From Psychrosphaera sp. F3M07 (GTDB lineage: Bacteria > Pseudomonadota > Gammaproteobacteria > Enterobacterales > Alteromonadaceae), in the NCBI RefSeq assembly GCF_018860345.1, contig NZ_JAHKPJ010000004.1, positions 174,536 through 238,535 on the forward strand: a DNA stretch of 64,000 nt, given 5' to 3'. A program made the translations under genes and the position numbers. The notes beneath the pieces were generated by a model. That model saw only the letters and a list, made by a program, of their open reading frames with translations. It did no database searches and had not been told where the DNA came from. The stretch's first letter is position 1, and each line of letters begins with the position of its first letter. Of the stretch, positions 1 to 64,000 are shown piece after piece.

Positions 1-306
1 TTTGTTTATCTTTCATTTTATGCAACGTTAAGCTGAACATCATTCCCAGTTGAAACATAAATAGTGCAAATTGAGTAGGCTAAATAAGTTTATCTACTAC
101 GAAGAGTGCGGGAAGATTAAGTAGATCCTAAGGACAAGGCGTTATTTGTCATCCCAACATCGTTAACAGACACTTAAACAGAGCCATTATTCAGATATAT
201 TCTGCTTTGATGGTTATAACAAATAGCCGTTAACATGGTAGAAAATTAAAGTTGAGCAGACCTTAGTATTACTGTTATCAAGTAGTTAAAAACAATAGGA
301 ATTTAG
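1..306. other. Intergenic region upstream of RpiR regulator
   Basis: No coding region was recognised here. The stretch is AT-rich and ends with an AGGAAT ribosome-binding site just before the ATG at 307. It lacks the C-run/G-run palindrome found before other genes of the peptidoglycan region, so the regulator gene itself may not be controlled by that element. Confidence 0.4.
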
Positions 307-1155
307 ATGAGTGCGATAGCGATAATTAAATCGATAAAAAATACGCTAACAAAAAATGAACTAGAGATTGCCGATTTTTTATTACAAGCGCCTCAAGTAA
401 TTAAAACATTATCATCGAAAGAACTGGCCGCCGCTATTGGTGTAAGCCAATCAAGCATAATTAAGTTTTCTCAGAAGCTAGGTTATAAAGGTTACCTTGA
501 GTTTAAATTAGCCATGGTTGAAGCTGTTAACGCTAAAGTGGTAGATACGGATTGGCTTGGTAACATATCTTTAAAAGATAACTTTGAACAACTATCGCAG
601 AAATTACTCGCCAGCAAAAACAACGTATTAAGTGAAACCTCTAGCCTAAATAATGTCAGAAATATTGACGAGGCTGTTAAAGCTATCATGGCGGCAAACC
701 GCATATTGGTTAGCGGTATTGGCGCTTCAGGGTTAGTCGCAACCGATTTGAGCTATAAATTACAAAAAGTTGGAAAAGCGGCTAATGCAGAGCCAAATGG
801 ACATATTCAAATTCCTTACTGCTCAACCTTTGGCAAAAAAGACCTACTCTTTTGCATCAGTGAATCAGGTAATACATCAGAAGTTGTTGAAGCCGCTACC
901 GTGGCTAAAAAAAATGGCGCTGTGGTTATCAGTTTGAGTAGCTTTGGCAGTAATAAACTAAACAATGTGGCTGACATTAAGTTATATACCGTGGCTGAAA
1001 AGTCATCGGTACGTTTATCTTCTATTTTATCCAGAACGTCACAAGAATTTGTTATTGATTTGTTGTTTATCGTATTAACTCAATCGTCAGCAAGTAGCCG
1101 AAAAATGGTTGAGAAATCAAACAAAGCAATTAAGAGTTTTATTGAAAAGCGTTAA
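307..1155 (+). CDS. RpiR/MurR-family transcriptional regulator (HTH + SIS)
   Basis: 282 aa, the usual RpiR-family length. An N-terminal helix-turn-helix lies at about residues 34-64 (AIGVSQSSIIKFSQKLGY), and a SIS sugar-phosphate-binding domain at about 127-265, with the ISESGNT phosphate-binding loop near 184-190. Family members sense sugar phosphates; E. coli MurR senses MurNAc-6-phosphate and represses murQP. The gene sits at the edge of a region rich in muropeptide-catabolic genes, which makes a MurR-like role the best inference, but the ligand cannot be read from sequence. The start ATG has an AGGAAT Shine-Dalgarno. It could instead sense GlcNAc-6-P. Confidence 0.9.
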   Translation: MSAIAIIKSIKNTLTKNELEIADFLLQAPQVIKTLSSKELAAAIGVSQSSIIKFSQKLGYKGYLEFKLAMVEAVNAKVVDTDWLGNISLKDNFEQLSQKLLASKNNVLSETSSLNNVRNIDEAVKAIMAANRILVSGIGASGLVATDLSYKLQKVGKAANAEPNGHIQIPYCSTFGKKDLLFCISESGNTSEVVEAATVAKKNGAVVISLSSFGSNKLNNVADIKLYTVAEKSSVRLSSILSRTSQEFVIDLLFIVLTQSSASSRKMVEKSNKAIKSFIEKR

Positions 1156-1223
1156 CCGCTTTTGACTCAATCATTGATGGTTCTATAGCCTGATGCCAGT
1201 CTCGAAACTGTTGTCCATAACCA

Positions 1224-1240
1224 CCCCCCTAATAGGGTGG
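1224..1240. promoter_or_regulatory. Putative regulon operator, site 1 (upstream of D-lactate dehydrogenase)
   Basis: The 17-bp imperfect palindrome CCCCCCTAATAGGGTGG is centred on an A, with C-run and G-run half-sites separated by TAATA. It lies 77 bp before the GTG start at 1318. Related palindromes lie upstream of four other units in the first 26 kb. Its reverse complement matches site 4 (24627-24643) at 14 of 17 positions. Its role as an operator is inferred. Confidence 0.5.
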
Positions 1241-1317
1241 TGGAATTGAATAAATTTATAGGCAATACTGTCAGATTATATTGTGTAACCTTAATTTTCT
1301 GACTGTTAGAGTAACCT

Positions 1318-4227
1318 GTGTCTTTACCTATTTCTTTTTTAACTCGTGTAAATCAACTTCTGCCAAAACATCGTGTGATCACTCAGATCATTCAACGGCG
1401 GGCTTATGGTACCGACGCGAGTTTTTATCAAATGACACCTGAGTTAGTTGTTAAAATTGTCGATCTTCAAGAGATGCAGGCGTTTGTTGCACTAGCTCGC
1501 GAATACAAAGTTGCCATAACTTTTAGAGCCGCTGGTACCAGTTTATCTGGTCAAGCAGTGTCCGACTCTGTTTTGGTGTTATTAACTGCGGATTGGACTC
1601 AATCAACTATCTTAAATGATGGTTTACAGATAAAAGTACAACCTGGGTTAATTGGCGCCAAAGTTAATCAAATATTAGCCCCACATCAACGTAAGATAGG
1701 GCCAGATCCAGCCTCAATTAATACATGTAAAGTCGGTGGTATAGCGGCTAATAACGCGTCAGGCATGTGTTGTGGAGTTAAAAATAATAGCTACCATAGC
1801 TTACGTGATATCACGCTTGTTTTAGCTAATGGCGCTATTTTAGATACCAGCAGTAAACAAAGTCGTGAGCAATTTAGCCAACAAAACTCAGGCTTAATTG
1901 AGCAGATAAAAACTTTATCTGAACATGCGAAAAATACACCTGCATTAGTTGAAAAAATCCAACGAAAATACCGGTTAAAAAACACCACAGGTTATGGCAT
2001 TAATGCGCTAATTGATTTTACTGATCCCATCGACATTATCGCTCATTTAATGATTGGTTCAGAAGGCACATTAGGCTTTATTGCCGACATTACTTACGAC
2101 ACAGTCGCGGTTAGAACTCATGTTTCTACTGGCTTGTTTTTATTTGCCTCGGCTAACGAGGCTGCTGCTGCAGTGGTTGAATTACATCAGCTTGATGTAA
2201 GCGCTGCTGAGTTATTAGATTATCGGGCGTTATGTTCTGTTCGTGGTAAACCCGGATTACCAGATACTTTTACTGAATATGGTGAGAGCAGTGTTGCCTT
2301 GTTAGTTGAGATTGAAGGAATAGACGCCCAATCGTTAGAGCAAAAAGTCATTGCTGTGGAAGGCGCTTTTTCTCAATTTACTATGTTGCAGTCAATTGCG
2401 TTCAGTTCCAACAAAACCATCGCTGAGCAATTATGGGCAATAAGAAAAGGCACGTTTCCGGCGGTTGGCGCGGTAAGAGAAACCGGTACTACCGTTATTA
2501 TTGAAGATGTGGCGTTTCCAATTGAACATTTAGCTCAAGGTATTGAGCAGTTACAGTCGTTGTTTACTCAATTTGGATATGACGAAGCGATAATATTTGG
2601 CCATGCGCTGGACGGTAATTTACATTTTGTATTTACTCAAGCCTTTAATAACCAACAAGAAATTGAAAAGTACGATCAGTTTATGGGCGCGGTTGCTGTA
2701 TTAGTGGCCGATGAGTTATCTGGTTCATTAAAAGCGGAACACGGCACGGGTCGTAATATGGCACCATTTGTTGAACAAGAGTGGGGCAGTGACGCTTATC
2801 AATTGATGAAAGATATAAAATCTATTTTTGATCCCGACAACATCTTTAATCCTGGTGTCATCATTAATTCCGACCCCAAAGCGCACTTACAAAATTTAAA
2901 AGCACTACCAAAAGCACACGACACAATAGATAAATGCATTGAATGTGGTTTTTGTGAACCTGCTTGCCCATCAGCCGATTTCACCTTAACACCAAGACAA
3001 CGTATTGCTATTTGGCGTCGTATTCAACAGTTGTCAGAACGTAAAACCTCGACATTATCTAGTGATGAAAAACATGAGCTGGTGGTACTTAAAAAAGATT
3101 ATCAACATTATGGTATCGATACCTGCGCCGCTACAGGTATGTGCGCGCAAAAATGCCCAGTATCGATAGATACAGGCATGTTTATAAAACAGCTTAGAGC
3201 AGAGCGACTGAGTAAGTCTGAGCGTAAAGTAGCAAGTTGGTTAGCTTCTCACTTTTCCGCTACAACGTCATTTGTATCTTTTGGACTTAAAATTCAAACC
3301 TATTTGCAAAAAGTGTTAGGACAGCAACGTGTTAATCGTATTGGCCGCAAGCTCAGAAAGTTAAATAAACTTATTCCACTTTGGCATAACAAATGGCCAA
3401 CCGCAGCACATAACAATATACATCCAAAACTCAGCCAAACGATCAACATACGTAATATCGAGCCAGCTCAAACTAAGTCAGAAATGGTAACTGAACAAGT
3501 TATTGTTTTTAGTACTTGTGCTAACCGAGTATTTGGCACAGAAATACATTCAAAGGATCAACGTAGTTTGTTAGCGGTGATCAACTCGGTATTTAGCAAA
3601 GCGGGTTATGAACTGATAGTGATTGATAAACAACAAGGGCTTTGTTGCGGTCAGCCATTTGAAAGTAAAGGTTTGTTTGATTTAGCCAAACAGAAAAACG
3701 ACGAAGTGATTAATGCCGTCAGAAAACACAATAATGGCGGAATCATTCCAGTGATTGTTGATGCAAGCCCCTGCGCTATGCAGTTAAAAAAAGGCGCTGA
3801 GCAATTAAACCAAAAGCCTGCCTTATTAAATGAGAATCCAGAAGACGTTGTTGTTTTTGATTTAGCTGAGTTTGTCGCCGTGAATGTGTTACCTAAATTG
3901 AACATAAAAACAAATGCCGATGCAGTTGCACTGCACGCCACTTGCAGCACCAAAAAAATGGCAACCGATGGATATTTACGACAGATAGCTAATGCACTTA
4001 GTCAAAACATAGTCGAGCCGGATGGCATTGAATGTTGTGGTTTTGCGGGTGATAAAGGTTTTACTCTGCCAGAGTTAAATCAACATTCACTTAAGGACTT
4101 ACCAAAACAAGTTAACAAGTGTAGTTCAGGAATTTCTTGTAGCCGTACCTGTGAAATTGGTTTGTCATTAAACAGTGGCATTGAATACAAATCGTTTATG
4201 TATTTATTAGATCAACAAAGCTCTTAA
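1318..4227 (+). CDS. dld: FAD/4Fe-4S D-lactate dehydrogenase (Dld-II type)
   Basis: 969 aa membrane-associated flavoprotein of the GlcD/YdiJ/Dld-II class. The N-terminal half has an FAD_binding_4 domain (FRAAGTSLSG and GGIAANNASGMCCG motifs, about 60-155) and an FAD-oxidase C-terminal domain to about residue 520. Next come two ferredoxin-type clusters (CIECGFCEPACP and CAATGMCAQKCP), then CCG domains (CCGQPFES and CCGFAGDKGF). Shewanella Dld-II has this architecture and oxidises D-lactate to pyruvate. D-2-hydroxyglutarate is an alternative substrate in related enzymes. MurQ releases D-lactate from MurNAc-6-P, so the nearby murKQ fusion favours D-lactate. The start is GTG at 1318, because an in-frame TAA lies at 1312-1314; GAG precedes it as a weak ribosome-binding site. 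Confidence 0.85.
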   Translation: MSLPISFLTRVNQLLPKHRVITQIIQRRAYGTDASFYQMTPELVVKIVDLQEMQAFVALAREYKVAITFRAAGTSLSGQAVSDSVLVLLTADWTQSTILNDGLQIKVQPGLIGAKVNQILAPHQRKIGPDPASINTCKVGGIAANNASGMCCGVKNNSYHSLRDITLVLANGAILDTSSKQSREQFSQQNSGLIEQIKTLSEHAKNTPALVEKIQRKYRLKNTTGYGINALIDFTDPIDIIAHLMIGSEGTLGFIADITYDTVAVRTHVSTGLFLFASANEAAAAVVELHQLDVSAAELLDYRALCSVRGKPGLPDTFTEYGESSVALLVEIEGIDAQSLEQKVIAVEGAFSQFTMLQSIAFSSNKTIAEQLWAIRKGTFPAVGAVRETGTTVIIEDVAFPIEHLAQGIEQLQSLFTQFGYDEAIIFGHALDGNLHFVFTQAFNNQQEIEKYDQFMGAVAVLVADELSGSLKAEHGTGRNMAPFVEQEWGSDAYQLMKDIKSIFDPDNIFNPGVIINSDPKAHLQNLKALPKAHDTIDKCIECGFCEPACPSADFTLTPRQRIAIWRRIQQLSERKTSTLSSDEKHELVVLKKDYQHYGIDTCAATGMCAQKCPVSIDTGMFIKQLRAERLSKSERKVASWLASHFSATTSFVSFGLKIQTYLQKVLGQQRVNRIGRKLRKLNKLIPLWHNKWPTAAHNNIHPKLSQTINIRNIEPAQTKSEMVTEQVIVFSTCANRVFGTEIHSKDQRSLLAVINSVFSKAGYELIVIDKQQGLCCGQPFESKGLFDLAKQKNDEVINAVRKHNNGGIIPVIVDASPCAMQLKKGAEQLNQKPALLNENPEDVVVFDLAEFVAVNVLPKLNIKTNADAVALHATCSTKKMATDGYLRQIANALSQNIVEPDGIECCGFAGDKGFTLPELNQHSLKDLPKQVNKCSSGISCSRTCEIGLSLNSGIEYKSFMYLLDQQSS

Positions 4228-4372
4228 ATTTATTAACTCATTTTAAACTAGCTGGCCTTTGCTAATGATTGATATCTCGTTAATAAGTGCTTACTTACTT
4301 TTCTGGTTGACGCCATCAACCCTTTGTCGAAAATATATAACTTATTCTACCAACTCCAATCGACATAGGTGG

Positions 4373-4411
4373 TTGGTGTCAAAAATTGGTGTCATAAATT
4401 GGTGTCAACAT
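4373..4411. repeat. Three tandem 13-bp repeats
   Basis: Three head-to-tail copies of TTGGTGTCAWAAA start at 4373, 4386 and 4399; the third is degenerate at its end. They lie in the 211-bp gap between the convergent dehydrogenase and LuxR genes. The spacing is a little over one helical turn. No function is evident; they could be slippage products or protein-binding repeats. Confidence 0.8.
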
Positions 4412-4438
4412 TTCACTTAATTGATAATTAAACTGGGG

Positions 4439-5281
4439 TTACGCAACCCACCGTTTGTTTAAATATTCTACTAATGGGTCTCGTAGTACGGGAGGTTCTA
4501 TCATCACTAACAGCTCAATAAATAATGCGAGTAACTCAGGTTGGGAGTTCAGCCCTAACTTGGCATATATATTTTTTCTGTGCATTTTTATGGTTTCATC
4601 GCCAATGGATAGTTGTGAGGCGATTGCTTTTACTGAGTAGCCTTGCAGCATTAATAAAGAAACGTCATGCTCTCTTGGTGTTAATGTTTCCGTGCCAAAC
4701 AGGCGATGGAAGTCTTCCACATAAGACGTTTCAAAATCGTCCAGGCTCATCTGTTTATGTAGTTCCTTATGATGTGCAATTACAAGTCTTTCTACTTGTG
4801 GAAATAAATCGTTAAACACGTCTAATTCGTTTTTTGTAAAAGGCTCAGAGGTTTGAAACCTAGCCATTTCTATATGAACAAACGCATTATTTGTTGGGAG
4901 TTGAATTAAGAAACCAATTTCATCTTTTATCTTTAGCAACCTAAGGTATTGGTTAAAATAATTAGGGTAGCTTTTGTTATGTTCGGCGCTAATGTCATTT
5001 AAATGGAAGAAACCGTTGCCTTTTCGTTCCCGACCTAATGTATAAAAAGGATCTAATACAAACGCTTTGGTTAAATATATATCTAGTTGCTCGCCGTCAG
5101 TCTTTGTATTTTGCCAAATCAATTGTGCGTTGGTACTCGGTATAAACTCCAACACTAAAATCTCATCTAAGAACGCCACTTCGCTCAAAAATTTATTCAT
5201 TAGTGGATAAAATGTCGTCTTGCCAATTGCATCTTGCAATGACATTAAAAGCTGTGTCCAGTTAACTAAGTTAGTTGTCAT
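4439..5281 (-). CDS. LuxR-family transcriptional regulator
   Basis: 280 aa from the ATG at 5281; an upstream TTG would add five residues but is a poor start. A C-terminal LuxR-type HTH spans about residues 200-260 (LTPREHDVSLLMLQGYS followed by a recognition helix with DETIKMHRKNIYAKL). The N-terminal 190 residues carry no domain I can name with certainty. They could be a ligand-binding domain, and there is no phospho-acceptor receiver motif. The gene starts 7 bp after the stop of the aldehyde-dehydrogenase homologue and is almost certainly cotranscribed with it. Its regulon is unknown. Confidence 0.8.
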   Translation of the reverse strand: MTTNLVNWTQLLMSLQDAIGKTTFYPLMNKFLSEVAFLDEILVLEFIPSTNAQLIWQNTKTDGEQLDIYLTKAFVLDPFYTLGRERKGNGFFHLNDISAEHNKSYPNYFNQYLRLLKIKDEIGFLIQLPTNNAFVHIEMARFQTSEPFTKNELDVFNDLFPQVERLVIAHHKELHKQMSLDDFETSYVEDFHRLFGTETLTPREHDVSLLMLQGYSVKAIASQLSIGDETIKMHRKNIYAKLGLNSQPELLALFIELLVMIEPPVLRDPLVEYLNKRWVA

Positions 5282-5288
5282 ATCAATC

Positions 5289-6704
5289 TCACACAATAAT
5301 AGATTTTATTTCAAAGAATTCATCAATTGCAAAGGATCCTATTGAGCGACCATCTCCAGATTTATGGTAACGACCGTACGATGTCGCATTACGCAAAAAT
5401 GGCCCGTATATGTAGGTTTGGGTTGCATTAATTTTCCTAGCCAATTTTTTACTTTGTTCAATATCGTCACCCCATATTCGGGTAATTAATCCATCTGGTG
5501 TGTCGTTACAAAGACGAATCACATCATCAAGTGATTTGTATTCGGATAGGATTATTACCGGAGCTAATATTTGTTGTTGAGCAAGGTGTGATGCGTGAGG
5601 CAAATTGGCGATGACGGTAGGCTCAAAGAAATAACCTGCTCGTTTAATACGTGCGCCTCCACATATAATTTCTGCCCCTTCATTTTCGGCACCTTGTACT
5701 GCGCTAGAAATAATATCGAGTTGAGTTTGGTTAAGCACCGGCCCCATAAATGTGTCAGGTGCATCAGGTTCACCAATATTGATGCTCGCAGTAGCTTGTT
5801 TGGCAAAATTTTTGGCTTGCTCAATTTGAGATTCATGGACGTACATTCTTGTTAACGCCTGATAAGTCTGTCCTGAATTAGCCATAACATCTTCAATACC
5901 TAGATTGACTGCTTGTGCTAGGTTTTTGGTTGGGCAAATTAAATAAGGTGACTTGCCACCGAGGTCTAACAACACTTTTTTATTCGACTGAGCTGAAACT
6001 TTTTGGATATGCTGTCCTATCGCCGGGCTACCCGAAAATGAAACGCATTTAACTAATGGATGTGTGGTTAATACCGGACCAACATCTCGACCAGAACCTA
6101 TAATTAAGTTAAATACCCCTTTGGGTAATTTTGCAGCCTCTATGGCTTGAGCCAAAAGTATGGCGGATGTCGGTGTGAATTTAGACGGTTTAACGACCAT
6201 AGTGCAGCCTGCAGCTAATGCAGGTGCAACCATAGCGAGCAATTGATGCAAAGGGTAATTCCAAGGTGTAATAATGCTACAAACACCAATAGCTTCTTTA
6301 TAAACCGTTAAGCTTTCATCTATAACGGTTTCTAGCTGTAAATCTATTGTCCTTTGAACATGTTTTTCGAATGCTTCAATAGCAGCGTCAACTTGAACTT
6401 CAGCGGTAAACGCTCTGGGGCATCCTAATTCACTCATGATTGATTCAATAAGTGGCGCTCTGCGTTTTTTCAATTCAACAACTATGTCCGCAATATACGT
6501 TGCTCTTTCAATTGGAGTACATTGCTGCCAAGCCGGCAGTGCTAAGTCTGCTGATTCAATGGCGGTTGTTGTTAACGCATTACTGGCTAACATCAGGGTA
6601 ATGTTATCAAGGCCTGTAGACGGATTTTTTAAATAGAATGCAGAAGGTTTAGATTCTTGAACCCATGCTCCGTTGACATAATGAGAGTTAATGGTTTTAC
6701 ACAT
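5289..6704 (-). CDS. Aldehyde dehydrogenase family protein, probably catalytically inactive
   Basis: 471 aa, full-length for the NAD(P)-dependent ALDH superfamily. Conserved parts include TPWNYPL (Asn149), the KPS cofactor-binding segment (about 172-174), a FSGSPAIGQ Rossmann segment (about 223-231) and NSGQT. The residue that should be the catalytic cysteine is Tyr281 (NSGQTYQALTR, codon TAT at 5862-5864). The general-base glutamate of ELGGKSP is Asp247 (DLGGKSP). The reading frame is intact throughout, so this is not a decayed pseudogene. Loss of the thiol predicts no aldehyde oxidation; a binding, sensing or other role is possible. It is cotranscribed with the LuxR-type gene downstream. 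A single-base sequencing error could mimic Cys-to-Tyr but would not explain Glu-to-Asp. Confidence 0.8.
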   Translation of the reverse strand: MCKTINSHYVNGAWVQESKPSAFYLKNPSTGLDNITLMLASNALTTTAIESADLALPAWQQCTPIERATYIADIVVELKKRRAPLIESIMSELGCPRAFTAEVQVDAAIEAFEKHVQRTIDLQLETVIDESLTVYKEAIGVCSIITPWNYPLHQLLAMVAPALAAGCTMVVKPSKFTPTSAILLAQAIEAAKLPKGVFNLIIGSGRDVGPVLTTHPLVKCVSFSGSPAIGQHIQKVSAQSNKKVLLDLGGKSPYLICPTKNLAQAVNLGIEDVMANSGQTYQALTRMYVHESQIEQAKNFAKQATASINIGEPDAPDTFMGPVLNQTQLDIISSAVQGAENEGAEIICGGARIKRAGYFFEPTVIANLPHASHLAQQQILAPVIILSEYKSLDDVIRLCNDTPDGLITRIWGDDIEQSKKLARKINATQTYIYGPFLRNATSYGRYHKSGDGRSIGSFAIDEFFEIKSIIV

Positions 6705-7027
6705 GAGCAGGCGTCGACTTTACAAACTTTCTGCAACAAGCGGTTAAACGTTTGCTCATTATATTTGAGGTACCACTTAACCATGTAGCAACAGAGGGAT
6801 TTGTTACTGAAATACCCCTAATGGCAACAATCAATAAACCAAAGGTTTCAGATGTTTTCATCATTGAATAATTGTTAATGTTCGTAAGAGTTTTTTGCAA
6901 AATGTTCTCTATTTTTATTGTTATCGGACATTAAATAATCTGAAATTGAGTCTGCGTTTTGGGTACCAGTAAAACTCAGTTACAACCTATCGGTTTATGG
7001 ATAGGTTGTTGTGTTGCACACTCGACA
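6705..7027. other. Intergenic region between NamZ and ALDH homologue
   Basis: A 323-bp gap between two minus-strand genes. It contains a strong hairpin near the namZ end (6982-7009) and presumably the promoter of the ALDH-LuxR pair. A short open frame at 6697-6900 begins with TTG, lacks a ribosome-binding site, and is not supported as a gene. Confidence 0.4.
6982..7009 (-). terminator. Hairpin downstream of namZ
   Basis: A perfect 10-bp stem (ACAACCTATC / GATAGGTTGT) encloses an 8-nt loop, 19 bp beyond the namZ stop. The following minus-strand sequence has only a weak T-rich stretch, so termination strength is uncertain. The position at the end of the symporter-murKQ-namZ unit supports a terminator. 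Confidence 0.5.
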
Positions 7028-8251
7028 TCATTGATAAATTAAATATGGCTTTCTTTTCGCAAGATAATTCTGTAACCCAGGCTGCCACTGTTCTTTGATT
7101 TGTTCAGCGGTTTGTCCCGCTAAAATACTTTTTCTAACCTTGTCTGTTCCGGCTAATTTATCCATGAAACCAGGGCGCTCAAAAAACTCAACGTCAGCAG
7201 CTTTAAACATCTGATACCAATTCAAAAAAATGGATAACTCTAAACCATGGATATTTGAATCGTTGAAGGCTTCTCCAATGGCGACTTTATTTTCTAGTTT
7301 AGGGTAAGGCGCCGCATTTGGAATGACTCGAGGACTGAATTGGAAATCACCTTTGCCAACAACATCATGGCCTACTACTTGAAAAGGGAAGTCAGTGCCA
7401 CGGCCAATGCTCACTGGTGTTGCCTCAAAAAAACATAAAGACGGATACAAACTAATCGCTAGGTCGTTTGGCAAGTTAGGACTTGGTGGTACAGGTAATG
7501 AATAGGACGTGGTTCGGGTGTAATTAACGACTGGTATGACAGTTAAATCTAAATTATCCATCAAACTTGTTGTGTCTTTCTGCTCAGACGTTTCTAAGCC
7601 TATCGTTAACCACTTTTCTCCAATGATCATTTGGGCTAGTTCCCCAACCGTTAAACCATGTAACACTGGGATAGGGTGCATACCAACAAATGAGCGGAAT
7701 TCATCTTCAAGAATAGGCCCATCTATATACATGATGTTTGGGTTTGGTCTATCTAAAACAATAAACTTAACATCGGACTCAGCGGCGGCTTGCATTACAT
7801 AATGCATTGAACTGATATAAGTATAAAAACGCGTACCTACATCTTGAATATCAAAGATTAATACATCTAAAGCATTCATTATGTCGGGTGATGGTTTTTT
7901 GTTTTTACCGTAAATAGAAATGATGTCTATCCCCGTCTTAGGGTCTGTTGTTGAAGACACTTTTTCGCCAGCGCCATAATCGCCTCTAAAACCATGTTCT
8001 GGGGCAAAAATGTATTTAATATTCACACCGTGGCTAAGTAACAAGTCAACAATATGCTGGTCATTAACCTGGGATGTTTGGTTTACCACTAAACCAACTG
8101 CTTTATTCTTGAGTAGTGGTAAATATTTTTCTACTTGAGCTGCACCAACCAAGAGTTCTTGGTTGGGCGTGTTTTGAATATTTTTTGCCAATACAGAAAA
8201 AGACAAAACCACAGGTAAAATAACTGATATTAACGATGTTCTAATCCACAT
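7028..8251 (-). CDS. namZ: NamZ-like exo-beta-N-acetylmuramidase (DUF1343)
   Basis: 407 aa with an N-terminal signal peptide (hydrophobic segment about 5-22), so exported. It carries DUF1343 hallmarks: HGFRGDYGAGE, DPKTGIDIISIYG, and FDIQDVGTRFYTYISS at about residues 130-150. B. subtilis NamZ (YbbC) removes MurNAc from non-reducing ends of peptidoglycan fragments, and its gene sits beside murQ, murR, amiE and nagZ. The same partners occur in this window. The ATG at 8251 has a good AGAGG ribosome-binding site. It is the last gene of a unit with murKQ and the symporter; the gap to murKQ is 43 bp. Confidence 0.88.
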   Translation of the reverse strand: MWIRTSLISVILPVVLSFSVLAKNIQNTPNQELLVGAAQVEKYLPLLKNKAVGLVVNQTSQVNDQHIVDLLLSHGVNIKYIFAPEHGFRGDYGAGEKVSSTTDPKTGIDIISIYGKNKKPSPDIMNALDVLIFDIQDVGTRFYTYISSMHYVMQAAAESDVKFIVLDRPNPNIMYIDGPILEDEFRSFVGMHPIPVLHGLTVGELAQMIIGEKWLTIGLETSEQKDTTSLMDNLDLTVIPVVNYTRTTSYSLPVPPSPNLPNDLAISLYPSLCFFEATPVSIGRGTDFPFQVVGHDVVGKGDFQFSPRVIPNAAPYPKLENKVAIGEAFNDSNIHGLELSIFLNWYQMFKAADVEFFERPGFMDKLAGTDKVRKSILAGQTAEQIKEQWQPGLQNYLAKRKPYLIYQ

Positions 8252-8294
8252 GACTTGCCTCTTTACATGTTTTGTTAGTGTTAAGCTAAGGTAT

Positions 8295-10142
8295 TTACGC
8301 CGAAACTTGTTGTACGCTTTCTAAGGTCTGTCTTAAAAAGCCGCCGTTAGTAATTAACTGCTGCTGTATATCTTGAATATCTTCGTTGGTTAAAATATGC
8401 AAAATGGCAAGCTTGGCGTTGTAATGGGTTTGTTCTAAGGCAACCTGCGCCGTATGTGCATCGCAATGTGTTGCTTGCATAACAATACGAATAGCACGGA
8501 CATAGAGTTTTTTATTACTGGCGTTAACATCAACCATTAAGTTTTCATAAATCTTACCCGTACGGATCATACTGGCGGTGCTTAACATGTTTAATATTAA
8601 CTTTTGTGCAGTACCAGATTTCATTCTTGTTGAGCCTGTTAGTACTTCAGGACCAACGACAGCACAAATATTGATGTCACAATATGTGGCTAATTGACTG
8701 CTTGGGTTACAACTAATAGATATGGTTTTTGTGCCTATGCTCTTTGCATAATCAATAGCGCCAATAACATATGGAGTTCGACCACTTGCTGCTATGCCTA
8801 CTAAGATGTCATTCTCACAATAGTTGATGTTAATTAGGTCATTTTTACCAAGTTCTGCTGAATCTTCAGCCCCTTCCACGGCTTTATAGATAGCTTGGCT
8901 ACCGCCGGCAATAATACCGATAACTTGTTCACTAGAAACACTGAATGTTGGAGGGCACTCAACCGCATCAAGTACACCTAATCGCCCACTCGTTCCCGCA
9001 CCAATGTAAATAAGTCTTCCACCTTTATTAAATGACTTAACTATTTCGTCAACGGCTTGACCAATATTAGGGATACAAGCTTTAATCGCATCTGGAACAA
9101 TGGCATCTGCTTGATTTATTTTGGTTAACAACTGCTCGGTATTAATTAAATCCAAGTCATAAGTGTCAGGGTTACGGGTTTCTGAAACCATATTTTCTAA
9201 CTGTGCAAGAAGAGTGTCTCTTTCTTTACTGTTGTACTTTTGGCTCTTAGTTTTATTTTGTGAATCTTGGCTGTCACCACCCAATTGTTTTTGAGCTAAT
9301 AAACAAGCCCCATCCAACGAGCTACCGCCTGTCAGTTTACAATAGGACTTAATATCATCGCTTAATAACGGCAAAGTTACTTCCGCCAAGCCGCCCATCA
9401 ACACGACATCCACACCACTGTCTAAACGAGTTTGTTGGATCAGTTGTTCAGTATCAGACACATGTTGTTCTATTAAGCCTTTTGCTACAGAACAATCATC
9501 CTTTGCAGCAAATACATCTCTGCTCAGAGACGCGTAATCTTTAGCTTGTGCTTTGGCTAACCAGTTGGCGATTTGTTGTTTACCTTCACCTAATTTTGCG
9601 GCAACAGCTTTAGCCATTTTTGAACGAGCTTCTTGATGCCAGTTTATTTCGGATAAAAGACTTTGTACTGCATTAAAACCAAGTTTAGCGCCACTGGCTT
9701 CATCACCAATTGGGAATCCCCAACCGCCAACATAGAATTCTTTGCCATTCTCATCTAAACGAGCACCTACCGAACCTGTTCCTAGCGCTATTACAGCAAC
9801 TGGAGAACCATTGTTCGCACCGTAAAGTGATGTTTTTGCATCGTTTACTACTTTTAAAGAAGAAAATGCAAATGGCAATTCATCGATAAGTTTTTCGGCT
9901 TGACTTGCAACTCCACCACCGGCAACACCGATAAGCACATGAACGTCCAAAGCCGATGCTTTAAACTTAAGTAATAGTTTTTCAATTAATTCTTTTAATA
10001 CAATTTGTGCATTAGCAAAGTCGTTACTTAAAGATGAAGCCCCAGATTGTATTGTGTGGCTCTCATTAGTGGATAGTTTTTCGATTCGACCAATGGTTTT
10101 TGTGCCACCACCATCAATACCTATTATGTATTTTTGCTCCAT
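8295..10142 (-). CDS. murQ: Fused MurNAc/GlcNAc kinase (BadF family) - MurNAc-6-phosphate etherase
   Basis: 615 aa, two enzymes in one chain. Residues about 1-290 are a BadF/BcrA-type sugar kinase (GIDGGGTKT phosphate loop, [24 protein letters not shown]), resembling MurK and GlcNAc kinases. A polar linker follows (about 290-310, rich in Q, S, K and N). The rest matches Mur[19 protein letters not shown] with catalytic Glu395 (E. coli Glu83), and [13 protein letters not shown]. The predicted sequence is MurNAc to MurNAc-6-P, then GlcNAc-6-P plus D-lactate, in the cytoplasm. The kinase would replace the PTS phosphorylation used by E. coli MurP, consistent with a neighbouring non-PTS symporter. 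The kinase's preference for MurNAc or GlcNAc is inferred. Confidence 0.9.
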
Positions 10143-11734
10143 TAGATTTCCTTAGAATCTGAGTTTTTGTCGATGTGTATAACCGTATTCGGTTTACCCA
10201 ATATGCAAGTTAAAAATGATAAAGCCGTACCTATACAAAGTTGCCAAGTGAATCCCAGATTAATTTGCCAATCTACAGGAAATAGGGCTTGTGCCACGTA
10301 CGGTTGAAATACTAAAGGAGTTAAAAAACCAACAACTAAGGCTAATAACACCGAATGTTGATTTCCGCGTTTAGTAAATAATGTGGCGCCATAAACTCCC
10401 AGCAAACCACTATATGAGAACACCATGACACTTAATGCAAAGGCCAATAGCGGCATTTCAGAATATTGTTGCCAGTAATAACAAAGGATAGCCATGGCCG
10501 ATAAGACAATCGCAACTAGCACCATGCTGATCTGACCGGCAAATACAAAATGACGGTCATTTTTTGCTTTTGTTTTCTGTATCCAAGGACGGTATAAGTC
10601 CTGAACAACTACAGAGGACATTGAATTTAAACCTGAATTTAATGTAGAGATTGCGGCGGCAATAACACCAATTGTTACAAGACCTTTGATACCAGCAGGT
10701 AATTCGTTTAATACGTAATACATAAATACGGTCACTTTTTCGCCAGAAAAAGTAGGGGTTTCCGCAATAGTGTTATTTAAGTTCATTAAGTCTGGGCGTT
10801 GATAGAAGACAAATAACAACAAGCCAATAACGATAAATAGCAACATAACGGGTATCACTAAAAACACGGACATTATAATAGAGCGACTGCCTTCTTTGGC
10901 GTCTTTACAAGTTAACACTCTTTGTGTCATATCTTGGTCTAAACCAAATGCAGCAATATTAAGTAGAACAAAACCAACAAGGGTTGATGCGACGGTAAAT
11001 ACGCCAGTAGAACTAAAGTCTAAACGCCAGTCGACGATTTGAAGTTTTGACGTCTGTCCATTACCTGGGTTTTGCAGCGCATCAATAATCTGCCCATAAT
11101 CAGCAGGAATACTTTGTAATAGGAAATAAATAACAAATAACCCAGCACTAACATATACGGCACATTGGATAACGTCACTATATATAACCGTCTTGATACC
11201 ACCGACGACAGAATATCCTAGCCCAACGGCTGCTAATACTAGTACGGATATCACTACAGAGTTAGGCTCTATATTGCCAAATAAAATCATAGCCACGGCG
11301 ATTGCAGCCATATACAGTCTTGCACCGCTGGCAAAGATACGACCAAAAAGATATAAAGTACCAGCTTGTTTTTTAGCGTTGGAACCAAATCGTTTCTCTA
11401 ATAATTCATATACAGTAGATACGTTGTTTTTGTAAAACTGTGGGATTAACCAAACTGACACTAAGTACGCAGCAATAAGTGCCCCTACATTAGTAAATAA
11501 GTAGGTTAGGTCACTCCTATATCCTTGGTCTGGACCACCTAAAAAGGTAGCGGCTGATTGTGAAGTTGCTAATACCGATATAGCAACAAGCCATACAGGC
11601 ATTTTATTTCCACCAAGAAAATAATCGTTAGTATTGTCGACTGACTTACGATTAAAGTACAAGCCGGTAAATACTAATATTAATATATAGCCAGAAAATA
11701 CTAGCCAGTCGTATAGATGAAATTGTCCAGTCAT
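10142..11734 (-). CDS. Sodium:solute symporter (SSS family), putative amino-sugar transporter
   Basis: 530 aa integral membrane protein with about 13-14 hydrophobic segments. It shows SSS-family features: the N-terminal [19 protein letters not shown] helix, [27 protein letters not shown], and a central DQDMTQR segment. Its stop overlaps the murKQ start by one base, indicating translational coupling. A Na+-driven importer delivering free MurNAc or GlcNAc to a cytoplasmic kinase fits this arrangement. The substrate is inferred from neighbours only. Confidence 0.82.
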
Positions 11735-11848
11735 AGTGTTTGTAATTCATAATTCCATGGTTTGGTATTTGTAGAATATATAATTCCTGTTAAGATGTAA
11801 AAACTTTAAGCAATTTATTTGAAAATATTCCCCAGTAAGGTGTTAGTT

Positions 11849-13714
11849 ATGGCAAAAAAAAGGTCGTTATTCGTTGTATTCTTTGGGATTTTTCTGTTTT
11901 TAATAGCAGGGTGCCAAACTTCAAAAAAAATAACTGAATCGGATATTCGAGTAGCATTAGCACAGAAATTAATGCTTGATGTTAGGTATTATTGCCCAAC
12001 CAACAACAAAAACCAGACATGCACTCAGCCATTAACAAAGTTAACGGGTGATCTTGCTAATATGATCTCCAACACTAATTTAGGTGGGATAATTTTATTT
12101 TCAGACAACTTAATATCTCCTGAACAAATCACACACCTGACTTATGATCTTCAAAACGCGGCACAAAACAGTAGTAGCCAAATACCATTATTTATTTCTG
12201 TTGATCAAGAAGGGGGGCGAGTGGTTCGTTTGCCTCGTGAACATGCAACGTCATTCAGTGGCAATATGGCAATTGGAGCCACCTTTGCTAAACACCAAGA
12301 TAAGTTTGCAAAAGAAGTTGGCCAAGTATTAGGGGCTGAGCTATCGGTTTTAGGCTTTAACGTGAATCATGCACCAACCGTTGATGTGAATGTAAACGCT
12401 CAAAACCCTGTTATTAACGTCCGCTCTTTTGGTGAAAATGTAGATTTGGTATCTAAACTTGGTACCAGTATGGCAGAGGCAATGCAGCAACAAAATGTGA
12501 TATCCACGTTAAAACACTTTCCAGGACATGGTGATACCAATGTTGACAGTCATACCGGCTTGCCTTTAGTGAGCCATGGTATTGAACGTATTACTAAGGT
12601 TGAGTTAGCTCCGTTTCAATATGCTATCGATAAAGGCATCGCAAAGATGATAATGACGGCACACATTCAATACCCAAGTTTAGATAACAGCAAGTTTGTT
12701 AGTAAAAGTGGGGAAAGCATGACATTACCTGCAACTATGTCGCGCAAAATATTAACTGACTTGTTACGTAATAAAATGAAGTTTGACGGGGTTGTGATCA
12801 CGGATGCGTTAGATATGAAAGGCATTAGTGATTATTTCTCTGAGGAAGAAGCGGTTATAAACACATTTGCAGCAGGTGCTGACATCGCACTTATGCCATT
12901 TAAAATCCGTACCCCACACGACTTGAGCAAATTAGATGTTTTATTAGATAAGTTAGTAGCTGCAACAATGAATGGCAGACTAGATAAACAAGAAGTAATA
13001 ACATCCGCAAAACGAATCGCCAAACTGAAACAAGAGTTTAATTTATCGAATAGTAATAAATACGCTATTGATAAAAAATTAATCAAGGTAAATAAGGTGC
13101 TTGCAAATAAAGCACATAAAAAGATTGAAACAGAGTTAGCGTTGGAGTCAGTTACGCTTATTAAAGGAAGCGGGACGTTAAATCCTACGGCTAAACGTAT
13201 TCATATTCTGATGCCAGATGAAAATAAATGTAAGGCAACGCTGCATGGATTTGGTCAAAATCATCAATATCAAATTAGCTGTAGTGACTTTATCACTGGT
13301 ACGTTTCAGCAAGTTTGGCAAGACTCAAAAAATGCAGATGTACTCATTGTAGGTAGCATATTTCCAAGCCAAAGCCCGGTAGAAATGGGCGGTATGGATG
13401 ATTGGCCGGAAATAAGAAAAAAACTTAAGTCTCTAACATGGCCTAAAAGTAACCGAGTGGGCGATATTAAAAAGTTACTTGCTAGAGCTAAAGCAGCCGG
13501 AAAACAAAGTGTGCTTATCAGTTTAAGAGCGCCTTATGAAGCAAGTCAATTTTACGATGTCACCACAGATATACTGGCGACATACTCTTACAATCAAAGT
13601 ACAAATAAAGAAAATGACGTATCTGGTGTGGCATTTGAAGCGGTTACTCAGATATTAATGGGTAAACGTGAGGCCAGTGGCAAGTTACCAGTCACCGTCA
13701 TAAAGCCTCAGTAA
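11849..13714 (+). CDS. nagZ: Lipoprotein beta-N-acetylglucosaminidase, GH3 family (NagZ-like)
   Basis: 621 aa from the ATG at 11849, which has an AAGG ribosome-binding site; a TTG at 11819 is in frame but less likely. A signal peptide ends in a lipobox (LIAGC), so it is an exported lipoprotein, unlike cytosolic E. coli NagZ. GH3 motifs: VDQEGGRVVRLP, KHFPGHGDTNVDSH with the NagZ-type Asp233/His235 dyad, and the nucleophile Asp319 in VVITDALDM. The C-terminal 220 residues form the second GH3 domain seen in B. subtilis NagZ (YbbD). It should release GlcNAc from muropeptides, complementing NamZ. It is divergent from the symporter operon across a gap of about 110 bp. Confidence 0.88.
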   Translation: MAKKRSLFVVFFGIFLFLIAGCQTSKKITESDIRVALAQKLMLDVRYYCPTNNKNQTCTQPLTKLTGDLANMISNTNLGGIILFSDNLISPEQITHLTYDLQNAAQNSSSQIPLFISVDQEGGRVVRLPREHATSFSGNMAIGATFAKHQDKFAKEVGQVLGAELSVLGFNVNHAPTVDVNVNAQNPVINVRSFGENVDLVSKLGTSMAEAMQQQNVISTLKHFPGHGDTNVDSHTGLPLVSHGIERITKVELAPFQYAIDKGIAKMIMTAHIQYPSLDNSKFVSKSGESMTLPATMSRKILTDLLRNKMKFDGVVITDALDMKGISDYFSEEEAVINTFAAGADIALMPFKIRTPHDLSKLDVLLDKLVAATMNGRLDKQEVITSAKRIAKLKQEFNLSNSNKYAIDKKLIKVNKVLANKAHKKIETELALESVTLIKGSGTLNPTAKRIHILMPDENKCKATLHGFGQNHQYQISCSDFITGTFQQVWQDSKNADVLIVGSIFPSQSPVEMGGMDDWPEIRKKLKSLTWPKSNRVGDIKKLLARAKAAGKQSVLISLRAPYEASQFYDVTTDILATYSYNQSTNKENDVSGVAFEAVTQILMGKREASGKLPVTVIKPQ

Positions 13715-13962
13715 AAGTCTGTTTAATATAAGTACCTGTATTTAATTTAGAAAACTTAAGTTATATCGGGTACTCATATCTTGCGACTCTGGCAGTCAGT
13801 CCTCCTGATACTAGTAACAACATAAGGGGGGGCGCTTTTTAAGCTTTGTCTAAAGCAGTAAATAATGCAGAAAATAAAGCCGCTGGTCGTCATTGTTCCC
13901 TATATTTTGGAAACGTTAACCTGCGGCATTATTATAAAATGATGTTTAATTGAATTGGGCTG

Positions 13963-15234
13963 TTATGTTGATGATATTAACCAATTAGGGATTTGATCTA
14001 AGTTAATTAAGTCATCCAAACTTTGACGTTCACGTATTACCGCAAACTGGTCACCTTTAACCATAACTTCTGCAATCAATGGCCTAGTATTATAAGTGCC
14101 AGACATAACCGCACCGTAAGCGCCACAATCACGAATTACAACAAGATCGCCTGATTCTAATTCTGGTAAGGTTCGTGCAACTGCAAAGGTATCTCCGCTT
14201 TCACAAACAGGGCCGACAATATCGTATTTTTTACGAGGCTTGTTTGATTCTATTACTGGGCTAATACGGTGATAAGCGTCATACAAACTTGGGCGTGCAA
14301 AGTCGTTCATTGCTGCATTTATGATTAAAAAATTCCTGTCGCTACCTAACTTGTCATAAATCACTGTACTGACTAAACACCCTGTATCGGCAGTTAAACT
14401 TCGACCCGGTTCAACTATGTATTTACAGTTAAATTGGCTTAACTCATCTTCAATGATCTGTCGGTATTCATTCATGTTAGGCAGTTTGTCGTTTTCAGGA
14501 TCGTAACAAATACCTAACCCACCGCCTAAATCCAATACGTTTATATTGATACCAAGCGTTTCTAATTGTTTATACAAATCAGCAACGCGTTTAAAGGCTG
14601 CTCTAAATGGAGTGACATCGGTAATTTGTGAGCCAATATGAACATGGATGCCTTGTACTGTTATACCAGGCAAGCTATCAGCTAATACAAAGGTATCTAA
14701 TGCATGTTGGTAACTGATGCCAAACTTGTTTTCGGCTGAGCCTGTGGTTATTTTTGCATGGGTATCAACCGCTACATCTGGATTAATCCTAATCGCAATA
14801 TGCGCCTTTTTATTACATTTAAGCGCCACCGCATTAATATTATGTAACTCGGCTACAGACTCAACGTTAAACTGAAAAATACCCTGTTCAATCGCATATT
14901 CAATTTCTTTTGCCGTTTTACCAACACCAGAGAATACAATCTTTTGTGCGTGAATACCGGCATGTAATGCGCGTTTTAACTCACCCAAACTTACTACGTC
15001 AGCCCCTGAACCTAACGCCGCTAATGTACGTAAAACGGCTTGGTTTGAATTTGCTTTTACTGCAAAACAAATTAAGTGATTTAAATCAGACAAGCGGGAC
15101 TGTAAAGATAAAAAGTTATTCTCAATCATGGTTGCCGAATATACATAAAATGGCGTTGGAATTGATTGTTGTATAGCGTTGATCGCAACATTCTCAACGT
15201 GAAGGCGGTTAGATTTATAGTTAAATTCGGACAT
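13963..15234 (-). CDS. lysA: Diaminopimelate decarboxylase (LysA-type)
   Basis: 423 aa from the ATG at 15234, aligned to typical LysA N-termini; an upstream ATG at 15288 adds 18 atypical residues. It is a PLP fold III decarboxylase: PLP-lysine Lys60 (CFAVKANSN), HIGSQ, GGGLGICYD, EPGRSL, and CESGD with the catalytic Cys. It converts meso-DAP to L-lysine and CO2. The neighbours suggest a catabolic role on DAP freed from peptidoglycan stems rather than the housekeeping biosynthetic copy. Divergent from the NhaC-family gene around a shared palindrome. Other D/L-amino acid decarboxylases of this fold are possible. Confidence 0.85.
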   Translation of the reverse strand: MSEFNYKSNRLHVENVAINAIQQSIPTPFYVYSATMIENNFLSLQSRLSDLNHLICFAVKANSNQAVLRTLAALGSGADVVSLGELKRALHAGIHAQKIVFSGVGKTAKEIEYAIEQGIFQFNVESVAELHNINAVALKCNKKAHIAIRINPDVAVDTHAKITTGSAENKFGISYQHALDTFVLADSLPGITVQGIHVHIGSQITDVTPFRAAFKRVADLYKQLETLGININVLDLGGGLGICYDPENDKLPNMNEYRQIIEDELSQFNCKYIVEPGRSLTADTGCLVSTVIYDKLGSDRNFLIINAAMNDFARPSLYDAYHRISPVIESNKPRKKYDIVGPVCESGDTFAVARTLPELESGDLVVIRDCGAYGAVMSGTYNTRPLIAEVMVKGDQFAVIRERQSLDDLINLDQIPNWLISST

Positions 15235-15306
15235 GAAGGCACTTATTGATTGGTTTTTATAATTGTGAATGTATACGTACCTTTGCATATTTTATGGGTT
15301 TTTAGC

Positions 15307-15323
15307 GCCCCCCGAATGGGGGC
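15307..15323. promoter_or_regulatory. Putative regulon operator, site 2 (lysA/antiporter divergent promoter)
   Basis: The perfect 6-5-6 palindrome GCCCCCCGAATGGGGGC sits midway between the divergent lysA and NhaC-family genes, about 72 bp from each start. It is the most symmetric of five related sites. It could serve both promoters. Function is inferred from recurrence and position. Confidence 0.6.
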
Positions 15324-15395
15324 ATCTTAATACAGCGGTATCAGTCAGAATGGCCTAACAATAAAAACACCCTAAGCTACTGTAAAGGAATATTT

Positions 15396-16793
15396 ATGAA
15401 TGAATGGTTATCTGTCATACCAACAATTGTGGCAATCGGCGTAGTATTTTGGCGAAAAGAAGTGATATTGGCATTGTTGTTGGCCGTTTTTTCATCCGAA
15501 CTTATCTTGGTTTTACATCATCAGTCAATATTGTCGAGTATGCCGATTAGTACAATTAATACGGTAGAACAAATCGTCAACGTATTTTCATCCCAAGACA
15601 ATACACGATTGTTAATGTTTTCTTTGTTAGTTGGCTCGTTATTAGCCTTTATGCGTTATTCCGGTGGTGTATCAGCTGTGGTGGAATTGTGTATTAAAAA
15701 AGGCATTGCCAAAACCCCTCGTCAGGCTGGATTAATCAGCTACTTTACAGGCTGTATGATATTTATTGAGTCAAACTTAAGCTCATTAACCGCAGGGATA
15801 TTATCTAGAGGTTTGTTTGATAAGTTTAAAATGAGCCGGGCAAAACTGGCCTATATTATTGATAGTACTAGTGCCCCCATTTGTATTTTGGTGTTATTAA
15901 ATGGTTGGGGGGCCTATATTTTGGGGCTTTTAAATCAATACGATTTACCTGAGTCTTCTATTAATATATTGGTCGGCACTGTTAGTTTGAACTTCTACGC
16001 GTTAATAACACTTGCCGTCGTACTCTATACAATAATCAGTGGCAAAACCTATGGGCCGTTAAAAAAATCTGAACTGCAATGTCAGCAAACCCCTTTATCT
16101 GAACAAACGGAACTGGACACTTTACCTACCAAAGCAAGATTTATGTTGCTGCCATTGATCACTATGGTTGTCGGTATGATCGGCTTTATGTATTGGACAG
16201 GTAATGGTGATATTGCCCAAGGTTCAGGCTCAAAATCGGTTTTATATGCAACATCTAGTGCCTGTCTTGTTGCTTATATCACTATGATTTTTAGTGGTAG
16301 CTTTACGCATCACAAATTAGTGAACATCGCATTTAAAGGCATGGCTGAATTGTTGCCTCTAGTTAGCATCATGTTGTTGTCTTTTGCTCTAGGCGCGAGT
16401 TTAAACAACTTAGGTACAGGTCATTTTATCGCGAGTTTGGTTGCAGGTAATTTACCGATATTTATTATTCCAGCGATCTTATTTTTATGTGGTGGGGTGA
16501 TCTCGTTTACAACCGGTACGTCATGGGGAACCTTTGCGTTATTGATCCCTATTGGAGTGCCTTTGATACAGACCTTAGATTTACATTCAGCTTTAGTAAT
16601 ATCGGCCATTTTAGGTGGGGGTGTATTTGGTGATCATTGTTCACCTATTTCAGACACGACGGCGGTTAGTTCCGTTGCATCTGGGTGTGACATGTTAGAA
16701 CACGTTCAAACCCAGCTGCCGTATGCATTAGTGTGTGGAGCAATTGCTTTTGTTGGTTATCTCATTGCTGGCTTTTTAATGTTGTCAGTTTAA
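15396..16793 (+). CDS. NhaC-family Na+/H+ antiporter-like transporter
   Basis: 465 aa with about 11-12 transmembrane segments and the family signature FGDHCSPISDTTAVSS near residues 409-424, plus TGTSWGTF. Family members include NhaC (Na+/H+) and MleN, which couples malate and lactate exchange to ion movement. Being divergent from lysA under a common candidate operator, it may move an amino acid or organic acid generated by peptidoglycan breakdown, such as lysine or lactate. That is inference. A GGAA ribosome-binding site precedes the ATG. Confidence 0.8.
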   Translation: MNEWLSVIPTIVAIGVVFWRKEVILALLLAVFSSELILVLHHQSILSSMPISTINTVEQIVNVFSSQDNTRLLMFSLLVGSLLAFMRYSGGVSAVVELCIKKGIAKTPRQAGLISYFTGCMIFIESNLSSLTAGILSRGLFDKFKMSRAKLAYIIDSTSAPICILVLLNGWGAYILGLLNQYDLPESSINILVGTVSLNFYALITLAVVLYTIISGKTYGPLKKSELQCQQTPLSEQTELDTLPTKARFMLLPLITMVVGMIGFMYWTGNGDIAQGSGSKSVLYATSSACLVAYITMIFSGSFTHHKLVNIAFKGMAELLPLVSIMLLSFALGASLNNLGTGHFIASLVAGNLPIFIIPAILFLCGGVISFTTGTSWGTFALLIPIGVPLIQTLDLHSALVISAILGGGVFGDHCSPISDTTAVSSVASGCDMLEHVQTQLPYALVCGAIAFVGYLIAGFLMLSV

Positions 16794-16808
16794 TACCACT
16801 TTAAAGAA

Positions 16809-16853
16809 CCCTAGAACTACTTGATTGGGAAGTCCCAATAAGTAGTTCTAGGG
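16809..16853. terminator. Long hairpin between convergent genes, overlapping the ddpX 3' end
   Basis: A perfect 14-bp inverted repeat (CCCTAGAACTACTT / AAGTAGTTCTAGGG), with an inner 6-bp stem ATTGGG / CCCAAT and one bulged G, forms a near-continuous 20-bp hairpin. It starts 16 bp after the antiporter stop, and its right part is coding sequence for the last residues of the dipeptidase. There is no clear T-run on either side, so it may be a bidirectional terminator or an mRNA-stabilising structure. Confidence 0.6.
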
Positions 16854-17533
16854 TCGGTAGTATGAGTAAAATGCCACCACTCCATTGAGTAATCCGAAAA
16901 ACCATGTTTCAGCATGAGGTTTTTTAATAGCAGCCTGTTTTGGGTTTGTTTAGGCGTAACTAAAGTTGACATTGTATTAGACTTTTCATCAAACAGATCA
17001 AAAGGCGACCCCATGTCTAACTCAGTGAATTGTCCGTCTTTGGTTTGATATTCAATGGTTAAATCAACGGTGTAGCCCCGGCTATGCCCTGATTTTTCAG
17101 CTATATATTCACCCTTCAACAAAGGTTTAGACAAGTTAGGGTAATACTCTGCCTTAGTTGAAATATCTTTAGTATCGTCTACCCAACGCATAAAGTGAGC
17201 AACAGCGGTTTGTGGCCTGTAACAATCAAATACTTTTAATCGTTTCAATTCCTTTTTTAGTTCATCATTTACTTTTTTTAATGCTTGTACCGCGTCTTTA
17301 TGCAAAATACATTTTGGTGCTTTGTATGCGTCTATTGGTCTGCCAACGAAGTTGTTGGCAGTGTAATACCTAATATCAAAAGAGGCAGATGGAATAATAT
17401 CTTGAGCATTAACAAATGCAGTTTTTGAAACTAAATTATTAATGGCTAGCGCGTACGAGGTAGCCAAAATGCTTGTACTGCATATTAAAATTAATGTTAT
17501 GTTGCTTGTGAACTTTGTTAAGTATCGCGTCAT
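16817..17533 (-). CDS. ddpX: Periplasmic D-alanyl-D-alanine dipeptidase (VanX/DdpX, peptidase M15D)
   Basis: 238 aa with a signal peptide (hydrophobic segment about 12-30). VanX-family residues are present: YRP (Arg106), SGHSRGYTVD with zinc ligands His150 and Asp157, and EWWHF with catalytic Glu218 and zinc ligand His221. It hydrolyses D-Ala-D-Ala to two D-Ala. E. coli DdpX lets cells use D-Ala-D-Ala as a nutrient; VanX gives vancomycin resistance. No VanH/VanA partner lies here and the context is catabolic, so nutrient use is favoured. D-Ala would feed the D-amino acid transaminase at 22398. Confidence 0.9.
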   Translation of the reverse strand: MTRYLTKFTSNITLILICSTSILATSYALAINNLVSKTAFVNAQDIIPSASFDIRYYTANNFVGRPIDAYKAPKCILHKDAVQALKKVNDELKKELKRLKVFDCYRPQTAVAHFMRWVDDTKDISTKAEYYPNLSKPLLKGEYIAEKSGHSRGYTVDLTIEYQTKDGQFTELDMGSPFDLFDEKSNTMSTLVTPKQTQNRLLLKNLMLKHGFSDYSMEWWHFTHTTDPRTTYWDFPIK

Positions 17534-18166
17534 CTGATATTCCTTTATTGATTGCTTAAGTGGATAATTAATAGATTAAAATCAAGCGCTTTAAGATGTA
17601 TTTAATCAAATACATCTTGATGAACTTCAAATGATCACTAATTAAAAAAATATATGAGACTGTTACCTCCATTATAAGTTATCCTTTATTGAATATTTTA
17701 TTCCAGAAGTTTATTTATAATAAATTTAAAAATTCATGTAGTCTAGGTTGAATCTGGATATAACTAGAACAAAGTTAAATAGTGCTGAAGTAATATATAA
17801 CAAACAGACTGATATTTTCTCGAGGACACATAGAAGTTTGTTCGATAAATTATGCGGAATTAATAAGCCTTGTTCATTTGACGAACTATTATGCAAAGGG
17901 GGATTTTGTGATCACCTTAGGATTTATCAACCTTTTGCAGGTTGTTGAAATGGCGAGGAGCCAGACGGCCTTTCGGTTTTGTTGGTAAAGGTTTTGTTCG
18001 TAAAGGTTAGTTGATAAGTTATAACGAGTAGAAAAATTAATTACAAATTGCTGGTTAGTTTTATATTTAAATCTCGTTAAGTAATGTTACCCCCCTTTTG
18101 TAGGGGATATAGAAAATTAAGATTTTCTGTATATTTGAATAATAATTCAGAGTTGATATAAATAAG
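17534..18166. other. Intergenic region upstream of DUF1445 operon
   Basis: A 633-bp AT-rich gap between divergent genes. It contains an imperfect tandem pair of 15-mers (17976-17990 and 17991-18005, 14 of 15 identical) and candidate operator site 3 near its right end. A 66-codon frame at 17748-17948 starts with TTG and has no convincing ribosome-binding site. I see no supported gene. Confidence 0.4.
18091..18107. promoter_or_regulatory. Putative regulon operator, site 3 (upstream of DUF1445-pxp operon)
   Basis: CCCCCTTTTGTAGGGGA has the C-run/7-nt/G-run arrangement of the other sites and lies 59 bp before the ATG at 18167. It is the weakest of the five because the spacer is not symmetric and one outer position mismatches. 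Confidence 0.4.
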
Positions 18167-18970
18167 ATGAAAGAAACAGATCCAAGCACAGCGTCGCCAT
18201 CACAAGTCCGTCGTTTTATTCGAGACGGCAAGTGGAAAAGTCATACCTCTGGATTAGCTAATGGTTACGTTCAATGTAATTTAGTTATTCTGCCAGAACC
18301 TGAAGCCAATGATTTTTTAAAGTTCTGCCAATTAAATCCTAAGTCTTGCCCAATCATAGCTATGTCCTCAGAAGTTGGCTCGCCGTATATCGATGTTGGC
18401 GCTGACGAACCAGCAGATATTCGTAGTGATATACCAGAGTATAATATTTTTGTTGGTGGTGAGTTGCAGTCTCAGGTGTCGGACATTAATGACTATTGGC
18501 GTGATGATTTAGTTATATTTTTACTGGGTTGTTCATTCTCATTTGAAGAAGCGCTGTTAGCCGATGGCATTGAAATCAGAAATATTACTCAGAATGTCAA
18601 TGTTCCTATGTACAACACGAATATAGCCAATGTTAAAGCGGGTGAGCTTGCTGGTAATTTAGTGGTGAGTATGCGCCCAATGTTAGCGAAAGATGCGATT
18701 AGGGCGGTGCAAATATGCAGTCGTTTTCCAAGCGTTCACGGTGCGCCTGTGCATTTGGGTGACCCAAGTTTGATTGGTATTTCTGACATTAATAAACCAG
18801 ATTATGGCGACGCAGTAGAAATTAAACAAGATGAATTGCCTGTATTCTGGGCGTGTGGCGTGACACCACAAAATGTTATCCGCCAAGCTAAAGTGGACTT
18901 TTGTATTACCCATAGTCCAGGTTGCATGTTAGTGACGGATATAAAAAATAGTACACTTTCTGTTTTTTAA
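18167..18970 (+). CDS. DUF1445 family protein (YcsI-like, putative hydro-lyase)
   Basis: 267 aa, typical DUF1445 length. Recognisable motifs: [12 protein letters not shown] near the N-terminus, [10 protein letters not shown] (about 122-131), YNTNI, VSMRPM, and [10 protein letters not shown] then WACGVTPQN near the C-terminus. In B. subtilis the homologue ycsI sits with the pxpABC genes, and in the mammalian D-glutamate cyclase DGLUCY a DUF1445-like region is fused to DUF4392. Here it opens an operon with pxpABC and a separate DUF4392 gene. Its reaction is not established; a step acting on 5-oxo-D-proline or D-glutamate is a reasonable inference. Confidence 0.85.
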
Positions 18971-19035
18971 GTTACGTTTTATTAACACAATCACATCTTA
19001 TGCAGACAATAGAATAAAGGTAGATTTAAAACACC

Positions 19036-19788
19036 ATGGCTAAAAAATTAAAGTTAAATTGCGATCTTGGTGAAAGTTTTGGTTCATGGAAAATGGGCTT
19101 AGATGAAGCAGTGATGCCACATATCGACATGGCAAATATCGCTTGTGGTTTTCATGCCGGTGATGCGGATGTGATGTCACATACTTTAGATCTTGCCAAG
19201 CAACATTCAACTGAAATAGGTGCACATCCTGGTTACCCAGATATACAAGGATTTGGTCGTCGTTCTATGACGTGCAGTGAAGCAGAAATCATCAATATGA
19301 TGGTGTATCAAGTGAGTGCATTAGGTGGCATGGCAAGCACAAAGGGATTAACCGTTAATTATGTTAAACCTCATGGTGCGCTGTATAACGATATGATGAA
19401 ATTATCGAATGTACGACACGCTATTTATAAAGCCATGGCGGCACTGAACGCCAACCAAATTAATAATTTATCTTTGTTGATGTTAGCCACGCAAGAGAAT
19501 GAAAAGTATATTGAAGAAGCCAAAGAATATGATCTTGCTTTGCAGTTTGAAGTTTTTGCCGACAGACGTTATACCGACGATGGAAGATTGCAGGCAAGAA
19601 CGGAACAAGGCTCAGTGCTTAAACATGATGAAATATTAACTCAAGTTGAACAACTTAACCGTGGGCAAGTGGTAACGGCATCAGGCTCTGTGATCCAAGT
19701 GCAAGCCGATACAATCTGTGTGCATGGTGATAACGCTGATGGCATATCGTTAATTTCAGACATTCGTCAACTTTGTATAGCGGATTGA
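19036..19788 (+). CDS. pxpA: 5-oxoprolinase subunit A (LamB/YcsF family)
   Basis: 250 aa, the standard PxpA length. Family motifs: LNCDLGESFGSWKMG at the N-terminus, ANIACGFHAGD, GAHPGYPDIQGFGRR, VKPHGALYN, EVFADRRY, and CVHGDN near the C-terminus. PxpA works with PxpB and PxpC to open 5-oxo-L-proline to L-glutamate with ATP. It is the second gene of the operon, 65 bp after DUF1445 and 9 bp before pxpB. In this setting the substrate may come from peptidoglycan D-glutamate cyclised by the DUF4392 enzyme. Confidence 0.93.
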   Translation: MAKKLKLNCDLGESFGSWKMGLDEAVMPHIDMANIACGFHAGDADVMSHTLDLAKQHSTEIGAHPGYPDIQGFGRRSMTCSEAEIINMMVYQVSALGGMASTKGLTVNYVKPHGALYNDMMKLSNVRHAIYKAMAALNANQINNLSLLMLATQENEKYIEEAKEYDLALQFEVFADRRYTDDGRLQARTEQGSVLKHDEILTQVEQLNRGQVVTASGSVIQVQADTICVHGDNADGISLISDIRQLCIAD

Positions 19789-19797
19789 GTAGCGTAA

Positions 19798-20559
19798 ATG
19801 ACGAAGTATAGTCAACAAGAACAACAGAATATGAATTTGGTTGCTGATTTTATGCAGTCTATTCGGGTTGTACCTGCATCGGAAAGCGCAATCATTTTAT
19901 ATATAGACCAACCGCTGACGGATACGTTGGCAGAACAACTTCAAAGTATTGCTGATGGTGTGTTATCCCTAGCCAATACCAGTGAAATTGAAATTGTTAG
20001 TTCTTATGCGTCTTTGTTGATCAATTATAATCCATTGAAAACGGATCATTTTGCGATTAAACAGATGCTTTTCCAAGCTATCAAGTCAATGTTTTCGGAC
20101 AATTCACACACTGACTACAGCCAACAAACTGACCAAAAATTAGTGGAATTACCTGTGTATTATTCTGACACAACAGGTCCAGATTTAGCCCGAATAGCCA
20201 CACATCATAAGCTTTCTGTCGAAGAGGTTATTCAAATTCATCAGCAACAAACCTATCGAGTCTTTGCAATTGGATTTGCCCCTGGTTTTGGTTATATGGG
20301 ACAGGTGGACCCACAGATAGCGATGCCACGATTAGCCACGCCAAGAGCGTTAGTGCCTAAAGGTGCAGTGGCAATAGCGGATAGGCAAACCGCAGTTTAT
20401 CCTGCAGCGTCACCTGGTGGTTGGAATATTATCGGCCAATGTCCGATATTAATGTTTAACCCAAATGTAGAACCTTCGATGCCATTTAAAGTTGGCGATT
20501 CAGTACGATTTAAAGCAATCGATCAAGACACATTTTTTGCAATGGGCGGTGAACAATGA
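19798..20559 (+). CDS. pxpB: 5-oxoprolinase subunit B (KipI-like)
   Basis: 253 aa, carboxyltransferase domain 1 / AHS1 family. Characteristic motifs: LPVYYSDTTGPDLARIA, FAIGFAPGFGYMGQVDPQIAMPR, PKGAVAIADRQTAVYP and SPGGWNIIGQCP. It forms the PxpBC complex with the next product. Its TGA overlaps the pxpC ATG (ATGA), indicating translational coupling. The KipI homologue in Bacillus was first described as a kinase inhibitor, but linkage to pxpA and pxpC supports oxoprolinase here. Confidence 0.92.
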   Translation: MTKYSQQEQQNMNLVADFMQSIRVVPASESAIILYIDQPLTDTLAEQLQSIADGVLSLANTSEIEIVSSYASLLINYNPLKTDHFAIKQMLFQAIKSMFSDNSHTDYSQQTDQKLVELPVYYSDTTGPDLARIATHHKLSVEEVIQIHQQQTYRVFAIGFAPGFGYMGQVDPQIAMPRLATPRALVPKGAVAIADRQTAVYPAASPGGWNIIGQCPILMFNPNVEPSMPFKVGDSVRFKAIDQDTFFAMGGEQ

Positions 20560-21527
20560 ATGCCCTAATGCCACACTTTATCGTAGAGCGTCCTGGAGTA
20601 TTAAGCTTAATTCAAGATGCCGGGCGATTTGGTCAGACCCATTTAGGATTAACCCAAGGTGGCCCTGCTGATAGGTTTTCATTTAATTGGTGCCATAACT
20701 TATTAGGCAATGCACATACATGCAGTGCAATTGAAGTTGTCATAGGCGGTCTTAAATTAATTAGCCAAAGTCACACTATAGGGTGTGTCACTGGCGCAGA
20801 AACACCTGTGACCGTCAATGGCAAAGCAACGCCGATGTGGCATACCTTTGAGATTAATATTGGTGATGTAATTGAATTTGGATTTGCAACACAGGGATTA
20901 CGTAGTTATTTCTCGGTTTGTGGTGGTTTTGATATTGCCCCTGAATTTGGTAGTTGTTCTACCGTCGTGAGAGAGAAAATTGGTGGGCTTAGTGGCGACG
21001 CCTTAAAACAAGGCGACCAACTGCCAGTAATTGTTGATACTGATAATCCTATGCCACAGTCTGAGATAAATGCTATTGCTCCGGAATTCATCCCTCGTTT
21101 TGAATCATCAGTTACGTTACGGGTTGTATTAGGTTATCAGCATGATTGGTTTTCTGATTTAGATATTCGACGTTTCTTTAGTAGCCGTTACGAGATAAGT
21201 AGTCAATTTGATCGAATGGGATATCGGCTACAAGGAACAAAAATCACCGCAAATAAGACTCAAATGTTATCCGAAGGCATTACATTAGGTGCGATACAAA
21301 TCCCTGCCGACGGACAGCCAATAATACTACTAAATGATCGTCAAACCATTGGGGGCTATCCCAAAATTGGCAGTGTATTATCACTGGATTTAGACAAGTT
21401 GAGCCAATGTAAACAAGGCGATTATGTGCATTTTGAAGCGATTAGTATTGAACAGGCTCATAATATTTTACATATAGATCAACACCAACAGTCGCTTATC
21501 CAAATTGTCAAAAAGGCCTATAAATAA
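20556..21527 (+). CDS. pxpC: 5-oxoprolinase subunit C (KipA-like, biotin-dependent carboxyltransferase-type)
   Basis: 323 aa, AHS2 family. Motifs include GVLSLIQDAGRFGQTHLGLTQGGPAD at the N-terminus, ANK and LSEGITLGAIQIPADGQPI, and GGYPKIGSVLSLDLDKL. It is the partner of PxpB in ATP-dependent 5-oxoproline hydrolysis. Its last base is the first base of the DUF4392 gene, so the oxoprolinase and cyclase-like genes are translationally coupled. Length and motifs look complete. Confidence 0.92.
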   Translation: MNALMPHFIVERPGVLSLIQDAGRFGQTHLGLTQGGPADRFSFNWCHNLLGNAHTCSAIEVVIGGLKLISQSHTIGCVTGAETPVTVNGKATPMWHTFEINIGDVIEFGFATQGLRSYFSVCGGFDIAPEFGSCSTVVREKIGGLSGDALKQGDQLPVIVDTDNPMPQSEINAIAPEFIPRFESSVTLRVVLGYQHDWFSDLDIRRFFSSRYEISSQFDRMGYRLQGTKITANKTQMLSEGITLGAIQIPADGQPIILLNDRQTIGGYPKIGSVLSLDLDKLSQCKQGDYVHFEAISIEQAHNILHIDQHQQSLIQIVKKAYK

Positions 21528-22369
21528 TGGTTGTTAACCCAGTGGCGCTTGCTGAAAAAATTGAAGATTTATTAGTTGAGAAAGATTTGCGTGGGATGAA
21601 ATTTGCCCAAAGTTGTCTTACCCCCGGGTATTATTATCGCGCTGCTGAGTTGATACATAATGCAACAGGCACGGTTTTGATTGGGACTGGGTTTCCGGTG
21701 TTAAATACCTTTGAGACCGACGGGCCGGTAGGGGCAATTGTGTTATATAATGCACTGATACAAATTGGCTTAAAACCAGTTCTAGTTTGTGGTGACCCTT
21801 TATATTCCGCTTTAAACAATGATTACGATTGTCTGCGTTTAAACATAGCCGAACATCACAACGCAGAAGCATTTGCTAAGCGAACATTATCTGAAATTCA
21901 ACCTTCATTATTGATCTCAATTGAACGACCCGGGTTAACCCAAGATGGTACATACCGGAATATGTTTGGGGATGATATTTCAGATCGCTGTGCGAGGTTT
22001 GATGATTTTTTAAATCATGCAACTTGCCCCACTATTGGCATTGGAGATGGTGGCAATGAAATTGGAATGGGCAATATAAGCCAACATCTCAGTTCTCATA
22101 ATATTATGGCCTCGCAAACTTGTTGCGATGAATTATTGATTGCCGATGTCTCTAATTGGGCTGCGTATGGCATTTTAGCTCTCCTAGGCAAGTTAAGAAA
22201 TGAAGACTTATTGGACAGTGTAAACCCGTTAGCTATTTTGCAGTACCTTTCCGACAAAGGTTGTATTGATGGTGTCACCAAAAAAAATACGCTGACGGAA
22301 GATAGTTTAAGTTATACCGAAGGTGTAAACCTAATAGATAAAATTCGCACTCTGTGTGGGTTTAAATAA
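21527..22369 (+). CDS. D-glutamate cyclase-like protein (DUF4392)
   Basis: 280 aa DUF4392-family protein. Visible motifs: GTGFPV near 45-50, ETDGPVGA, ISIERPG, TIGIGDGGNEIGMGN, and NWAAYG near the C-terminus. DUF4392 is the C-terminal domain of mammalian DGLUCY, which converts D-glutamate to 5-oxo-D-proline. Here it is a free-standing protein next to pxpABC and a D-amino acid transaminase. Cyclisation of D-Glu freed from peptide stems, or made by D-Ala transamination, fits. It overlaps pxpC by one base. Confidence 0.85.
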   Translation: MVVNPVALAEKIEDLLVEKDLRGMKFAQSCLTPGYYYRAAELIHNATGTVLIGTGFPVLNTFETDGPVGAIVLYNALIQIGLKPVLVCGDPLYSALNNDYDCLRLNIAEHHNAEAFAKRTLSEIQPSLLISIERPGLTQDGTYRNMFGDDISDRCARFDDFLNHATCPTIGIGDGGNEIGMGNISQHLSSHNIMASQTCCDELLIADVSNWAAYGILALLGKLRNEDLLDSVNPLAILQYLSDKGCIDGVTKKNTLTEDSLSYTEGVNLIDKIRTLCGFK

Positions 22370-22397
22370 CGTTGATACATGTAGTACAGGAAACTCG

Positions 22398-23258
22398 ATG
22401 AGCACAGTATTTTTAAATGGCGAATATATGGCGCCAGAAGACGCAAAGATCTCACCAATGGATCGCGGATTTTTGTTTGGTGATGGCATTTACGAAGTCA
22501 TTCCAAGTTATGATGGCAAGTTTGTTGGTTTTGCCCTTCATTTTGAACGTTTGTTAAATGGCTTGGCTGCGATTCGCTTAACCAATACATTTACCGAGGC
22601 TGAGTTTAGAGAGATTTGTACTCAACTAGTTAGCAAAAATGGCAAAGGCAACTTAGGTGTTTATATTCAAATATCTCGCGGCCCCGCTCCAGTAAGACAA
22701 CATGGCTTTAGCGATGATATTACACCAACGGTATTTATTTATACCTTTGAAATACCACCTATGCCTAACGTTGATGCTGGTAACACTAAGTTCTATAAAG
22801 TGAACACTCAAGTAGATACTAGATGGCAAAACAAACATATTAAATCTACCTCATTGTTGGGTAATGTAATGCATTATCAAACAAGTAAAGATGCTGGGTT
22901 TGATGAAACCTTATTATTCAATACTCATGGCGAATTGACCGAAGCCGCCGCTTGTAACGTATTTATTGTCAGTGGTAATAAAATTTTAACACCACAGCTA
23001 GATCATGAAAAATTACCGGGCATAACCCGAGCTATGGTTATTGATGTGGTAAATAAACACAGTACGTTTGAGCTTGAAGAAAGAGTGATTAGTTTTGACG
23101 AAGTAATAAATGCCGATGAAGTTTGGATTACAAGCTCCTCTAAACAAGTTGCCCCAGTGGGATTATTAAATGATCAAGTTGTGGGTGATGGCAAGACTTA
23201 CTCGGTGTGGTATCAAGTTCAGTCGTTATTTACGAAACACCTGTTTGATTATAATTAA
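22398..23258 (+). CDS. dat: D-amino acid transaminase (D-alanine aminotransferase)
   Basis: 286 aa from the ATG at 22398, preceded by AGGAAA; an in-frame upstream start inside the previous gene gives a poor N-terminus. Fold IV PLP aminotransferase: MDRGFLFGDGIYEVIPSY, PLP-lysine Lys149 in HIKSTSLLGN, and LTEAAACNVFIV. It interconverts D-Ala + 2-oxoglutarate and pyruvate + D-Glu. As last gene of the DUF1445-pxp-DUF4392 operon it would channel D-Ala nitrogen into D-Glu, which the cyclase could consume. Branched-chain or 4-amino-4-deoxychorismate activities exist in the fold but fit the context less well. Confidence 0.88.
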   Translation: MSTVFLNGEYMAPEDAKISPMDRGFLFGDGIYEVIPSYDGKFVGFALHFERLLNGLAAIRLTNTFTEAEFREICTQLVSKNGKGNLGVYIQISRGPAPVRQHGFSDDITPTVFIYTFEIPPMPNVDAGNTKFYKVNTQVDTRWQNKHIKSTSLLGNVMHYQTSKDAGFDETLLFNTHGELTEAAACNVFIVSGNKILTPQLDHEKLPGITRAMVIDVVNKHSTFELEERVISFDEVINADEVWITSSSKQVAPVGLLNDQVVGDGKTYSVWYQVQSLFTKHLFDYN

Positions 23259-23263
23259 TAAAA

Positions 23264-23303
23264 AGGCGGTTAACTGTATTCAACTAGTTAACCGCCTGTT
23301 TTG
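23264..23303. terminator. Bidirectional terminator between dat and serine hydrolase
   Basis: A 12-bp perfect stem (AGGCGGTTAACT / AGTTAACCGCCT) has a 10-nt loop, between two convergent genes. It is followed by GTTTTG on the plus strand and preceded by AAAAA, which gives T5 on the minus strand. The stronger tail faces the minus-strand gene. Confidence 0.85.
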
Positions 23304-23328
23304 CATTAAAATTTATAAATCTAGTCTT

Positions 23329-24573
23329 TTAATTTAACGTTTTTGTACGACGTAATAATACGACAACACTACTCATTAATAATAACCACAGAGACGTAGA
23401 ACCACCTGAGTCTTTTTCATCTAATATGTCATCTTCAGGTTCTGGATCAGCAGGCTCTTCTGTCGTTTCTGGTTCAGTCGTGCCTTTGTAATGAGCAACA
23501 ACCTCTAAGAATATTTCATCTATAAAGTACCACCAATTATCACTAACACTTGGGTAACCGTTAACTATGATAGCGATAGATGCTTTGTATTCAGGTAAGT
23601 ACAAAAAATTAGATTTATATCCACCAAGCGTTCCGGTATGACCAAAGTGTGATGTATTTTGTAATGCCCCAAGCCTTGTACCTAATCCGTATGCACTATT
23701 TAGTACGCTGCCAGCTGTCATTGCTATTTCAGATTCGTCTGAGATGAAATCGCCTGCAAATACTTGTTGACCTAATCTTGCTAATGCCAACGGTTTCGCC
23801 ACAAAATTACCGGCAGCGCCCACTGCACTTTTATGGTATTCGTAAGCACGGTTATTAGCCGCCAGCATTTCAATAGGGGTATCGACATCGCTGTAGTCAT
23901 CAGCAAAAATACCGGTCAAGGATAATGGATTGACTAATAAATCGTTAAACGCTTCTGCAAAAGTTTGTCCTGTTACAGATTCAATTAATAATCCTAAGAT
24001 GTAATAGCCGGTATTTGAATAGCTGTAAGCAGCACCCGGTTCGAATTCAGCACCACCTTCTACGGCATAATTTAATACTTCTTCTGCAGTCCACACATGA
24101 TTAGGGTCATTTAAAGCAATGGAAAAGAAATCATTTGGGCTGTTTACATGGTCATAGACACCAGCGGTGTGGTTTAGTAATTGTCTAATAGTGATGATGT
24201 CTCTATTGGGGAAGTTAGGTAAATCAACATGATCGATAATTTTATCATCCAGTAATAAATCACCTTGCTCCTGTAATAACATGATCATTATTGCCGTTAA
24301 GTGTTTTGAAACGCTGGCTAGCCTAAATAGATGGTCTTCATTTAGTTCTTCATTTGTTACGGTATTTGCAATCCCTTTAAAGGCAGTAATTTCATCTCCA
24401 GACTCTAATACAACAGCAACGGAAACCCCTGGCACATTTAATCTAGAAAACTCACGTTCAACCGTGTTGAGAATATTGGTTTTTAGTAAGTCAAGATCAC
24501 CTGCGGTTGTGTCGCTGTAAGCTAAGGGGCTTAGGCTGAGTAAAAGTAATGAGGTATGGATTAGGTATTTCAT
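23329..24573 (-). CDS. Secreted serine hydrolase (beta-lactamase/class C PBP family) with GlyGly-CTERM tail
   Basis: 414 aa from the ATG at 24573, preceded by AAGGAAG; an in-frame N-terminal extension lacks support. A signal peptide (1-20) is followed by a PF00144-type domain: SVSK (Ser87-Lys90), a YSN motif near 176, and a GHTG box near 310. An acidic Pro/Glu linker precedes a C-terminal GlyGly-CTERM-like tail: GGSTS, a hydrophobic helix, then RRTK. Such tails are processed by rhombosortase in type II-secreting bacteria. B. subtilis AmiE, encoded with namZ and nagZ, is in the same superfamily, so a muropeptide amidase or peptidase is possible; esterase activity is an alternative. Confidence 0.85.
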   Translation of the reverse strand: MKYLIHTSLLLLSLSPLAYSDTTAGDLDLLKTNILNTVEREFSRLNVPGVSVAVVLESGDEITAFKGIANTVTNEELNEDHLFRLASVSKHLTAIMIMLLQEQGDLLLDDKIIDHVDLPNFPNRDIITIRQLLNHTAGVYDHVNSPNDFFSIALNDPNHVWTAEEVLNYAVEGGAEFEPGAAYSYSNTGYYILGLLIESVTGQTFAEAFNDLLVNPLSLTGIFADDYSDVDTPIEMLAANNRAYEYHKSAVGAAGNFVAKPLALARLGQQVFAGDFISDESEIAMTAGSVLNSAYGLGTRLGALQNTSHFGHTGTLGGYKSNFLYLPEYKASIAIIVNGYPSVSDNWWYFIDEIFLEVVAHYKGTTEPETTEEPADPEPEDDILDEKDSGGSTSLWLLLMSSVVVLLRRTKTLN

Positions 24574-24626
24574 GAATATAACTTCCTTTTTTATCTCAAC
24601 ATAACAGATACAAACGCCCAGTGGTG

Positions 24627-24643
24627 TCACCCAAATAGGGGGG
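24627..24643. promoter_or_regulatory. Putative regulon operator, site 4 (upstream of serine hydrolase)
   Basis: TCACCCAAATAGGGGGG is 54 bp before the serine hydrolase ATG and shares 14 of 17 positions with the reverse complement of site 1. Two further small inverted repeats lie just upstream: ATACGC/GCGTAT (24672-24692) and CTATTGTG/CACAATAG (24695-24714). Confidence 0.5.
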
Positions 24644-24825
24644 GGAGAATAGGTTTTGGCGATAAAAACGAATACGCAGGTACTCAGCGTATCCCTATTG
24701 TGTGACCACAATAGATAACATGTATATGAGCTGTCTATTTAGTGATGGATTTCCATATCCAGTACACAAATACCAAGAGGAAGATTGTTTTATACAAAGC
24801 TTAACGTGAACACTTCATTGTGAGT

Positions 24826-26043
24826 TTAACTTGGCGGTAAAGTAAGCGTGCCACTTATCGCCGCGTTATTCGCACCGGTTACCGACGGTAGTGTACTGGG
24901 CAATAAATTAATACGGCAATAAGCCAACCAGGCAAATGCGATCGCTTCCATATAGTCACTCTCTATGCCTAATTCAGACGTATCTTTTATTTGCCAATCT
25001 GGTAACAAATGTTTAATTGCATCCATCAAGGAGTGATTCCTACATCCGCCTCCAAACGCCCATAAAATGTTTAGGCATTCATCTTTGTTATTCGGGGTGT
25101 GATTTGCATATTGATTTAGGTCATTACAAATGGTTTGGGCTGTAAGCTGCACTAATGTTGCCATTATGTCTTCATTGGTTAGTGTCATTTGTGCATGTTT
25201 ATTATTAACGAGCGCCAACTGATGCTCTAACCAGCGTTCATTAAAATATTCACGACCAGTGCTTTTGGGAGGCGATTTTTTAAAATAAGGGTCGGACAAC
25301 ATAATAGTTAACAATTCTTCATTAACCGTGCCCGATGCAGCTATATCGCCATTTGAATCAAACGCTAGGTCAAACTGGTTTAACGCCCAAAGATCTATCA
25401 AAGCATTGCCTGGACCAGTATCAAATCCAATCGTAGATTTATGTATTCCGATTTGTTTATTTTGCATGGTTGGGGGAGTGACCAGTGTAATATTTGCCAT
25501 ACCACCAATATTCAAAAACGCTGCCGATTGAGCGCCAGTGAACTTTGAATTATTAAAACTATTTAATGAAAGTAAAAACTGGTGAAACGCTGGGATTAAC
25601 GGTGCACCTTGGCCATTTAACGCAATATCCATAGATCTAAAATCACAGATGGTTGTGATATTGGTCATTGCTGCAATTAAGGATGAATTCACTAATTGCA
25701 TAGAAAATGGATGCTCGCCAACGGGATGATGACATACCGTTTGGCCATGACAACCGATAGCTTGAATATCACTGGATGAGAGTTTATTGCGTACTAAAAG
25801 CGCATTTATAGCCTCAGCATAAGACTTACTCAAGTGCTGAGTAATTTGCCCAAGTTCAACCAAATTAGCGGATTGGCGTTCACAAAGTGTTAAGACCTGC
25901 TGCCGTAATAGTGGGCAAAATTTCGTTTCGCTAGTGGCTAAAACTGAAATCTTATTGTTGTCGAAACTAACTATGGCTAAATCGATAGCATCCACACTTG
26001 TACCGGACATAACCCCAATATACAGAGATTTATTATTCTTCAT
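24826..26043 (-). CDS. anmK: Anhydro-N-acetylmuramic acid kinase
   Basis: 405 aa from the ATG at 26043, which gives an N-terminus like E. coli AnmK (MK...IGVMSGTS); an ATG seven codons earlier is possible. Motifs: GVMSGTSVDAIDL, GCHGQTVCHHP, DFRSMDIALNGQGAPLIPAFH, GFDTGPGNALID and AFGGGCRNHSLMD. It hydrolyses the 1,6-anhydro ring and phosphorylates anhydroMurNAc to MurNAc-6-P, feeding MurQ. It lies apart from murKQ but has a palindrome of the same type in its promoter. Length is normal for the family. Confidence 0.95.
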   Translation of the reverse strand: MKNNKSLYIGVMSGTSVDAIDLAIVSFDNNKISVLATSETKFCPLLRQQVLTLCERQSANLVELGQITQHLSKSYAEAINALLVRNKLSSSDIQAIGCHGQTVCHHPVGEHPFSMQLVNSSLIAAMTNITTICDFRSMDIALNGQGAPLIPAFHQFLLSLNSFNNSKFTGAQSAAFLNIGGMANITLVTPPTMQNKQIGIHKSTIGFDTGPGNALIDLWALNQFDLAFDSNGDIAASGTVNEELLTIMLSDPYFKKSPPKSTGREYFNERWLEHQLALVNNKHAQMTLTNEDIMATLVQLTAQTICNDLNQYANHTPNNKDECLNILWAFGGGCRNHSLMDAIKHLLPDWQIKDTSELGIESDYMEAIAFAWLAYCRINLLPSTLPSVTGANNAAISGTLTLPPS

Positions 26044-26105
26044 TAAGATCCCATCTATACACACATTTGAACGACAGTATAACGATGGAATAACATATTT
26101 AATGC

Positions 26106-26122
26106 TCCCCGTTAGTGGGGGA
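26106..26122. promoter_or_regulatory. Putative regulon operator, site 5 (anmK/cupin divergent promoter)
   Basis: TCCCCGTTAGTGGGGGA, a 5-7-5 palindrome, lies 63 bp before the anmK start and 115 bp before the divergent cupin gene. It matches the half-sites and centre base of the other sites. Confidence 0.55.
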
Positions 26123-26237
26123 TGTTAAATTTGGATTAATTTAATACCAAGCTGAGTTACTATGCAGTTGTATTGAGCTAATAGATAATAAACAACGTAC
26201 TTACTATAAATACCAAGCTAGATAAAAGGCCATAACC

Positions 26238-26882
26238 ATGCTGAACATGAACTTTGAACAACAGGTCATTATTGATACCAATAAAATGCAATGGCAAGAA
26301 AGTCCAGCCAAGGGAGTATGGCGTAAGCCATTAGCCAGAGCAGATCAAGAACGTGGGCATGCCACTAGCGTTGTTAAATATGACGCAGGGTCGCAATTTT
26401 CAGAACACCCTCACCCAAAAGGTGAAGAGATCTTTGTTTTAGAAGGTGTGTTTTCAGATCAAACCGGTGATTATCCAGCGGGAACTTATATTAGAAATCC
26501 AGAAGGGTTTAGTCATAGTCCTTTTAGTAATGACGGCTGTGTTTTGTTTGTAAAGTTATATCAATTCCAAGCGAATGATAGTGAGCAAGTCAGAATTGAT
26601 ACTAAACAAACCCCATGGTTACAAGGTCAAGGCAACTTGCAGGTTATGCCATTACATAACTTTGGTACTGAATCGACGGCATTAGTATTTTGGCCTGCAG
26701 GTGAAAAATTTGTACCTCATACCCATATGGGAGGCGAAGAAATTTTTGTACTGCAAGGTGAGTTTATCGACGAACATGGACGTTATCCAGCAGGGACTTG
26801 GATTCGCTCACCACACTTAAGCCGTCATCACCCATACGTAGAACAAGATACAATTATATTGGTCAAAGTAGGGCATATTTAG
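26238..26882 (+). CDS. Double-cupin protein (ChrR-like cupin domains)
   Basis: 214 aa made of two similar cupin units. The first (about 30-105) carries HPHPKGEEIFVLEG, YPAGTYIRNPEGFSH and LFVKLYQF. The second (about 135-214) carries HTHMGGEEIFVLQGEF, YPAGTWIRSPHLSRHHP and ILVKVGHI. Each has the His/Glu metal-ligand pattern of ChrR-type cupins, but no anti-sigma domain is attached. Divergent from anmK across a candidate operator. The substrate is unknown; a sugar-acid or stress-related metal enzyme is possible. An AAGG ribosome-binding site precedes the ATG. Confidence 0.75.
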   Translation: MLNMNFEQQVIIDTNKMQWQESPAKGVWRKPLARADQERGHATSVVKYDAGSQFSEHPHPKGEEIFVLEGVFSDQTGDYPAGTYIRNPEGFSHSPFSNDGCVLFVKLYQFQANDSEQVRIDTKQTPWLQGQGNLQVMPLHNFGTESTALVFWPAGEKFVPHTHMGGEEIFVLQGEFIDEHGRYPAGTWIRSPHLSRHHPYVEQDTIILVKVGHI

Positions 26883-26961
26883 CCTTAATATTGATAACGC
26901 TAATAGCACTAGGCTAAACGTTTGAAAACTCTATGTGTATGAAATTGAAACAGGAATGAAT

Positions 26962-27831
26962 ATGAGAATATTATCTATAGCCGCATTATCTAAAACCGCA
27001 TTATCTGTTGTTTTCTTGTTTGTCACTGTGCTTATTAGCTCATGTGCCGTTAATACTAATCATTCAAATTGGATGTTAATTGATGACTTTGAAAGTACCG
27101 AGCTGATTGGTTGGCAAATCGCCGATACGCAAAACGATACCAAACCTTTTGTGCCTTCACCGCAAGTCACTGAAATAAGAACCGAGCAAGATAATCGATA
27201 CTTAATCAAAAAACCGGCGGCTGATGGCATAGTAGGGAATCGTAAAGCACTTACTTTTAAGGCATTACCTGAAACGGTTGCTGTTGGTGAAACTTATACC
27301 TTTTTTACTCGGATACGAGTTGAACGCTTTCCCAACAATCATGCGTTTGGCATTAGTAACTTAACCTTTGAAGAGATTAAGCAACAAGCCTATAACTCAT
27401 TCGAACCTACCTTAAGAGTGACCGACAAGTTTGAATCAAATGGCTTCAAAAATGACGGTGCGCTCATGGTGAAAATTGATAGCAACGACAAGTATCGACA
27501 ATACAGCAATATTCAAAATTTTAATGAAAACCGCTCTGCCAAACCGCTACAACCTAATGTGTGGTATCAAATTTGGTATGTAGTGAATAACGCGTTAATA
27601 AAAGATGGCGGCCAAACCTACGATGTTTATGTACAAGGTGGCGAGTTTATTGGACAAACATTAGTATATAAAAATGCTGCCTTTAGAATGAAACGAGAAC
27701 AACCCTTAATTAACTTTTTTGCAAACTCAAATACCGGTTCCGTTAAAAAGCCCTATGGCAATGGTGGTTTAGCTTATGATGATATTTACATGAGCAAAGG
27801 TGTTGATTTGAGTAATCCTAGAGCACAGTAG
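26962..27831 (+). CDS. Putative lipoprotein of unknown function
   Basis: 289 aa from the ATG at 26962 (preceded by AGGA); a GTG at 26935 is less likely. The signal peptide ends in LISSC, a lipobox, so the mature protein should be a lipoprotein. The rest looks beta-rich (LIDDFESTELIGW, TYTFFTRIRVERFP, NVWYQIWYVVNN, VYVQGGEFIGQT), reminiscent of jelly-roll carbohydrate-binding or LamG-like proteins. I do not recognise the family and assign no function. It lies 79 bp after the cupin gene and may share its transcript. Confidence 0.65.
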   Translation: MRILSIAALSKTALSVVFLFVTVLISSCAVNTNHSNWMLIDDFESTELIGWQIADTQNDTKPFVPSPQVTEIRTEQDNRYLIKKPAADGIVGNRKALTFKALPETVAVGETYTFFTRIRVERFPNNHAFGISNLTFEEIKQQAYNSFEPTLRVTDKFESNGFKNDGALMVKIDSNDKYRQYSNIQNFNENRSAKPLQPNVWYQIWYVVNNALIKDGGQTYDVYVQGGEFIGQTLVYKNAAFRMKREQPLINFFANSNTGSVKKPYGNGGLAYDDIYMSKGVDLSNPRAQ

Positions 27832-27908
27832 ATTGAGGTTGCTCATGTTATATATTGTTGGCTAGAGTTGGTACTGGCGCAGTAGCTAGTCTGTAACTTT
27901 ATTCAGCA

Positions 27909-28065
27909 TTTTTAACGTTTAATCGAATTTTAATGAACTCTAAGGTTTCGCCTCTCGGCGAGTTACCTTTTTGCAACAGCCCAAAAATGTAACCGGCACT
28001 TATAATGAAACAGAACGCCGCTTCTAAACAATATTCTGTTCCTCTATAAATTAAGTTTTATCTTC
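27909..28065 (+). repeat. Dispersed repeat, copy 1
   Basis: It begins TTTTTAACGTTTAAT, contains GAACTCTAAGGTTTCGCCTC then TCGGCGAGTTACC, and ends with CTCTATAAATTAAG then TTTTATCTTC. It is nearly identical to copy 2 over most of its length but has extra sequence in the middle. The CGCCTCTCGGCG core can form a small hairpin. Confidence 0.8.
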
Positions 28066-28244
28066 CAAGCTACTTGTTCCAGACAAAGCTTAAGTTACTA
28101 CATCCATGTAGCTAAAAAGCGGGATGTAAATTTGTCCTTTGGTCATCTAATAAAACATCCCTGTTTTGATGACATCCCTTCGTCCATTAAGTGAACAATA
28201 CCTTTGTCATATTCCAAAAGGTGCAGGCTTATTTTTATTCTGAG

Positions 28245-28386
28245 TTTTTAACGTTTAATAGAATTTAAATGAACTCTAAGGTTTCGCCTCTCGGCGAGTT
28301 ACCTTTTTGCAACAGCCCAAAAATGTAACCGAAAAAGGCCGCTCCTAATCAATATTCTGTTCCTCTATAAATTAAGTTTTATCTTC
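28245..28386 (+). repeat. Dispersed repeat, copy 2
   Basis: Direct copy of the repeat at 27909, offset by 336 bp. The segment AATGAACTCTAAGGTTTCGC and the AACAGCCCAAAAATGTAACC segment are shared exactly. It ends with the same TTAAGTTTTATCTTC. A short GGGATGTAAATT block follows both copies. Confidence 0.8.
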
Positions 28387-28860
28387 AAAAACGGGATGTA
28401 AATTCGTCCATGAACACCATCCCTCACTCGACGTCCTGTCTCATATTTTGAAAAACTTATTTTATTTCAGGAATATTTAGATGGAGAGATAAAGCAGAGC
28501 AAAAGAAAAAAGAAAAGCTAACCTAACGGTTAGCAAACAATGAATTGACATAAATGTTTGTGAAAAATAGAGTAGATGTCCACTGTATTTTCTGGTTAAT
28601 CACCTAACTCTTTTCTGCCCCAAAACGAGTTAAAGTAATTGTTCTAAAGAAAACTTGAGGAGTAAGTCACGGAAACCGTATTGAACATGAAATACTGTCT
28701 TTTGTTCGGAGCTGGAGAGGAGTTTTCTATAGTAGTCTATGACCTTGATAGTTTTAGCGGCTGTTAATTGCACTACAGATTAACTATATGTAGTCTGGTA
28801 GACATAAGCAGTAATTTATCACTGATAAGCATCTGTTAATTATAAGGAAGTTGTACCCTC

Positions 28861-30633
28861 ATGTTACGTAGTGTTTGCCTCGTTCTATCAATAGTTGTCC
28901 CGTTTGTTTGGGGAAATGAATCACAGTGTTTCAAGACGCAAAAACAAATTGAAAGTTTATATGAACTTTCTGAAAGCTTGAATATTGCAGGGCTTAAATT
29001 AAGACTGGCTGAGGTTAAGAGAAGTTGCGATTTCAATTCGCTAGGGGTAACAGAACATATCGTATTTAATTCGCTTACTGTTGCTGATGGAGAAGGTGAT
29101 AGAGAACAAATAAACGCTTTACGTAAACAAATAAAAGAAGAAAATTTGTTAAATGTATCTAGTGAGTATTTTCCTTGGCAGTTGTTTATTCTTTCTTTTA
29201 GTTATTATTGGGATGGCGAGTACGAAGCTGCAATCGATTTGTTTAACGATAATAAAGTAATATTGAGTGAATCAACAGCTAATCCTATTCGTGCAAGATT
29301 ATATGCGCTTGTTGGAAACTTGTTTTTTAATGCTTCTACGGATTTGAGTACTGAATCAGAAACATACTTTTATAAGGCTAGACAACTAGCGAAGAAGTTT
29401 GAGGACGATGAATTAACTGCCTTTATAGAGTTCCAATCGGGCGACACGCTGCCGTCAATCGAAGAGGATATCCCTACTGTTTTTGAGCAAAAAAAGAGTT
29501 CATGGTTAAAGTTAATAAGTAGCCTAGAGGATAGTCCGACCAAAGCAGACATATTATTCATTTGGGTTCTGGTAGAGATAGAAAAAGAAGCTCAGGAAAA
29601 CCTAAGTCTTCTGGATGAAGCTATTAGGATTTATCAGGAATTTGGTATTACAAGAACACTGATAACAGCAAAAATTTCTTATGCTAGGTACCTAGGCCTT
29701 AGTGGTTCAAAGGAAGAGGGGCTTGAATACGGGCAACAAGTTTTAAGCGAATTTGAAACAACGATGCCATTAAATGATAAATCTGAGTTGTATGATGTTT
29801 TATTTGAACTGGAGAAAAGTGAAAGCAATTTTGAAAACGCCCTGAAATTTCAGTCTGAATATTATGAAAGCCTTATTGAAGCTAATGATGAGGCAGACAG
29901 AGCTAAGTTGGATTTATTACTTGGTGACTACAAGGTTGCTGAGCAAACAGCAAAAGCTGAGTTACTCGAACAATCCATAAAGCTTAAGGATGTAGAGAAA
30001 AAGTCAGATACCCAAAAAATTTATTTATTAGTATTAATAGTGTCTATTTTAGTCGTTTCTTTGTCATTTATGTTGTTTGTTTTAAGGAAAAACCATGAAT
30101 CTAAAATCGAGCTTCAAGAGTTAGCCTATACAGATTCACTAACTGGCGCTGCCAATAGGCTATCGATATTGCGTCAAGCAAAAAGGGAACTGGAAGTTTC
30201 AAGGAGGTTTGTACAGAGCCTGACAATAGCAATAGCAGACTTGGATCATTTTAAATCGATTAATGATAAATTCGGGCACGATATCGGCGACTTAGTATTG
30301 CAGACATTTGCTGATGTATCTAATTCTGCGCTTCGGAGTATCGATTACTTTGGACGTTACGGTGGAGAAGAGTGGTTGTTTATATTACCCAATACTTCAA
30401 AGCAGGAGTCTGAAAACTTATTTAATCGTATAGCTGAAAAGTTAAAATCAATATCGGTTGTTGACGGCCCTGCAAAGGTAACTTTTAGTGTCGGCGGTTT
30501 GGATGCCAAAGGTAGTTCCATGTCACTGGAGCAGTTAATTAAAGAAGCTGATAAGCAACTTTATGTGGCTAAGAACGATGGAAGAGATCAAGTAAGATTA
30601 ATTGAGTCGGCCGAAGTAGCGATTGCTAGTTAA
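28861..30633 (+). CDS. Membrane diguanylate cyclase with periplasmic helical/TPR-like domain
   Basis: 590 aa. A signal sequence (1-18) is followed by a helical, TPR-like periplasmic region (about 25-365), a transmembrane helix (about 383-405) and a C-terminal GGDEF domain (about 420-585). The active-site motif is GGEEW (501-505) rather than GG(D/E)EF. An intact RxxD inhibitory site (Arg492-Asp495) lies five residues before it, as in product-inhibited cyclases. It should make c-di-GMP in response to a periplasmic signal, if the Trp is tolerated. It stands alone in a repeat-rich region. Confidence 0.85.
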   Translation: MLRSVCLVLSIVVPFVWGNESQCFKTQKQIESLYELSESLNIAGLKLRLAEVKRSCDFNSLGVTEHIVFNSLTVADGEGDREQINALRKQIKEENLLNVSSEYFPWQLFILSFSYYWDGEYEAAIDLFNDNKVILSESTANPIRARLYALVGNLFFNASTDLSTESETYFYKARQLAKKFEDDELTAFIEFQSGDTLPSIEEDIPTVFEQKKSSWLKLISSLEDSPTKADILFIWVLVEIEKEAQENLSLLDEAIRIYQEFGITRTLITAKISYARYLGLSGSKEEGLEYGQQVLSEFETTMPLNDKSELYDVLFELEKSESNFENALKFQSEYYESLIEANDEADRAKLDLLLGDYKVAEQTAKAELLEQSIKLKDVEKKSDTQKIYLLVLIVSILVVSLSFMLFVLRKNHESKIELQELAYTDSLTGAANRLSILRQAKRELEVSRRFVQSLTIAIADLDHFKSINDKFGHDIGDLVLQTFADVSNSALRSIDYFGRYGGEEWLFILPNTSKQESENLFNRIAEKLKSISVVDGPAKVTFSVGGLDAKGSSMSLEQLIKEADKQLYVAKNDGRDQVRLIESAEVAIAS

Positions 30634-30875
30634 GAAGCATGTGAAGGTTTAAAGATACTGTTATTTTTGTAAAGTGATACTAAACCGTTTTTGTCCAATA
30701 ATAATTTAGAAGAAAATGATGAACGCACCCACAAATGAAATCCTTCAACAGTAATGAAGTCAATTTGACCTCATAGACCCCAAATAAATAACAAGGCCAC
30801 CCACCTTAATTTGAAAGTTAGTTAAACTCAGGTTGTTTGATTTAAAGTGGATGGAACAGTTACTTATCAAATATG

Positions 30876-30906
30876 AAAGCCCATTAGCGTTAGCTAATGG
30901 GCTTTT
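30876..30906 (+). terminator. Rho-independent terminator downstream of diguanylate cyclase
   Basis: A 12-bp stem AAGCCCATTAGC / GCTAATGGGCTT with GTTA loop, followed by TTTT. It lies about 240 bp after the cyclase stop and is the first strong terminator there. Confidence 0.8.
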
Positions 30907-31002
30907 CAGCTTTTAGCTATTTCTCTGCTTTACTTTACCTCTCCATCATAAAATCACTTCGTTAAATATTATTTTTATAAAACTCGAAGCAAGGATGCTG
31001 AG

Positions 31003-31043
31003 AAAGGGCTGGTTATCAGGGACGATTTTTTAGCCCTTTTTTT
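31003..31043 (+). terminator. Orphan terminator-like hairpin
   Basis: The stem AAAGGGCT / AGCCCTTT has a 21-nt loop and a run of seven T. It is not next to a coding region, so it could end a small transcript or be a remnant. Confidence 0.6.
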
Positions 31044-31089
31044 GTAAACAAAAATAACTATTTAATGAAGTATTAGATTTTGTTTGGAA

Positions 31090-31162
31090 GCGGGCTTTTT
31101 CGCCTACCTTTTTTGGCTGTTGAAAAAAGGTATGGTCGCCGTCAGGTGAAACCTTAGAGTTC
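31090..31162 (-). repeat. Dispersed repeat, diverged inverted copy 3
   Basis: On the minus strand this reads GAACTCTAAGGTTTCACCTG, then TTTTTTCAACAGCCAAAAAA, then GGTAGGCGAAAAAGCC, matching the core of copies 1 and 2 with substitutions. It lies 3 kb away in opposite orientation, on the other side of the diguanylate cyclase. Confidence 0.6.
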
Positions 31163-31405
31163 AGCTAAGTGATGACTTGACCGTTACAGAGAGAAACTGG
31201 AAAACAACTATTACTTTTTGATGTCGCAAAAAAGCTACCTACTTTAAAAGAATAACGAACTTATACCGTGTATGGAATTGACAACCCGCCACTTCAAGCT
31301 GAAACCATATCAACATTCTTCAACCTTCCTTTGTGATTAAAAAACAAACAGAAAATAAAAAGGGATCAGATCAGCTACGTATTAAAAATAATATATAAAT
31401 TATTT

Positions 31406-31420
31406 CCCCACAAAATCCCA
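31406..31420 (-). promoter_or_regulatory. mraZ: Possible second MraZ-type box pair
   Basis: On the minus strand this reads TGGGA-TTTTG-TGGGG, two TGGGN boxes at exact 10-bp spacing, oppositely oriented to the main cluster and about 110-130 bp upstream of it. Binding by MraZ is inferred from the pattern only. Confidence 0.4.
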
Positions 31421-31531
31421 CAACTATCATAACTTTAGCTATAGCCCTTTATTTATTTGGACAAGAATCAAATTATCTTATGCTTTAGAAGCTTGACAAT
31501 ATTTACATATGAGGCTTAAACTGTTCATTGG

Positions 31532-31556
31532 TGGGAAATAGTGGGAACAAATGGTA
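31532..31556 (+). promoter_or_regulatory. mraZ: MraZ-binding direct repeats in the dcw promoter
   Basis: Three boxes, TGGGA, TGGGA and TGGTA, start at 31532, 31542 and 31552 with 5-nt spacers, the arrangement bound by MraZ in E. coli (TGGGN repeats 5 nt apart). A TTGACA -35-like hexamer lies at 31493-31498 with a weak TTAAAC 17 bp downstream. This implies autorepression of the dcw operon. Confidence 0.8.
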
Positions 31557-31622
31557 CTCATTCCCTCAAAAAGCAATAAATAACGAAGTGGAAATAATAA
31601 TAACCACATAATGGAGTGAACA

Positions 31623-32081
31623 ATGTTTCGCGGTGCAAACCCTCTTTCTTTAGATAGTAAAGGACGGTTGTCGATACCTACTCGACACCGAGACTTGTTG
31701 CTGTCTGAATCTGAAGGGAAAATGATTTGTACGGTGGATCTTCACCAGCCTTGCCTCTTACTCTACCCATTAGTTGAATGGGAAGACATCGAATATAAAT
31801 TACGCCAACTGTCATCAATGAATCCTCATGAAAGAAGAGTTCAGCGTGTTTTATTAGGTAACGCACACGAAGTGGATATGGATAAAAGCGGGCGTATTTT
31901 ACTGCCAACGGCATTAAGGCAACACGCCAGTTTAGATAAACCCATTATGTTAGTGGGGCAACTGAATAAGTTTGAAATTTGGTCTGAGACCAGATGGCAA
32001 CAACAAATGTCTGACGACATTGAAACTGAACTTGAAGGTGACTTTGAGTTAACAGACAGATTAAAAGATTTTTCTCTTTAA
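31623..32081 (+). CDS. mraZ: MraZ, transcriptional regulator of the dcw operon
   Basis: 152 aa with the duplicated AbrB-like DNA-binding fold: [23 protein letters not shown]-type N-terminus and a second unit with [24 protein letters not shown]. The first gene of the division/cell-wall operon. It is likely autoregulated through the TGGGA repeats just upstream. An ATGGAGTGAACA leader carries the GGAG ribosome-binding site. Length and motifs are standard. Confidence 0.96.
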
Positions 32082-32108
32082 CTTTATTTATTGATAAATG
32101 GCAGAACA

Positions 32109-33044
32109 ATGACAGAAGCGCACGTTTCGGTTTTATTAAAAGAATCAATTGATGCTTTGGCAATTAAGCCAAATGGTATTTATATCGATTGTACATTTGG
32201 TCGCGGTGGTCATTCTGGCGAGATTTTAAAACAACTTAATAGTGATGGTCGTTTATACGCTATCGACCGAGATCCAACCGCGATAGAAGCGGCAAAGAAA
32301 TTCGCGGATAACGTGAGTTTTCACATCGATCATTCTCCATTTTCACAACTACAAGCCATTGTTGAAAAACATGAATTGGTTGGCAAAGTTGACGGTATTT
32401 TGATGGATTTAGGGGTATCTTCACCACAGCTTGATGAAGCGGATCGTGGTTTTAGTTTTATGAAACCGGGCCCTTTAGATATGCGCATGGACAATACTAA
32501 TGGTATTAGTGCTGCGGCATGGTTAGCTAAAGCGGCAGAAGAAGATATTGCATTTGCTTTAAAGACGTACGGTGAAGAAAAATTTGCTAAACGTGTGGCA
32601 AGAAAAATTGTAGAAGTGCGTGATGAATCCCCCATTTTAACCACTACGGATTTAGCCACATTAGTTGCTGCGACTGTACCTAAAAGTAAAGCTGAGAAAA
32701 AACATCCAGCAACGCGTACTTTCCAAGGTATTCGTATTTATATCAACAGTGAATTGGTAGAAATTGAAGCGGCGTTAGAGGCTTCATTAAACGTATTAGC
32801 ACCGGGTGGACGACTGTCAGTGATCAGTTTCCATTCGTTAGAAGACCGTATTGTAAAACAGTTTATTCGTAAGGAAAGTCAAGGCAAACAAGTACCACGT
32901 GGTATGCCTATTACAGAAGCCGAGTTAAATCAGGGGATTAAGTTAAAGCCAATTGGCAAAGCTTATAAACCTTCTGATGAAGAAATTGCTAGAAATAGCC
33001 GTGCGCGAAGCTCCGTTCTTAGAGTCGCTGAAAGATTGCCATAA
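32109..33044 (+). CDS. rsmH: 16S rRNA (cytosine1402-N4)-methyltransferase
   Basis: 311 aa from the ATG at 32109; an in-frame TTG 18 bp earlier is unlikely. SAM-binding motif [14 protein letters not shown] and AIDRDPTAI, plus [20 protein letters not shown] and [15 protein letters not shown]. It methylates C1402 of 16S rRNA with RsmI. Second gene of the dcw operon; its last base is the first base of ftsL, implying coupled translation. Confidence 0.96.
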
Positions 33045-33361
33045 TGAAAAAAACAATAGACAGTCAGTTAGCAAAATTGATTTTTAAGGACATCGGTAAG
33101 TACAAACTTACAATGGGGCTCCTGTTGCTCAATGTGATCTTTGCCATCGCAGTGGTTCATTGGGCGCAGCTTAACCGACAAATGGTGATCCAACAGGACG
33201 TATTGTTGCAACAACGCGATGATATCGACCTACGCTGGCGCCATTTGTTATTAGAACAGCGGTCTTTGGCCGAACACAGCCGAGTTGAAAATATCGCTCG
33301 CAATCGTCTTGGTATGAATCGTCCTACTACGGATGAAGAAGTGGTGGTGACCTTGCCATGA
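33044..33361 (+). CDS. ftsL: Cell division protein FtsL
   Basis: 105 aa bitopic membrane protein. A short cytoplasmic N-terminus precedes one transmembrane helix (about 22-40) and a periplasmic coiled coil (about 45-85) with the LLLEQRSLAEHSRVENIARNR-type segment. It forms the FtsQLB complex in the divisome. Identification rests on position between rsmH and ftsI, size and topology. The stop overlaps the ftsI start (ATGA). Confidence 0.93.
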   Translation: MKKTIDSQLAKLIFKDIGKYKLTMGLLLLNVIFAIAVVHWAQLNRQMVIQQDVLLQQRDDIDLRWRHLLLEQRSLAEHSRVENIARNRLGMNRPTTDEEVVVTLP

Positions 33362-35205
33362 AAGATTGGTTAAATAAATCATCCAAGTCAAAAAATAAAC
33401 AAACGAGTAATCGAAAGTCTTCGAGTGCCAAGTCGGGTAATAATAAACCGCACAGCAGTAAATCCAACAAACAAGCCAAACAAATCGCTAAGCCGGGATT
33501 CAACCGTTGGCGTTTTCAGTTTGTCGTTGTGTCATTAGTTTTAGTGTTTGGTACTGTTGTTTCAAGAGCTGCCTATTTACAAATTATCCAACCAGATCGT
33601 TTACGTATGGAAGGTGATAATCGTACGGTTCGTATTAAAGAAGGCACCATCCAGCGTGGCATGATCACCGACAGAAACGGTGTTGAGTTAGCCGTAAGTG
33701 TACCGGTACAAACTATTTGGGCTGACCCTAAACAAGTACTTGAATATCCAGAGTTTGAAACGGATGTACGCTGGGAAGCATTAGCCAAAGTGTTAGACAT
33801 GGAAGAACATGAGTTACTTGCCCGTATTACCAATAATGCTAAAAAGCGTTTTATCTACTTAAAACGTAAAACCAATCCAGTGGTTGCCGATTATGTTGAG
33901 CAATTACGTATACCGGGTGTGCGTTTAAGAGAAGAATCAAAACGTTATTACCCTGCTGGAGAGATCACGGCGCATATTGTTGGCTTTACCAATATTGATG
34001 GCAAAGGCATTGAAGGGGTTGAATTACGCCATAACGATTGGATGGTGGGTACACCAAGCAAACGTAAGATAATTAAAGATGCCAAAGGTCGCGAAATTGA
34101 AGTGTTGGAAGAGCAAAAAGGCTCTAAACCGCAAAACGTTGTATTGACCATAGATCAACGTATTCAATCGGCCGTTTATCAAGAACTAAAAAAAGCAGTG
34201 CAAACATACGAAGCCACTTCAGGCTCAGCCATTGTGGTTGATGTTAAAACGGCTGAAGTTTTAGCTATGGTTAATAGTCCATCATTTAACCCTAATAACC
34301 GTAACAATGTGCCACTACGTAGAATACGTAACCGTGCTATTACCGACACCTTTGAACCGGGTTCAACCGTAAAACCATTATCGGTTATTAATGCGTTGGA
34401 TTATGGCTCTTACGGCACGTTAGATTTAGTGGATACCTCACCGGGTTATATGCGTATAGGCGGGAGTCGAGTTTCTGATCCAAGAAACCGAGGCCAAATT
34501 AGTTTGGCAGATGTACTTAAATATTCATCAAATATGGGCTCTAGTAAATTAGCTTTATCTACCCCTAAAGAGTCGTTTTTAGATATTTTTTACCGCATGG
34601 GATTAGTGGATTACAGCGGATTAGATTTAGTCGGTGAAAGTACAGGTATATTTAATGAACGCAGACGTTGGTCTGACATTGAAGTGGCCACCTTATCCTA
34701 TGGTTACGGAATTTCAGTGACTGCCGCACAGTTAGTGAAAATGTATACCACTATAGGCGCTGGTGGCATTAGTAAACCTTTATCTATTGTGAAAACACAA
34801 CTGACTAAACCAGAACAACAAGTGATCAGTAAAGATATTGCCAATGACGTATTAAATATGATGGAAAGTGTGGTCAGTGCAACAGGTTCTGGTAAACGCG
34901 CCATTGTGAAAGGTTACCGCGTCGCAGGTAAAACGGGTACCAGTATTAAAGCCGTTGGTGGTGGTTATGGTAACGATTATGTCAATGTATTTGCCGGCGT
35001 TGGCCCGGTCTCGAATCCAGAAGTTGCGGTCGTTGTGGTGATCAATGAACCTAAAGGTGATTATTATTATGGTGGCGAAACCGCTGCCCCTACCTTTGCA
35101 AAAATTATGAGGCAAACGTTAAGAACATTAAATGTTGCGCCGGATGCTCTGGGTGATTCCAAAATTCAATTGGCCAATGTAAGGCGGGAGAGTGCCGATG
35201 AGTAA
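33358..35205 (+). CDS. ftsI: Septal peptidoglycan transpeptidase FtsI (PBP3)
   Basis: 615 aa. A basic, Ser/Lys/Asn-rich cytoplasmic tail of about 45 residues precedes one transmembrane helix (about 53-72), a pedestal domain and the transpeptidase. Active-site motifs: Ser336 in EPGSTVKP, SSN at 390-392 and KTGT at 525-528. The tail is low-complexity and longer than in E. coli. It crosslinks septal peptidoglycan with FtsW. It overlaps both ftsL and murE. Confidence 0.96.
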   Translation: MKDWLNKSSKSKNKQTSNRKSSSAKSGNNKPHSSKSNKQAKQIAKPGFNRWRFQFVVVSLVLVFGTVVSRAAYLQIIQPDRLRMEGDNRTVRIKEGTIQRGMITDRNGVELAVSVPVQTIWADPKQVLEYPEFETDVRWEALAKVLDMEEHELLARITNNAKKRFIYLKRKTNPVVADYVEQLRIPGVRLREESKRYYPAGEITAHIVGFTNIDGKGIEGVELRHNDWMVGTPSKRKIIKDAKGREIEVLEEQKGSKPQNVVLTIDQRIQSAVYQELKKAVQTYEATSGSAIVVDVKTAEVLAMVNSPSFNPNNRNNVPLRRIRNRAITDTFEPGSTVKPLSVINALDYGSYGTLDLVDTSPGYMRIGGSRVSDPRNRGQISLADVLKYSSNMGSSKLALSTPKESFLDIFYRMGLVDYSGLDLVGESTGIFNERRRWSDIEVATLSYGYGISVTAAQLVKMYTTIGAGGISKPLSIVKTQLTKPEQQVISKDIANDVLNMMESVVSATGSGKRAIVKGYRVAGKTGTSIKAVGGGYGNDYVNVFAGVGPVSNPEVAVVVVINEPKGDYYYGGETAAPTFAKIMRQTLRTLNVAPDALGDSKIQLANVRRESADE

Positions 35206-36700
35206 TTGGCAAGATATAGAACAGCAATTAAAAAAGGCTCAAGTTGTACTTGAGCCTTCTGCACGTTTAATCCCTGACAGTAGACAAGTAACGCCGGGTG
35301 ATATTTTCATTGCCACTAAAGGCTTTGACCAAGATGGTTCATTGTACATAAATAGTGCATTGGAGTTAGGGGCTGTTGCTATTTTAGTGTCGGATGCTTG
35401 TGATAAAACGTCGTACCATAAATTAGATAATGTGATTTTAGTTGAAGGCTTAGAGAAAAAACTCGCCACCATAGCTAAAGAGTTTTATGTAAAAGATCAG
35501 TCCGTTCCTATGCCGGTTATTGGTGTTACGGGGACCAATGGTAAAACGTCGATTAGTCATTTATTAGCCCAGTTAAGCCAAATTTGTTTGCAGCAAGAGT
35601 CTGCTGTGATTGGCACCATTGGCACAGGTTCAATCAATGATTTACAACCTAGCAGTAATACAACGCCGGGTGTGACAGAGATTTATCGTTTAATAAAACA
35701 ATTTTCTGCCAAAAATTATGGCTCTTTGACCATGGAAGTGTCTTCTCATGCGTTAGACCAGGGGCGAATCGAAGGATTAGATCTCGACGTTGCCATTTTC
35801 ACTAATTTGACTTTGGACCACCTTGATTACCATGGAAACATGGAGTCATATTTTAACGCTAAAGCGAAATTATTTACTGAATATTTACCAAAGTGTGCCG
35901 TACTGAATGTAGATGACCAATATGGTCGTCGTATAGCCGACATGGTGGCAAATCAAACTCGTGTGGTTGCTTTTGGCCAATCAGAAAGTGTTAAAGCCTA
36001 TTCCGATTATGTGTTTATTCGTGGTTTTGAATGCCATGTTCATGGTTTGTCTATCGACATTGAATGGCAAGTTATCGGGGCTAAAGAAACGTGTTATTTA
36101 CAGTTACCTATTTATGGTGAGTTTAACTGCTTAAATCTAGCGGCTGTGTTTGCAACGGCTCTGACGTTGAATTGGCCGATAGTAGCAGCACATTTTAGTC
36201 AATTAAGACCGGTGCCGGGGCGATTAGAGTTATTTGTTAAACCTAATTTACCTGTGGCTGTAGTGGATTATGCTCATACTCCCGATGCGTTAGAGCAGTC
36301 CCTGTTAGCAGTGCGTAAACACTTAACAGGTGAGCTTTATGTCATATTTGGTTGTGGTGGTGAGCGTGATGTTAGCAAACGTCCAATTATGGGTAAATTA
36401 GCTGAGCAACATGCTGATCATGTGATCATCACAAATGACAACCCAAGAACGGAATCAGAAGACACAATCATCGCTGACATTGAAGCGGGTATGTCTGGAA
36501 ATAATTATCAAATAATTAAAAGTCGTAAAGAGGCCATTGATTTAGCGTTAAGAACGGCAACCGCCAGTGACGCTATTTTAATTGCCGGAAAAGGGCACGA
36601 GATTTATCAAGTTATCGGTAAAGAATCCATTGATTACAATGAACGTGATTATGTAGAAAAAGCCATGCTGGCGTTAACCACTCATGGGGGCATGATATGA
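35198..36700 (+). CDS. murE: UDP-MurNAc-L-Ala-D-Glu:meso-DAP ligase
   Basis: 500 aa from the ATG at 35198, which sits 7 nt after GGGAG; a GTG at 35192 is too close to that site. Mur ligase motifs: GVTGTNGKTSISHLL (ATP), EVSSHALDQGR, FTNLTLDHLDYHG and DYAHTPDALEQSL. The DNPR motif (TNDNPRTES) marks a meso-DAP-adding enzyme rather than lysine-adding. It overlaps ftsI and murF, so the cell wall is of the meso-DAP type. Confidence 0.96.
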   Translation: MSNWQDIEQQLKKAQVVLEPSARLIPDSRQVTPGDIFIATKGFDQDGSLYINSALELGAVAILVSDACDKTSYHKLDNVILVEGLEKKLATIAKEFYVKDQSVPMPVIGVTGTNGKTSISHLLAQLSQICLQQESAVIGTIGTGSINDLQPSSNTTPGVTEIYRLIKQFSAKNYGSLTMEVSSHALDQGRIEGLDLDVAIFTNLTLDHLDYHGNMESYFNAKAKLFTEYLPKCAVLNVDDQYGRRIADMVANQTRVVAFGQSESVKAYSDYVFIRGFECHVHGLSIDIEWQVIGAKETCYLQLPIYGEFNCLNLAAVFATALTLNWPIVAAHFSQLRPVPGRLELFVKPNLPVAVVDYAHTPDALEQSLLAVRKHLTGELYVIFGCGGERDVSKRPIMGKLAEQHADHVIITNDNPRTESEDTIIADIEAGMSGNNYQIIKSRKEAIDLALRTATASDAILIAGKGHEIYQVIGKESIDYNERDYVEKAMLALTTHGGMI

Positions 36701-38139
36701 TTAATGTCTCGCTAAAATGGATTATTGATACCTTATCATTAACCGACGAACAAATTGTTAATGTACCAGTAGAACTTGAACAACAAGGAATATCGGCATT
36801 TTCTACTGACAGCAGAACCATTGAAGCTGGGCATGTTTTTGTTGCTTTGCGCGGTCCTAACTTTGATAGCAATGCGTTTATCGGACAAGTAAAAGACAAA
36901 GGTGCCGTTGCCGTTATCGTTGATACGCCAAGTCCTGTTGATATTCCTCAGTTTATAGTCAAAGACACCTTAATTGCTTACGGCAAACTGGCAGCGAAAG
37001 TTGCGGCTACGGTTAAGCCAAAAACTATTGCTATCACAGGCAGCGTTGGTAAAACCTCAGTGAAAGAAATGTGTGCGGCTATTTTGGCTCAAAAAGGCAA
37101 CGTATTAGCCACGAATGGCAATTTCAACAATGAAATTGGGGTTCCGCATACGTTAATGCGTTTAGAGCCAAGTCATGAGTATGCAGTTATCGAATTAGGC
37201 GCCAACCATATAGGTGAAATTGCTTACACCACAGAATTGACTCAACCGGATGTGGCCATTCTTAATAATGTAGCAGAAGCGCATTTAGAAGGATTTGGCG
37301 ATATATACGGTGTCGTACGCGCTAAAGGTGAAATATTTAATAGCTTAAGCCAAACCGGCATTGCCATTGTTAATGGTGATTCTGAATATAAAGAATATTG
37401 GTTAACTCGCCTTAATGACAAGTTTGAAAATAGTGAAAACAACATTATTCAATTTGGCTTCAATCCGGATCTTACTTCAAAAGGTCAAGCCATAACGGCC
37501 TCTAATATTACCTTGAACAAGTTAGGCTGTGCGAGCTTTACATTAAAGTTAGATCTGAAAAAAGGCGAGCAACAGCAAATTGATGTTGAGTTGGTTATCC
37601 CGGGTAAACATAACGTTAATAATGCATTAGCCGCCGCAGCAGCCTGTTACTCAGTAGGTGCAGATTTACAAGATATAAAAAACGGTTTGTTAGCTATGCA
37701 ATCAGTGAAAGGCCGCGTTAACTTGCATCAAGTTACCGATTCACTGTTAGTGATTGATGATACCTACAATGCCAATGTTCAATCGGCTAAAGCGGCGATT
37801 GATCTATTGTCGGGGTATCAAGGCAAAAAAATATTTGTCTTAGGTGATATGGCGGAACTTGGCTCAGGTGCCAGACGTTACCATCAAGACGTTGGCGAAT
37901 ATGCCAACGAGCAGAATATCGATGTTTTGTTGTCAATTGGTGTATTAAGCCAAAGTGCGTCATCGGTAATGGAACAAAAAGGCGAACATTTTTCTAGTCA
38001 ACAAAATGTAATTTCAAGATTAAATCAGCTGATTAAAGACGCTGATTGTTCTATATCCATTCTAATAAAAGGCTCTCGAAGTGCCAAGATGGAACAGATA
38101 GTTGAACAAATAATCGCTGATAATAATTTAAGCAATTAA
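36697..38139 (+). CDS. murF: UDP-MurNAc-tripeptide D-Ala-D-Ala ligase
   Basis: 480 aa. Mur ligase motifs: [13 protein letters not shown] (ATP binding), [23 protein letters not shown] and DDTYNAN. Adds D-Ala-D-Ala to complete the UDP-MurNAc-pentapeptide. Start overlaps the murE stop by four bases (ATGA). Length is slightly above the E. coli enzyme (452 aa), within family range. Confidence 0.95.
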
Positions 38140-38161
38140 TAAAAATAATAAAGGTAAGGTT

Positions 38162-39244
38162 ATGTTAGTTTGGTTAGCGGAATATTTAACTCAGTTTTAC
38201 TCTGGGTTTAACGTGTTTTCATACTTAACATTTAGAGCCATTCTAAGTGTTCTTACTGCTATGGTGTTGTCATTATATTTTGGCCCCAAACTGATACGAC
38301 GTTTGCAGCTTATGCAAATTGGGCAAACCATTAGAGATGATGGACCTGAAAGTCATTTATCCAAATCTGGAACGCCCACAATGGGCGGCATTCTAATACT
38401 TGGTGCAATTGTATTTAGTACCTTAATGTGGGCAGATTTATCCAATAAATATGTCTGGGTTGTGATGACGGTTGTTGTCGGTTATGGCTTAGTGGGGTTT
38501 GTTGATGATTACCGCAAAGTTATACGCAAAGACAGTAAAGGTTTGATTGCACGTTGGAAATATTTTTGGCAATCGGTGATTGCTATTGGTGTTGCCGTAT
38601 TTTTATACATGACAGCAGAGAATCCTGCTGAAACCTCATTAATCGTTCCTTTCTTTAAAGATGTGATGCCACAACTTGGTTTAATGTACTTATTGGTTGT
38701 GTACTTTACGGTTGTTGGTACCAGTAATGCGGTGAATTTAACTGACGGCTTAGATGGGCTTGCCATAGTTCCTACGATTATGGTGGCTGGCGCATTGTCG
38801 TTAATGGCGTATTTAACCAGTAATGTAAACTTTGCAGAATACTTACACATACCTTATATCCCACAAGCGGATGAATTAACCGTTGTATGTACCGCTATTG
38901 TTGGTGCAGGGCTTGGGTTCTTATGGTTTAACACATATCCAGCACAAGTATTTATGGGCGATGTTGGCTCTTTGGCATTAGGTGGTGCGCTTGGGATCAT
39001 CGCTGTATTAGTGCGTCAAGAGCTAGTGTTATTTATCATGGGCGGCGTATTTGTCATGGAAACCATGTCGGTTATTTTACAAGTTGGTTCATTTAAATTA
39101 CGCGGCGAACGGGTATTTAAAATGGCACCAATTCATCATCATTATGAGTTAAGTGGTTGGCCTGAACCTCGTGTTATCGTGCGTTTTTGGATCATCTCTT
39201 TGATCTTAGTGTTGATCGGCTTAGCTACACTTAAACTTCGTTAA
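38162..39244 (+). CDS. mraY: Phospho-MurNAc-pentapeptide transferase
   Basis: 360 aa, the standard MraY length, with ten transmembrane helices predicted. Signatures: [47 protein letters not shown] and [12 protein letters not shown]. Makes lipid I from UDP-MurNAc-pentapeptide and undecaprenyl phosphate. An AAGG ribosome-binding site precedes the ATG, 22 bp after murF. Confidence 0.97.
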
Positions 39245-39265
39245 TCTTATAGAGAAGTGAATAAT

Positions 39266-40660
39266 ATGACTGATGCGTTAAACAATGAATTTATCGAAGA
39301 ATTACAAAGTAGTAATGTGGCGATCGTTGGTATTGGTATGTCAGGGATGTCGGCACTTAGGTTTTTGTTAAATAAAGGTGTTTTCCCAAAGGTATTTGAC
39401 TCTAGATTAACCCCACCGGTTGCCGAAAAAGATCAGCAGTTTTTAAATCAAGTTGAACGTAAGTTTGGTGAATTTAAGCTTGATGAGTTTAAAGAATTTG
39501 ATTATGTCATTGTCAGTCCAGGGATCAGTTTAAAGGAACCTGCATTAGCCAATGCGCAGCGTTATAACGAAAATGTTTTTTGTGATGTGGAATTGTTTGC
39601 AAGAATAAATACCAAACCCGTTATCGCAGTGACAGGCTCAAATGGTAAATCTACGGTAGTTGCTTGGTTAGAAGACTTTCTTGGTCGCATGGGAAAAAAT
39701 GCAGTGGCCTGTGGCAATTTTGGTGTGCCAGTATTAGATGTGATTGAATACGGCTATAACGGTGAACCAGTCGATGTTTACATTATGGAATTATCCAGTT
39801 TCCAATTGGAGTCTACTCACAGCCTTATTTGTGAAGCGGCGACGGTATTAAATGTCACACCTGATCATATGGACAGATATGAATCATTTTCTGAATATGG
39901 TCGTTCAAAATTACGTATTTATCATCACTCAAAGCTGTGCCTCTACAACAATGACGACTTTGAAACTAAGCCGTTATTAAACTGCAATAAGGTTCATGCA
40001 TTTGGTACGGAAGCTCAATCACGTGCTGAAAATTACTGGTACTTTAATAATGAAACCGAAGATTTATGTCTGAATAATGAAGTCATAGGTAATTTGGGAC
40101 AGCTGTCTTTATCCGGTTCTCATAATGGATTAAATGCCATCGTTGTATTGGCATTAGCTAATGCGATAGGTGTTGATCCTGTGGCTGAATTTCATAACTT
40201 GAGCCATTTTTCTGGTTTGCCACACCGTTGTAAATTTATTGCGGATGCCAATGGTGTGTTGTTTGTGGACGATTCTAAAGCGACCAATATCGCGTCGACA
40301 CAAGCGGCGTTAAATGGTCTATCAAAAAATGACAATAAAAATATAGTACTCATTGCCGGCGGTGATGCAAAAGGTGCTGACCTGTCTGAACTGCAAGCTG
40401 ACATTAACAAACATGTTAAAAAAGTGATTGCGTTTGGCAAAGACAAAACCAAATTTGTGGATTTTTTAAAACCAGAACAATTGGTTTTAGTAAGCAATAT
40501 GTCAGAAGCCGTAAATCAATCGATGAAACTGGTAGAGCAAGGCGACATTGTTTTGTTATCACCTGCATGTGCCAGTATTGATATGTATAAAAATTACCAA
40601 CACCGTGGCGCAGACTTTAAACAGAATGTGTTAGCTGCCATTAGCGGATTAAATAAATGA
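39266..40660 (+). CDS. murD: UDP-MurNAc-L-alanine:D-glutamate ligase
   Basis: 464 aa from the ATG at 39266 with AGAGAAG upstream; a GTG at 39257 overlaps that site. Motifs: IVGIGMSGMSALRFLL, VTGSNGKSTVVAWL (ATP), MELSSFQLEST, LNVTPDHMDRY and DDSKATNIAST. Adds D-Glu, the residue the upstream D-Glu gene set would degrade. It overlaps ftsW by four bases. Confidence 0.95.
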   Translation: MTDALNNEFIEELQSSNVAIVGIGMSGMSALRFLLNKGVFPKVFDSRLTPPVAEKDQQFLNQVERKFGEFKLDEFKEFDYVIVSPGISLKEPALANAQRYNENVFCDVELFARINTKPVIAVTGSNGKSTVVAWLEDFLGRMGKNAVACGNFGVPVLDVIEYGYNGEPVDVYIMELSSFQLESTHSLICEAATVLNVTPDHMDRYESFSEYGRSKLRIYHHSKLCLYNNDDFETKPLLNCNKVHAFGTEAQSRAENYWYFNNETEDLCLNNEVIGNLGQLSLSGSHNGLNAIVVLALANAIGVDPVAEFHNLSHFSGLPHRCKFIADANGVLFVDDSKATNIASTQAALNGLSKNDNKNIVLIAGGDAKGADLSELQADINKHVKKVIAFGKDKTKFVDFLKPEQLVLVSNMSEAVNQSMKLVEQGDIVLLSPACASIDMYKNYQHRGADFKQNVLAAISGLNK

Positions 40661-41847
40661 GTAGAATTGGTTTTGGTTTAGTTAGTTTAACTAAACGAAA
40701 CAAATTAAAAGAAACCACTCCGGCGTTATATGACCGTGGTTTGTTGTTTTTGGTTTTAGCGTTAATGGCGTTTGGCTGGGTGATGGTGACATCGGCATCA
40801 CTGCCTGTGTCGGAAAAGATTTATAACAATGAATACTACATTTCAATCAAACATGCGGCGTTTATTTTTATTGCGTTAACCGCCATGTTGACTGTGTTGT
40901 TCTTCAAAATGCAGTGGTGGCAACGTTTTAATATGGAACTACTGTTTGTTGCGATTGTGCTCTTGGTCGCGGTGTTATTAATTGGCTCGACAGTGAACGG
41001 GAGTCGACGTTGGTTGTCTTTAGGCATATTTAATTTACAAGCTGCTGAAGTTGCAAAGTTATTCTTCTTTAGCTTTTTGGCCGGTTACTTAGTAAGACAG
41101 CATGAACAGTTAAGAGAAAATGTAATTGGTTTTGCCAAGCCGTTAGTCGTGTTTATGATATTGGCGATTTTATTACTAATGCAACCAGATTTAGGTACCG
41201 TTATCGTCATGTTTGTGACCACGGTTGCTTTGTTGTTTTTAGCTGGTGCAAAGATTTGGCAATTTATAGCATTAATAGCCAGTGGTTTATTAGCGGTTTG
41301 GACTTTGATTATGTTAGAGCCGTACCGAATGAGACGTGTGGTGTCTTTTGTTGATCCTTGGGCTGACCCGTTTGGCAGTGGTTATCAGTTAACCCAGTCG
41401 TTAATGGCTTACGGACGAGGAAGTTGGTCTGGATTAGGATTGGGCAATAGTATCCAAAAACTGGATTATTTACCTGAGTCACATACTGACTTTATCGCGG
41501 CCGTCATTGCAGAAGAAATTGGTTTTGTTGGGTTAAGTATTTTGGTCATGATGTTGGGTTGGCTAGTTTATAAAATTTTAAATGTAGGCCGTTTAGCGAT
41601 GGAAAAATCGCAACATTATAATGGTTTTTTTGCCTATGCAATTGGCATTTGGATTGCCTTTCAGGTGTTTGTAAATATTGGTGCGAGTACAGGCATGTTA
41701 CCGACTAAAGGATTAACACTACCTTTTATTTCGTACGGTGGAAGTAGTTTGATTGTGTTTAGTATTGCGATTGCCATTGTATTAAGAATTGACTTTGAAA
41801 CCCGAGCGCTTGAACGGACAGAAATAGATGAGTTATCCAATGAGTAA
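40657..41847 (+). CDS. ftsW: Septal peptidoglycan glycosyltransferase FtsW (SEDS)
   Basis: 396 aa SEDS-family membrane protein with about ten transmembrane segments. Conserved parts: NGSRRWLSLG, LQAAEVAKLF, LLMQPDLGTVIV, SVPESHTDFI-type LPESHTDFIAAVIAEEIG, and LPTKGLTLPFISYGGSS. Polymerises septal glycan with FtsI. Position between murD and murG confirms FtsW over RodA. The stop overlaps the murG start. Confidence 0.96.
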   Translation: MSRIGFGLVSLTKRNKLKETTPALYDRGLLFLVLALMAFGWVMVTSASLPVSEKIYNNEYYISIKHAAFIFIALTAMLTVLFFKMQWWQRFNMELLFVAIVLLVAVLLIGSTVNGSRRWLSLGIFNLQAAEVAKLFFFSFLAGYLVRQHEQLRENVIGFAKPLVVFMILAILLLMQPDLGTVIVMFVTTVALLFLAGAKIWQFIALIASGLLAVWTLIMLEPYRMRRVVSFVDPWADPFGSGYQLTQSLMAYGRGSWSGLGLGNSIQKLDYLPESHTDFIAAVIAEEIGFVGLSILVMMLGWLVYKILNVGRLAMEKSQHYNGFFAYAIGIWIAFQVFVNIGASTGMLPTKGLTLPFISYGGSSLIVFSIAIAIVLRIDFETRALERTEIDELSNE

Positions 41848-42982
41848 ACCAATGAATAACTCAAGTAATAATAGTCCTATCCAAACTAAACGCGCAGTGA
41901 TCATGGCGGGTGGTACCGGTGGACATATCTTTCCTGGTTTAGCGTTAGCAAAGTCTTTAATGGCGGAAGGATGGGATGTTCAGTGGATGGGTACCGCTGA
42001 CAAAATGGAAGCGGATATAGTGCCTAAACATGACATATCGATTCACTATATTGATGTTAAAGGCGTACGTGGTAATGGCATAAAACGTTTAGTTAAAGCA
42101 CCATTTATGCTGTTAAAAGCATGGTTGCAAGCCAGGGACATATTCAAAAAGTTAAAACCTAATTTAGTCATTGGTTTTGGTGGTTATGCATCTGGACCGG
42201 GGGGCATTGCAGCTTGGTCTTTAGGTTTACCGCTAATTATACATGAACAAAATGCGATTGCCGGAATGACAAATCGTTGGTTATCTAAGGTAGCAAAACA
42301 TACTTTGTTAGCATTCCCAAATGCAAAACAATCATTGCCTAAGATACAAACCGAGGTAGTTGGTAATCCGGTAAGAATGGATATTGCTCAATTAAACAAT
42401 ATGCCAAAACGAGTATTGACCGGGCAGGACGCAATTAGGATTTTGGTAATAGGTGGTAGTTTAGGTGCTCGGGCATTAAACCAGCAGTTACCTCATGTAT
42501 TTTACCAATTACAAGCGTTAGGTTTGGCGGTGAAGGTTCACCATCAAGTAGGTAAAGGCAACAAATTAAGTGTTACTGACGAATATGATAAATGCAAAAA
42601 TTCAGCAGAGGTTGCAGAGTTATCGGTAGTAATCGATGAGTTCATTGATGATATGCCGTCTGTTTTATCATGGGCGGATTTGGTAATATGCCGCGCTGGC
42701 GCGTTGACGGTTTCTGAATTGGCCGCATCGGGAAATGTAGGGATATTCATCCCATTACCATATGCGGTAGACGATCACCAAACAGCCAATGCAAATTGGT
42801 TGGTAGAAAAAGAGGCGGCGGTACTAATGCCTCAAAATGAAATTAAACAAAAGCTTGTTTCGACGTTAGTAGAGTTGATTAATGATCCGAATAGAATCAA
42901 CCAAATGCAAATAAATGCAAAACAACAAGCAATTTTAACCACAACCGACCGTATGGTTGAGTTGTGCCAGACATGGAAATAA
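41840..42982 (+). CDS. murG: Lipid I GlcNAc-transferase
   Basis: 380 aa if translation starts at the ATG at 41840; ATGs at 41828 and 41852 are also in frame, and the first twenty residues are not conserved. GT28 motifs: VIMAGGTGGHIFPGLALA, GFGGYASGPGG, HEQNAIAGMTNRWL, IGGSLGARALNQ, and CRAGALTVSELAASG. Transfers GlcNAc to lipid I to form lipid II at the inner membrane face. Confidence 0.95.
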   Translation: MSKPMNNSSNNSPIQTKRAVIMAGGTGGHIFPGLALAKSLMAEGWDVQWMGTADKMEADIVPKHDISIHYIDVKGVRGNGIKRLVKAPFMLLKAWLQARDIFKKLKPNLVIGFGGYASGPGGIAAWSLGLPLIIHEQNAIAGMTNRWLSKVAKHTLLAFPNAKQSLPKIQTEVVGNPVRMDIAQLNNMPKRVLTGQDAIRILVIGGSLGARALNQQLPHVFYQLQALGLAVKVHHQVGKGNKLSVTDEYDKCKNSAEVAELSVVIDEFIDDMPSVLSWADLVICRAGALTVSELAASGNVGIFIPLPYAVDDHQTANANWLVEKEAAVLMPQNEIKQKLVSTLVELINDPNRINQMQINAKQQAILTTTDRMVELCQTWK

Positions 42983-42986
42983 GTAA

Positions 42987-44432
42987 TTGAGTATTCAAGC
43001 TAACTTCGTAAATACATCGATGCGCCGATTAAACACTATTCACTTTGTGGGTATTGGTGGCGCAGGAATGGGCGGTATTGCGGAAGTTTTATTAAATGAA
43101 GGTTATCAAGTAGCCGGTTCAGATATAAATGAAAATGCAGTCACCCAAAGATTAAGAACACAAGGTGCGACAGTAAATATTGGCCACAAAGAAGAAAACC
43201 TGATCAATGTCAGTGTTGTGGTTGTATCCAGTGCAATTGATGAGTCAAACATTGAAATTCAAACGGCCCGTAAACGTCGAATTCCAATTGTACGTCGAGC
43301 TGAAATGTTGGCGGAACTAATGCGTTTTCGTTTTGGTATCGCAATTTCTGGTACACACGGGAAGACGACGACAACCAGTCTAATTGCCAGTATTTTTGCC
43401 GAAGCTAAAAAAGACCCTACCTTCATCATAGGTGGTCTATTAAATAGTGCAGGGACCAATGCACGGTTAGGTAAAGGTAATTATTTAATTGCGGAAGCGG
43501 ATGAAAGTGATGCTTCATTTTTACACCTACAACCTATGATTTCAGTGGTAACGAATATCGAAGCGGACCATATGGAAACCTATGGTGGTGATTTTGAAAA
43601 AATGAAACAAACCTACATCGAATTTTTACATAACTTGCCGTTTTACGGACTGGCTGCAGTATGTGGTGACGACGACGTAGTTCAAGAGATATGTACAAAT
43701 TTAGGTCGCAGAGTGGTGACTTATGGATTTAAAGAAACCAATGATTATGTGATCAGTGACTTTAAACAAACCGGCACTCAAACATCATTTGTTGTTAGTT
43801 ATAACAGTAAAAGTATAAACATCACTCTTAATTTACCTGGAGTGCATAACGCGCTTAATGCAACAGCTGCAATTGCGGTGTCTCATGAGGAAGGTATTGA
43901 TGATAGTTATATCATTGCGGCCTTGCAAAAGTTTGAAGGCATAGGTCGTCGTTTTCAGCAATACGGCGATTTTGAAACAGGGCGTGGTGTGGTTAAGTTG
44001 ATGGACGATTATGGACATCATCCAACTGAGGTAGCCGCTACTATCGCAGCGGTTCGAGCTGCATGGCCTGATAAACGTATAGTGATGTGTTATCAACCAC
44101 ATAGATACAGTCGTACCAATGATTTATACGACGATTTTATTAGAGTGTTATCAAAGGTAGATTGTTTGTTATTACTCGATGTGTACGCCGCAGGTGAAAA
44201 GCCAATTGTTGGTGCAGACAGTCGCAGTTTAGCTCAGTCTATACGAGTACGTAATTTGATTGACCCTATTTTTGTTGCACAACCCGCTAACTTGCCAAGC
44301 GAATTAGCTAATGTGATAAAAGATGGTGATATCGTTATTACCCAAGGCGCTGGCAATATAAATTCAGTATTAAAAACCTTGGTTGCTTGTGAAATGAAAA
44401 TTGAAAAATTAGCTGAGGTAACTGAGTTATGA
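42987..44432 (+). CDS. murC: UDP-MurNAc:L-alanine ligase
   Basis: 481 aa with a probable TTG start at 42987, which keeps the N-terminal length near that of other MurC proteins; the alternative ATG at 43020 has no ribosome-binding site. Motifs: [33 protein letters not shown] (ATP), [20 protein letters not shown] and [10 protein letters not shown]. Adds L-Ala to UDP-MurNAc. It overlaps ddl by four bases. Confidence 0.95.
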
Positions 44433-45352
44433 GCTTAGATGTTAAAGCCTTTGGAAAAATAGCCGTCATGTTTGGTGGCGAGTCTGCTGAACGTCCCGTC
44501 TCGTTGAATTCTGGCGCGGCTGTATTAAAAGCTTTGCTTGCTCAAGGTTTTGATGCTCATAAATTTGATCCGAAAGACAGTCCGTTAACCGACTTAATAA
44601 CACACAAGTTTGATCGCGTGTTTATTGTTTTACATGGTCGAGGCGGTGAAGATGGTACCTTACAAGGGGCATTAACCTATATGGGATTGCCTTTCACTGG
44701 TAGTAGTGCTCAAGGTTCTGCCTTTGCAATGGATAAGGTTCGTAGCAAGTATTTGTTCTTAGGGGCGCAATTACCAACGGCACCATTTTGTGTTGTGACT
44801 AAAGGCGATGAATTTGATTGCCAAGCGATTTTATCTCAGTTAGATGGCAAAGTGATGGTTAAGCCTGCAAATGAAGGTTCAAGCATTGGTATGTCAGAAG
44901 CGCATTCGGTTGAGCAGTTAAAAGCCGCAATTGAAAATGCCTTTAATTACGACGATGAATTATTAATTGAACAATGGGTTACTGGCCGTGAAGTTACGGT
45001 AAGTATCTTAAATGGTGTGGCGTTGCCAATAATTGAAATGCGTACCTCTCATGAGTTTTATGACTACGACGCTAAATACATAACAGGCGACACAGAATAT
45101 TTATGTCCAGCACCTTTGGATGCCGAACTAACCAAAGAAATTCAAGATGTAGCGGTCAAAGTTTTTAACATTGTTGGTGCCTCAGGTTGGGGACGTGTCG
45201 ATTTCATTATTGGTGAAAATAATCAGTTAAACGTGTTGGAAGTAAATACGGTTCCTGGCATGACAGAAACCTCATTAGTACCTAAGGCTGCAGCTGCAAC
45301 TAATATGGATTTTACGACCTTAGTAACGAAAATTTTACAAGGCAGTCGTTAA
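44429..45352 (+). CDS. ddl: D-alanine-D-alanine ligase
   Basis: 307 aa DdlB-type ATP-grasp ligase. Motifs: [54 protein letters not shown], and [21 protein letters not shown]. Makes D-Ala-D-Ala for MurF, the same dipeptide DdpX in this window would cleave in the periplasm. Start overlaps murC; last base shared with ftsQ. Confidence 0.96.
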
Positions 45353-46077
45353 TGGTAGAAAAACCGCTTAAAAAATGGAGACACTCTAGCTTTTTAGTTG
45401 GAATTGTTTTCTTTTTAACGGTTATTTTATTCATTATATGGGGGTATAATGCTCTGTTCGATTGGGCACAAAGTAAAAATGATTCGCCGATAAATTCGGT
45501 TGTTGTTCATGGAAACTTTAAATATTTAAGTGCTGAGCAGCTAGAAGCTAAAATTGGCCAAAAATTAGATGGCAGTTTTTTTACTTTAGACGTGGATAGA
45601 CTGCAAAATCAGATTGAAGAAAACCCTTGGGTTTACAGTGCTTCTATCCGTAAAGAGTGGCCAAGAAAGCTTCATGTTTACATTGTAGAGCAAGAAGCGT
45701 TTGCGATTTGGAATAATGATTTACTTTTAAACAAATTTGGTGACGTTTTTTACGCTAATGGTGTTAAAGTAGACAACACTCTGGCACGGCTTTATGGGCC
45801 AGAGGGAAATGAAAAAGATGTATTAAAAGGTTATGTGGATATGCAATATCTGTTGAAGCTACATAACTTTAAAATTAGCGAGTTAGTTTTGTCTGAGCGG
45901 TACGCTTGGCAGTTGTGGTTAAAATCAGGCATTCACCTAAATTTAGGTCGTTCGGATAAGATGTCTAGAGTACAACGTTTTTTAGATTTACAGCCTTTGT
46001 TGGCTGAATATGGTAACAAAAAGATAGCTCGTGTAGATTTACGTTATGACATAGGTTTAGCCGTGTCATGGCAATAA
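45352..46077 (+). CDS. ftsQ: Cell division protein FtsQ
   Basis: 241 aa. A short cytoplasmic tail precedes one transmembrane helix (about 15-35), a POTRA domain (about 45-115, with INSVVVHGNFKYLS and NPWVYSASIRKEWP) and a beta domain. Part of the FtsQLB complex. The position between ddl and ftsA supports the call. The start codon overlaps the ddl stop by one base. Confidence 0.94.
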   Translation: MVEKPLKKWRHSSFLVGIVFFLTVILFIIWGYNALFDWAQSKNDSPINSVVVHGNFKYLSAEQLEAKIGQKLDGSFFTLDVDRLQNQIEENPWVYSASIRKEWPRKLHVYIVEQEAFAIWNNDLLLNKFGDVFYANGVKVDNTLARLYGPEGNEKDVLKGYVDMQYLLKLHNFKISELVLSERYAWQLWLKSGIHLNLGRSDKMSRVQRFLDLQPLLAEYGNKKIARVDLRYDIGLAVSWQ

Positions 46078-46120
46078 ATATAATAATTAAAACATATAAT
46101 AAGTGCGATAAGCGGATAGT

Positions 46121-47350
46121 ATGAACTCAAGTGCAAAGGCCAACGACCGTAATTTAATAGTCGGTTTAGATGTAGGTACTTCTAAAGTAACTGCTGTGGT
46201 TGGTGAAATTACCCCAGATCAACAGATAAGTATTGTTGGTGTTGGACATCATGTTAGTCATGGTATGGATAAAGGCGGAGTTAATGACTTAAATTTAGTT
46301 ATTGGCTCTGTACAACGCGCTATTAATGAAGCTGAGTTAATGGCCGATTGCCGTATATCTTCGGTTTATTTAGCGATAAGTGGCAAACACATATCGTGTC
46401 AAAACGAAAGTGGCATGGTGCCAATTAATGACTCAGAAGTAACATCGGAAGATGTTGAGAACGTTATACACGCAGCAAAAGCGGTACCTATGGCAGCAGA
46501 ACGAAAAATGTTGCATGTATTACCGCAAGAGTTTTCTGTCGACATGCAAGAAGGGATCAAGAGCCCTGTTGGTATGTCGGGTGTAAGAATGGAAGCAAAA
46601 GTTCATATCATTACTTGTGCCAATGACATGGCAAAAAACATAGTAAAATGTGTTGAGCGATGTGAATTAAAAGAAGACCAGTTGATTTTTAGTGCATTAG
46701 CCTCAAGTTATTCTGTTCTAACTGATGATGAAAGAGAATTAGGTGTATGTGTTGTTGATATGGGTGGTGGTACGTTAGATATCGCTATTTATGCTAATGG
46801 TGCAATTAGACATTCTGCGGTTCTGCCTATTGCGGGTAATCAGGTAACCAATGATATAGCTAAAATTTTCCGCACCCCAATTAGTCATGCAGAAGATATT
46901 AAAGTTAAATACGGCGCGGCTTATCGAAATTTAGCCAGTGCTGAAGAAAGTATAGAAGTTCCTAGTGTTGGTGGTCGCCCTGCAAGAACGATGTCTCGAC
47001 ATACGTTAGCAGAAGTAATAGAGCCTAGATACCAGGAAATATTTGAATTGATTTTGGATGAAATTCGAAAGTCAGGCTTGGAAGATCAAATAGCTGCGGG
47101 CATAGTTTTAACAGGTGGAACGTCGAAAATGAAAGGCGCTGTTGAATATGCTGAGCAAGTTTTCCAAATGCCTGTACGAATTGGTACACCTGTGGGTGTC
47201 AAAGGACTAACAGAATATGTACAAGATCCTAGTTATGCTACAGCTGTAGGTTTGTTGCTATATGGAATGGAAAAACAACAATCTAACGACGAAGAAAAAG
47301 AACAAAGTTGGTGGCATAGAGTAGCTAGTTGGTTCAAAGGCGAATTTTAA
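46121..47350 (+). CDS. ftsA: Cell division protein FtsA
   Basis: 409 aa actin-like ATPase. Motifs: IVGLDVGTSKVTAVVGE (phosphate 1), SHA domain near 85-165, CVVDMGGGTLDIAIY (phosphate 2), and IVLTGGTSKMKG (adenosine). A C-terminal amphipathic membrane-targeting helix is visible (SWWHRVASWFKGEF). It anchors FtsZ to the membrane and recruits late divisome proteins. Lies 43 bp after ftsQ. Confidence 0.96.
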   Translation: MNSSAKANDRNLIVGLDVGTSKVTAVVGEITPDQQISIVGVGHHVSHGMDKGGVNDLNLVIGSVQRAINEAELMADCRISSVYLAISGKHISCQNESGMVPINDSEVTSEDVENVIHAAKAVPMAAERKMLHVLPQEFSVDMQEGIKSPVGMSGVRMEAKVHIITCANDMAKNIVKCVERCELKEDQLIFSALASSYSVLTDDERELGVCVVDMGGGTLDIAIYANGAIRHSAVLPIAGNQVTNDIAKIFRTPISHAEDIKVKYGAAYRNLASAEESIEVPSVGGRPARTMSRHTLAEVIEPRYQEIFELILDEIRKSGLEDQIAAGIVLTGGTSKMKGAVEYAEQVFQMPVRIGTPVGVKGLTEYVQDPSYATAVGLLLYGMEKQQSNDEEKEQSWWHRVASWFKGEF

Positions 47351-47375
47351 AGAATTTTAGACGGAGAGTGTGACG

Positions 47376-48530
47376 ATGATTGAGTTAATGGATAATCATA
47401 ACGAAGAAGCGGTCATTAAAGTATTTGGTGTAGGCGGCGGCGGCGGTAATGCTATTGATCATATGGTTAAAGCATCTATCGAAGGCGTTGATTTTGTTGC
47501 AGCGAATACAGATGCACAGGCATTACGTAACTCTGCTGCAGGCCTAACATTACAATTAGGAACCGCAGTGACTAAAGGGTTAGGCGCTGGCGCAAATCCT
47601 GATATTGGGCGTCAATCTGCGCTTGAAGATAGAGACAATATTGCAGCATCTATGGAAGGTGCGGATATGATTTTTATCGCAGCAGGCATGGGTGGCGGTA
47701 CCGGTACTGGCGCTGCACCAGTTGTTGCTGAAATAGCAAAAGAACTCGGTATATTAACGGTTGCCGTAGTAACTAAACCGTTTGGTTTTGAAGGTAAAAA
47801 ACGTTTAGGTTTTGCTGAACATGGTATTGAAGAATTAGCTCGTAGTGTTGACTCTTTGATCACAATTCCAAACGACAAATTATTAAAAGTACTAGGTCCT
47901 AAAACAAGCCTGTTAGATGCGTTTAAAGAAGCAAATAATGTTCTTCTTGGCGCTGTTCAAGGTATTGCTGAACTAATTACTCGTCCAGGTTTAATTAACG
48001 TGGATTTCGCCGACGTACGAACGGTAATGTCTGAAATGGGCACTGCTATGATGGGAACTGGTTCCTCATCTGGTGCAGACAGAGCGCAAGAAGCTGCTGA
48101 AGCGGCAATATCTTCTCCTTTATTGGAAGATATTGACTTAGCGGGTGCCAAAGGTATTCTGGTTAATATTACAGCAGGCTTAGACATTAGCATTGAAGAG
48201 TTTGAAACAGTTGGTAACACTGTAAAAGCCTTTGCATCTGAAAATGCAACGGTTGTTGTTGGTGCCGTTATTGATATGGAAATGCAAGATGAGCTAAGAG
48301 TGACGGTTGTTGCTACTGGCATCGGCGGTGATAAACGTGCTGATATCTCTTTAGTTCCAGCAGCACCAATTGCAGCGACAGGGACATCTGGAATGTCATC
48401 TCAACCAAGTGCGATGCAACAGCCTAAGCCTATGCAAGAGCAACAAGCTTTGATTGAGCCTGAAGAGAAAAAAGCGGAAGAAGAAAACTATTTCGATATC
48501 CCAGCTTTCTTGCGTAAACAAGCTGATTAA
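47376..48530 (+). CDS. ftsZ: Cell division GTPase FtsZ
   Basis: 384 aa from the ATG at 47376, 9 nt after GGAG; an in-frame GTG at 47370 is too close to that site. Motifs: [35 protein letters not shown] (tubulin signature), and [12 protein letters not shown] disordered Gln/Pro/Met-rich linker leads to the C-terminal peptide [11 protein letters not shown] that binds FtsA. Forms the Z-ring. Confidence 0.97.
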
Positions 48531-48541
48531 ATATTAAACTA

Positions 48542-48570
48542 TTGTAAAGTGGTAGGATTACCTGTATAAT
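48542..48570 (+). promoter_or_regulatory. lpxC: Putative lpxC promoter
   Basis: A TTGTAA -35 at 48542-48547 and a perfect TATAAT -10 at 48565-48570 are separated by 17 bp, about 50 bp upstream of the lpxC ATG. An overlapping GGATTA / TAATCC hairpin followed by a T-rich stretch may also attenuate read-through from ftsZ. Confidence 0.65.
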
Positions 48571-48620
48571 CCTTCAACTTTTTTAACGCTCAAAATATTT
48601 AGTGGGAATAAGATAAATTA

Positions 48621-49532
48621 ATGATTAGACAACGTACTATCAAATCTTCAGTTACTACAACTGGAATTGGTTTACATAAAGGTGAAAAGGTTACTTTGAC
48701 CTTACGTCCTGCTGCGGATAATACAGGTATTGTATTTTTACGTACGGACTTGTCTCCTGTTGCAGAGTTTTTGACTACGCCAGAATTAGTTGGTGATACT
48801 CAAATGTGCACGTGTTTAATTAATGATCAAAATCAACGTTTGTCTACTACTGAACATTTAATGGCTGCGATTGCGAGCTTATCAATTGATAATCTAATTG
48901 TTGAAGTTGATTCTGCAGAGATCCCAATCATGGACGGTAGTTCACTGCCATTTATCTTCTTGTTACAAGAAGCAGAAGTGGTTGAGCAAAAGTCATTGCG
49001 TCGTTATATTAAAATCACTAAACCAGTTCGTGTAGAAATTGATGATAAATGGGCAGAGCTAAGACCATATGATGGTTTTAAAATTGATTTTCAAATTGAA
49101 TTTGATCATCCAATTATCTCTAAATCAGCGCAGCGTATTATTGTAGATATTACTGCTGAATCATTTTTAAAAGAAGTGAGCAGAGCGAGAACGTTCGGTT
49201 TTATGCGTGATATTGAATATTTAAGAAATAACAATTTAGCGTTAGGTGGCAACATGGATAACGCGATTGTTTTGGACGAATATCGTGTATTAAATCCAGA
49301 CGGTTTACGTTATGACGATGAGTTTGTTAAACATAAAATTTTAGATGCAGTTGGTGACTTGTACATGACAGGTAAACCTTTATTAGCTGAGTTTGTTGCA
49401 TTTAAATCTGGCCATGACCTAAACAATAAAGTGTTGGTTGAACTGATGAAAAATCAGGATTGTTGGGAATATGTAACCTTTGAAAATGAAACTCCTGAGT
49501 TAGTAAGTCAAAGCTTACCGCAACTTGCATAA
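48621..49532 (+). CDS. lpxC: UDP-3-O-acyl-N-acetylglucosamine deacetylase
   Basis: 303 aa, the normal LpxC length. Motifs: [11 protein letters not shown], the zinc ligand in [27 protein letters not shown], and [13 protein letters not shown] plus KSGHDLNN with the remaining zinc and catalytic residues. Commits UDP-GlcNAc to lipid A synthesis. Last gene of the dcw block; unlike in E. coli no secM/secA follows. Confidence 0.97.
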
Positions 49533-49547
49533 TCACTTTACTGATTT

Positions 49548-49574
49548 AAAAAAAGCGCGTTTAGCGCTTTTTTT
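49548..49574 (+). terminator. Rho-independent terminator after lpxC
   Basis: The stem AAAAAAAGCGC / GCGCTTTTTTT with loop GTTTA has a long T-run, 15 bp after the lpxC stop. It ends the dcw transcript. Confidence 0.92.
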
Positions 49575-49865
49575 GTGCCTGTCTATTTAATCCACCTTCA
49601 TTAAGATGCTCATTCTGACTGACGTTGTACAGTAATTTAGTCACAAATACAGAGGCTGGACGTCTCTCGCACAAAGTGTAAAGACTATGATGCAGTCATG
49701 GTTTTATTGTAAACATTAGTTGCCTTTATTTACTGTTAAACATTAAGCGTTGTAATTAGCGAATATTAGAAACTGTTTGCTATATTGCAGCCACAAAATA
49801 GAAGTTAGTTTAGGCCGTTTATAACCTTGATTATTAATAATCATAGCGTTTATTAAACATGAAAC

Positions 49866-49885
49866 ACTATGAGCAGATTCATAGT
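49866..49885. promoter_or_regulatory. Palindrome upstream of hpd
   Basis: ACTATGA-GCAGAT-TCATAGT is a perfect 7-6-7 inverted repeat 43 bp before the hpd start. A near copy lies about 180 bp upstream. The binding protein is unknown. Confidence 0.45.
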
Positions 49886-49928
49886 AATGTCCTAAACTGG
49901 CTCATAGAAGTTTAATGAGGAATATAAA

Positions 49929-51011
49929 GTGGCTGATTTATTTGAAAACCCAATGGGTTTAGACGGATTCGAGTTTGTAGAATTTTGCGCTCCAGAGAAA
50001 GGGATCCTAGAACCTATCTTTACTGCAATGGGCTTTAGTAAAGTTGCTGATCATAAATCAAAAGATGTTCAACTTTGGCGACAAGGTGATATCAGCTTTA
50101 TCTGTAACTATGAAAAAGGCAGCCACGCAGATTATTATGCACAAGAACACGGTCCATCCGCTTGTGGTTTAGCTTTCAGAGTTAAAGACGCACAATTTGC
50201 TTACTCAGAAGTATTAAAAAAAGGCGCTCAGCCAGTCCATATTGAAACAGGACCGATGGAGTTACGCTTACCAGCTATTAAAGGTATTGGTGGAGCTACG
50301 TTATATTTAATCGACCGTTATAAAGATACCAATACTATTTACGACATCGATTTTATTTGGGTTGAAGGCGCAGACCGTAATCCAGAAGGTTGTGGTTTCC
50401 ATACACTGGATCACTTAACGCATAATGTTTACCGTGGCCGTATGGATTATTGGGCATCTTATTATGAAGACCTATTTAACTTCCGTGAAATTCGTTATTT
50501 TGATATTAAAGGTGAATACACTGGGTTGTTATCAAAAGCGATGAGCGCACCAGACGGAAAAATTCGCATTCCTCTTAATGAAGAAGCCGCAGGTGGTGGT
50601 GGTCAAATTGAAGAATTTTTAATGCAGTATAATGGTGAAGGAATTCAGCATATTGCATTTTCTTGTGACGACTTAATATCTTGTTGGGATCGTTTGAAGA
50701 AGTCGGGTGTTAAGTTTATGACAGCGCCTCCTGCGACCTATTACGAAATGCTAGATGAACGTTTACCAGGTCATGGTGAACCTGTTGATGAGTTACAGGC
50801 GCGTGGTATTTTATTAGACGGCACAACAGGCGGTGATCAACCACCTCGATTATTATTACAAATATTCTCTGAAGCTTCTTTAGGTCCAGTTTTCTTTGAA
50901 TTTATTCAACGTAAAGAAGATGATGGTTTTGGTGAAGGTAACTTCAAGGCGTTATTTGAGTCCATTGAACGTGACCAAGTGAATCGTGGCGTTATCGGTG
51001 ACGATAAATAA
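49929..51011 (+). CDS. hpd: 4-hydroxyphenylpyruvate dioxygenase
   Basis: 360 aa with a GTG start at 49929 preceded by GAGGAA. Two VOC-type domains; Fe(II) ligands are visible as His162 ([11 protein letters not shown]), His241 ([11 protein letters not shown]) and Glu324 ([18 protein letters not shown]). Converts 4-hydroxyphenylpyruvate to homogentisate in tyrosine breakdown. First gene of a three-gene operon with a VOC protein and a fumarylacetoacetase-like hydrolase. The usual homogentisate dioxygenase gene is absent from the window. Confidence 0.95.
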
Positions 51012-51036
51012 TATTACTAACATGTAGGAAGTAATT

Positions 51037-51582
51037 ATGAAAACTCAAGGCATTCATCACGTCGCTTATCGTTGTATTAATGCGAAAAAAACCATGGAGT
51101 TTTATCGCGACTTACTAAACATGGAATTTATGTTAGCGATTGCTGAGGATAATGTACCTTCAACAGGTGCCCCTGATCCTTACATGCATATCTTCATGGA
51201 CTCTGGTCGTGGTAATGTATTGGCGTTTTTTGAAATTCCTAATTCACCAGAAATGGGACGTGATGTGAATACACCTGAATGGGTTCAACATATCGCGTTT
51301 CAAGTTGATTCTATGGATGATTTATTAGAAGCAAAAGGTAATTTGGAAGCCGCAGGTATTGATGTACTAGGGCCAACTAATCATACTATATTTAAGTCGA
51401 TTTACTTCTTTGATCCAAACGGACATCGTATAGAATTAGCGGCTAATACTGGGAAACCGGGTATGTTAGATGAATTAAAACGTGTTGCCCCTGCTATGTT
51501 AGACGAGTGGGACAAAACTAAAAAAGCACCACAACATGCAGCATGGTTGCACAGTGGTGAAGATTTTCCGGGAAGTAAATAA
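51037..51582 (+). CDS. VOC (glyoxalase/extradiol dioxygenase fold) family protein
   Basis: 181 aa single VOC protein. The N-terminal GIHHVAYRC with FYRDLL, a central WVQHIAFQVDS, and IYFFDPNGHRIELAAN provide the His/His/Glu metal-site pattern. The last 30 residues form an extra tail. It is encoded between hpd and the fumarylacetoacetase-like gene and overlaps the latter by one base, so it probably acts on a tyrosine-pathway intermediate. The reaction is not assigned. Confidence 0.8.
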   Translation: MKTQGIHHVAYRCINAKKTMEFYRDLLNMEFMLAIAEDNVPSTGAPDPYMHIFMDSGRGNVLAFFEIPNSPEMGRDVNTPEWVQHIAFQVDSMDDLLEAKGNLEAAGIDVLGPTNHTIFKSIYFFDPNGHRIELAANTGKPGMLDELKRVAPAMLDEWDKTKKAPQHAAWLHSGEDFPGSK

Positions 51583-52589
51583 TGAAATTAGCAAGTTTAA
51601 AATCAGGCCGTGATGGCAAATTAGTTGTGGTTAATAATGCTCTGACTAAAATGGTTTCTGCCGGTGATATCGCACCGACAATGCAAAGTGCGTTAGACAA
51701 TTGGGAAGCCGTAGAGCCTAAACTTAATGCTTTATTCGCAGACTTAGAAAGTGGTGCAATTGCAGGTGATGTTTTTGACCAAAACGAGTGTGAATCGCCA
51801 TTACCACGCGCTTATCAATGGGCAGATGGCAGTGCTTATGTTAATCACGTTGAACTTGTGCGTAAGGCTCGTAATGCAGAAATGCCTGCTAGCTTCTGGA
51901 CAGATCCATTAATGTACCAAGGTGGTTCAGATAGCTTTTTAGCACCTCGTTCGCCAATTGTTATGCCACAAACTGAAGGTTTTGGTGTGGACTTTGAAGC
52001 GGAAGTTGCTGTTATCACAGGTGACGTACCTATGGGCGTTAGTGCGGAAGATGCACTGAATTACGTTCGTTTAGTGATGATCGTAAACGATGTATCATTA
52101 CGTGGCTTAATCCCAAATGAATTGGGTAAAGGGTTTGGTTTCTTTCAATCTAAACCATCAAGTGCCTTTAGCCCTGTTTGTGCAACGCCAGATCAACTTG
52201 GTGATGCATGGCAAGACGGTAAGTTATCTTTGCCATTAATATCTATTTTAAACGATGACATGTTTGGCAAGCCAGAAGCGGGTGTTGATATGACATTTAA
52301 CTTTGGTCAACTTATCGCTCATGCAGCTAAAACTCGTCCATTATGTGCAGGCACCGTTATAGGTTCTGGCACTGTATCTAACAAGTTAGATGGTGGTGCA
52401 GGTAAACCAGTGAAAGATGGTGGGGTTGGTTACAGCTGTATTGCTGAAATTAGAATGATCGAAACCATCGAAAGTGGTAAACCAACTACTCCATTTATGC
52501 AATTTGGTGACAAGATACAAATCGAAATGTTTGATAAACAAGGTCAATCTTTGTTTGGTCAAATAAATCAAACATTAGAGCAACAGTAA
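51582..52589 (+). CDS. Fumarylacetoacetate hydrolase family protein
   Basis: 335 aa FAH-family hydrolase. Features: the PRAYQWADGSAYVNH segment, FGVDFEAEVAVITGDVP with acidic metal ligands, VNDVSLRGLIP, KPSSAFSPV, and GTVIGSGTVSN. It should cleave fumarylacetoacetate, or a related diketo acid, to fumarate and acetoacetate. Third gene of the hpd operon, coupled to the VOC gene. The family is broad; the operon makes the tyrosine-pathway role likely. Confidence 0.88.
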   Translation: MKLASLKSGRDGKLVVVNNALTKMVSAGDIAPTMQSALDNWEAVEPKLNALFADLESGAIAGDVFDQNECESPLPRAYQWADGSAYVNHVELVRKARNAEMPASFWTDPLMYQGGSDSFLAPRSPIVMPQTEGFGVDFEAEVAVITGDVPMGVSAEDALNYVRLVMIVNDVSLRGLIPNELGKGFGFFQSKPSSAFSPVCATPDQLGDAWQDGKLSLPLISILNDDMFGKPEAGVDMTFNFGQLIAHAAKTRPLCAGTVIGSGTVSNKLDGGAGKPVKDGGVGYSCIAEIRMIETIESGKPTTPFMQFGDKIQIEMFDKQGQSLFGQINQTLEQQ

Positions 52590-52608
52590 ACATAAAGCTG
52601 TAATAGAG

Positions 52609-52635
52609 AAAACCTCATTTAAATGAGGTTTTTTT
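52609..52635 (+). terminator. Rho-independent terminator after the hpd operon
   Basis: The palindrome AAAACCTCATTT / AAATGAGGTTTT is followed by further T residues (seven T in all), about 20 bp after the hydrolase stop. Confidence 0.9.
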
Positions 52636-52715
52636 ATGCCTGAAAATCGGTCTTTTTTTACTTTAAATTAACAGTGTATACTGCCAGTTAATAATTAGCG
52701 TGTTTTGAGTTATCA

Positions 52716-53981
52716 ATGAATATAAGTAATCAACTTGTTTTACCCTGTGGTGCTACCTTACCTAATAGAATATGCAAAGCGGCAATGACAGAAGGCCTTG
52801 CTGATAAATTTGATCAACCTACTGAAGCATTAAATCGTTTATATCAAACATGGTCAGAGGGCGGTGCAGGGTTATTAATCAGTGGTAATATCATGGTTGA
52901 TAGACGTTATTTGGAAAGAGCAGGGAACGTCGTAATAGAACAAGGTAGTAATATCAACTTAATTAAACAATGGACTCAATCCGCTACCTTAAATGGAAAC
53001 CACTTTTGGGCGCAGATATCTCATCCTGGCAGACAGTGCCCGCGTATGGTCAACTTACACCCTGTGTCACCATCAGATGTGCAATTAGATATGATTGGTA
53101 ACTTTGGTAAACCAACGCCTTTATTAGAAACGGAAATTGAGCAGATCATAGAACGTTTTGCGACTACAGCTAGAATTGCGAAGGAAGGCGGTTTTACTGG
53201 CGTGCAAATTCATAGTGCACATGGTTATTTGTTAAGTCAGTTTTTATCTCCTATCACGAACAAACGTACAGATATATGGGGCGGTAGTATTGAAAACCGC
53301 GCTAGATTATTACTCGCTGTGGTTCGGGCTGTTAGAGATGCGGTAGGCCCTGCATTTCCTATTGCGGTGAAACTCAATTCATCTGATTTTCAAAAAGGTG
53401 GTTTTAGTCATGAAGATTCGGTGAAAGTAGCTCGTTGGTTACAAGAAGTAGGAATCGACCTACTTGAAGTGTCTGGTGGTACTTACGAAAAGACCAAGTT
53501 TTTAACCACGGAAGAAGAAGACGATGTCAGAGAATCAACCAAACACAGAGAAGCTTTTTTCTTAGAATATGCCGAAACAATGCGTGAAGCTGTAGGTGAT
53601 TTACCATTAATGGTGACGGGTGGATTTAGAACATTAGAGGTAATGAACGAGGCACTTGAGCAGAATAAAACCGATATGATAGGTTTGGGACGTCCATTTT
53701 GTTTAGTGCCTGATTTCCCAAATAAACTATTAAATAATCAGACAAAATCACTACCAAAACCTGAATCTAAATTAGTATTAGGCAAAGGTAAACTTAGCGG
53801 AAATAGTTCTAATTCATTAATAAGAGCCATCAATACACAAGGTCAGGCTGGTTACTTCTATTATCAGATTTATCGCTTAGCTGCTGGCAAATTACCAAAA
53901 GATAACTTAGGAGTGTTTAGCTCTTTTTATAAACACTTATCTAGAGATTGGTATAAATCCATTGCCAGAAAACTGGCTTAA
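52716..53981 (+). CDS. NADH:flavin oxidoreductase (Old Yellow Enzyme family)
   Basis: 421 aa FMN-dependent TIM-barrel protein. Motifs: LPNRICKAAMTEGLAD at the N-terminus, WAQISHPGRQCPR with active-site His, GFTGVQIHSAHGYLLSQFLSP, NKRTDIWGGSIENRARLL, and MVTGGFRT with GLGRPF. No C-terminal Fe-S/FAD module, so it is not a full 2,4-dienoyl-CoA reductase. Likely reduces an alpha,beta-unsaturated carbonyl; the substrate is unknown. Its stop overlaps the convergent MFS gene stop. Confidence 0.88.
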   Translation: MNISNQLVLPCGATLPNRICKAAMTEGLADKFDQPTEALNRLYQTWSEGGAGLLISGNIMVDRRYLERAGNVVIEQGSNINLIKQWTQSATLNGNHFWAQISHPGRQCPRMVNLHPVSPSDVQLDMIGNFGKPTPLLETEIEQIIERFATTARIAKEGGFTGVQIHSAHGYLLSQFLSPITNKRTDIWGGSIENRARLLLAVVRAVRDAVGPAFPIAVKLNSSDFQKGGFSHEDSVKVARWLQEVGIDLLEVSGGTYEKTKFLTTEEEDDVRESTKHREAFFLEYAETMREAVGDLPLMVTGGFRTLEVMNEALEQNKTDMIGLGRPFCLVPDFPNKLLNNQTKSLPKPESKLVLGKGKLSGNSSNSLIRAINTQGQAGYFYYQIYRLAAGKLPKDNLGVFSSFYKHLSRDWYKSIARKLA

Positions 53982-55207
53982 CAGATCTGTTTTTCTATTA
54001 ACGCCTCAAAATTGGGGCGTTTTGCGTATTGGGTTAACCCATACATAGCGTAAACAATAAAACATAAACCAAAGGTAATACAGAACAATACGCTGCCAGA
54101 CCAAGCCGACAAAATGATCCCACCAATGTAAGGTGCAGATGCAAAACCAATAGAGTAAAAACTAGCAGCACCAAAATACACGCCTTTCATATGTTTTGGC
54201 GCAATTCTGTCGATTTGTATGTTCATGTTTGGAAACAAGATAGTTTCACCTACACTCATTACAAACGTGGCTATTATCCAACCGGCATAAAAATCAATGG
54301 GGTTTAAAGCAAAGCACAATTGAGATAACGCCAAGAAAAACATGCCTAAGTATATTCGCCTGATCAAACTGACATGGGCTAAAAATTTAATAGAAAAAAA
54401 CTGTAAACAAATGATAGTGCACGCATTAGTAAAAATGAGAAAACTGACTAATTCTATGACGTTATTGGTCGATGATTGGGTTAAGTATTGCACTAAGGAT
54501 GAATCTAAATGTGCGTATATAAACATTACTATCATGTTCGCAATCAACAAGAGCAAAAACACATGATCTTGTCGTAATATATGCAAAGTTTGTTTAAGGG
54601 TTACTTTAGTTAAATTTGTTGGCTGGCCGATAAATGTTGAATGCTTAAAGGTGTATTTGAGTACAAGTACTAACACCACGAAAGAAAATGCGGTTAACAA
54701 AAAAGTTTCTTGTTGCGCTGTTACACCAAACCATACTCCCATTAAAGGTCCGATGGCCGCGCCTACATTAATAGCGAAGTATCTTAGTTGGAATGCTAGT
54801 TCACGTAAGTCAGTATTGGGTAATGAGTCTGATATTAGAGCTTTTACCGGAGGTTCCCATATTTCCTTACTGATGGCGCACAACGCCATAAAGAATACAT
54901 AGCTGATTATGTGGTTAGCGAAGGCTATGCCTACGAAGGCAAATATTGAAATTATGCCCGCTGCGAGAATAACATTTTTACGTCCATATCTGTCGGTTAG
55001 AGTCCCTGAGAAAAATCCGGTCACTACTGCTGATATAGCTGCAAGACTCATAAATAAGCCGATTTCCCATGGTGATAACTGAAACTTTTGAAACAGAATT
55101 ATTGCCATAAATGGCCAAACCATAAAAAAAGTACCACGCGCAAAAAAGGCGCCGATAATTAATACCCAAACCACCACTGGAAATTGTTTGGCATTTGATA
55201 TTTTCAT
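53978..55207 (-). CDS. MFS transporter (drug:H+ antiporter-like)
   Basis: 409 aa from the ATG at 55207; an ATG at 55219 or GTG at 55255 would extend it slightly. Twelve hydrophobic segments and the MFS motif A, GTLTDRYGRKN, in the first cytoplasmic loop. It resembles DHA1-type efflux proteins, but substrates cannot be inferred. It converges on the flavin oxidoreductase with a four-base stop overlap. Confidence 0.8.
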   Translation of the reverse strand: MKISNAKQFPVVVWVLIIGAFFARGTFFMVWPFMAIILFQKFQLSPWEIGLFMSLAAISAVVTGFFSGTLTDRYGRKNVILAAGIISIFAFVGIAFANHIISYVFFMALCAISKEIWEPPVKALISDSLPNTDLRELAFQLRYFAINVGAAIGPLMGVWFGVTAQQETFLLTAFSFVVLVLVLKYTFKHSTFIGQPTNLTKVTLKQTLHILRQDHVFLLLLIANMIVMFIYAHLDSSLVQYLTQSSTNNVIELVSFLIFTNACTIICLQFFSIKFLAHVSLIRRIYLGMFFLALSQLCFALNPIDFYAGWIIATFVMSVGETILFPNMNIQIDRIAPKHMKGVYFGAASFYSIGFASAPYIGGIILSAWSGSVLFCITFGLCFIVYAMYGLTQYAKRPNFEALIEKQIC

Positions 55208-55423
55208 GTTCAATCTCATACAGGCTAGAGTAATTACACTATCGTTTTTTTGCACAAATTACAGCCATTTATTGCACGATTTTTGTTATATGAAATAGCA
55301 AATGTTTCCTATTCGAAATGCGGGTTATTTCAACTGAAATTATTCATGGTGTTTTGATTAAATATGGGTAGAATTGCATCCCGATTTTTCTGGTAAATAT
55401 TAAAAATAAATAAAGAGTGCAGA

Positions 55424-56920
55424 ATGGTAACAGTAGGTATTGATTACGGAACATCTAACTCCGAAGTGGTTTTATTTGATGGTAAAGAACATCATTATAT
55501 TGAGTTAGACAAAGACTCTAAAACCCCGTTTAAGATCCGTTCTTCGGTTTTTATTTATTATGAAGATGACTTACCTTTACCTCCAGTTGAAGTGATTGAA
55601 GATAAAGTTCAGTTTTTAAAAAGAGCGATTACTGCGCAGTTAGATAAAGCCAAAGATAAGTATGAAGAAGCTAAAACGCCAGTAGATCAACGTCGTTACT
55701 TAAAACAAATCGACACGTTAAGAGCTGAATTCCATAATACGCCAGCGTTACAGCGTAAAGCGATTAATCAATTACTAAAAAATCAGTCAGTGGACGACTT
55801 ACCGCTGCATAAAATGGTTGAAACCGGTACTTTCTTATTTGGTGAAGCTGGCTTTAAGCAATACTTAAAAACACCTGAAAAAGGACGTTTAATATATTCA
55901 CCAAAAAACTTCTTAGGTGCGAATTTATTATCAGGTCAAAAAGACGCTTTTGTTGGTTTGATCGCTAAACAATTGGCTTTCTTTAAAGAAGCCACAGAAG
56001 CCCAATTAGGGAAAGAAGTAAAAGGCGCTGTTATCGGCCGTCCAGTTAAATACCACGGCACGCGTGGCGAAGATGGTAACTCTCAAGCCATCACTATAAT
56101 GAAAGAAGCGGCAAAATTAGCTGGTTTCGAAAAAATAGATTTTTTAGAAGAACCTATTGCTGCGGCATATCGAATTGAACAAAATCTAAATGAAGAAAAA
56201 GTAGCACTGGTTATCGACATCGGTGGTGGTACAACAGATGTATGTTGTATTCGTTTAGGAACACAAAAGCAACATGAGTACGACAGACAGCAAGATGTTC
56301 TGTCAGTGACGGGAACACGTCTTGGTGGTATGGAGTGTGACAAAAATCTAATCCTTAAATGCATTGCTCCTGCAATGGGATTAGGGACAGAAACCACAAA
56401 TGGTATTCCTATCCCTCCGTTATATTACAACGACATGGTGGCGGTAGATGATATTCCACGTCTAAATAAGTTTTTTACTGACGAGACTGGCTTAGAGATA
56501 GCTCAAACGATATCGATTGCTAAAGAACCTAAAAAGTTGGAAAAATTATTAATCGTTCAAGAAGAGAAACAATCCGCTCGTTTGGTTAACTCTTCAAGAA
56601 TGGCAAAAGAAATGTTGTCTGAGAAGAATCACATTGTTTTACCGTTAAAGTACATAGAGCCTGATTTTAATGTTGAGCTAACGGAAGATGATTTGAAACG
56701 TTCAATGATAGGTTGGATGTCACGTGTAAGAGCATTAGTGAACGAATGTTTAGCTAAGAGTAGTCAAAAACCTGATATCTTATTTTTAACCGGTGGCATG
56801 AGCTTGTCACCTGTGGTTCAAAAAGATATTAAAGCTATGTTGCCTGACATTCCAATTGTTACGGCTGATGCATTTAAGTCAATTTCTGAAGGTTTGAGTA
56901 TTCAAGCCAATAAACTGTAA
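55424..56920 (+). CDS. yegD: Hsp70-like protein YegD
   Basis: 498 aa actin/Hsp70 ATPase-fold protein. N-terminal VGIDYGTSNSEVVLFDG (phosphate 1), FLEEPIAAAYRIEQ and VIDIGGGTTDVCCIRLG (phosphate 2), and LFLTGGMSLSPVVQ (adenosine). A charged insertion occurs at about 75-110. It lacks the DnaK substrate-binding domain, as in E. coli YegD (450 aa). The client or role is unknown. Confidence 0.88.
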   Translation: MVTVGIDYGTSNSEVVLFDGKEHHYIELDKDSKTPFKIRSSVFIYYEDDLPLPPVEVIEDKVQFLKRAITAQLDKAKDKYEEAKTPVDQRRYLKQIDTLRAEFHNTPALQRKAINQLLKNQSVDDLPLHKMVETGTFLFGEAGFKQYLKTPEKGRLIYSPKNFLGANLLSGQKDAFVGLIAKQLAFFKEATEAQLGKEVKGAVIGRPVKYHGTRGEDGNSQAITIMKEAAKLAGFEKIDFLEEPIAAAYRIEQNLNEEKVALVIDIGGGTTDVCCIRLGTQKQHEYDRQQDVLSVTGTRLGGMECDKNLILKCIAPAMGLGTETTNGIPIPPLYYNDMVAVDDIPRLNKFFTDETGLEIAQTISIAKEPKKLEKLLIVQEEKQSARLVNSSRMAKEMLSEKNHIVLPLKYIEPDFNVELTEDDLKRSMIGWMSRVRALVNECLAKSSQKPDILFLTGGMSLSPVVQKDIKAMLPDIPIVTADAFKSISEGLSIQANKL

Positions 56921-56935
56921 TCTCCCCTTTCTACA

Positions 56936-56971
56936 ACAGTTCTAGCCTAAAATAGGTTAGAACTGTATTTT
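56936..56971 (+). terminator. Terminator after yegD
   Basis: The stem ACAGTTCTAGCCT / AGGTTAGAACTGT (13 bp with one G-T pair) is followed by ATTTTA, 16 bp after the stop. Confidence 0.8.
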
Positions 56972-57079
56972 ACTCTCCTTATTCTACCGATATATTTAAT
57001 CTCACGCGTCACGACACTTAATTATGATTAAGACCAAGCGTTATTGCAGTTTGAATAGCTATTTAGTCAACTGCCTTAG

Positions 57080-57089
57080 TGGTTAACCA
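57080..57089. promoter_or_regulatory. Candidate GntR/FadR operator upstream of SDR
   Basis: TGGTTAACCA, a perfect 10-bp palindrome, lies just before a TTGACA hexamer in the SDR promoter region. The near-identical TGGTTAACCG occurs upstream of the adjacent GntR-type regulator gene (58960-58969). Confidence 0.45.
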
Positions 57090-57226
57090 ATATCTTATAA
57101 TTGGTTGACATTTGGTGGGTTAGTGATTAGTTTCTATATTAGCTTTAGAACAATCAAAGAAGCGCGGTTCTTTTTACTTCTGAAGTTTACCTTTTAATAT
57201 TAGTTAATATAGTTCTGGAGAATAGA

Positions 57227-57976
57227 ATGTCTATGAAGGGGAAAGTAGCAATTGTAGCTGGAGGTGGACGCGATATTGGTCGTGCTTGTGCAATTGCATT
57301 AGCAGAAAAAGGCGCAAACATCGTCCTTACTTATCACTCAAGTAAAGAAACCGCACTATCCGCAGTCACTGAAATTGAAGCCTTAGGGTGTAAAGCGGTG
57401 GCAGTACAAGCTGATTTAACAGTACAAACAGGTGTTGATGCCACGGTTAAAGCGGCTTTAGAAAGCTTTGGTTCAATTGATACTTTAGTGCATGTATCTG
57501 GTGGTTTATTAGACCGCGTTAAAATTGCAGACATGTCATTAGAGCATTGGACCAATGTGATGAATGTAAACATAACGTCATTATTTATGATGACAAATGC
57601 ATGTATTCCACACATGAAAAATGGCAGTTCGATTGTCACATTTGCGTCTCAAGCTGGACGTGATGGTGGTGGCCCAGGGGCAGTAGCCTATGCAACATCA
57701 AAAGGTGCAGTGATGTCATTTACACGTGGTCTTGCAAAAGAACTAGGGGTCAATAACATACGAGTTAACAGTGTGTGCCCTGGCATGATCAGCACCGGCT
57801 TTCACGATACATTCACCAAAGATGATGTACGTAAAAATGTTGCAGGCGCTACGGCGCTCAAACGTGAAGGTACTTCACAAGAGGTGGCTAGTTTAGTTTC
57901 ATTCTTAGCAAGTGATGAATCGTCTTATATGACGGGTAACTGTGTGGATATTAACGCAGGGTTATTATTCTCTTAA
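57227..57976 (+). CDS. SDR-family oxidoreductase
   Basis: 249 aa classical short-chain dehydrogenase. Cofactor motif [13 protein letters not shown] (variant of TGxxxGIG), catalytic Ser in VTFASQAG and Tyr-Lys in YATSKGAVM, with VNSVCPGMI and the C-terminal [12 protein letters not shown]. It resembles 3-oxoacyl-ACP reductase-like and sugar-acid reductases. Convergent with a FadR-type regulator sharing a promoter palindrome, so it may reduce a uronate-derived or related catabolite; the substrate is not determinable. Confidence 0.85.
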
Positions 57977-58016
57977 GAGACTCAATCAGCTATTTATAAT
58001 GAGAGTGTTTGGACAT

Positions 58017-58047
58017 AAAAAAAGAAACCGTACGGTTTCTTTTTTTT
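58017..58047. terminator. Bidirectional terminator between SDR and GntR genes
   Basis: The near-perfect palindrome AAAAAAAGAAACCG / CGGTTTCTTTTTTT around TA has A- and T-runs on both sides, serving both convergent genes. Confidence 0.9.
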
Positions 58048-58083
58048 ATGCTTTGAGCAATGTAGATTATTCGTAAAAATTGT

Positions 58084-58815
58084 TTAACTAACTAAATGAC
58101 TTAACGAATATAAGTCTCTTGTTTCATTATTTTTTCTTTTTACTTCTTCTAATGCTCTTGCTTCAGTTGCATCAAATAATGCATTGATAAGGCGGTTAAA
58201 GTGTTCATGCATCGCTACTCTCGCAGCTTGGGCATCACCCGCTTTTAACGCATTATATATTTCTCTGTGTTCATCTTTACGTTTATTAACATTAGAGTTA
58301 CACACCATTCTATAAGCTTCTTTGATATTTTCTTTACTTTCTCTTAAGTGCCAAAAGTTTTGTACTGAGAATAAAATGGCATTGTTGCGAGTCGCTTTAG
58401 AGATAATTGAATGAAATTCTTTATCCGCTTCCTCTGCATTAATACCTGACTCCATCTTCACTAGACTAATATGTAACTGCTCTAGTTCTTCTTTAGTTAT
58501 GCTGCCAGCCGCAAGCGCAGCTGCTTCACCTTCAACAAGAGCGCGAGCTTGGGTTAATTCGAATGCTGAAACGAACAATTGGCTATTAGCTTCGTCAGGC
58601 TTTTCAATTACATAGACACCTGAGCTGGTTTTGACCTCAACTCGTTGGCGAACTTCTAATGCAATGATAGCTTCACGTATAGTAGGACGACTTACATCAA
58701 ATTGCTCAGCTAACACACGCTCCGGCGGTAGACGACTACCAGGAGGATAATTTCCGGAATCTATAAGTAATTCGATTTTTTCTACGATATCCCAAAACAA
58801 TCGGCGGTTTTGCAT
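58084..58815 (-). CDS. GntR-family regulator, FadR/UxuR subgroup
   Basis: 243 aa. An N-terminal winged helix (about 5-70) has PPGSRLPPERVLAEQFDVSR then PTIREAIIALE, and a C-terminal FCD all-helical ligand domain spans about 85-220 with Asp/His metal-site residues. The subgroup includes uronate and fatty-acid regulators. TGGTTAACC-type palindromes upstream of its own gene and of the convergent SDR suggest it controls both. The ligand is unknown. Confidence 0.88.
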   Translation of the reverse strand: MQNRRLFWDIVEKIELLIDSGNYPPGSRLPPERVLAEQFDVSRPTIREAIIALEVRQRVEVKTSSGVYVIEKPDEANSQLFVSAFELTQARALVEGEAAALAAGSITKEELEQLHISLVKMESGINAEEADKEFHSIISKATRNNAILFSVQNFWHLRESKENIKEAYRMVCNSNVNKRKDEHREIYNALKAGDAQAARVAMHEHFNRLINALFDATEARALEEVKRKNNETRDLYSLSHLVS

Positions 58816-58959
58816 TATAGGTCTCTTTCTCTGAATACAGCAAAAGCTGGATTAAACAATTGATATTAGTTTAGATATTATATCCTTATATCAGGTTTTT
58901 ATGAACAATCAAATTGGTTAATAAATAAGTTTTATATTGGTTTTATCTTTAGTTGAATA

Positions 58960-58969
58960 TGGTTAACCG
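58960..58969. promoter_or_regulatory. Candidate GntR/FadR operator upstream of its own gene
   Basis: TGGTTAACCG matches the SDR-promoter palindrome at nine of ten positions, 145 bp before the regulator start. A half-site-like TTGGTTAAT lies closer, at about 58914. Confidence 0.35.
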
Positions 58970-59290
58970 AAAGGGGAGCGATTTATCAATATTTGACTGG
59001 CTACTTTCGATGGAAGCTGTGTACTAAAACTCACTTTTATAGCTGTGTAGCTCACTAAACTTAACGTCGATTATTAGTCATTATGTAGTTGGTTATTAAC
59101 CTGAATTGCTAAGGCGGTGACAACTAAAAGCCTGACTTAACACGATAATATGGTTTGTTATGTTTAATTACGTCACTGTTTGAACGTTACTTAATATTGC
59201 ATCTTATAATATTAAAGAATTAATAATAAAATACGGTCCTGAACAAACAGGGTTACCTTAGCCTAAATACCACTCATATTCTTATTTGAT

Positions 59291-59333
59291 CCACCTTTAC
59301 TTAAGGAGGATTAAACCTATGCTTACAGCATAA
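59291..59333 (+). other. Hairpin-masked Shine-Dalgarno with four-codon ORF
   Basis: CCACCTT (59291-59297) can pair with AAGGAGG (59303-59309), interrupted by one A-A mismatch, across the 5-nt loop TACTT. Nine bases later comes ATG CTT ACA GCA TAA (59319-59333). The Shine-Dalgarno is stronger than that of most genes here. It may be a leader-peptide control element for pntAA or chance. Confidence 0.35.
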
Positions 59334-59667
59334 ATATTGTCGTTTATTCCTTGGACAACTCTCTTCTTTGTAACTATTTAGTTGTATTTACCCTTGTTAC
59401 ATTTAGCTGTTTTCATCTTTTACTAAAACGACATTATTGAATCACGTCTGACTTTCATCAATTTGCGCATAGGTTATAAGTAAATTTTTCTCAAAATAAT
59501 TCAAAAAAAAGTTAAGCTGATCTAATCGCAAAAAAATAGAGCTAACGAATAAGGTTAGTTTCTAATTTGGCCCACAAGGTCATGACTTTACTTAGAAATA
59601 TAAAATTCAATTGAGCAGCAGTTTATCGTGCCAGTGGGATTTTATATCTGAAATTTGAGGAGCAATT

Positions 59668-60825
59668 ATGCCGACTTTAGCTTTCCCAAAAGAAACCTTA
59701 GTAGGTGAGAAGCGCAGCGCATTGTTACCAAGCAATGTCAAAGCTTACAAACTCCTAGGCGCATCAGTCATTATTGAAACTGGTCTAGGAAAAGGTATTC
59801 ATATAACGGATGAAGAATACCAGCAGGCAGGAGCCGAAGTAATTAACAGCCGAGAAGCGTTATTAACACAAGCAGATGTGGTTTTATCAATTCATAAGTT
59901 ACCAAAAGAGGAATTAAGTTTAATCGCCAACAAAGTGGTTATTAGCTTTTTAGATCCTTTTAACAATGCAGAATATGTAGAACAACTATGCCAACATAAT
60001 GTCACTAGCTTTAGCATGGAAATGATCCCTCGTAGCACCCGTTGTCAAAAAATGGATGCGTTGAGTTCACAAGCCAGCTTAGCGGGTTATGTCATGGTCG
60101 TTAAAGGCATCGCAGAATTAAACTCTGTGTTACCTATGATGATGACCGCAGCGGGCACCATTAAACCGGCTAAAGTATTTGTTATCGGTGCGGGTGTTGC
60201 TGGTTTACAAGCTATTGCAACGGCAAAGCGATTAGGCGCAGCAGTAACCGCGTTTGATACTCGTTCTGTAGTTGCTGAGCAAGTTCAATCGTTAGGAGCT
60301 AAGTTTTTAGATATCGACTTAGGCGAAACCGGGCAAACTGCTCAAGGTTATGCCCAAGCATTAACGCCTGAACAAATGCAAATTCAGCAACAAGAACAAG
60401 CAAAATGTATTGCTGATTCAGACATAGTGATCACAACGGCTCAGTTGTTTGGTCGTAAACCTCCAGTGTTAATTAATAAAGAAACAGTGTCTTTAATGAA
60501 ACCAGGTTCTGTCATTGTTGATATGGCGGCAGAAAATGGCGGTAATGTTGAAGGTTCAGTAGCTGGAGAAACGGTAGTTGTTAACGGTGTGACTTTGGTT
60601 GGAACCGGAAACTGGTCAAACGATGTAGCTAAAAATGCCACACAAATGTATGGCAATAATGTATTTAATTTAGTCAGTGAGTTTTGGCAAAAAAGCGAAG
60701 ACGAACAAGACGCTAAATTTATCATCGATCTTGAAGATGACATTCAAGCCAATGCTGTTATCACTCACCAAGGTTTCATTTCAAATGACATGATCAAAAA
60801 CCACTTACAGAAAGGACAAGCATAA
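59668..60825 (+). CDS. pntAA: NAD(P) transhydrogenase subunit alpha part 1
   Basis: 385 aa, the soluble NAD(H)-binding domain I of proton-translocating transhydrogenase, related to alanine dehydrogenase. Motifs: PKETLVGEKRSALLPSNV, MIPRSTRCQKMDALSSQASL, VIGAGVAGLQAIATAKRLGA, and VDMAAENGGNVEGS. Ends before the membrane domain, so this is the split PntAA/PntAB type known from Rhodospirillum, not the fused E. coli PntA. GAGGAG ribosome-binding site. It overlaps pntAB by one base. Confidence 0.94.
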   Translation: MPTLAFPKETLVGEKRSALLPSNVKAYKLLGASVIIETGLGKGIHITDEEYQQAGAEVINSREALLTQADVVLSIHKLPKEELSLIANKVVISFLDPFNNAEYVEQLCQHNVTSFSMEMIPRSTRCQKMDALSSQASLAGYVMVVKGIAELNSVLPMMMTAAGTIKPAKVFVIGAGVAGLQAIATAKRLGAAVTAFDTRSVVAEQVQSLGAKFLDIDLGETGQTAQGYAQALTPEQMQIQQQEQAKCIADSDIVITTAQLFGRKPPVLINKETVSLMKPGSVIVDMAAENGGNVEGSVAGETVVVNGVTLVGTGNWSNDVAKNATQMYGNNVFNLVSEFWQKSEDEQDAKFIIDLEDDIQANAVITHQGFISNDMIKNHLQKGQA

Positions 60826-61100
60826 TGACCGCAATTTATCTGTTATTTATTTTAATGTTATCTATCTTTGTTGGTTTTGAATTAATCCGCAAAGTCCCCG
60901 CAACATTACATACGCCATTAATGTCAGGCGCTAATGCCATTTCTGGCATTACCGTTATTGGAGCTTTAGCATTGGCGGGTGGTGAATATGGACAATGGTC
61001 TACTTGGTTAGGTGCCATCGCCGTGTTTTTAGCAACGGTCAACGTAGTGGGAGGTTACTTAGTAACTGACCGTATGTTAGCCATGTTTAAGAAAAAGTAG
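60825..61100 (+). CDS. pntAB: NAD(P) transhydrogenase subunit alpha part 2
   Basis: 91 aa membrane subunit with three hydrophobic segments. It carries the conserved TPLMSGANAISGITVIGAL and FLATVNVVGGYLVTDRML segments of domain II. Lies between pntAA and pntB with one-base overlap and a 9-bp gap. Forms part of the proton channel. Confidence 0.94.
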   Translation: MTAIYLLFILMLSIFVGFELIRKVPATLHTPLMSGANAISGITVIGALALAGGEYGQWSTWLGAIAVFLATVNVVGGYLVTDRMLAMFKKK

Positions 61101-61109
61101 GGAATAATA

Positions 61110-62492
61110 ATGTTGGATTCATTTATCAATACCGCTTTATTAATAAACTTTGTTTATGTGATATCTGCTACTTTATTTATCTTTGGCCTAAAACTATTAA
61201 GTCACCCATCCACTGCAAGGAAAGGTAATTTTTTGTCGGCTTTAGCTATGTTAATCGCCGTCGTTATTACCTTGTTAGACAAACAAATCATTTCCTTTGA
61301 ACTGATTTTAGCCTCTGTTATTGCGGGATCAGCCGTTGGCCTTTTTGCCGCTAAGAAAATAGAGATGACGTCTATGCCAGAACTTGTATCTTTATTTAAT
61401 GGTATCGGTGGCTTGGCTAGCTTAGCCGTAGCGTGGGCGACAATATTAGGAGGGGGGAATTTATCGACCTTTGTATTGTTTGTTAGTTTCTTAGCATTAT
61501 TAATCGGTGCGATTACTTTTTCAGGCAGTGTGATTGCTTGGGCTAAATTAAGTGAACGCATTGTGGGCCGCCCAATTGTATTTAAAGGACAAGTGTTTGC
61601 AAATGTACTTTTAATCATTGCGATTGGAGCCTCTGCCGCGCTGTTAATCATGCAACCTGAAGTGACCAACTGGCACTATTTGGTGATTGGTTTAGCACTG
61701 TTGATGGGGGTTATGTTTGTATTGCCAATTGGTGGTGCAGATATGCCGGTGGTTATTTCATTATTAAATAGTTACTCAGGCTTAGCTGCTTGTGCCGCAG
61801 GGTTTGCATTAGAAAATAACTTATTAATAGTTGCAGGCGCATTAGTTGGGGCCAGTGGCATTATCTTAACTAATATAATGTGTAAAGCCATGAATAGGTC
61901 ATTAGTGAACGTCATAACATCTGGTTTTCAACCGGTTGTGACCTCTGACATGGTGATTGAAGGTGAAGTAAAACCTTTGTCAGCAGAAGATGCTTTTTAT
62001 GTGTTAGAAGCGGCTCAGTCTGTGTTAGTTATTCCTGGTTATGGCATGGCAGTGGCACAAGCGCAACATGCAATGAAAGAGTTGCAAGGTTTGTTAGAAG
62101 ATAACGGTGCTGAAGTGGCTTATGCTATTCATCCAGTTGCAGGACGCATGCCTGGACATATGAATGTGTTATTGGCAGAAGCGGATGTATCTTATGAGCA
62201 ATTGTTTGAAATGGATGAGATAAACCCTCGTATTGAAGGTTTTGACGTGGCAATTGTTATTGGCGCAAACGATGTAGTTAATCCTGCTGCGCGTGAAATG
62301 AAAGGCAGTCCAATTTACGGCATGCCAGTTATTAATGCGGATCTTGCTAAGAATGTTTTTGTTCTTAAGCGAGGCATGGCATCTGGTTTTGCTGGTATCG
62401 ATAATCCACTGTTCTTTAAACCCAATTGCCGTATGGTTTTTGGTGATGCAAAAGAAACGTTAAATAATATTATTCGTCAATTTGCAGACTAA
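61110..62492 (+). CDS. pntB: NAD(P) transhydrogenase subunit beta
   Basis: 460 aa. An N-terminal membrane domain (about 1-270, eight or nine segments) is followed by the NADP(H)-binding domain III: VIPGYGMAVAQAQHAMKEL, HPVAGRMPGHMNVLLAEADV, VIGANDVVNPAA, and KRGMASGFAGIDNPLFF. Couples hydride transfer from NADH to NADP+ to proton entry, supplying NADPH. Last gene of the pnt operon. Confidence 0.96.
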   Translation: MLDSFINTALLINFVYVISATLFIFGLKLLSHPSTARKGNFLSALAMLIAVVITLLDKQIISFELILASVIAGSAVGLFAAKKIEMTSMPELVSLFNGIGGLASLAVAWATILGGGNLSTFVLFVSFLALLIGAITFSGSVIAWAKLSERIVGRPIVFKGQVFANVLLIIAIGASAALLIMQPEVTNWHYLVIGLALLMGVMFVLPIGGADMPVVISLLNSYSGLAACAAGFALENNLLIVAGALVGASGIILTNIMCKAMNRSLVNVITSGFQPVVTSDMVIEGEVKPLSAEDAFYVLEAAQSVLVIPGYGMAVAQAQHAMKELQGLLEDNGAEVAYAIHPVAGRMPGHMNVLLAEADVSYEQLFEMDEINPRIEGFDVAIVIGANDVVNPAAREMKGSPIYGMPVINADLAKNVFVLKRGMASGFAGIDNPLFFKPNCRMVFGDAKETLNNIIRQFAD

Positions 62493-62508
62493 TTTTATTA
62501 TTAATATA

Positions 62509-62546
62509 AAAGCGTTAAAGGCAGGTTAAACCTCCTTTAACGCTTT
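62509..62546 (+). terminator. Terminator after pntB
   Basis: A 13-bp perfect stem AAAGCGTTAAAGG / CCTTTAACGCTTT encloses a smaller AGGTT / AACCT hairpin and is followed by CTTTTAT, 16 bp after the stop. Confidence 0.88.
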
Positions 62547-62692
62547 CTTTTATAAATGAAATATTCTAGTTAGAAACTCAAAATTGATTAAATATACTTA
62601 GCGGTAAGTTTAATGAGTTGCCAATGTAGATGAAGCTTTCATATGATTCAAACTTATAATTTTAATCAGCAATACCTTTAAACTAGCTGTTA

Positions 62693-62899
62693 TTAAGCGG
62701 CATTTGGTTCTTCAATTTTATCGGCAGTCATAATTACAGAAGAATCTGTGCTACAAAATGTGTACGGATCTACCGAATTAAAAGCAACTCGTGTCGGCTT
62801 GTCAGGTGGCGCGTTATTTTTATCTGCGGTAAACTCAGTATTCCAAAATATTAACTTTTGCCCAACAGTGTTGTATCTCCATAAAATAAAAACGAGCAT
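62693..62899 (-). CDS. Small hypothetical protein (doubtful)
   Basis: 68 aa open frame with an ATG start. It has a hydrophobic first few residues and then a polar body (FWNTEFTADKNNAPPDKPTR). No ribosome-binding site or family was recognised. It may be a real small gene, a remnant, or chance in an AT-rich gap. Confidence 0.25.
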   Translation of the reverse strand: MLVFILWRYNTVGQKLIFWNTEFTADKNNAPPDKPTRVAFNSVDPYTFCSTDSSVIMTADKIEEPNAA

Positions 62900-63021
62900 C
62901 TCTAATTAACCAATAAGAGTGAGCTTGCAGGTTGATGGGATTACTGTAATAAGTGGATTAAAAAAAATTGGCAGGCAAATACCGATGTTTGCCGTTATGC
63001 AATTAACTGAGGAAAGAATAA

Positions 63022-64000
63022 ATGTCCAAACTTACTGATATGTTGAAACCTGGGGTGGTTTTAACAGATGATGTTCAACGTTTATATGATCATGCAAGAG
63101 CAAATCAATACGCGTTACCAGCGGTAAACGTGATAGGCACAAACTCCATTAATGCAACTTTGGAAGCGGCTGCTAAAGTAAAGTCGCCAGTGATCATTCA
63201 ATTATCAAACGGCGGAGCATCATTCTTTGTAGGTAAAGGTGTGGCATTAGAAGGCCAAGACGCTGCAATCGCAGGGGCGGTAGCCGCAGCTAAATACGTT
63301 CATGCTGTTGCACATTTATATAATGTACCAGTTATTTTGCATACAGATCACGCAGCTAAAAAGCTCCTTCCATGGATAGATGGTCTTCTAGACGCAGGTG
63401 AGCAGCACTATGCCGAAACGGGTAAGCCATTATTTAGTTCTCATATGATTGATTTATCGGAAGAATCATTAGAAGAGAATATTCAAATTTGTGCTGAGTA
63501 TCTTGCTCGCATGGATAAAATCGGTATGACCTTAGAAATAGAATTGGGTTGCACGGGGGGCGAAGAAGATGGGGTTGATAACTCACATATGGACAGTTCT
63601 GAACTATATACACAGCCAGAAGATGTTGCTTATGCCTATGAACAGCTTTCTAAAATAAGCGACAAATTCATTATAGCTGCTTCGTTTGGTAATGTTCATG
63701 GTGTATATAAACCAGGTAATGTTGTACTTACGCCTGAAATATTAAAGAACTCACAAGCGTATGTTTCTGAGAAGTTTAACTTACCGCATAACAGTTTGAA
63801 TTTTGTATTTCATGGCGGATCAGGTTCTGAACCAGAAAAAATTGCCGAGTCATTAACTTACGGCGTGATTAAAATGAACATAGATACTGATACGCAATGG
63901 GCCAGTTGGCATGGTGTGTTGGAATATTACAACGATAAACAAGGTTATTTACAGGGGCAAATTGGTAACCCTGACGGTGACGATAAGCCAAATAAAAAAT
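63022..64000 (+). CDS. fbaA: Class II fructose-bisphosphate aldolase, 3' end beyond window
   Basis: 326 complete codons before the window edge; E. coli FbaA has 359 residues, so about 33 are missing. Near-identical family segments: ALPAVNVIGTNSINATLEAA, HTDHAAKKLLPWIDGLLDAG, FSSHMIDLSEES, EIELGCTGGEEDGVDNSHMD, FGNVHGVYKPGNVVLTP, NFVFHGGSGSEPEKI and KMNIDTDTQWA. Zinc-dependent cleavage of fructose-1,6-bisphosphate in glycolysis and gluconeogenesis. GAGGAAAG ribosome-binding site before the ATG at 63022. Confidence 0.95.
   Translation, partial: MSKLTDMLKPGVVLTDDVQRLYDHARANQYALPAVNVIGTNSINATLEAAAKVKSPVIIQLSNGGASFFVGKGVALEGQDAAIAGAVAAAKYVHAVAHLYNVPVILHTDHAAKKLLPWIDGLLDAGEQHYAETGKPLFSSHMIDLSEESLEENIQICAEYLARMDKIGMTLEIELGCTGGEEDGVDNSHMDSSELYTQPEDVAYAYEQLSKISDKFIIAASFGNVHGVYKPGNVVLTPEILKNSQAYVSEKFNLPHNSLNFVFHGGSGSEPEKIAESLTYGVIKMNIDTDTQWASWHGVLEYYNDKQGYLQGQIGNPDGDDKPNKK

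Follow-up and report, generated by a model that had tools for sequence, protein, structure and literature searches.

In the available part of PMC5339696 the full-length mouse protein that contains both DUF1445 and DUF4392 is described as converting D-glutamate into 5-oxo-D-proline. The product of the purified protein was reported as the D form, with both enantiomers as standards, and the 5-oxoproline excreted by people is mainly the D form. Split bacterial homologues of GLUCM_HUMAN have already been listed (PMC11580864, accessible part); the corresponding row reads 0 and 6, which we take as full-length and split. The Thermococcus DUF4392 protein TON_0340 is reported to be a weak Mn-dependent phosphatase (available part of PMC5132392). 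Use of 5-oxo-L-proline requires PxpABC (PMC13274462 and work cited there). In a word search, the main text of the C. glutamicum PxpABC paper gave no hit for DUF1445, D-glutamate, racemase or stereo-.

Organization of the operon

The window, i.e. the whole 64,000-nucleotide stretch of Psychrosphaera sp. F3M07 DNA that was analysed, contains a single plus-strand unit (18167-23258) encoding DUF1445, PxpA, PxpB, PxpC, DUF4392 and a class IV transaminase by Pfam, with successive intergenic gaps of 65, 9, -4, -1 and -14 bases (Table 1). The proteins were also scored against the curated NCBIfam cut-offs. The true start of the transaminase is perhaps at 22398. Four terminator-like sites were observed in the stretch, compared with 4.2 expected from shuffles, so that the hairpin at 23264-23297 is supported by its length and position only.

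The operon sits within a peptidoglycan-salvage cluster, a setting found at a minority of loci. The best NCBIfam match of the GH3 protein is a beta-N-acetylhexosaminidase, under the cut-off at 185 of 207 bits. The M15 dipeptidase, a possible source of D-alanine, falls under the NCBIfam VanX and DdpX cut-offs.

Table 1. Genes and other features of the operon and its surroundings, in window coordinates.
Feature	Position	Strand	Match
FAD/FeS oxidase with D-lactate-dehydrogenase layout (putative name)	1318..4227	+	PF02913, PF01565, Fer4, CCG
NamZ exo-beta-N-acetylmuramidase	7028..8251	-	PF07075, PF20732
BadF-type kinase fused to SIS/GKRP-like domain, MurK-MurQ type (putative name)	8295..10142	-	PF01869, PF22645, PF01380
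SSF sodium:solute symporter	10142..11734	-	PF00474
GH3, NagZ-like	11819..13714	+	PF00933 295.3 bits
DAP/ornithine decarboxylase family, LysA type	13963..15288	-	PF02784, PF00278
NhaC-type transporter	15396..16793	+	PF03553
M15 D-Ala-D-Ala dipeptidase, VanX/DdpX type	16817..17533	-	PF01427 131.1 bits
DUF1445 (UPF0317/YcsI-like), proposed 5-oxoproline racemase	18167..18970	+	PF07286 219.9 bits, cut-off 25
PxpA, 5-oxoprolinase subunit (LamB/YcsF)	19036..19788	+	PF03746 287.6 bits
PxpB, 5-oxoprolinase subunit	19798..20559	+	PF02682 214.3 bits
PxpC-like 5-oxoprolinase subunit, divergent	20556..21527	+	PF02626 282.8 bits
DUF4392, TON_0340-like metalloprotein, proposed D-glutamate cyclase	21527..22369	+	PF14336 226.6 bits, cut-off 27.9
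Class IV aminotransferase, D-amino-acid-transaminase type	22356..23258	+	PF01063 177 bits
Terminator-like hairpin 3' of last operon gene	23264..23297	+	13 pairs, 6 G-C, T-rich tail
AnmK anhydro-N-acetylmuramic acid kinase	24826..26064	-	PF03702 410.2 bits; NF007139 over cut-off

Joint occurrence of DUF1445 and DUF4392

The operon recurs across many Gammaproteobacteria, and this recurrence is far above chance. A sequence-only reading of the window had described DUF1445 and DUF4392 as individual genes on either side of PxpABC, together with a D-amino-acid-type transaminase; this arrangement is confirmed, and is widely conserved among 110 distinct DUF4392 loci. The survey of fusions and neighbourhoods that it suggested placed DUF1445 within 8 kb of DUF4392 at 92 of these loci, and a Pxp subunit within 8 kb at 101. 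The genomes of 106/110 loci carry DUF1445. Two of the four exceptions (L042 and L144) are cut contigs; the others are the near-complete genomes G057 and G108, where DUF4392 is present and both DUF1445 and PxpA are absent. Among 147 genomes of the window's family DUF4392 occurs in 30 and DUF1445 in 31, with both in 29 and one alone in 3 (Fisher p = 3e-27, uncorrected for kinship). Nine genera of the family include genomes with both DUF genes and genomes with neither.

At four loci (L110, L164, L166 and L167; Pfam on L110) PxpC and DUF4392 are fused in one frame, so that the product of DUF4392 probably feeds PxpBC. At L056, L061, L062 and L064 DUF1445 adjoins DUF4392 in the mammalian order, 1-81 bases apart, with PxpABC elsewhere in the genome. 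DUF1445 and DUF4392 were not found in one frame in the loci searched. Adjacency might serve regulation only, bringing 5-oxoproline clean-up together with a cell-wall cluster that forms no single pathway with it, and peptidoglycan-salvage genes are near just 14 of 72 long DUF4392 loci compared with 1 of 20 controls (p = 0.18). We consider this very improbable, since the two mostly non-adjacent DUF genes are present or absent jointly, their pairing persists where PxpABC has moved away, and PxpC is fused to DUF4392.

Loci with DUF1445 and without DUF4392

The sequence-only reading had taken a general lack of DUF4392 in DUF1445 neighbourhoods as a count against its proposal. Outside the window's family that lack is literally what we find: DUF4392 occurs in the stretch read at 0/41 DUF1445 loci, and in a phylum sample of 299 genomes 38 of the 43 with DUF1445 are without any DUF4392. 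In control searches B. subtilis has DUF1445 and lacks DUF4392. Yet this is a poor argument against the proposal, because a 5-oxoprolinase is present at 19 of the 41 loci (a Pxp subunit on either strand at 13, the OPLAH type at the 6 others). In the stretch read at the remaining 22 no 5-oxoprolinase was seen, PxpA lying ~7.2 kb away in two. OPLAH is ~4 kb or less from DUF1445 in five of eight genomes that have DUF1445 and lack DUF4392 and PxpA. TRAP transporter genes are present at 17/41, and DUF1445-only loci often look like loci for the uptake and opening of 5-oxoproline.

The presence of DUF1445 beside either PxpABC or the unrelated OPLAH indicates that it follows the substrate and not one 5-oxoprolinase. 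Its pairing with DUF4392 and its frequent position beside either type of 5-oxoprolinase make 5-oxoproline itself the most likely substrate of DUF1445, which is the leading candidate for the missing D/L inversion step. Co-occurrence and 5-oxoprolinase neighbourhoods both support its earlier nomination as the link from the DUF4392 product to PxpABC.

The transaminase is found in 87/110 DUF4392 loci, 0/41 DUF1445-only loci and 3/20 PxpA control loci. This bears on whether the labels should be exchanged, DUF1445 being the D-glutamate cyclase of its Pfam name and DUF4392 catalysing some different step. The Pfam and NCBIfam names would favour such an exchange, though they were apparently transferred from the fused mammalian protein. 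It seems improbable to us, given that the transaminase tracks DUF4392, that DUF1445-only loci often carry TRAP transporter or 5-oxoprolinase genes, and that the DUF4392 half is the one widely kept among animals (PMC5339696, available part).

The DUF1445 and DUF4392 proteins

To our knowledge no function has been described for the UPF0317 DUF1445 proteins (2pif, 3db9; YcsI), though they are widespread and have solved structures. Over almost its full length the window DUF1445 shares 43-49% identity with 2pif and 3db9, and it has the same fold; its AlphaFold model has a pLDDT of 90.8. It exceeds the cut-off of NCBIfam NF003969 'putative hydro-lyase' (400.4 vs 324). In an alignment of 136 rows, of which 90 are DUF4392-linked, R15, N38, D84, E127, R170, H191 and T233 are invariant (136/136), while Cys61, Cys122 and Cys230 are kept in 135, 131 and 132 rows respectively. 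All three cysteines are present in the window protein and in 90/90 DUF4392-linked rows. In the model Cys122 and Cys230 each lie at the end of a strand preceding a helix, a placement similar to that of the catalytic cysteines in two-thiol racemases. Since Cys61 is conserved more strictly than either, the pairing of Cys122 with Cys230 is our own choice. Two of three lobe-versus-lobe comparisons aligned Cys122 with Cys230 (P = 0.15); in the remaining one, for which the lobes were cut shorter, P was 0.041 over only 27 columns, with the cysteines outside the alignment. The window protein has no Pfam match to the MurI, DapF or proline racemase families, and none of its listed structure matches was seen to have the fold of DapF, of proline racemase or of the Asp/Glu racemases.

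Among the matches listed, the clear ones are 2pif, 3db9 and 3nek. The last of these, the sole clear match outside DUF1445, is not a racemase but the NrpR-like MJ0159 (3nek_B; Z = 9.5, rmsd 4.4 over 168 residues, Foldseek E = 1.8e-6). NrpR is a sensor of 2-oxoglutarate, and this distant fold match raises the possibility that DUF1445 is a non-catalytic or accessory binder of 5-oxoproline or glutamate (i.e. a sensor, carrier or cyclase activator); a fused activator half would suit mammals. We regard this as rather unlikely, since the strictly conserved polar residues look catalytic, and DUF1445 is found both in genomes without DUF4392 and beside two unrelated 5-oxoprolinases.

No NCBIfam family matched the window DUF4392 at E = 0.001; the solved relatives are 4dwz, 5gl2-5gl4, 5gkx and 4fc5. 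All six metal-site acids of the TON_0340 type are present (E63, D65, E133, D174, E178 and D248), the first five in 111/111 aligned rows and D248 in 109/111. The sequence-only reading treated conversion of D-glutamate to 5-oxo-D-proline by DUF4392 as known. This is not established, for the only protein assayed in the available part of PMC5339696 was the full-length mouse protein.

PxpABC and the transaminase

The window PxpA meets the subfamily model NF003816 (325.1 vs 213) and is below all three NCBIfam PxpA equivalog models. PxpB is over TIGR00370 (163.1 vs 145.55), and PxpC is over the domain model TIGR00724 (274.2 vs 230.2) and below the 5-oxoprolinase equivalog NF045499 (205.6 vs 500). In a quick tree the DUF4392-linked PxpA forms a separate clade (SH-aLRT 97); together with the PxpC score this means that the specificity of PxpABC may be altered. 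The window genome (G000) has a single PxpA match and no OPLAH-type match, so the operon PxpABC probably also handles ordinary 5-oxo-L-proline. Two proteins of the Asp/Glu racemase family (PF01177) are encoded in the same genome, and may already interconvert D- and L-glutamate.

The best-scoring NCBIfam families of the transaminase are two D-amino-acid transaminases, and it is below the cut-offs for such enzymes (PRK06680, 230.6 vs 320; TIGR01121, 193.1 vs 277.45). It has an R-x-H motif, as do 87/87 transaminases of DUF4392 loci, which we take to be the carboxylate-binding motif of D-amino-acid transaminases. In 29/110 DUF4392 loci the next gene after the transaminase encodes an alanine racemase (Pfam on one representative). 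Loci L239, L243 and L250, the nearest outgroup of the linked clade in the PxpA tree, have PxpABC, transaminase and alanine racemase without either DUF gene.

These outgroup loci, the alanine racemase, the PxpA clade and the PxpC score keep alive the idea that the stereospecificity of operon-type PxpABC is altered or broad and that this enzyme opens 5-oxo-D-proline to D-glutamate that would exit through the transaminase and, in many loci, alanine racemase; DUF1445 and DUF4392 would then be a two-part cyclase or a by-pass. We think this unlikely, and the earlier suggestion that PxpABC accepts the D form is disfavoured. With a D-glutamate cyclase in the same operon it would create a futile ATP-burning circle. 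Moreover the DUF pair coexists with PxpABC of the ordinary clade in G333 and G320 (L225, L226), DUF1445 is found with OPLAH-type 5-oxoprolinases too, and a search of the window genome showed no second 5-oxoprolinase for the L form.

Proposed pathway

On the gene content, order, conservation and co-occurrence observed here, with the PxpC-DUF4392 fusion and the conserved metal-site acids and cysteines, we propose that the operon serves D-glutamate salvage, a reading that we hold at slightly less than an even chance. D-Glutamate would be supplied by peptidoglycan stem peptides, or by the transaminase from D-alanine and 2-oxoglutarate. The metalloenzyme DUF4392 would cyclise it to 5-oxo-D-proline and DUF1445 would invert this to 5-oxo-L-proline, probably with two thiols exchanging the alpha-carbon proton. 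PxpABC would then open the lactam to L-glutamate at the expense of ATP, and this cost would make the conversion from D to L one-way.

The D form of both the mouse product and the 5-oxoproline excreted by people suggests that the mammalian DUF1445-like half works without visible racemization, which counts against inversion. We more tentatively suggest that DUF1445 could be the first member of a novel class of cofactor-independent racemases acting on 5-oxoproline, with DUF4392 and PxpABC completing an ATP-driven one-way converter of D- to L-glutamate, and that mammals inherited DUF1445 and DUF4392 as a single fused protein and lost or silenced inversion. Such a loss would explain the excreted 5-oxo-D-proline.

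One half of the human enzyme resembles DUF1445, and the operon offers DUF1445 a specific substrate and set of partners. If correct, the proposal would define a new racemase and a bacterial route recovering cell-wall D-glutamate via 5-oxoproline, and would provide a reason for the fusion of both domains in animals.

Comparison with known systems

DUF1445 may resemble MurI, DapF and proline racemase in having conserved cysteines at strand-to-helix turns in its two halves; it differs from these two-cysteine racemases in its third conserved cysteine and in lacking a Pfam match to them. TON_0340 shares the six metal-site acids with the window DUF4392, but is itself a stand-alone protein. Adjacent genes of the PxpA, PxpB and PxpC families are common to the window, B. 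subtilis and C. glutamicum, whereas the window PxpC scores below the equivalog and the operon-type PxpA has its own clade. Mammalian DGLUCY (9030617O03Rik / C14orf159; EC 4.2.1.48) has both domains in common with the window, where each exceeds its Pfam cut-off, and its order of DUF1445 then DUF4392 is matched where the two bacterial genes adjoin (L056, L061, L062 and L064; PMC5339696 and PMC5132392, available parts). In DGLUCY, however, the domains are fused in one polypeptide, whereas here they are separate genes, which usually flank PxpABC and are followed by the transaminase.

The operon and its surroundings

The sequence-only reading had described DUF1445 and DUF4392, the two halves of mammalian D-glutamate cyclase, as separate genes on either side of PxpABC, with a D-amino acid transaminase after them. 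Matches to Pfam and NCBIfam profiles bear out all six as real, with the boundaries proposed, in a single tight unit on the plus strand (see the table). Two of the names need care: the transaminase scores below both curated cut-offs for D-amino-acid transaminases, and PxpC scores below the curated equivalog cut-off for 5-oxoprolinase.

Features of the window and of compared loci (L numbers)
Feature	Position	Strand	Remarks
RpiR-type regulator; D-lactate-dehydrogenase-like FAD/FeS protein	window start		
Kinase-SIS protein (MurK-MurQ layout)	window 8295-10142	-	5′ of operon; 615-aa fusion of BadF-type kinase and SIS/GKRP-like domain
NamZ; SSF transporter; NagZ-like GH3; DAP-decarboxylase-type protein; NhaC-type transporter; M15 D-Ala-D-Ala dipeptidase			5′ of operon
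DUF1445, PxpA, PxpB, PxpC, DUF4392, class IV aminotransferase of D-amino-acid-transaminase type	window 18167-23258	+	operon, in gene order
Terminator-like hairpin	window 23264-23297		3′ of last gene of operon
AnmK			3′ of operon
Division/cell-wall cluster, MraZ to FtsQ	window 31623-46077	+	MraZ, MraW, transpeptidase PBP, MraY-signature protein, GT28 glycosyltransferase, FtsQ
Four Mur ligase family proteins of that cluster	window 35192, 36697, 39257, 42987		third with MurD-like N-terminal matches
PxpC-DUF4392 fusions	L110:7987-9810, L164:8023-9816, L166:7496-9271, L167:8056-9828		Porticoccaceae, HTCC2207-like and Cellvibrionales genomes
Alanine racemase gene directly 3′ of the transaminase	L167:10894-11994		example of a D-Ala/D-Glu gene set
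'Selenocysteine synthase' gene between two 'glutamate cyclase domain' genes	L228:6926-10364		Sinorhizobium fredii plasmid; cyclase-domain genes adjoin amino-acid ABC transporter genes
DUF1445-TRAP locus with DUF2848 and amidase	L201:10531-12575		relatives alike; some genomes have no nearby 5-oxoprolinase

With these neighbours, several of the building blocks of peptidoglycan have a candidate salvage gene in the window, and salvage of D-Glu and D-Ala would fall to the operon. The division cluster starts about 8 kb 3′ of the operon, so that genes of synthesis and salvage lie near each other. Similar company is annotated on a Pseudoalteromonas plasmid, comprising an M15 metallopeptidase, FAD/FeS protein, GH3, putative hydro-lyase, PxpA, glutamate cyclase domain protein and class IV aminotransferase. 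Linkage to salvage genes is striking in the window and on this plasmid, but is unsupported as a general rule: a salvage gene is nearby in 14 of 72 long DUF4392 loci compared with 1 of 20 controls (p 0.18). The kinase-SIS fusion is matched by two separate, adjacent genes in three of the compared loci (L047, L051 and L247).

DUF1445 and DUF4392 are inherited together

We compared 113 DUF4392 loci (33 + 80), leaving 110 after three duplicates were dropped. The 80 are the best-scoring of 538 confirmed relatives, and are thus close to the window. In this set of 110 the genes found on the same strand within 8 kb of DUF4392 are DUF1445 (92 loci), PxpA (96), PxpB (93), PxpC (96) and the transaminase (87), with at least one Pxp subunit in 101. 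For 14 of the 18 loci that have no local DUF1445 the gene is found elsewhere in the genome (one such match is of 65/143 positions), so that, in this set with its best-scoring 80, both DUF genes are present in 106/110. The other four are G401, where the contig stops within PxpA; the metagenome-assembled genome of L144, on a 9 kb contig; and G057 and G108 (completeness 100 and 99), which have DUF4392 and neither DUF1445 nor PxpA.

The window's family, sampled in 147 genomes, shows the same association. Of these genomes 30 have DUF4392, 31 have DUF1445 and 132 have PxpA; both DUF genes occur together in 29, DUF4392 alone in one (on a cut contig) and DUF1445 alone in two (G390 and G418, of one genus). 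Nine genera include genomes with both genes and genomes with neither, and none in a split state; two other genera vary, that of G390 and G418 and that of the cut contig. The Fisher tests of the survey ignore kinship. One genome, G309, has kept the NagZ-like and SSF genes and PxpABC, with PxpA of the operon clade, and both DUF genes are missing.

DUF1445 and DUF4392 adjoin in four loci where PxpABC is elsewhere (L056, L061, L062 and L064, with gaps of 10, 2, 81 and 1 bases). Against this, in G312 and G356 DUF1445 is about 60 kb from DUF4392. PxpC and DUF4392 form a single reading frame of 590-607 codons in four loci, both domains being confirmed by Pfam for L110. Longer frames around DUF1445 (691 aa in L156 and L163, 605 aa in L209) were rejected as fusions; judged by eye, their N-terminal extras seem to be open by chance, the DNA being rich in G+C. 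An alanine racemase gene lies directly 3′ of the transaminase in 29 of the 110 DUF4392 loci, the best 80 of 538 included.

The operon carries its own PxpABC

In a quick tree of PxpA, 95 of the 96 rows from DUF4392 loci (including the best 80 of 538) fall in one clade (SH-aLRT 97), together with L219, L220, L223, L224 and L247. Of 20 same-family control PxpA, 19 fall outside it; these controls comprise all but one (G415) of the 21 PxpA places that score highest in genomes without DUF4392. The operon therefore travels with its own PxpABC, and this form may have a changed specificity. A less likely rival reading, in which it opens 5-oxo-D-proline directly, has its main support in the nearest outgroup rows of the tree. 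In these three loci (L239, L243 and L250) PxpABC is followed by the transaminase and by an alanine racemase that shares 46-50% identity with the one in L167, and neither DUF gene is present. D-Glu made there by the transaminase meets no cyclase, which suggests that this group of PxpABC acts more widely on D-amino acids. However, the DUF1445-DUF4392 pair also occurs with ordinary PxpABC, since in G333 and G320 the separate PxpABC (L225 and L226) groups with ordinary PxpA in the quick tree.

DUF1445 in the absence of DUF4392

In a sample of 299 genomes of the phylum, DUF1445 is present in 43, DUF4392 in seven and both in five. We examined 41 DUF1445-only loci from 40 genomes outside the window's family. 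In 13, a Pxp subunit is encoded no more than about 7 kb away on one strand or the other, and six others have an OPLAH-type hydantoinase/oxoprolinase (confirmed by Pfam in one). Neither was found in the stretch read for the other 22, in two of whose genomes PxpA is about 7.2 kb away. PxpA is found genome-wide in 32 of the 40 genomes, and five of the remaining eight have OPLAH about 4 kb or less from DUF1445. None of the 41 loci has the transaminase. Their company includes LysR regulators (28 loci) and genes for TRAP transporters (17), LivK-type binding proteins (nine) and an NRAMP-like transporter (five), none of which is found in 20 PxpA control loci; among the 110 DUF4392 loci, with the best 80 of 538, LysR occurs in 17 and those transporters in none. 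PMC13274462 describes TRAP proteins that bind 5-oxoproline and an NRAMP-like transporter that carries it. From the neighbourhood and genome-wide counts, DUF1445 seems to be linked generally to the use of 5-oxoproline; in genomes with DUF4392 it is nearly obligatory. The idea that DUF1445 serves PxpABC alone, as a subunit or stereo-adaptor, was rejected, given the OPLAH-type 5-oxoprolinase in the same locus in 6/41.

More distant DUF4392 proteins may serve other pathways, to judge by their company on plasmids. Matches occur in 68 plasmid records, and six neighbourhoods were read. In the five from alpha- or betaproteobacteria DUF4392 is near LysR or LacI regulators, aminotransferases, RidA-type proteins, a gene annotated as alanine racemase and a hydantoinase B/oxoprolinase gene.

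Conserved residues and structure

DUF4392 retains all six metal-site acids of TON_0340; this site and the company of the transaminase suggest that it is the cyclase. In 136 rows of DUF1445, Cys61 is present in 135, Cys122 in 131 and Cys230 in 132, and all three are found in all 90 rows linked to DUF4392 and in the window. Cys122 is absent solely in L216-L220, four of which have also lost Cys230, and none of these five loci has DUF4392. An AlphaFold model (pLDDT 90.8) places Cys122 and Cys230 each after a strand and before a helix. Of three profile comparisons of the lobes, made to look for an internal repeat, two aligned Cys122 with Cys230 without reaching significance (P 0.15); the third, with shorter lobes, gave P 0.041 over just 27 columns. 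DUF1445 has the fold of 2pif and 3db9, and a remote match in the NrpR-like 3nek (Z 9.5). No racemase family is among the 50 matches listed in the structure search.

DUF1445 as a candidate for the inversion step

PxpABC is described in secondary text as acting on the L form of 5-oxoproline. Opening of 5-oxo-D-proline would merely regenerate D-Glu, so an operon that encodes both a cyclase and a 5-oxoprolinase makes sense if an inversion links the two. DUF1445 would provide this step, between the putative DUF4392 cyclase and PxpABC. Its pattern is that expected: it is found wherever DUF4392 and PxpA both occur in an uncut locus, it accompanies two unrelated 5-oxoprolinases, it has conserved thiols, and it is missing in G057 and G108, where DUF4392 occurs without PxpA. 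A literature search, with most subscription papers outside its coverage, found no paper on a 5-oxoproline racemase or the function of DUF1445, none by title and abstract on an oxoproline or pyroglutamate racemase, and none joining 'putative hydro-lyase' with '5-oxoprolinase'; within that coverage five papers mention DUF1445 and two mention DUF4392.

The strongest contrary fact comes from mammals, where the two domains are fused. The full-length purified mouse protein is reported to make 5-oxo-D-proline, and people excrete mainly the D form (PMC5339696); the assays in the available text of that paper are of the fused protein only. It was suggested earlier that the two fused domains possibly perform sequentially linked reactions (PMC5132392, available text), and the accessible part of PMC11580864 counts bacterial split homologues of human GLUCM. 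In the four loci where DUF1445 and DUF4392 adjoin as a pair, their order is that of the mammalian fusion.
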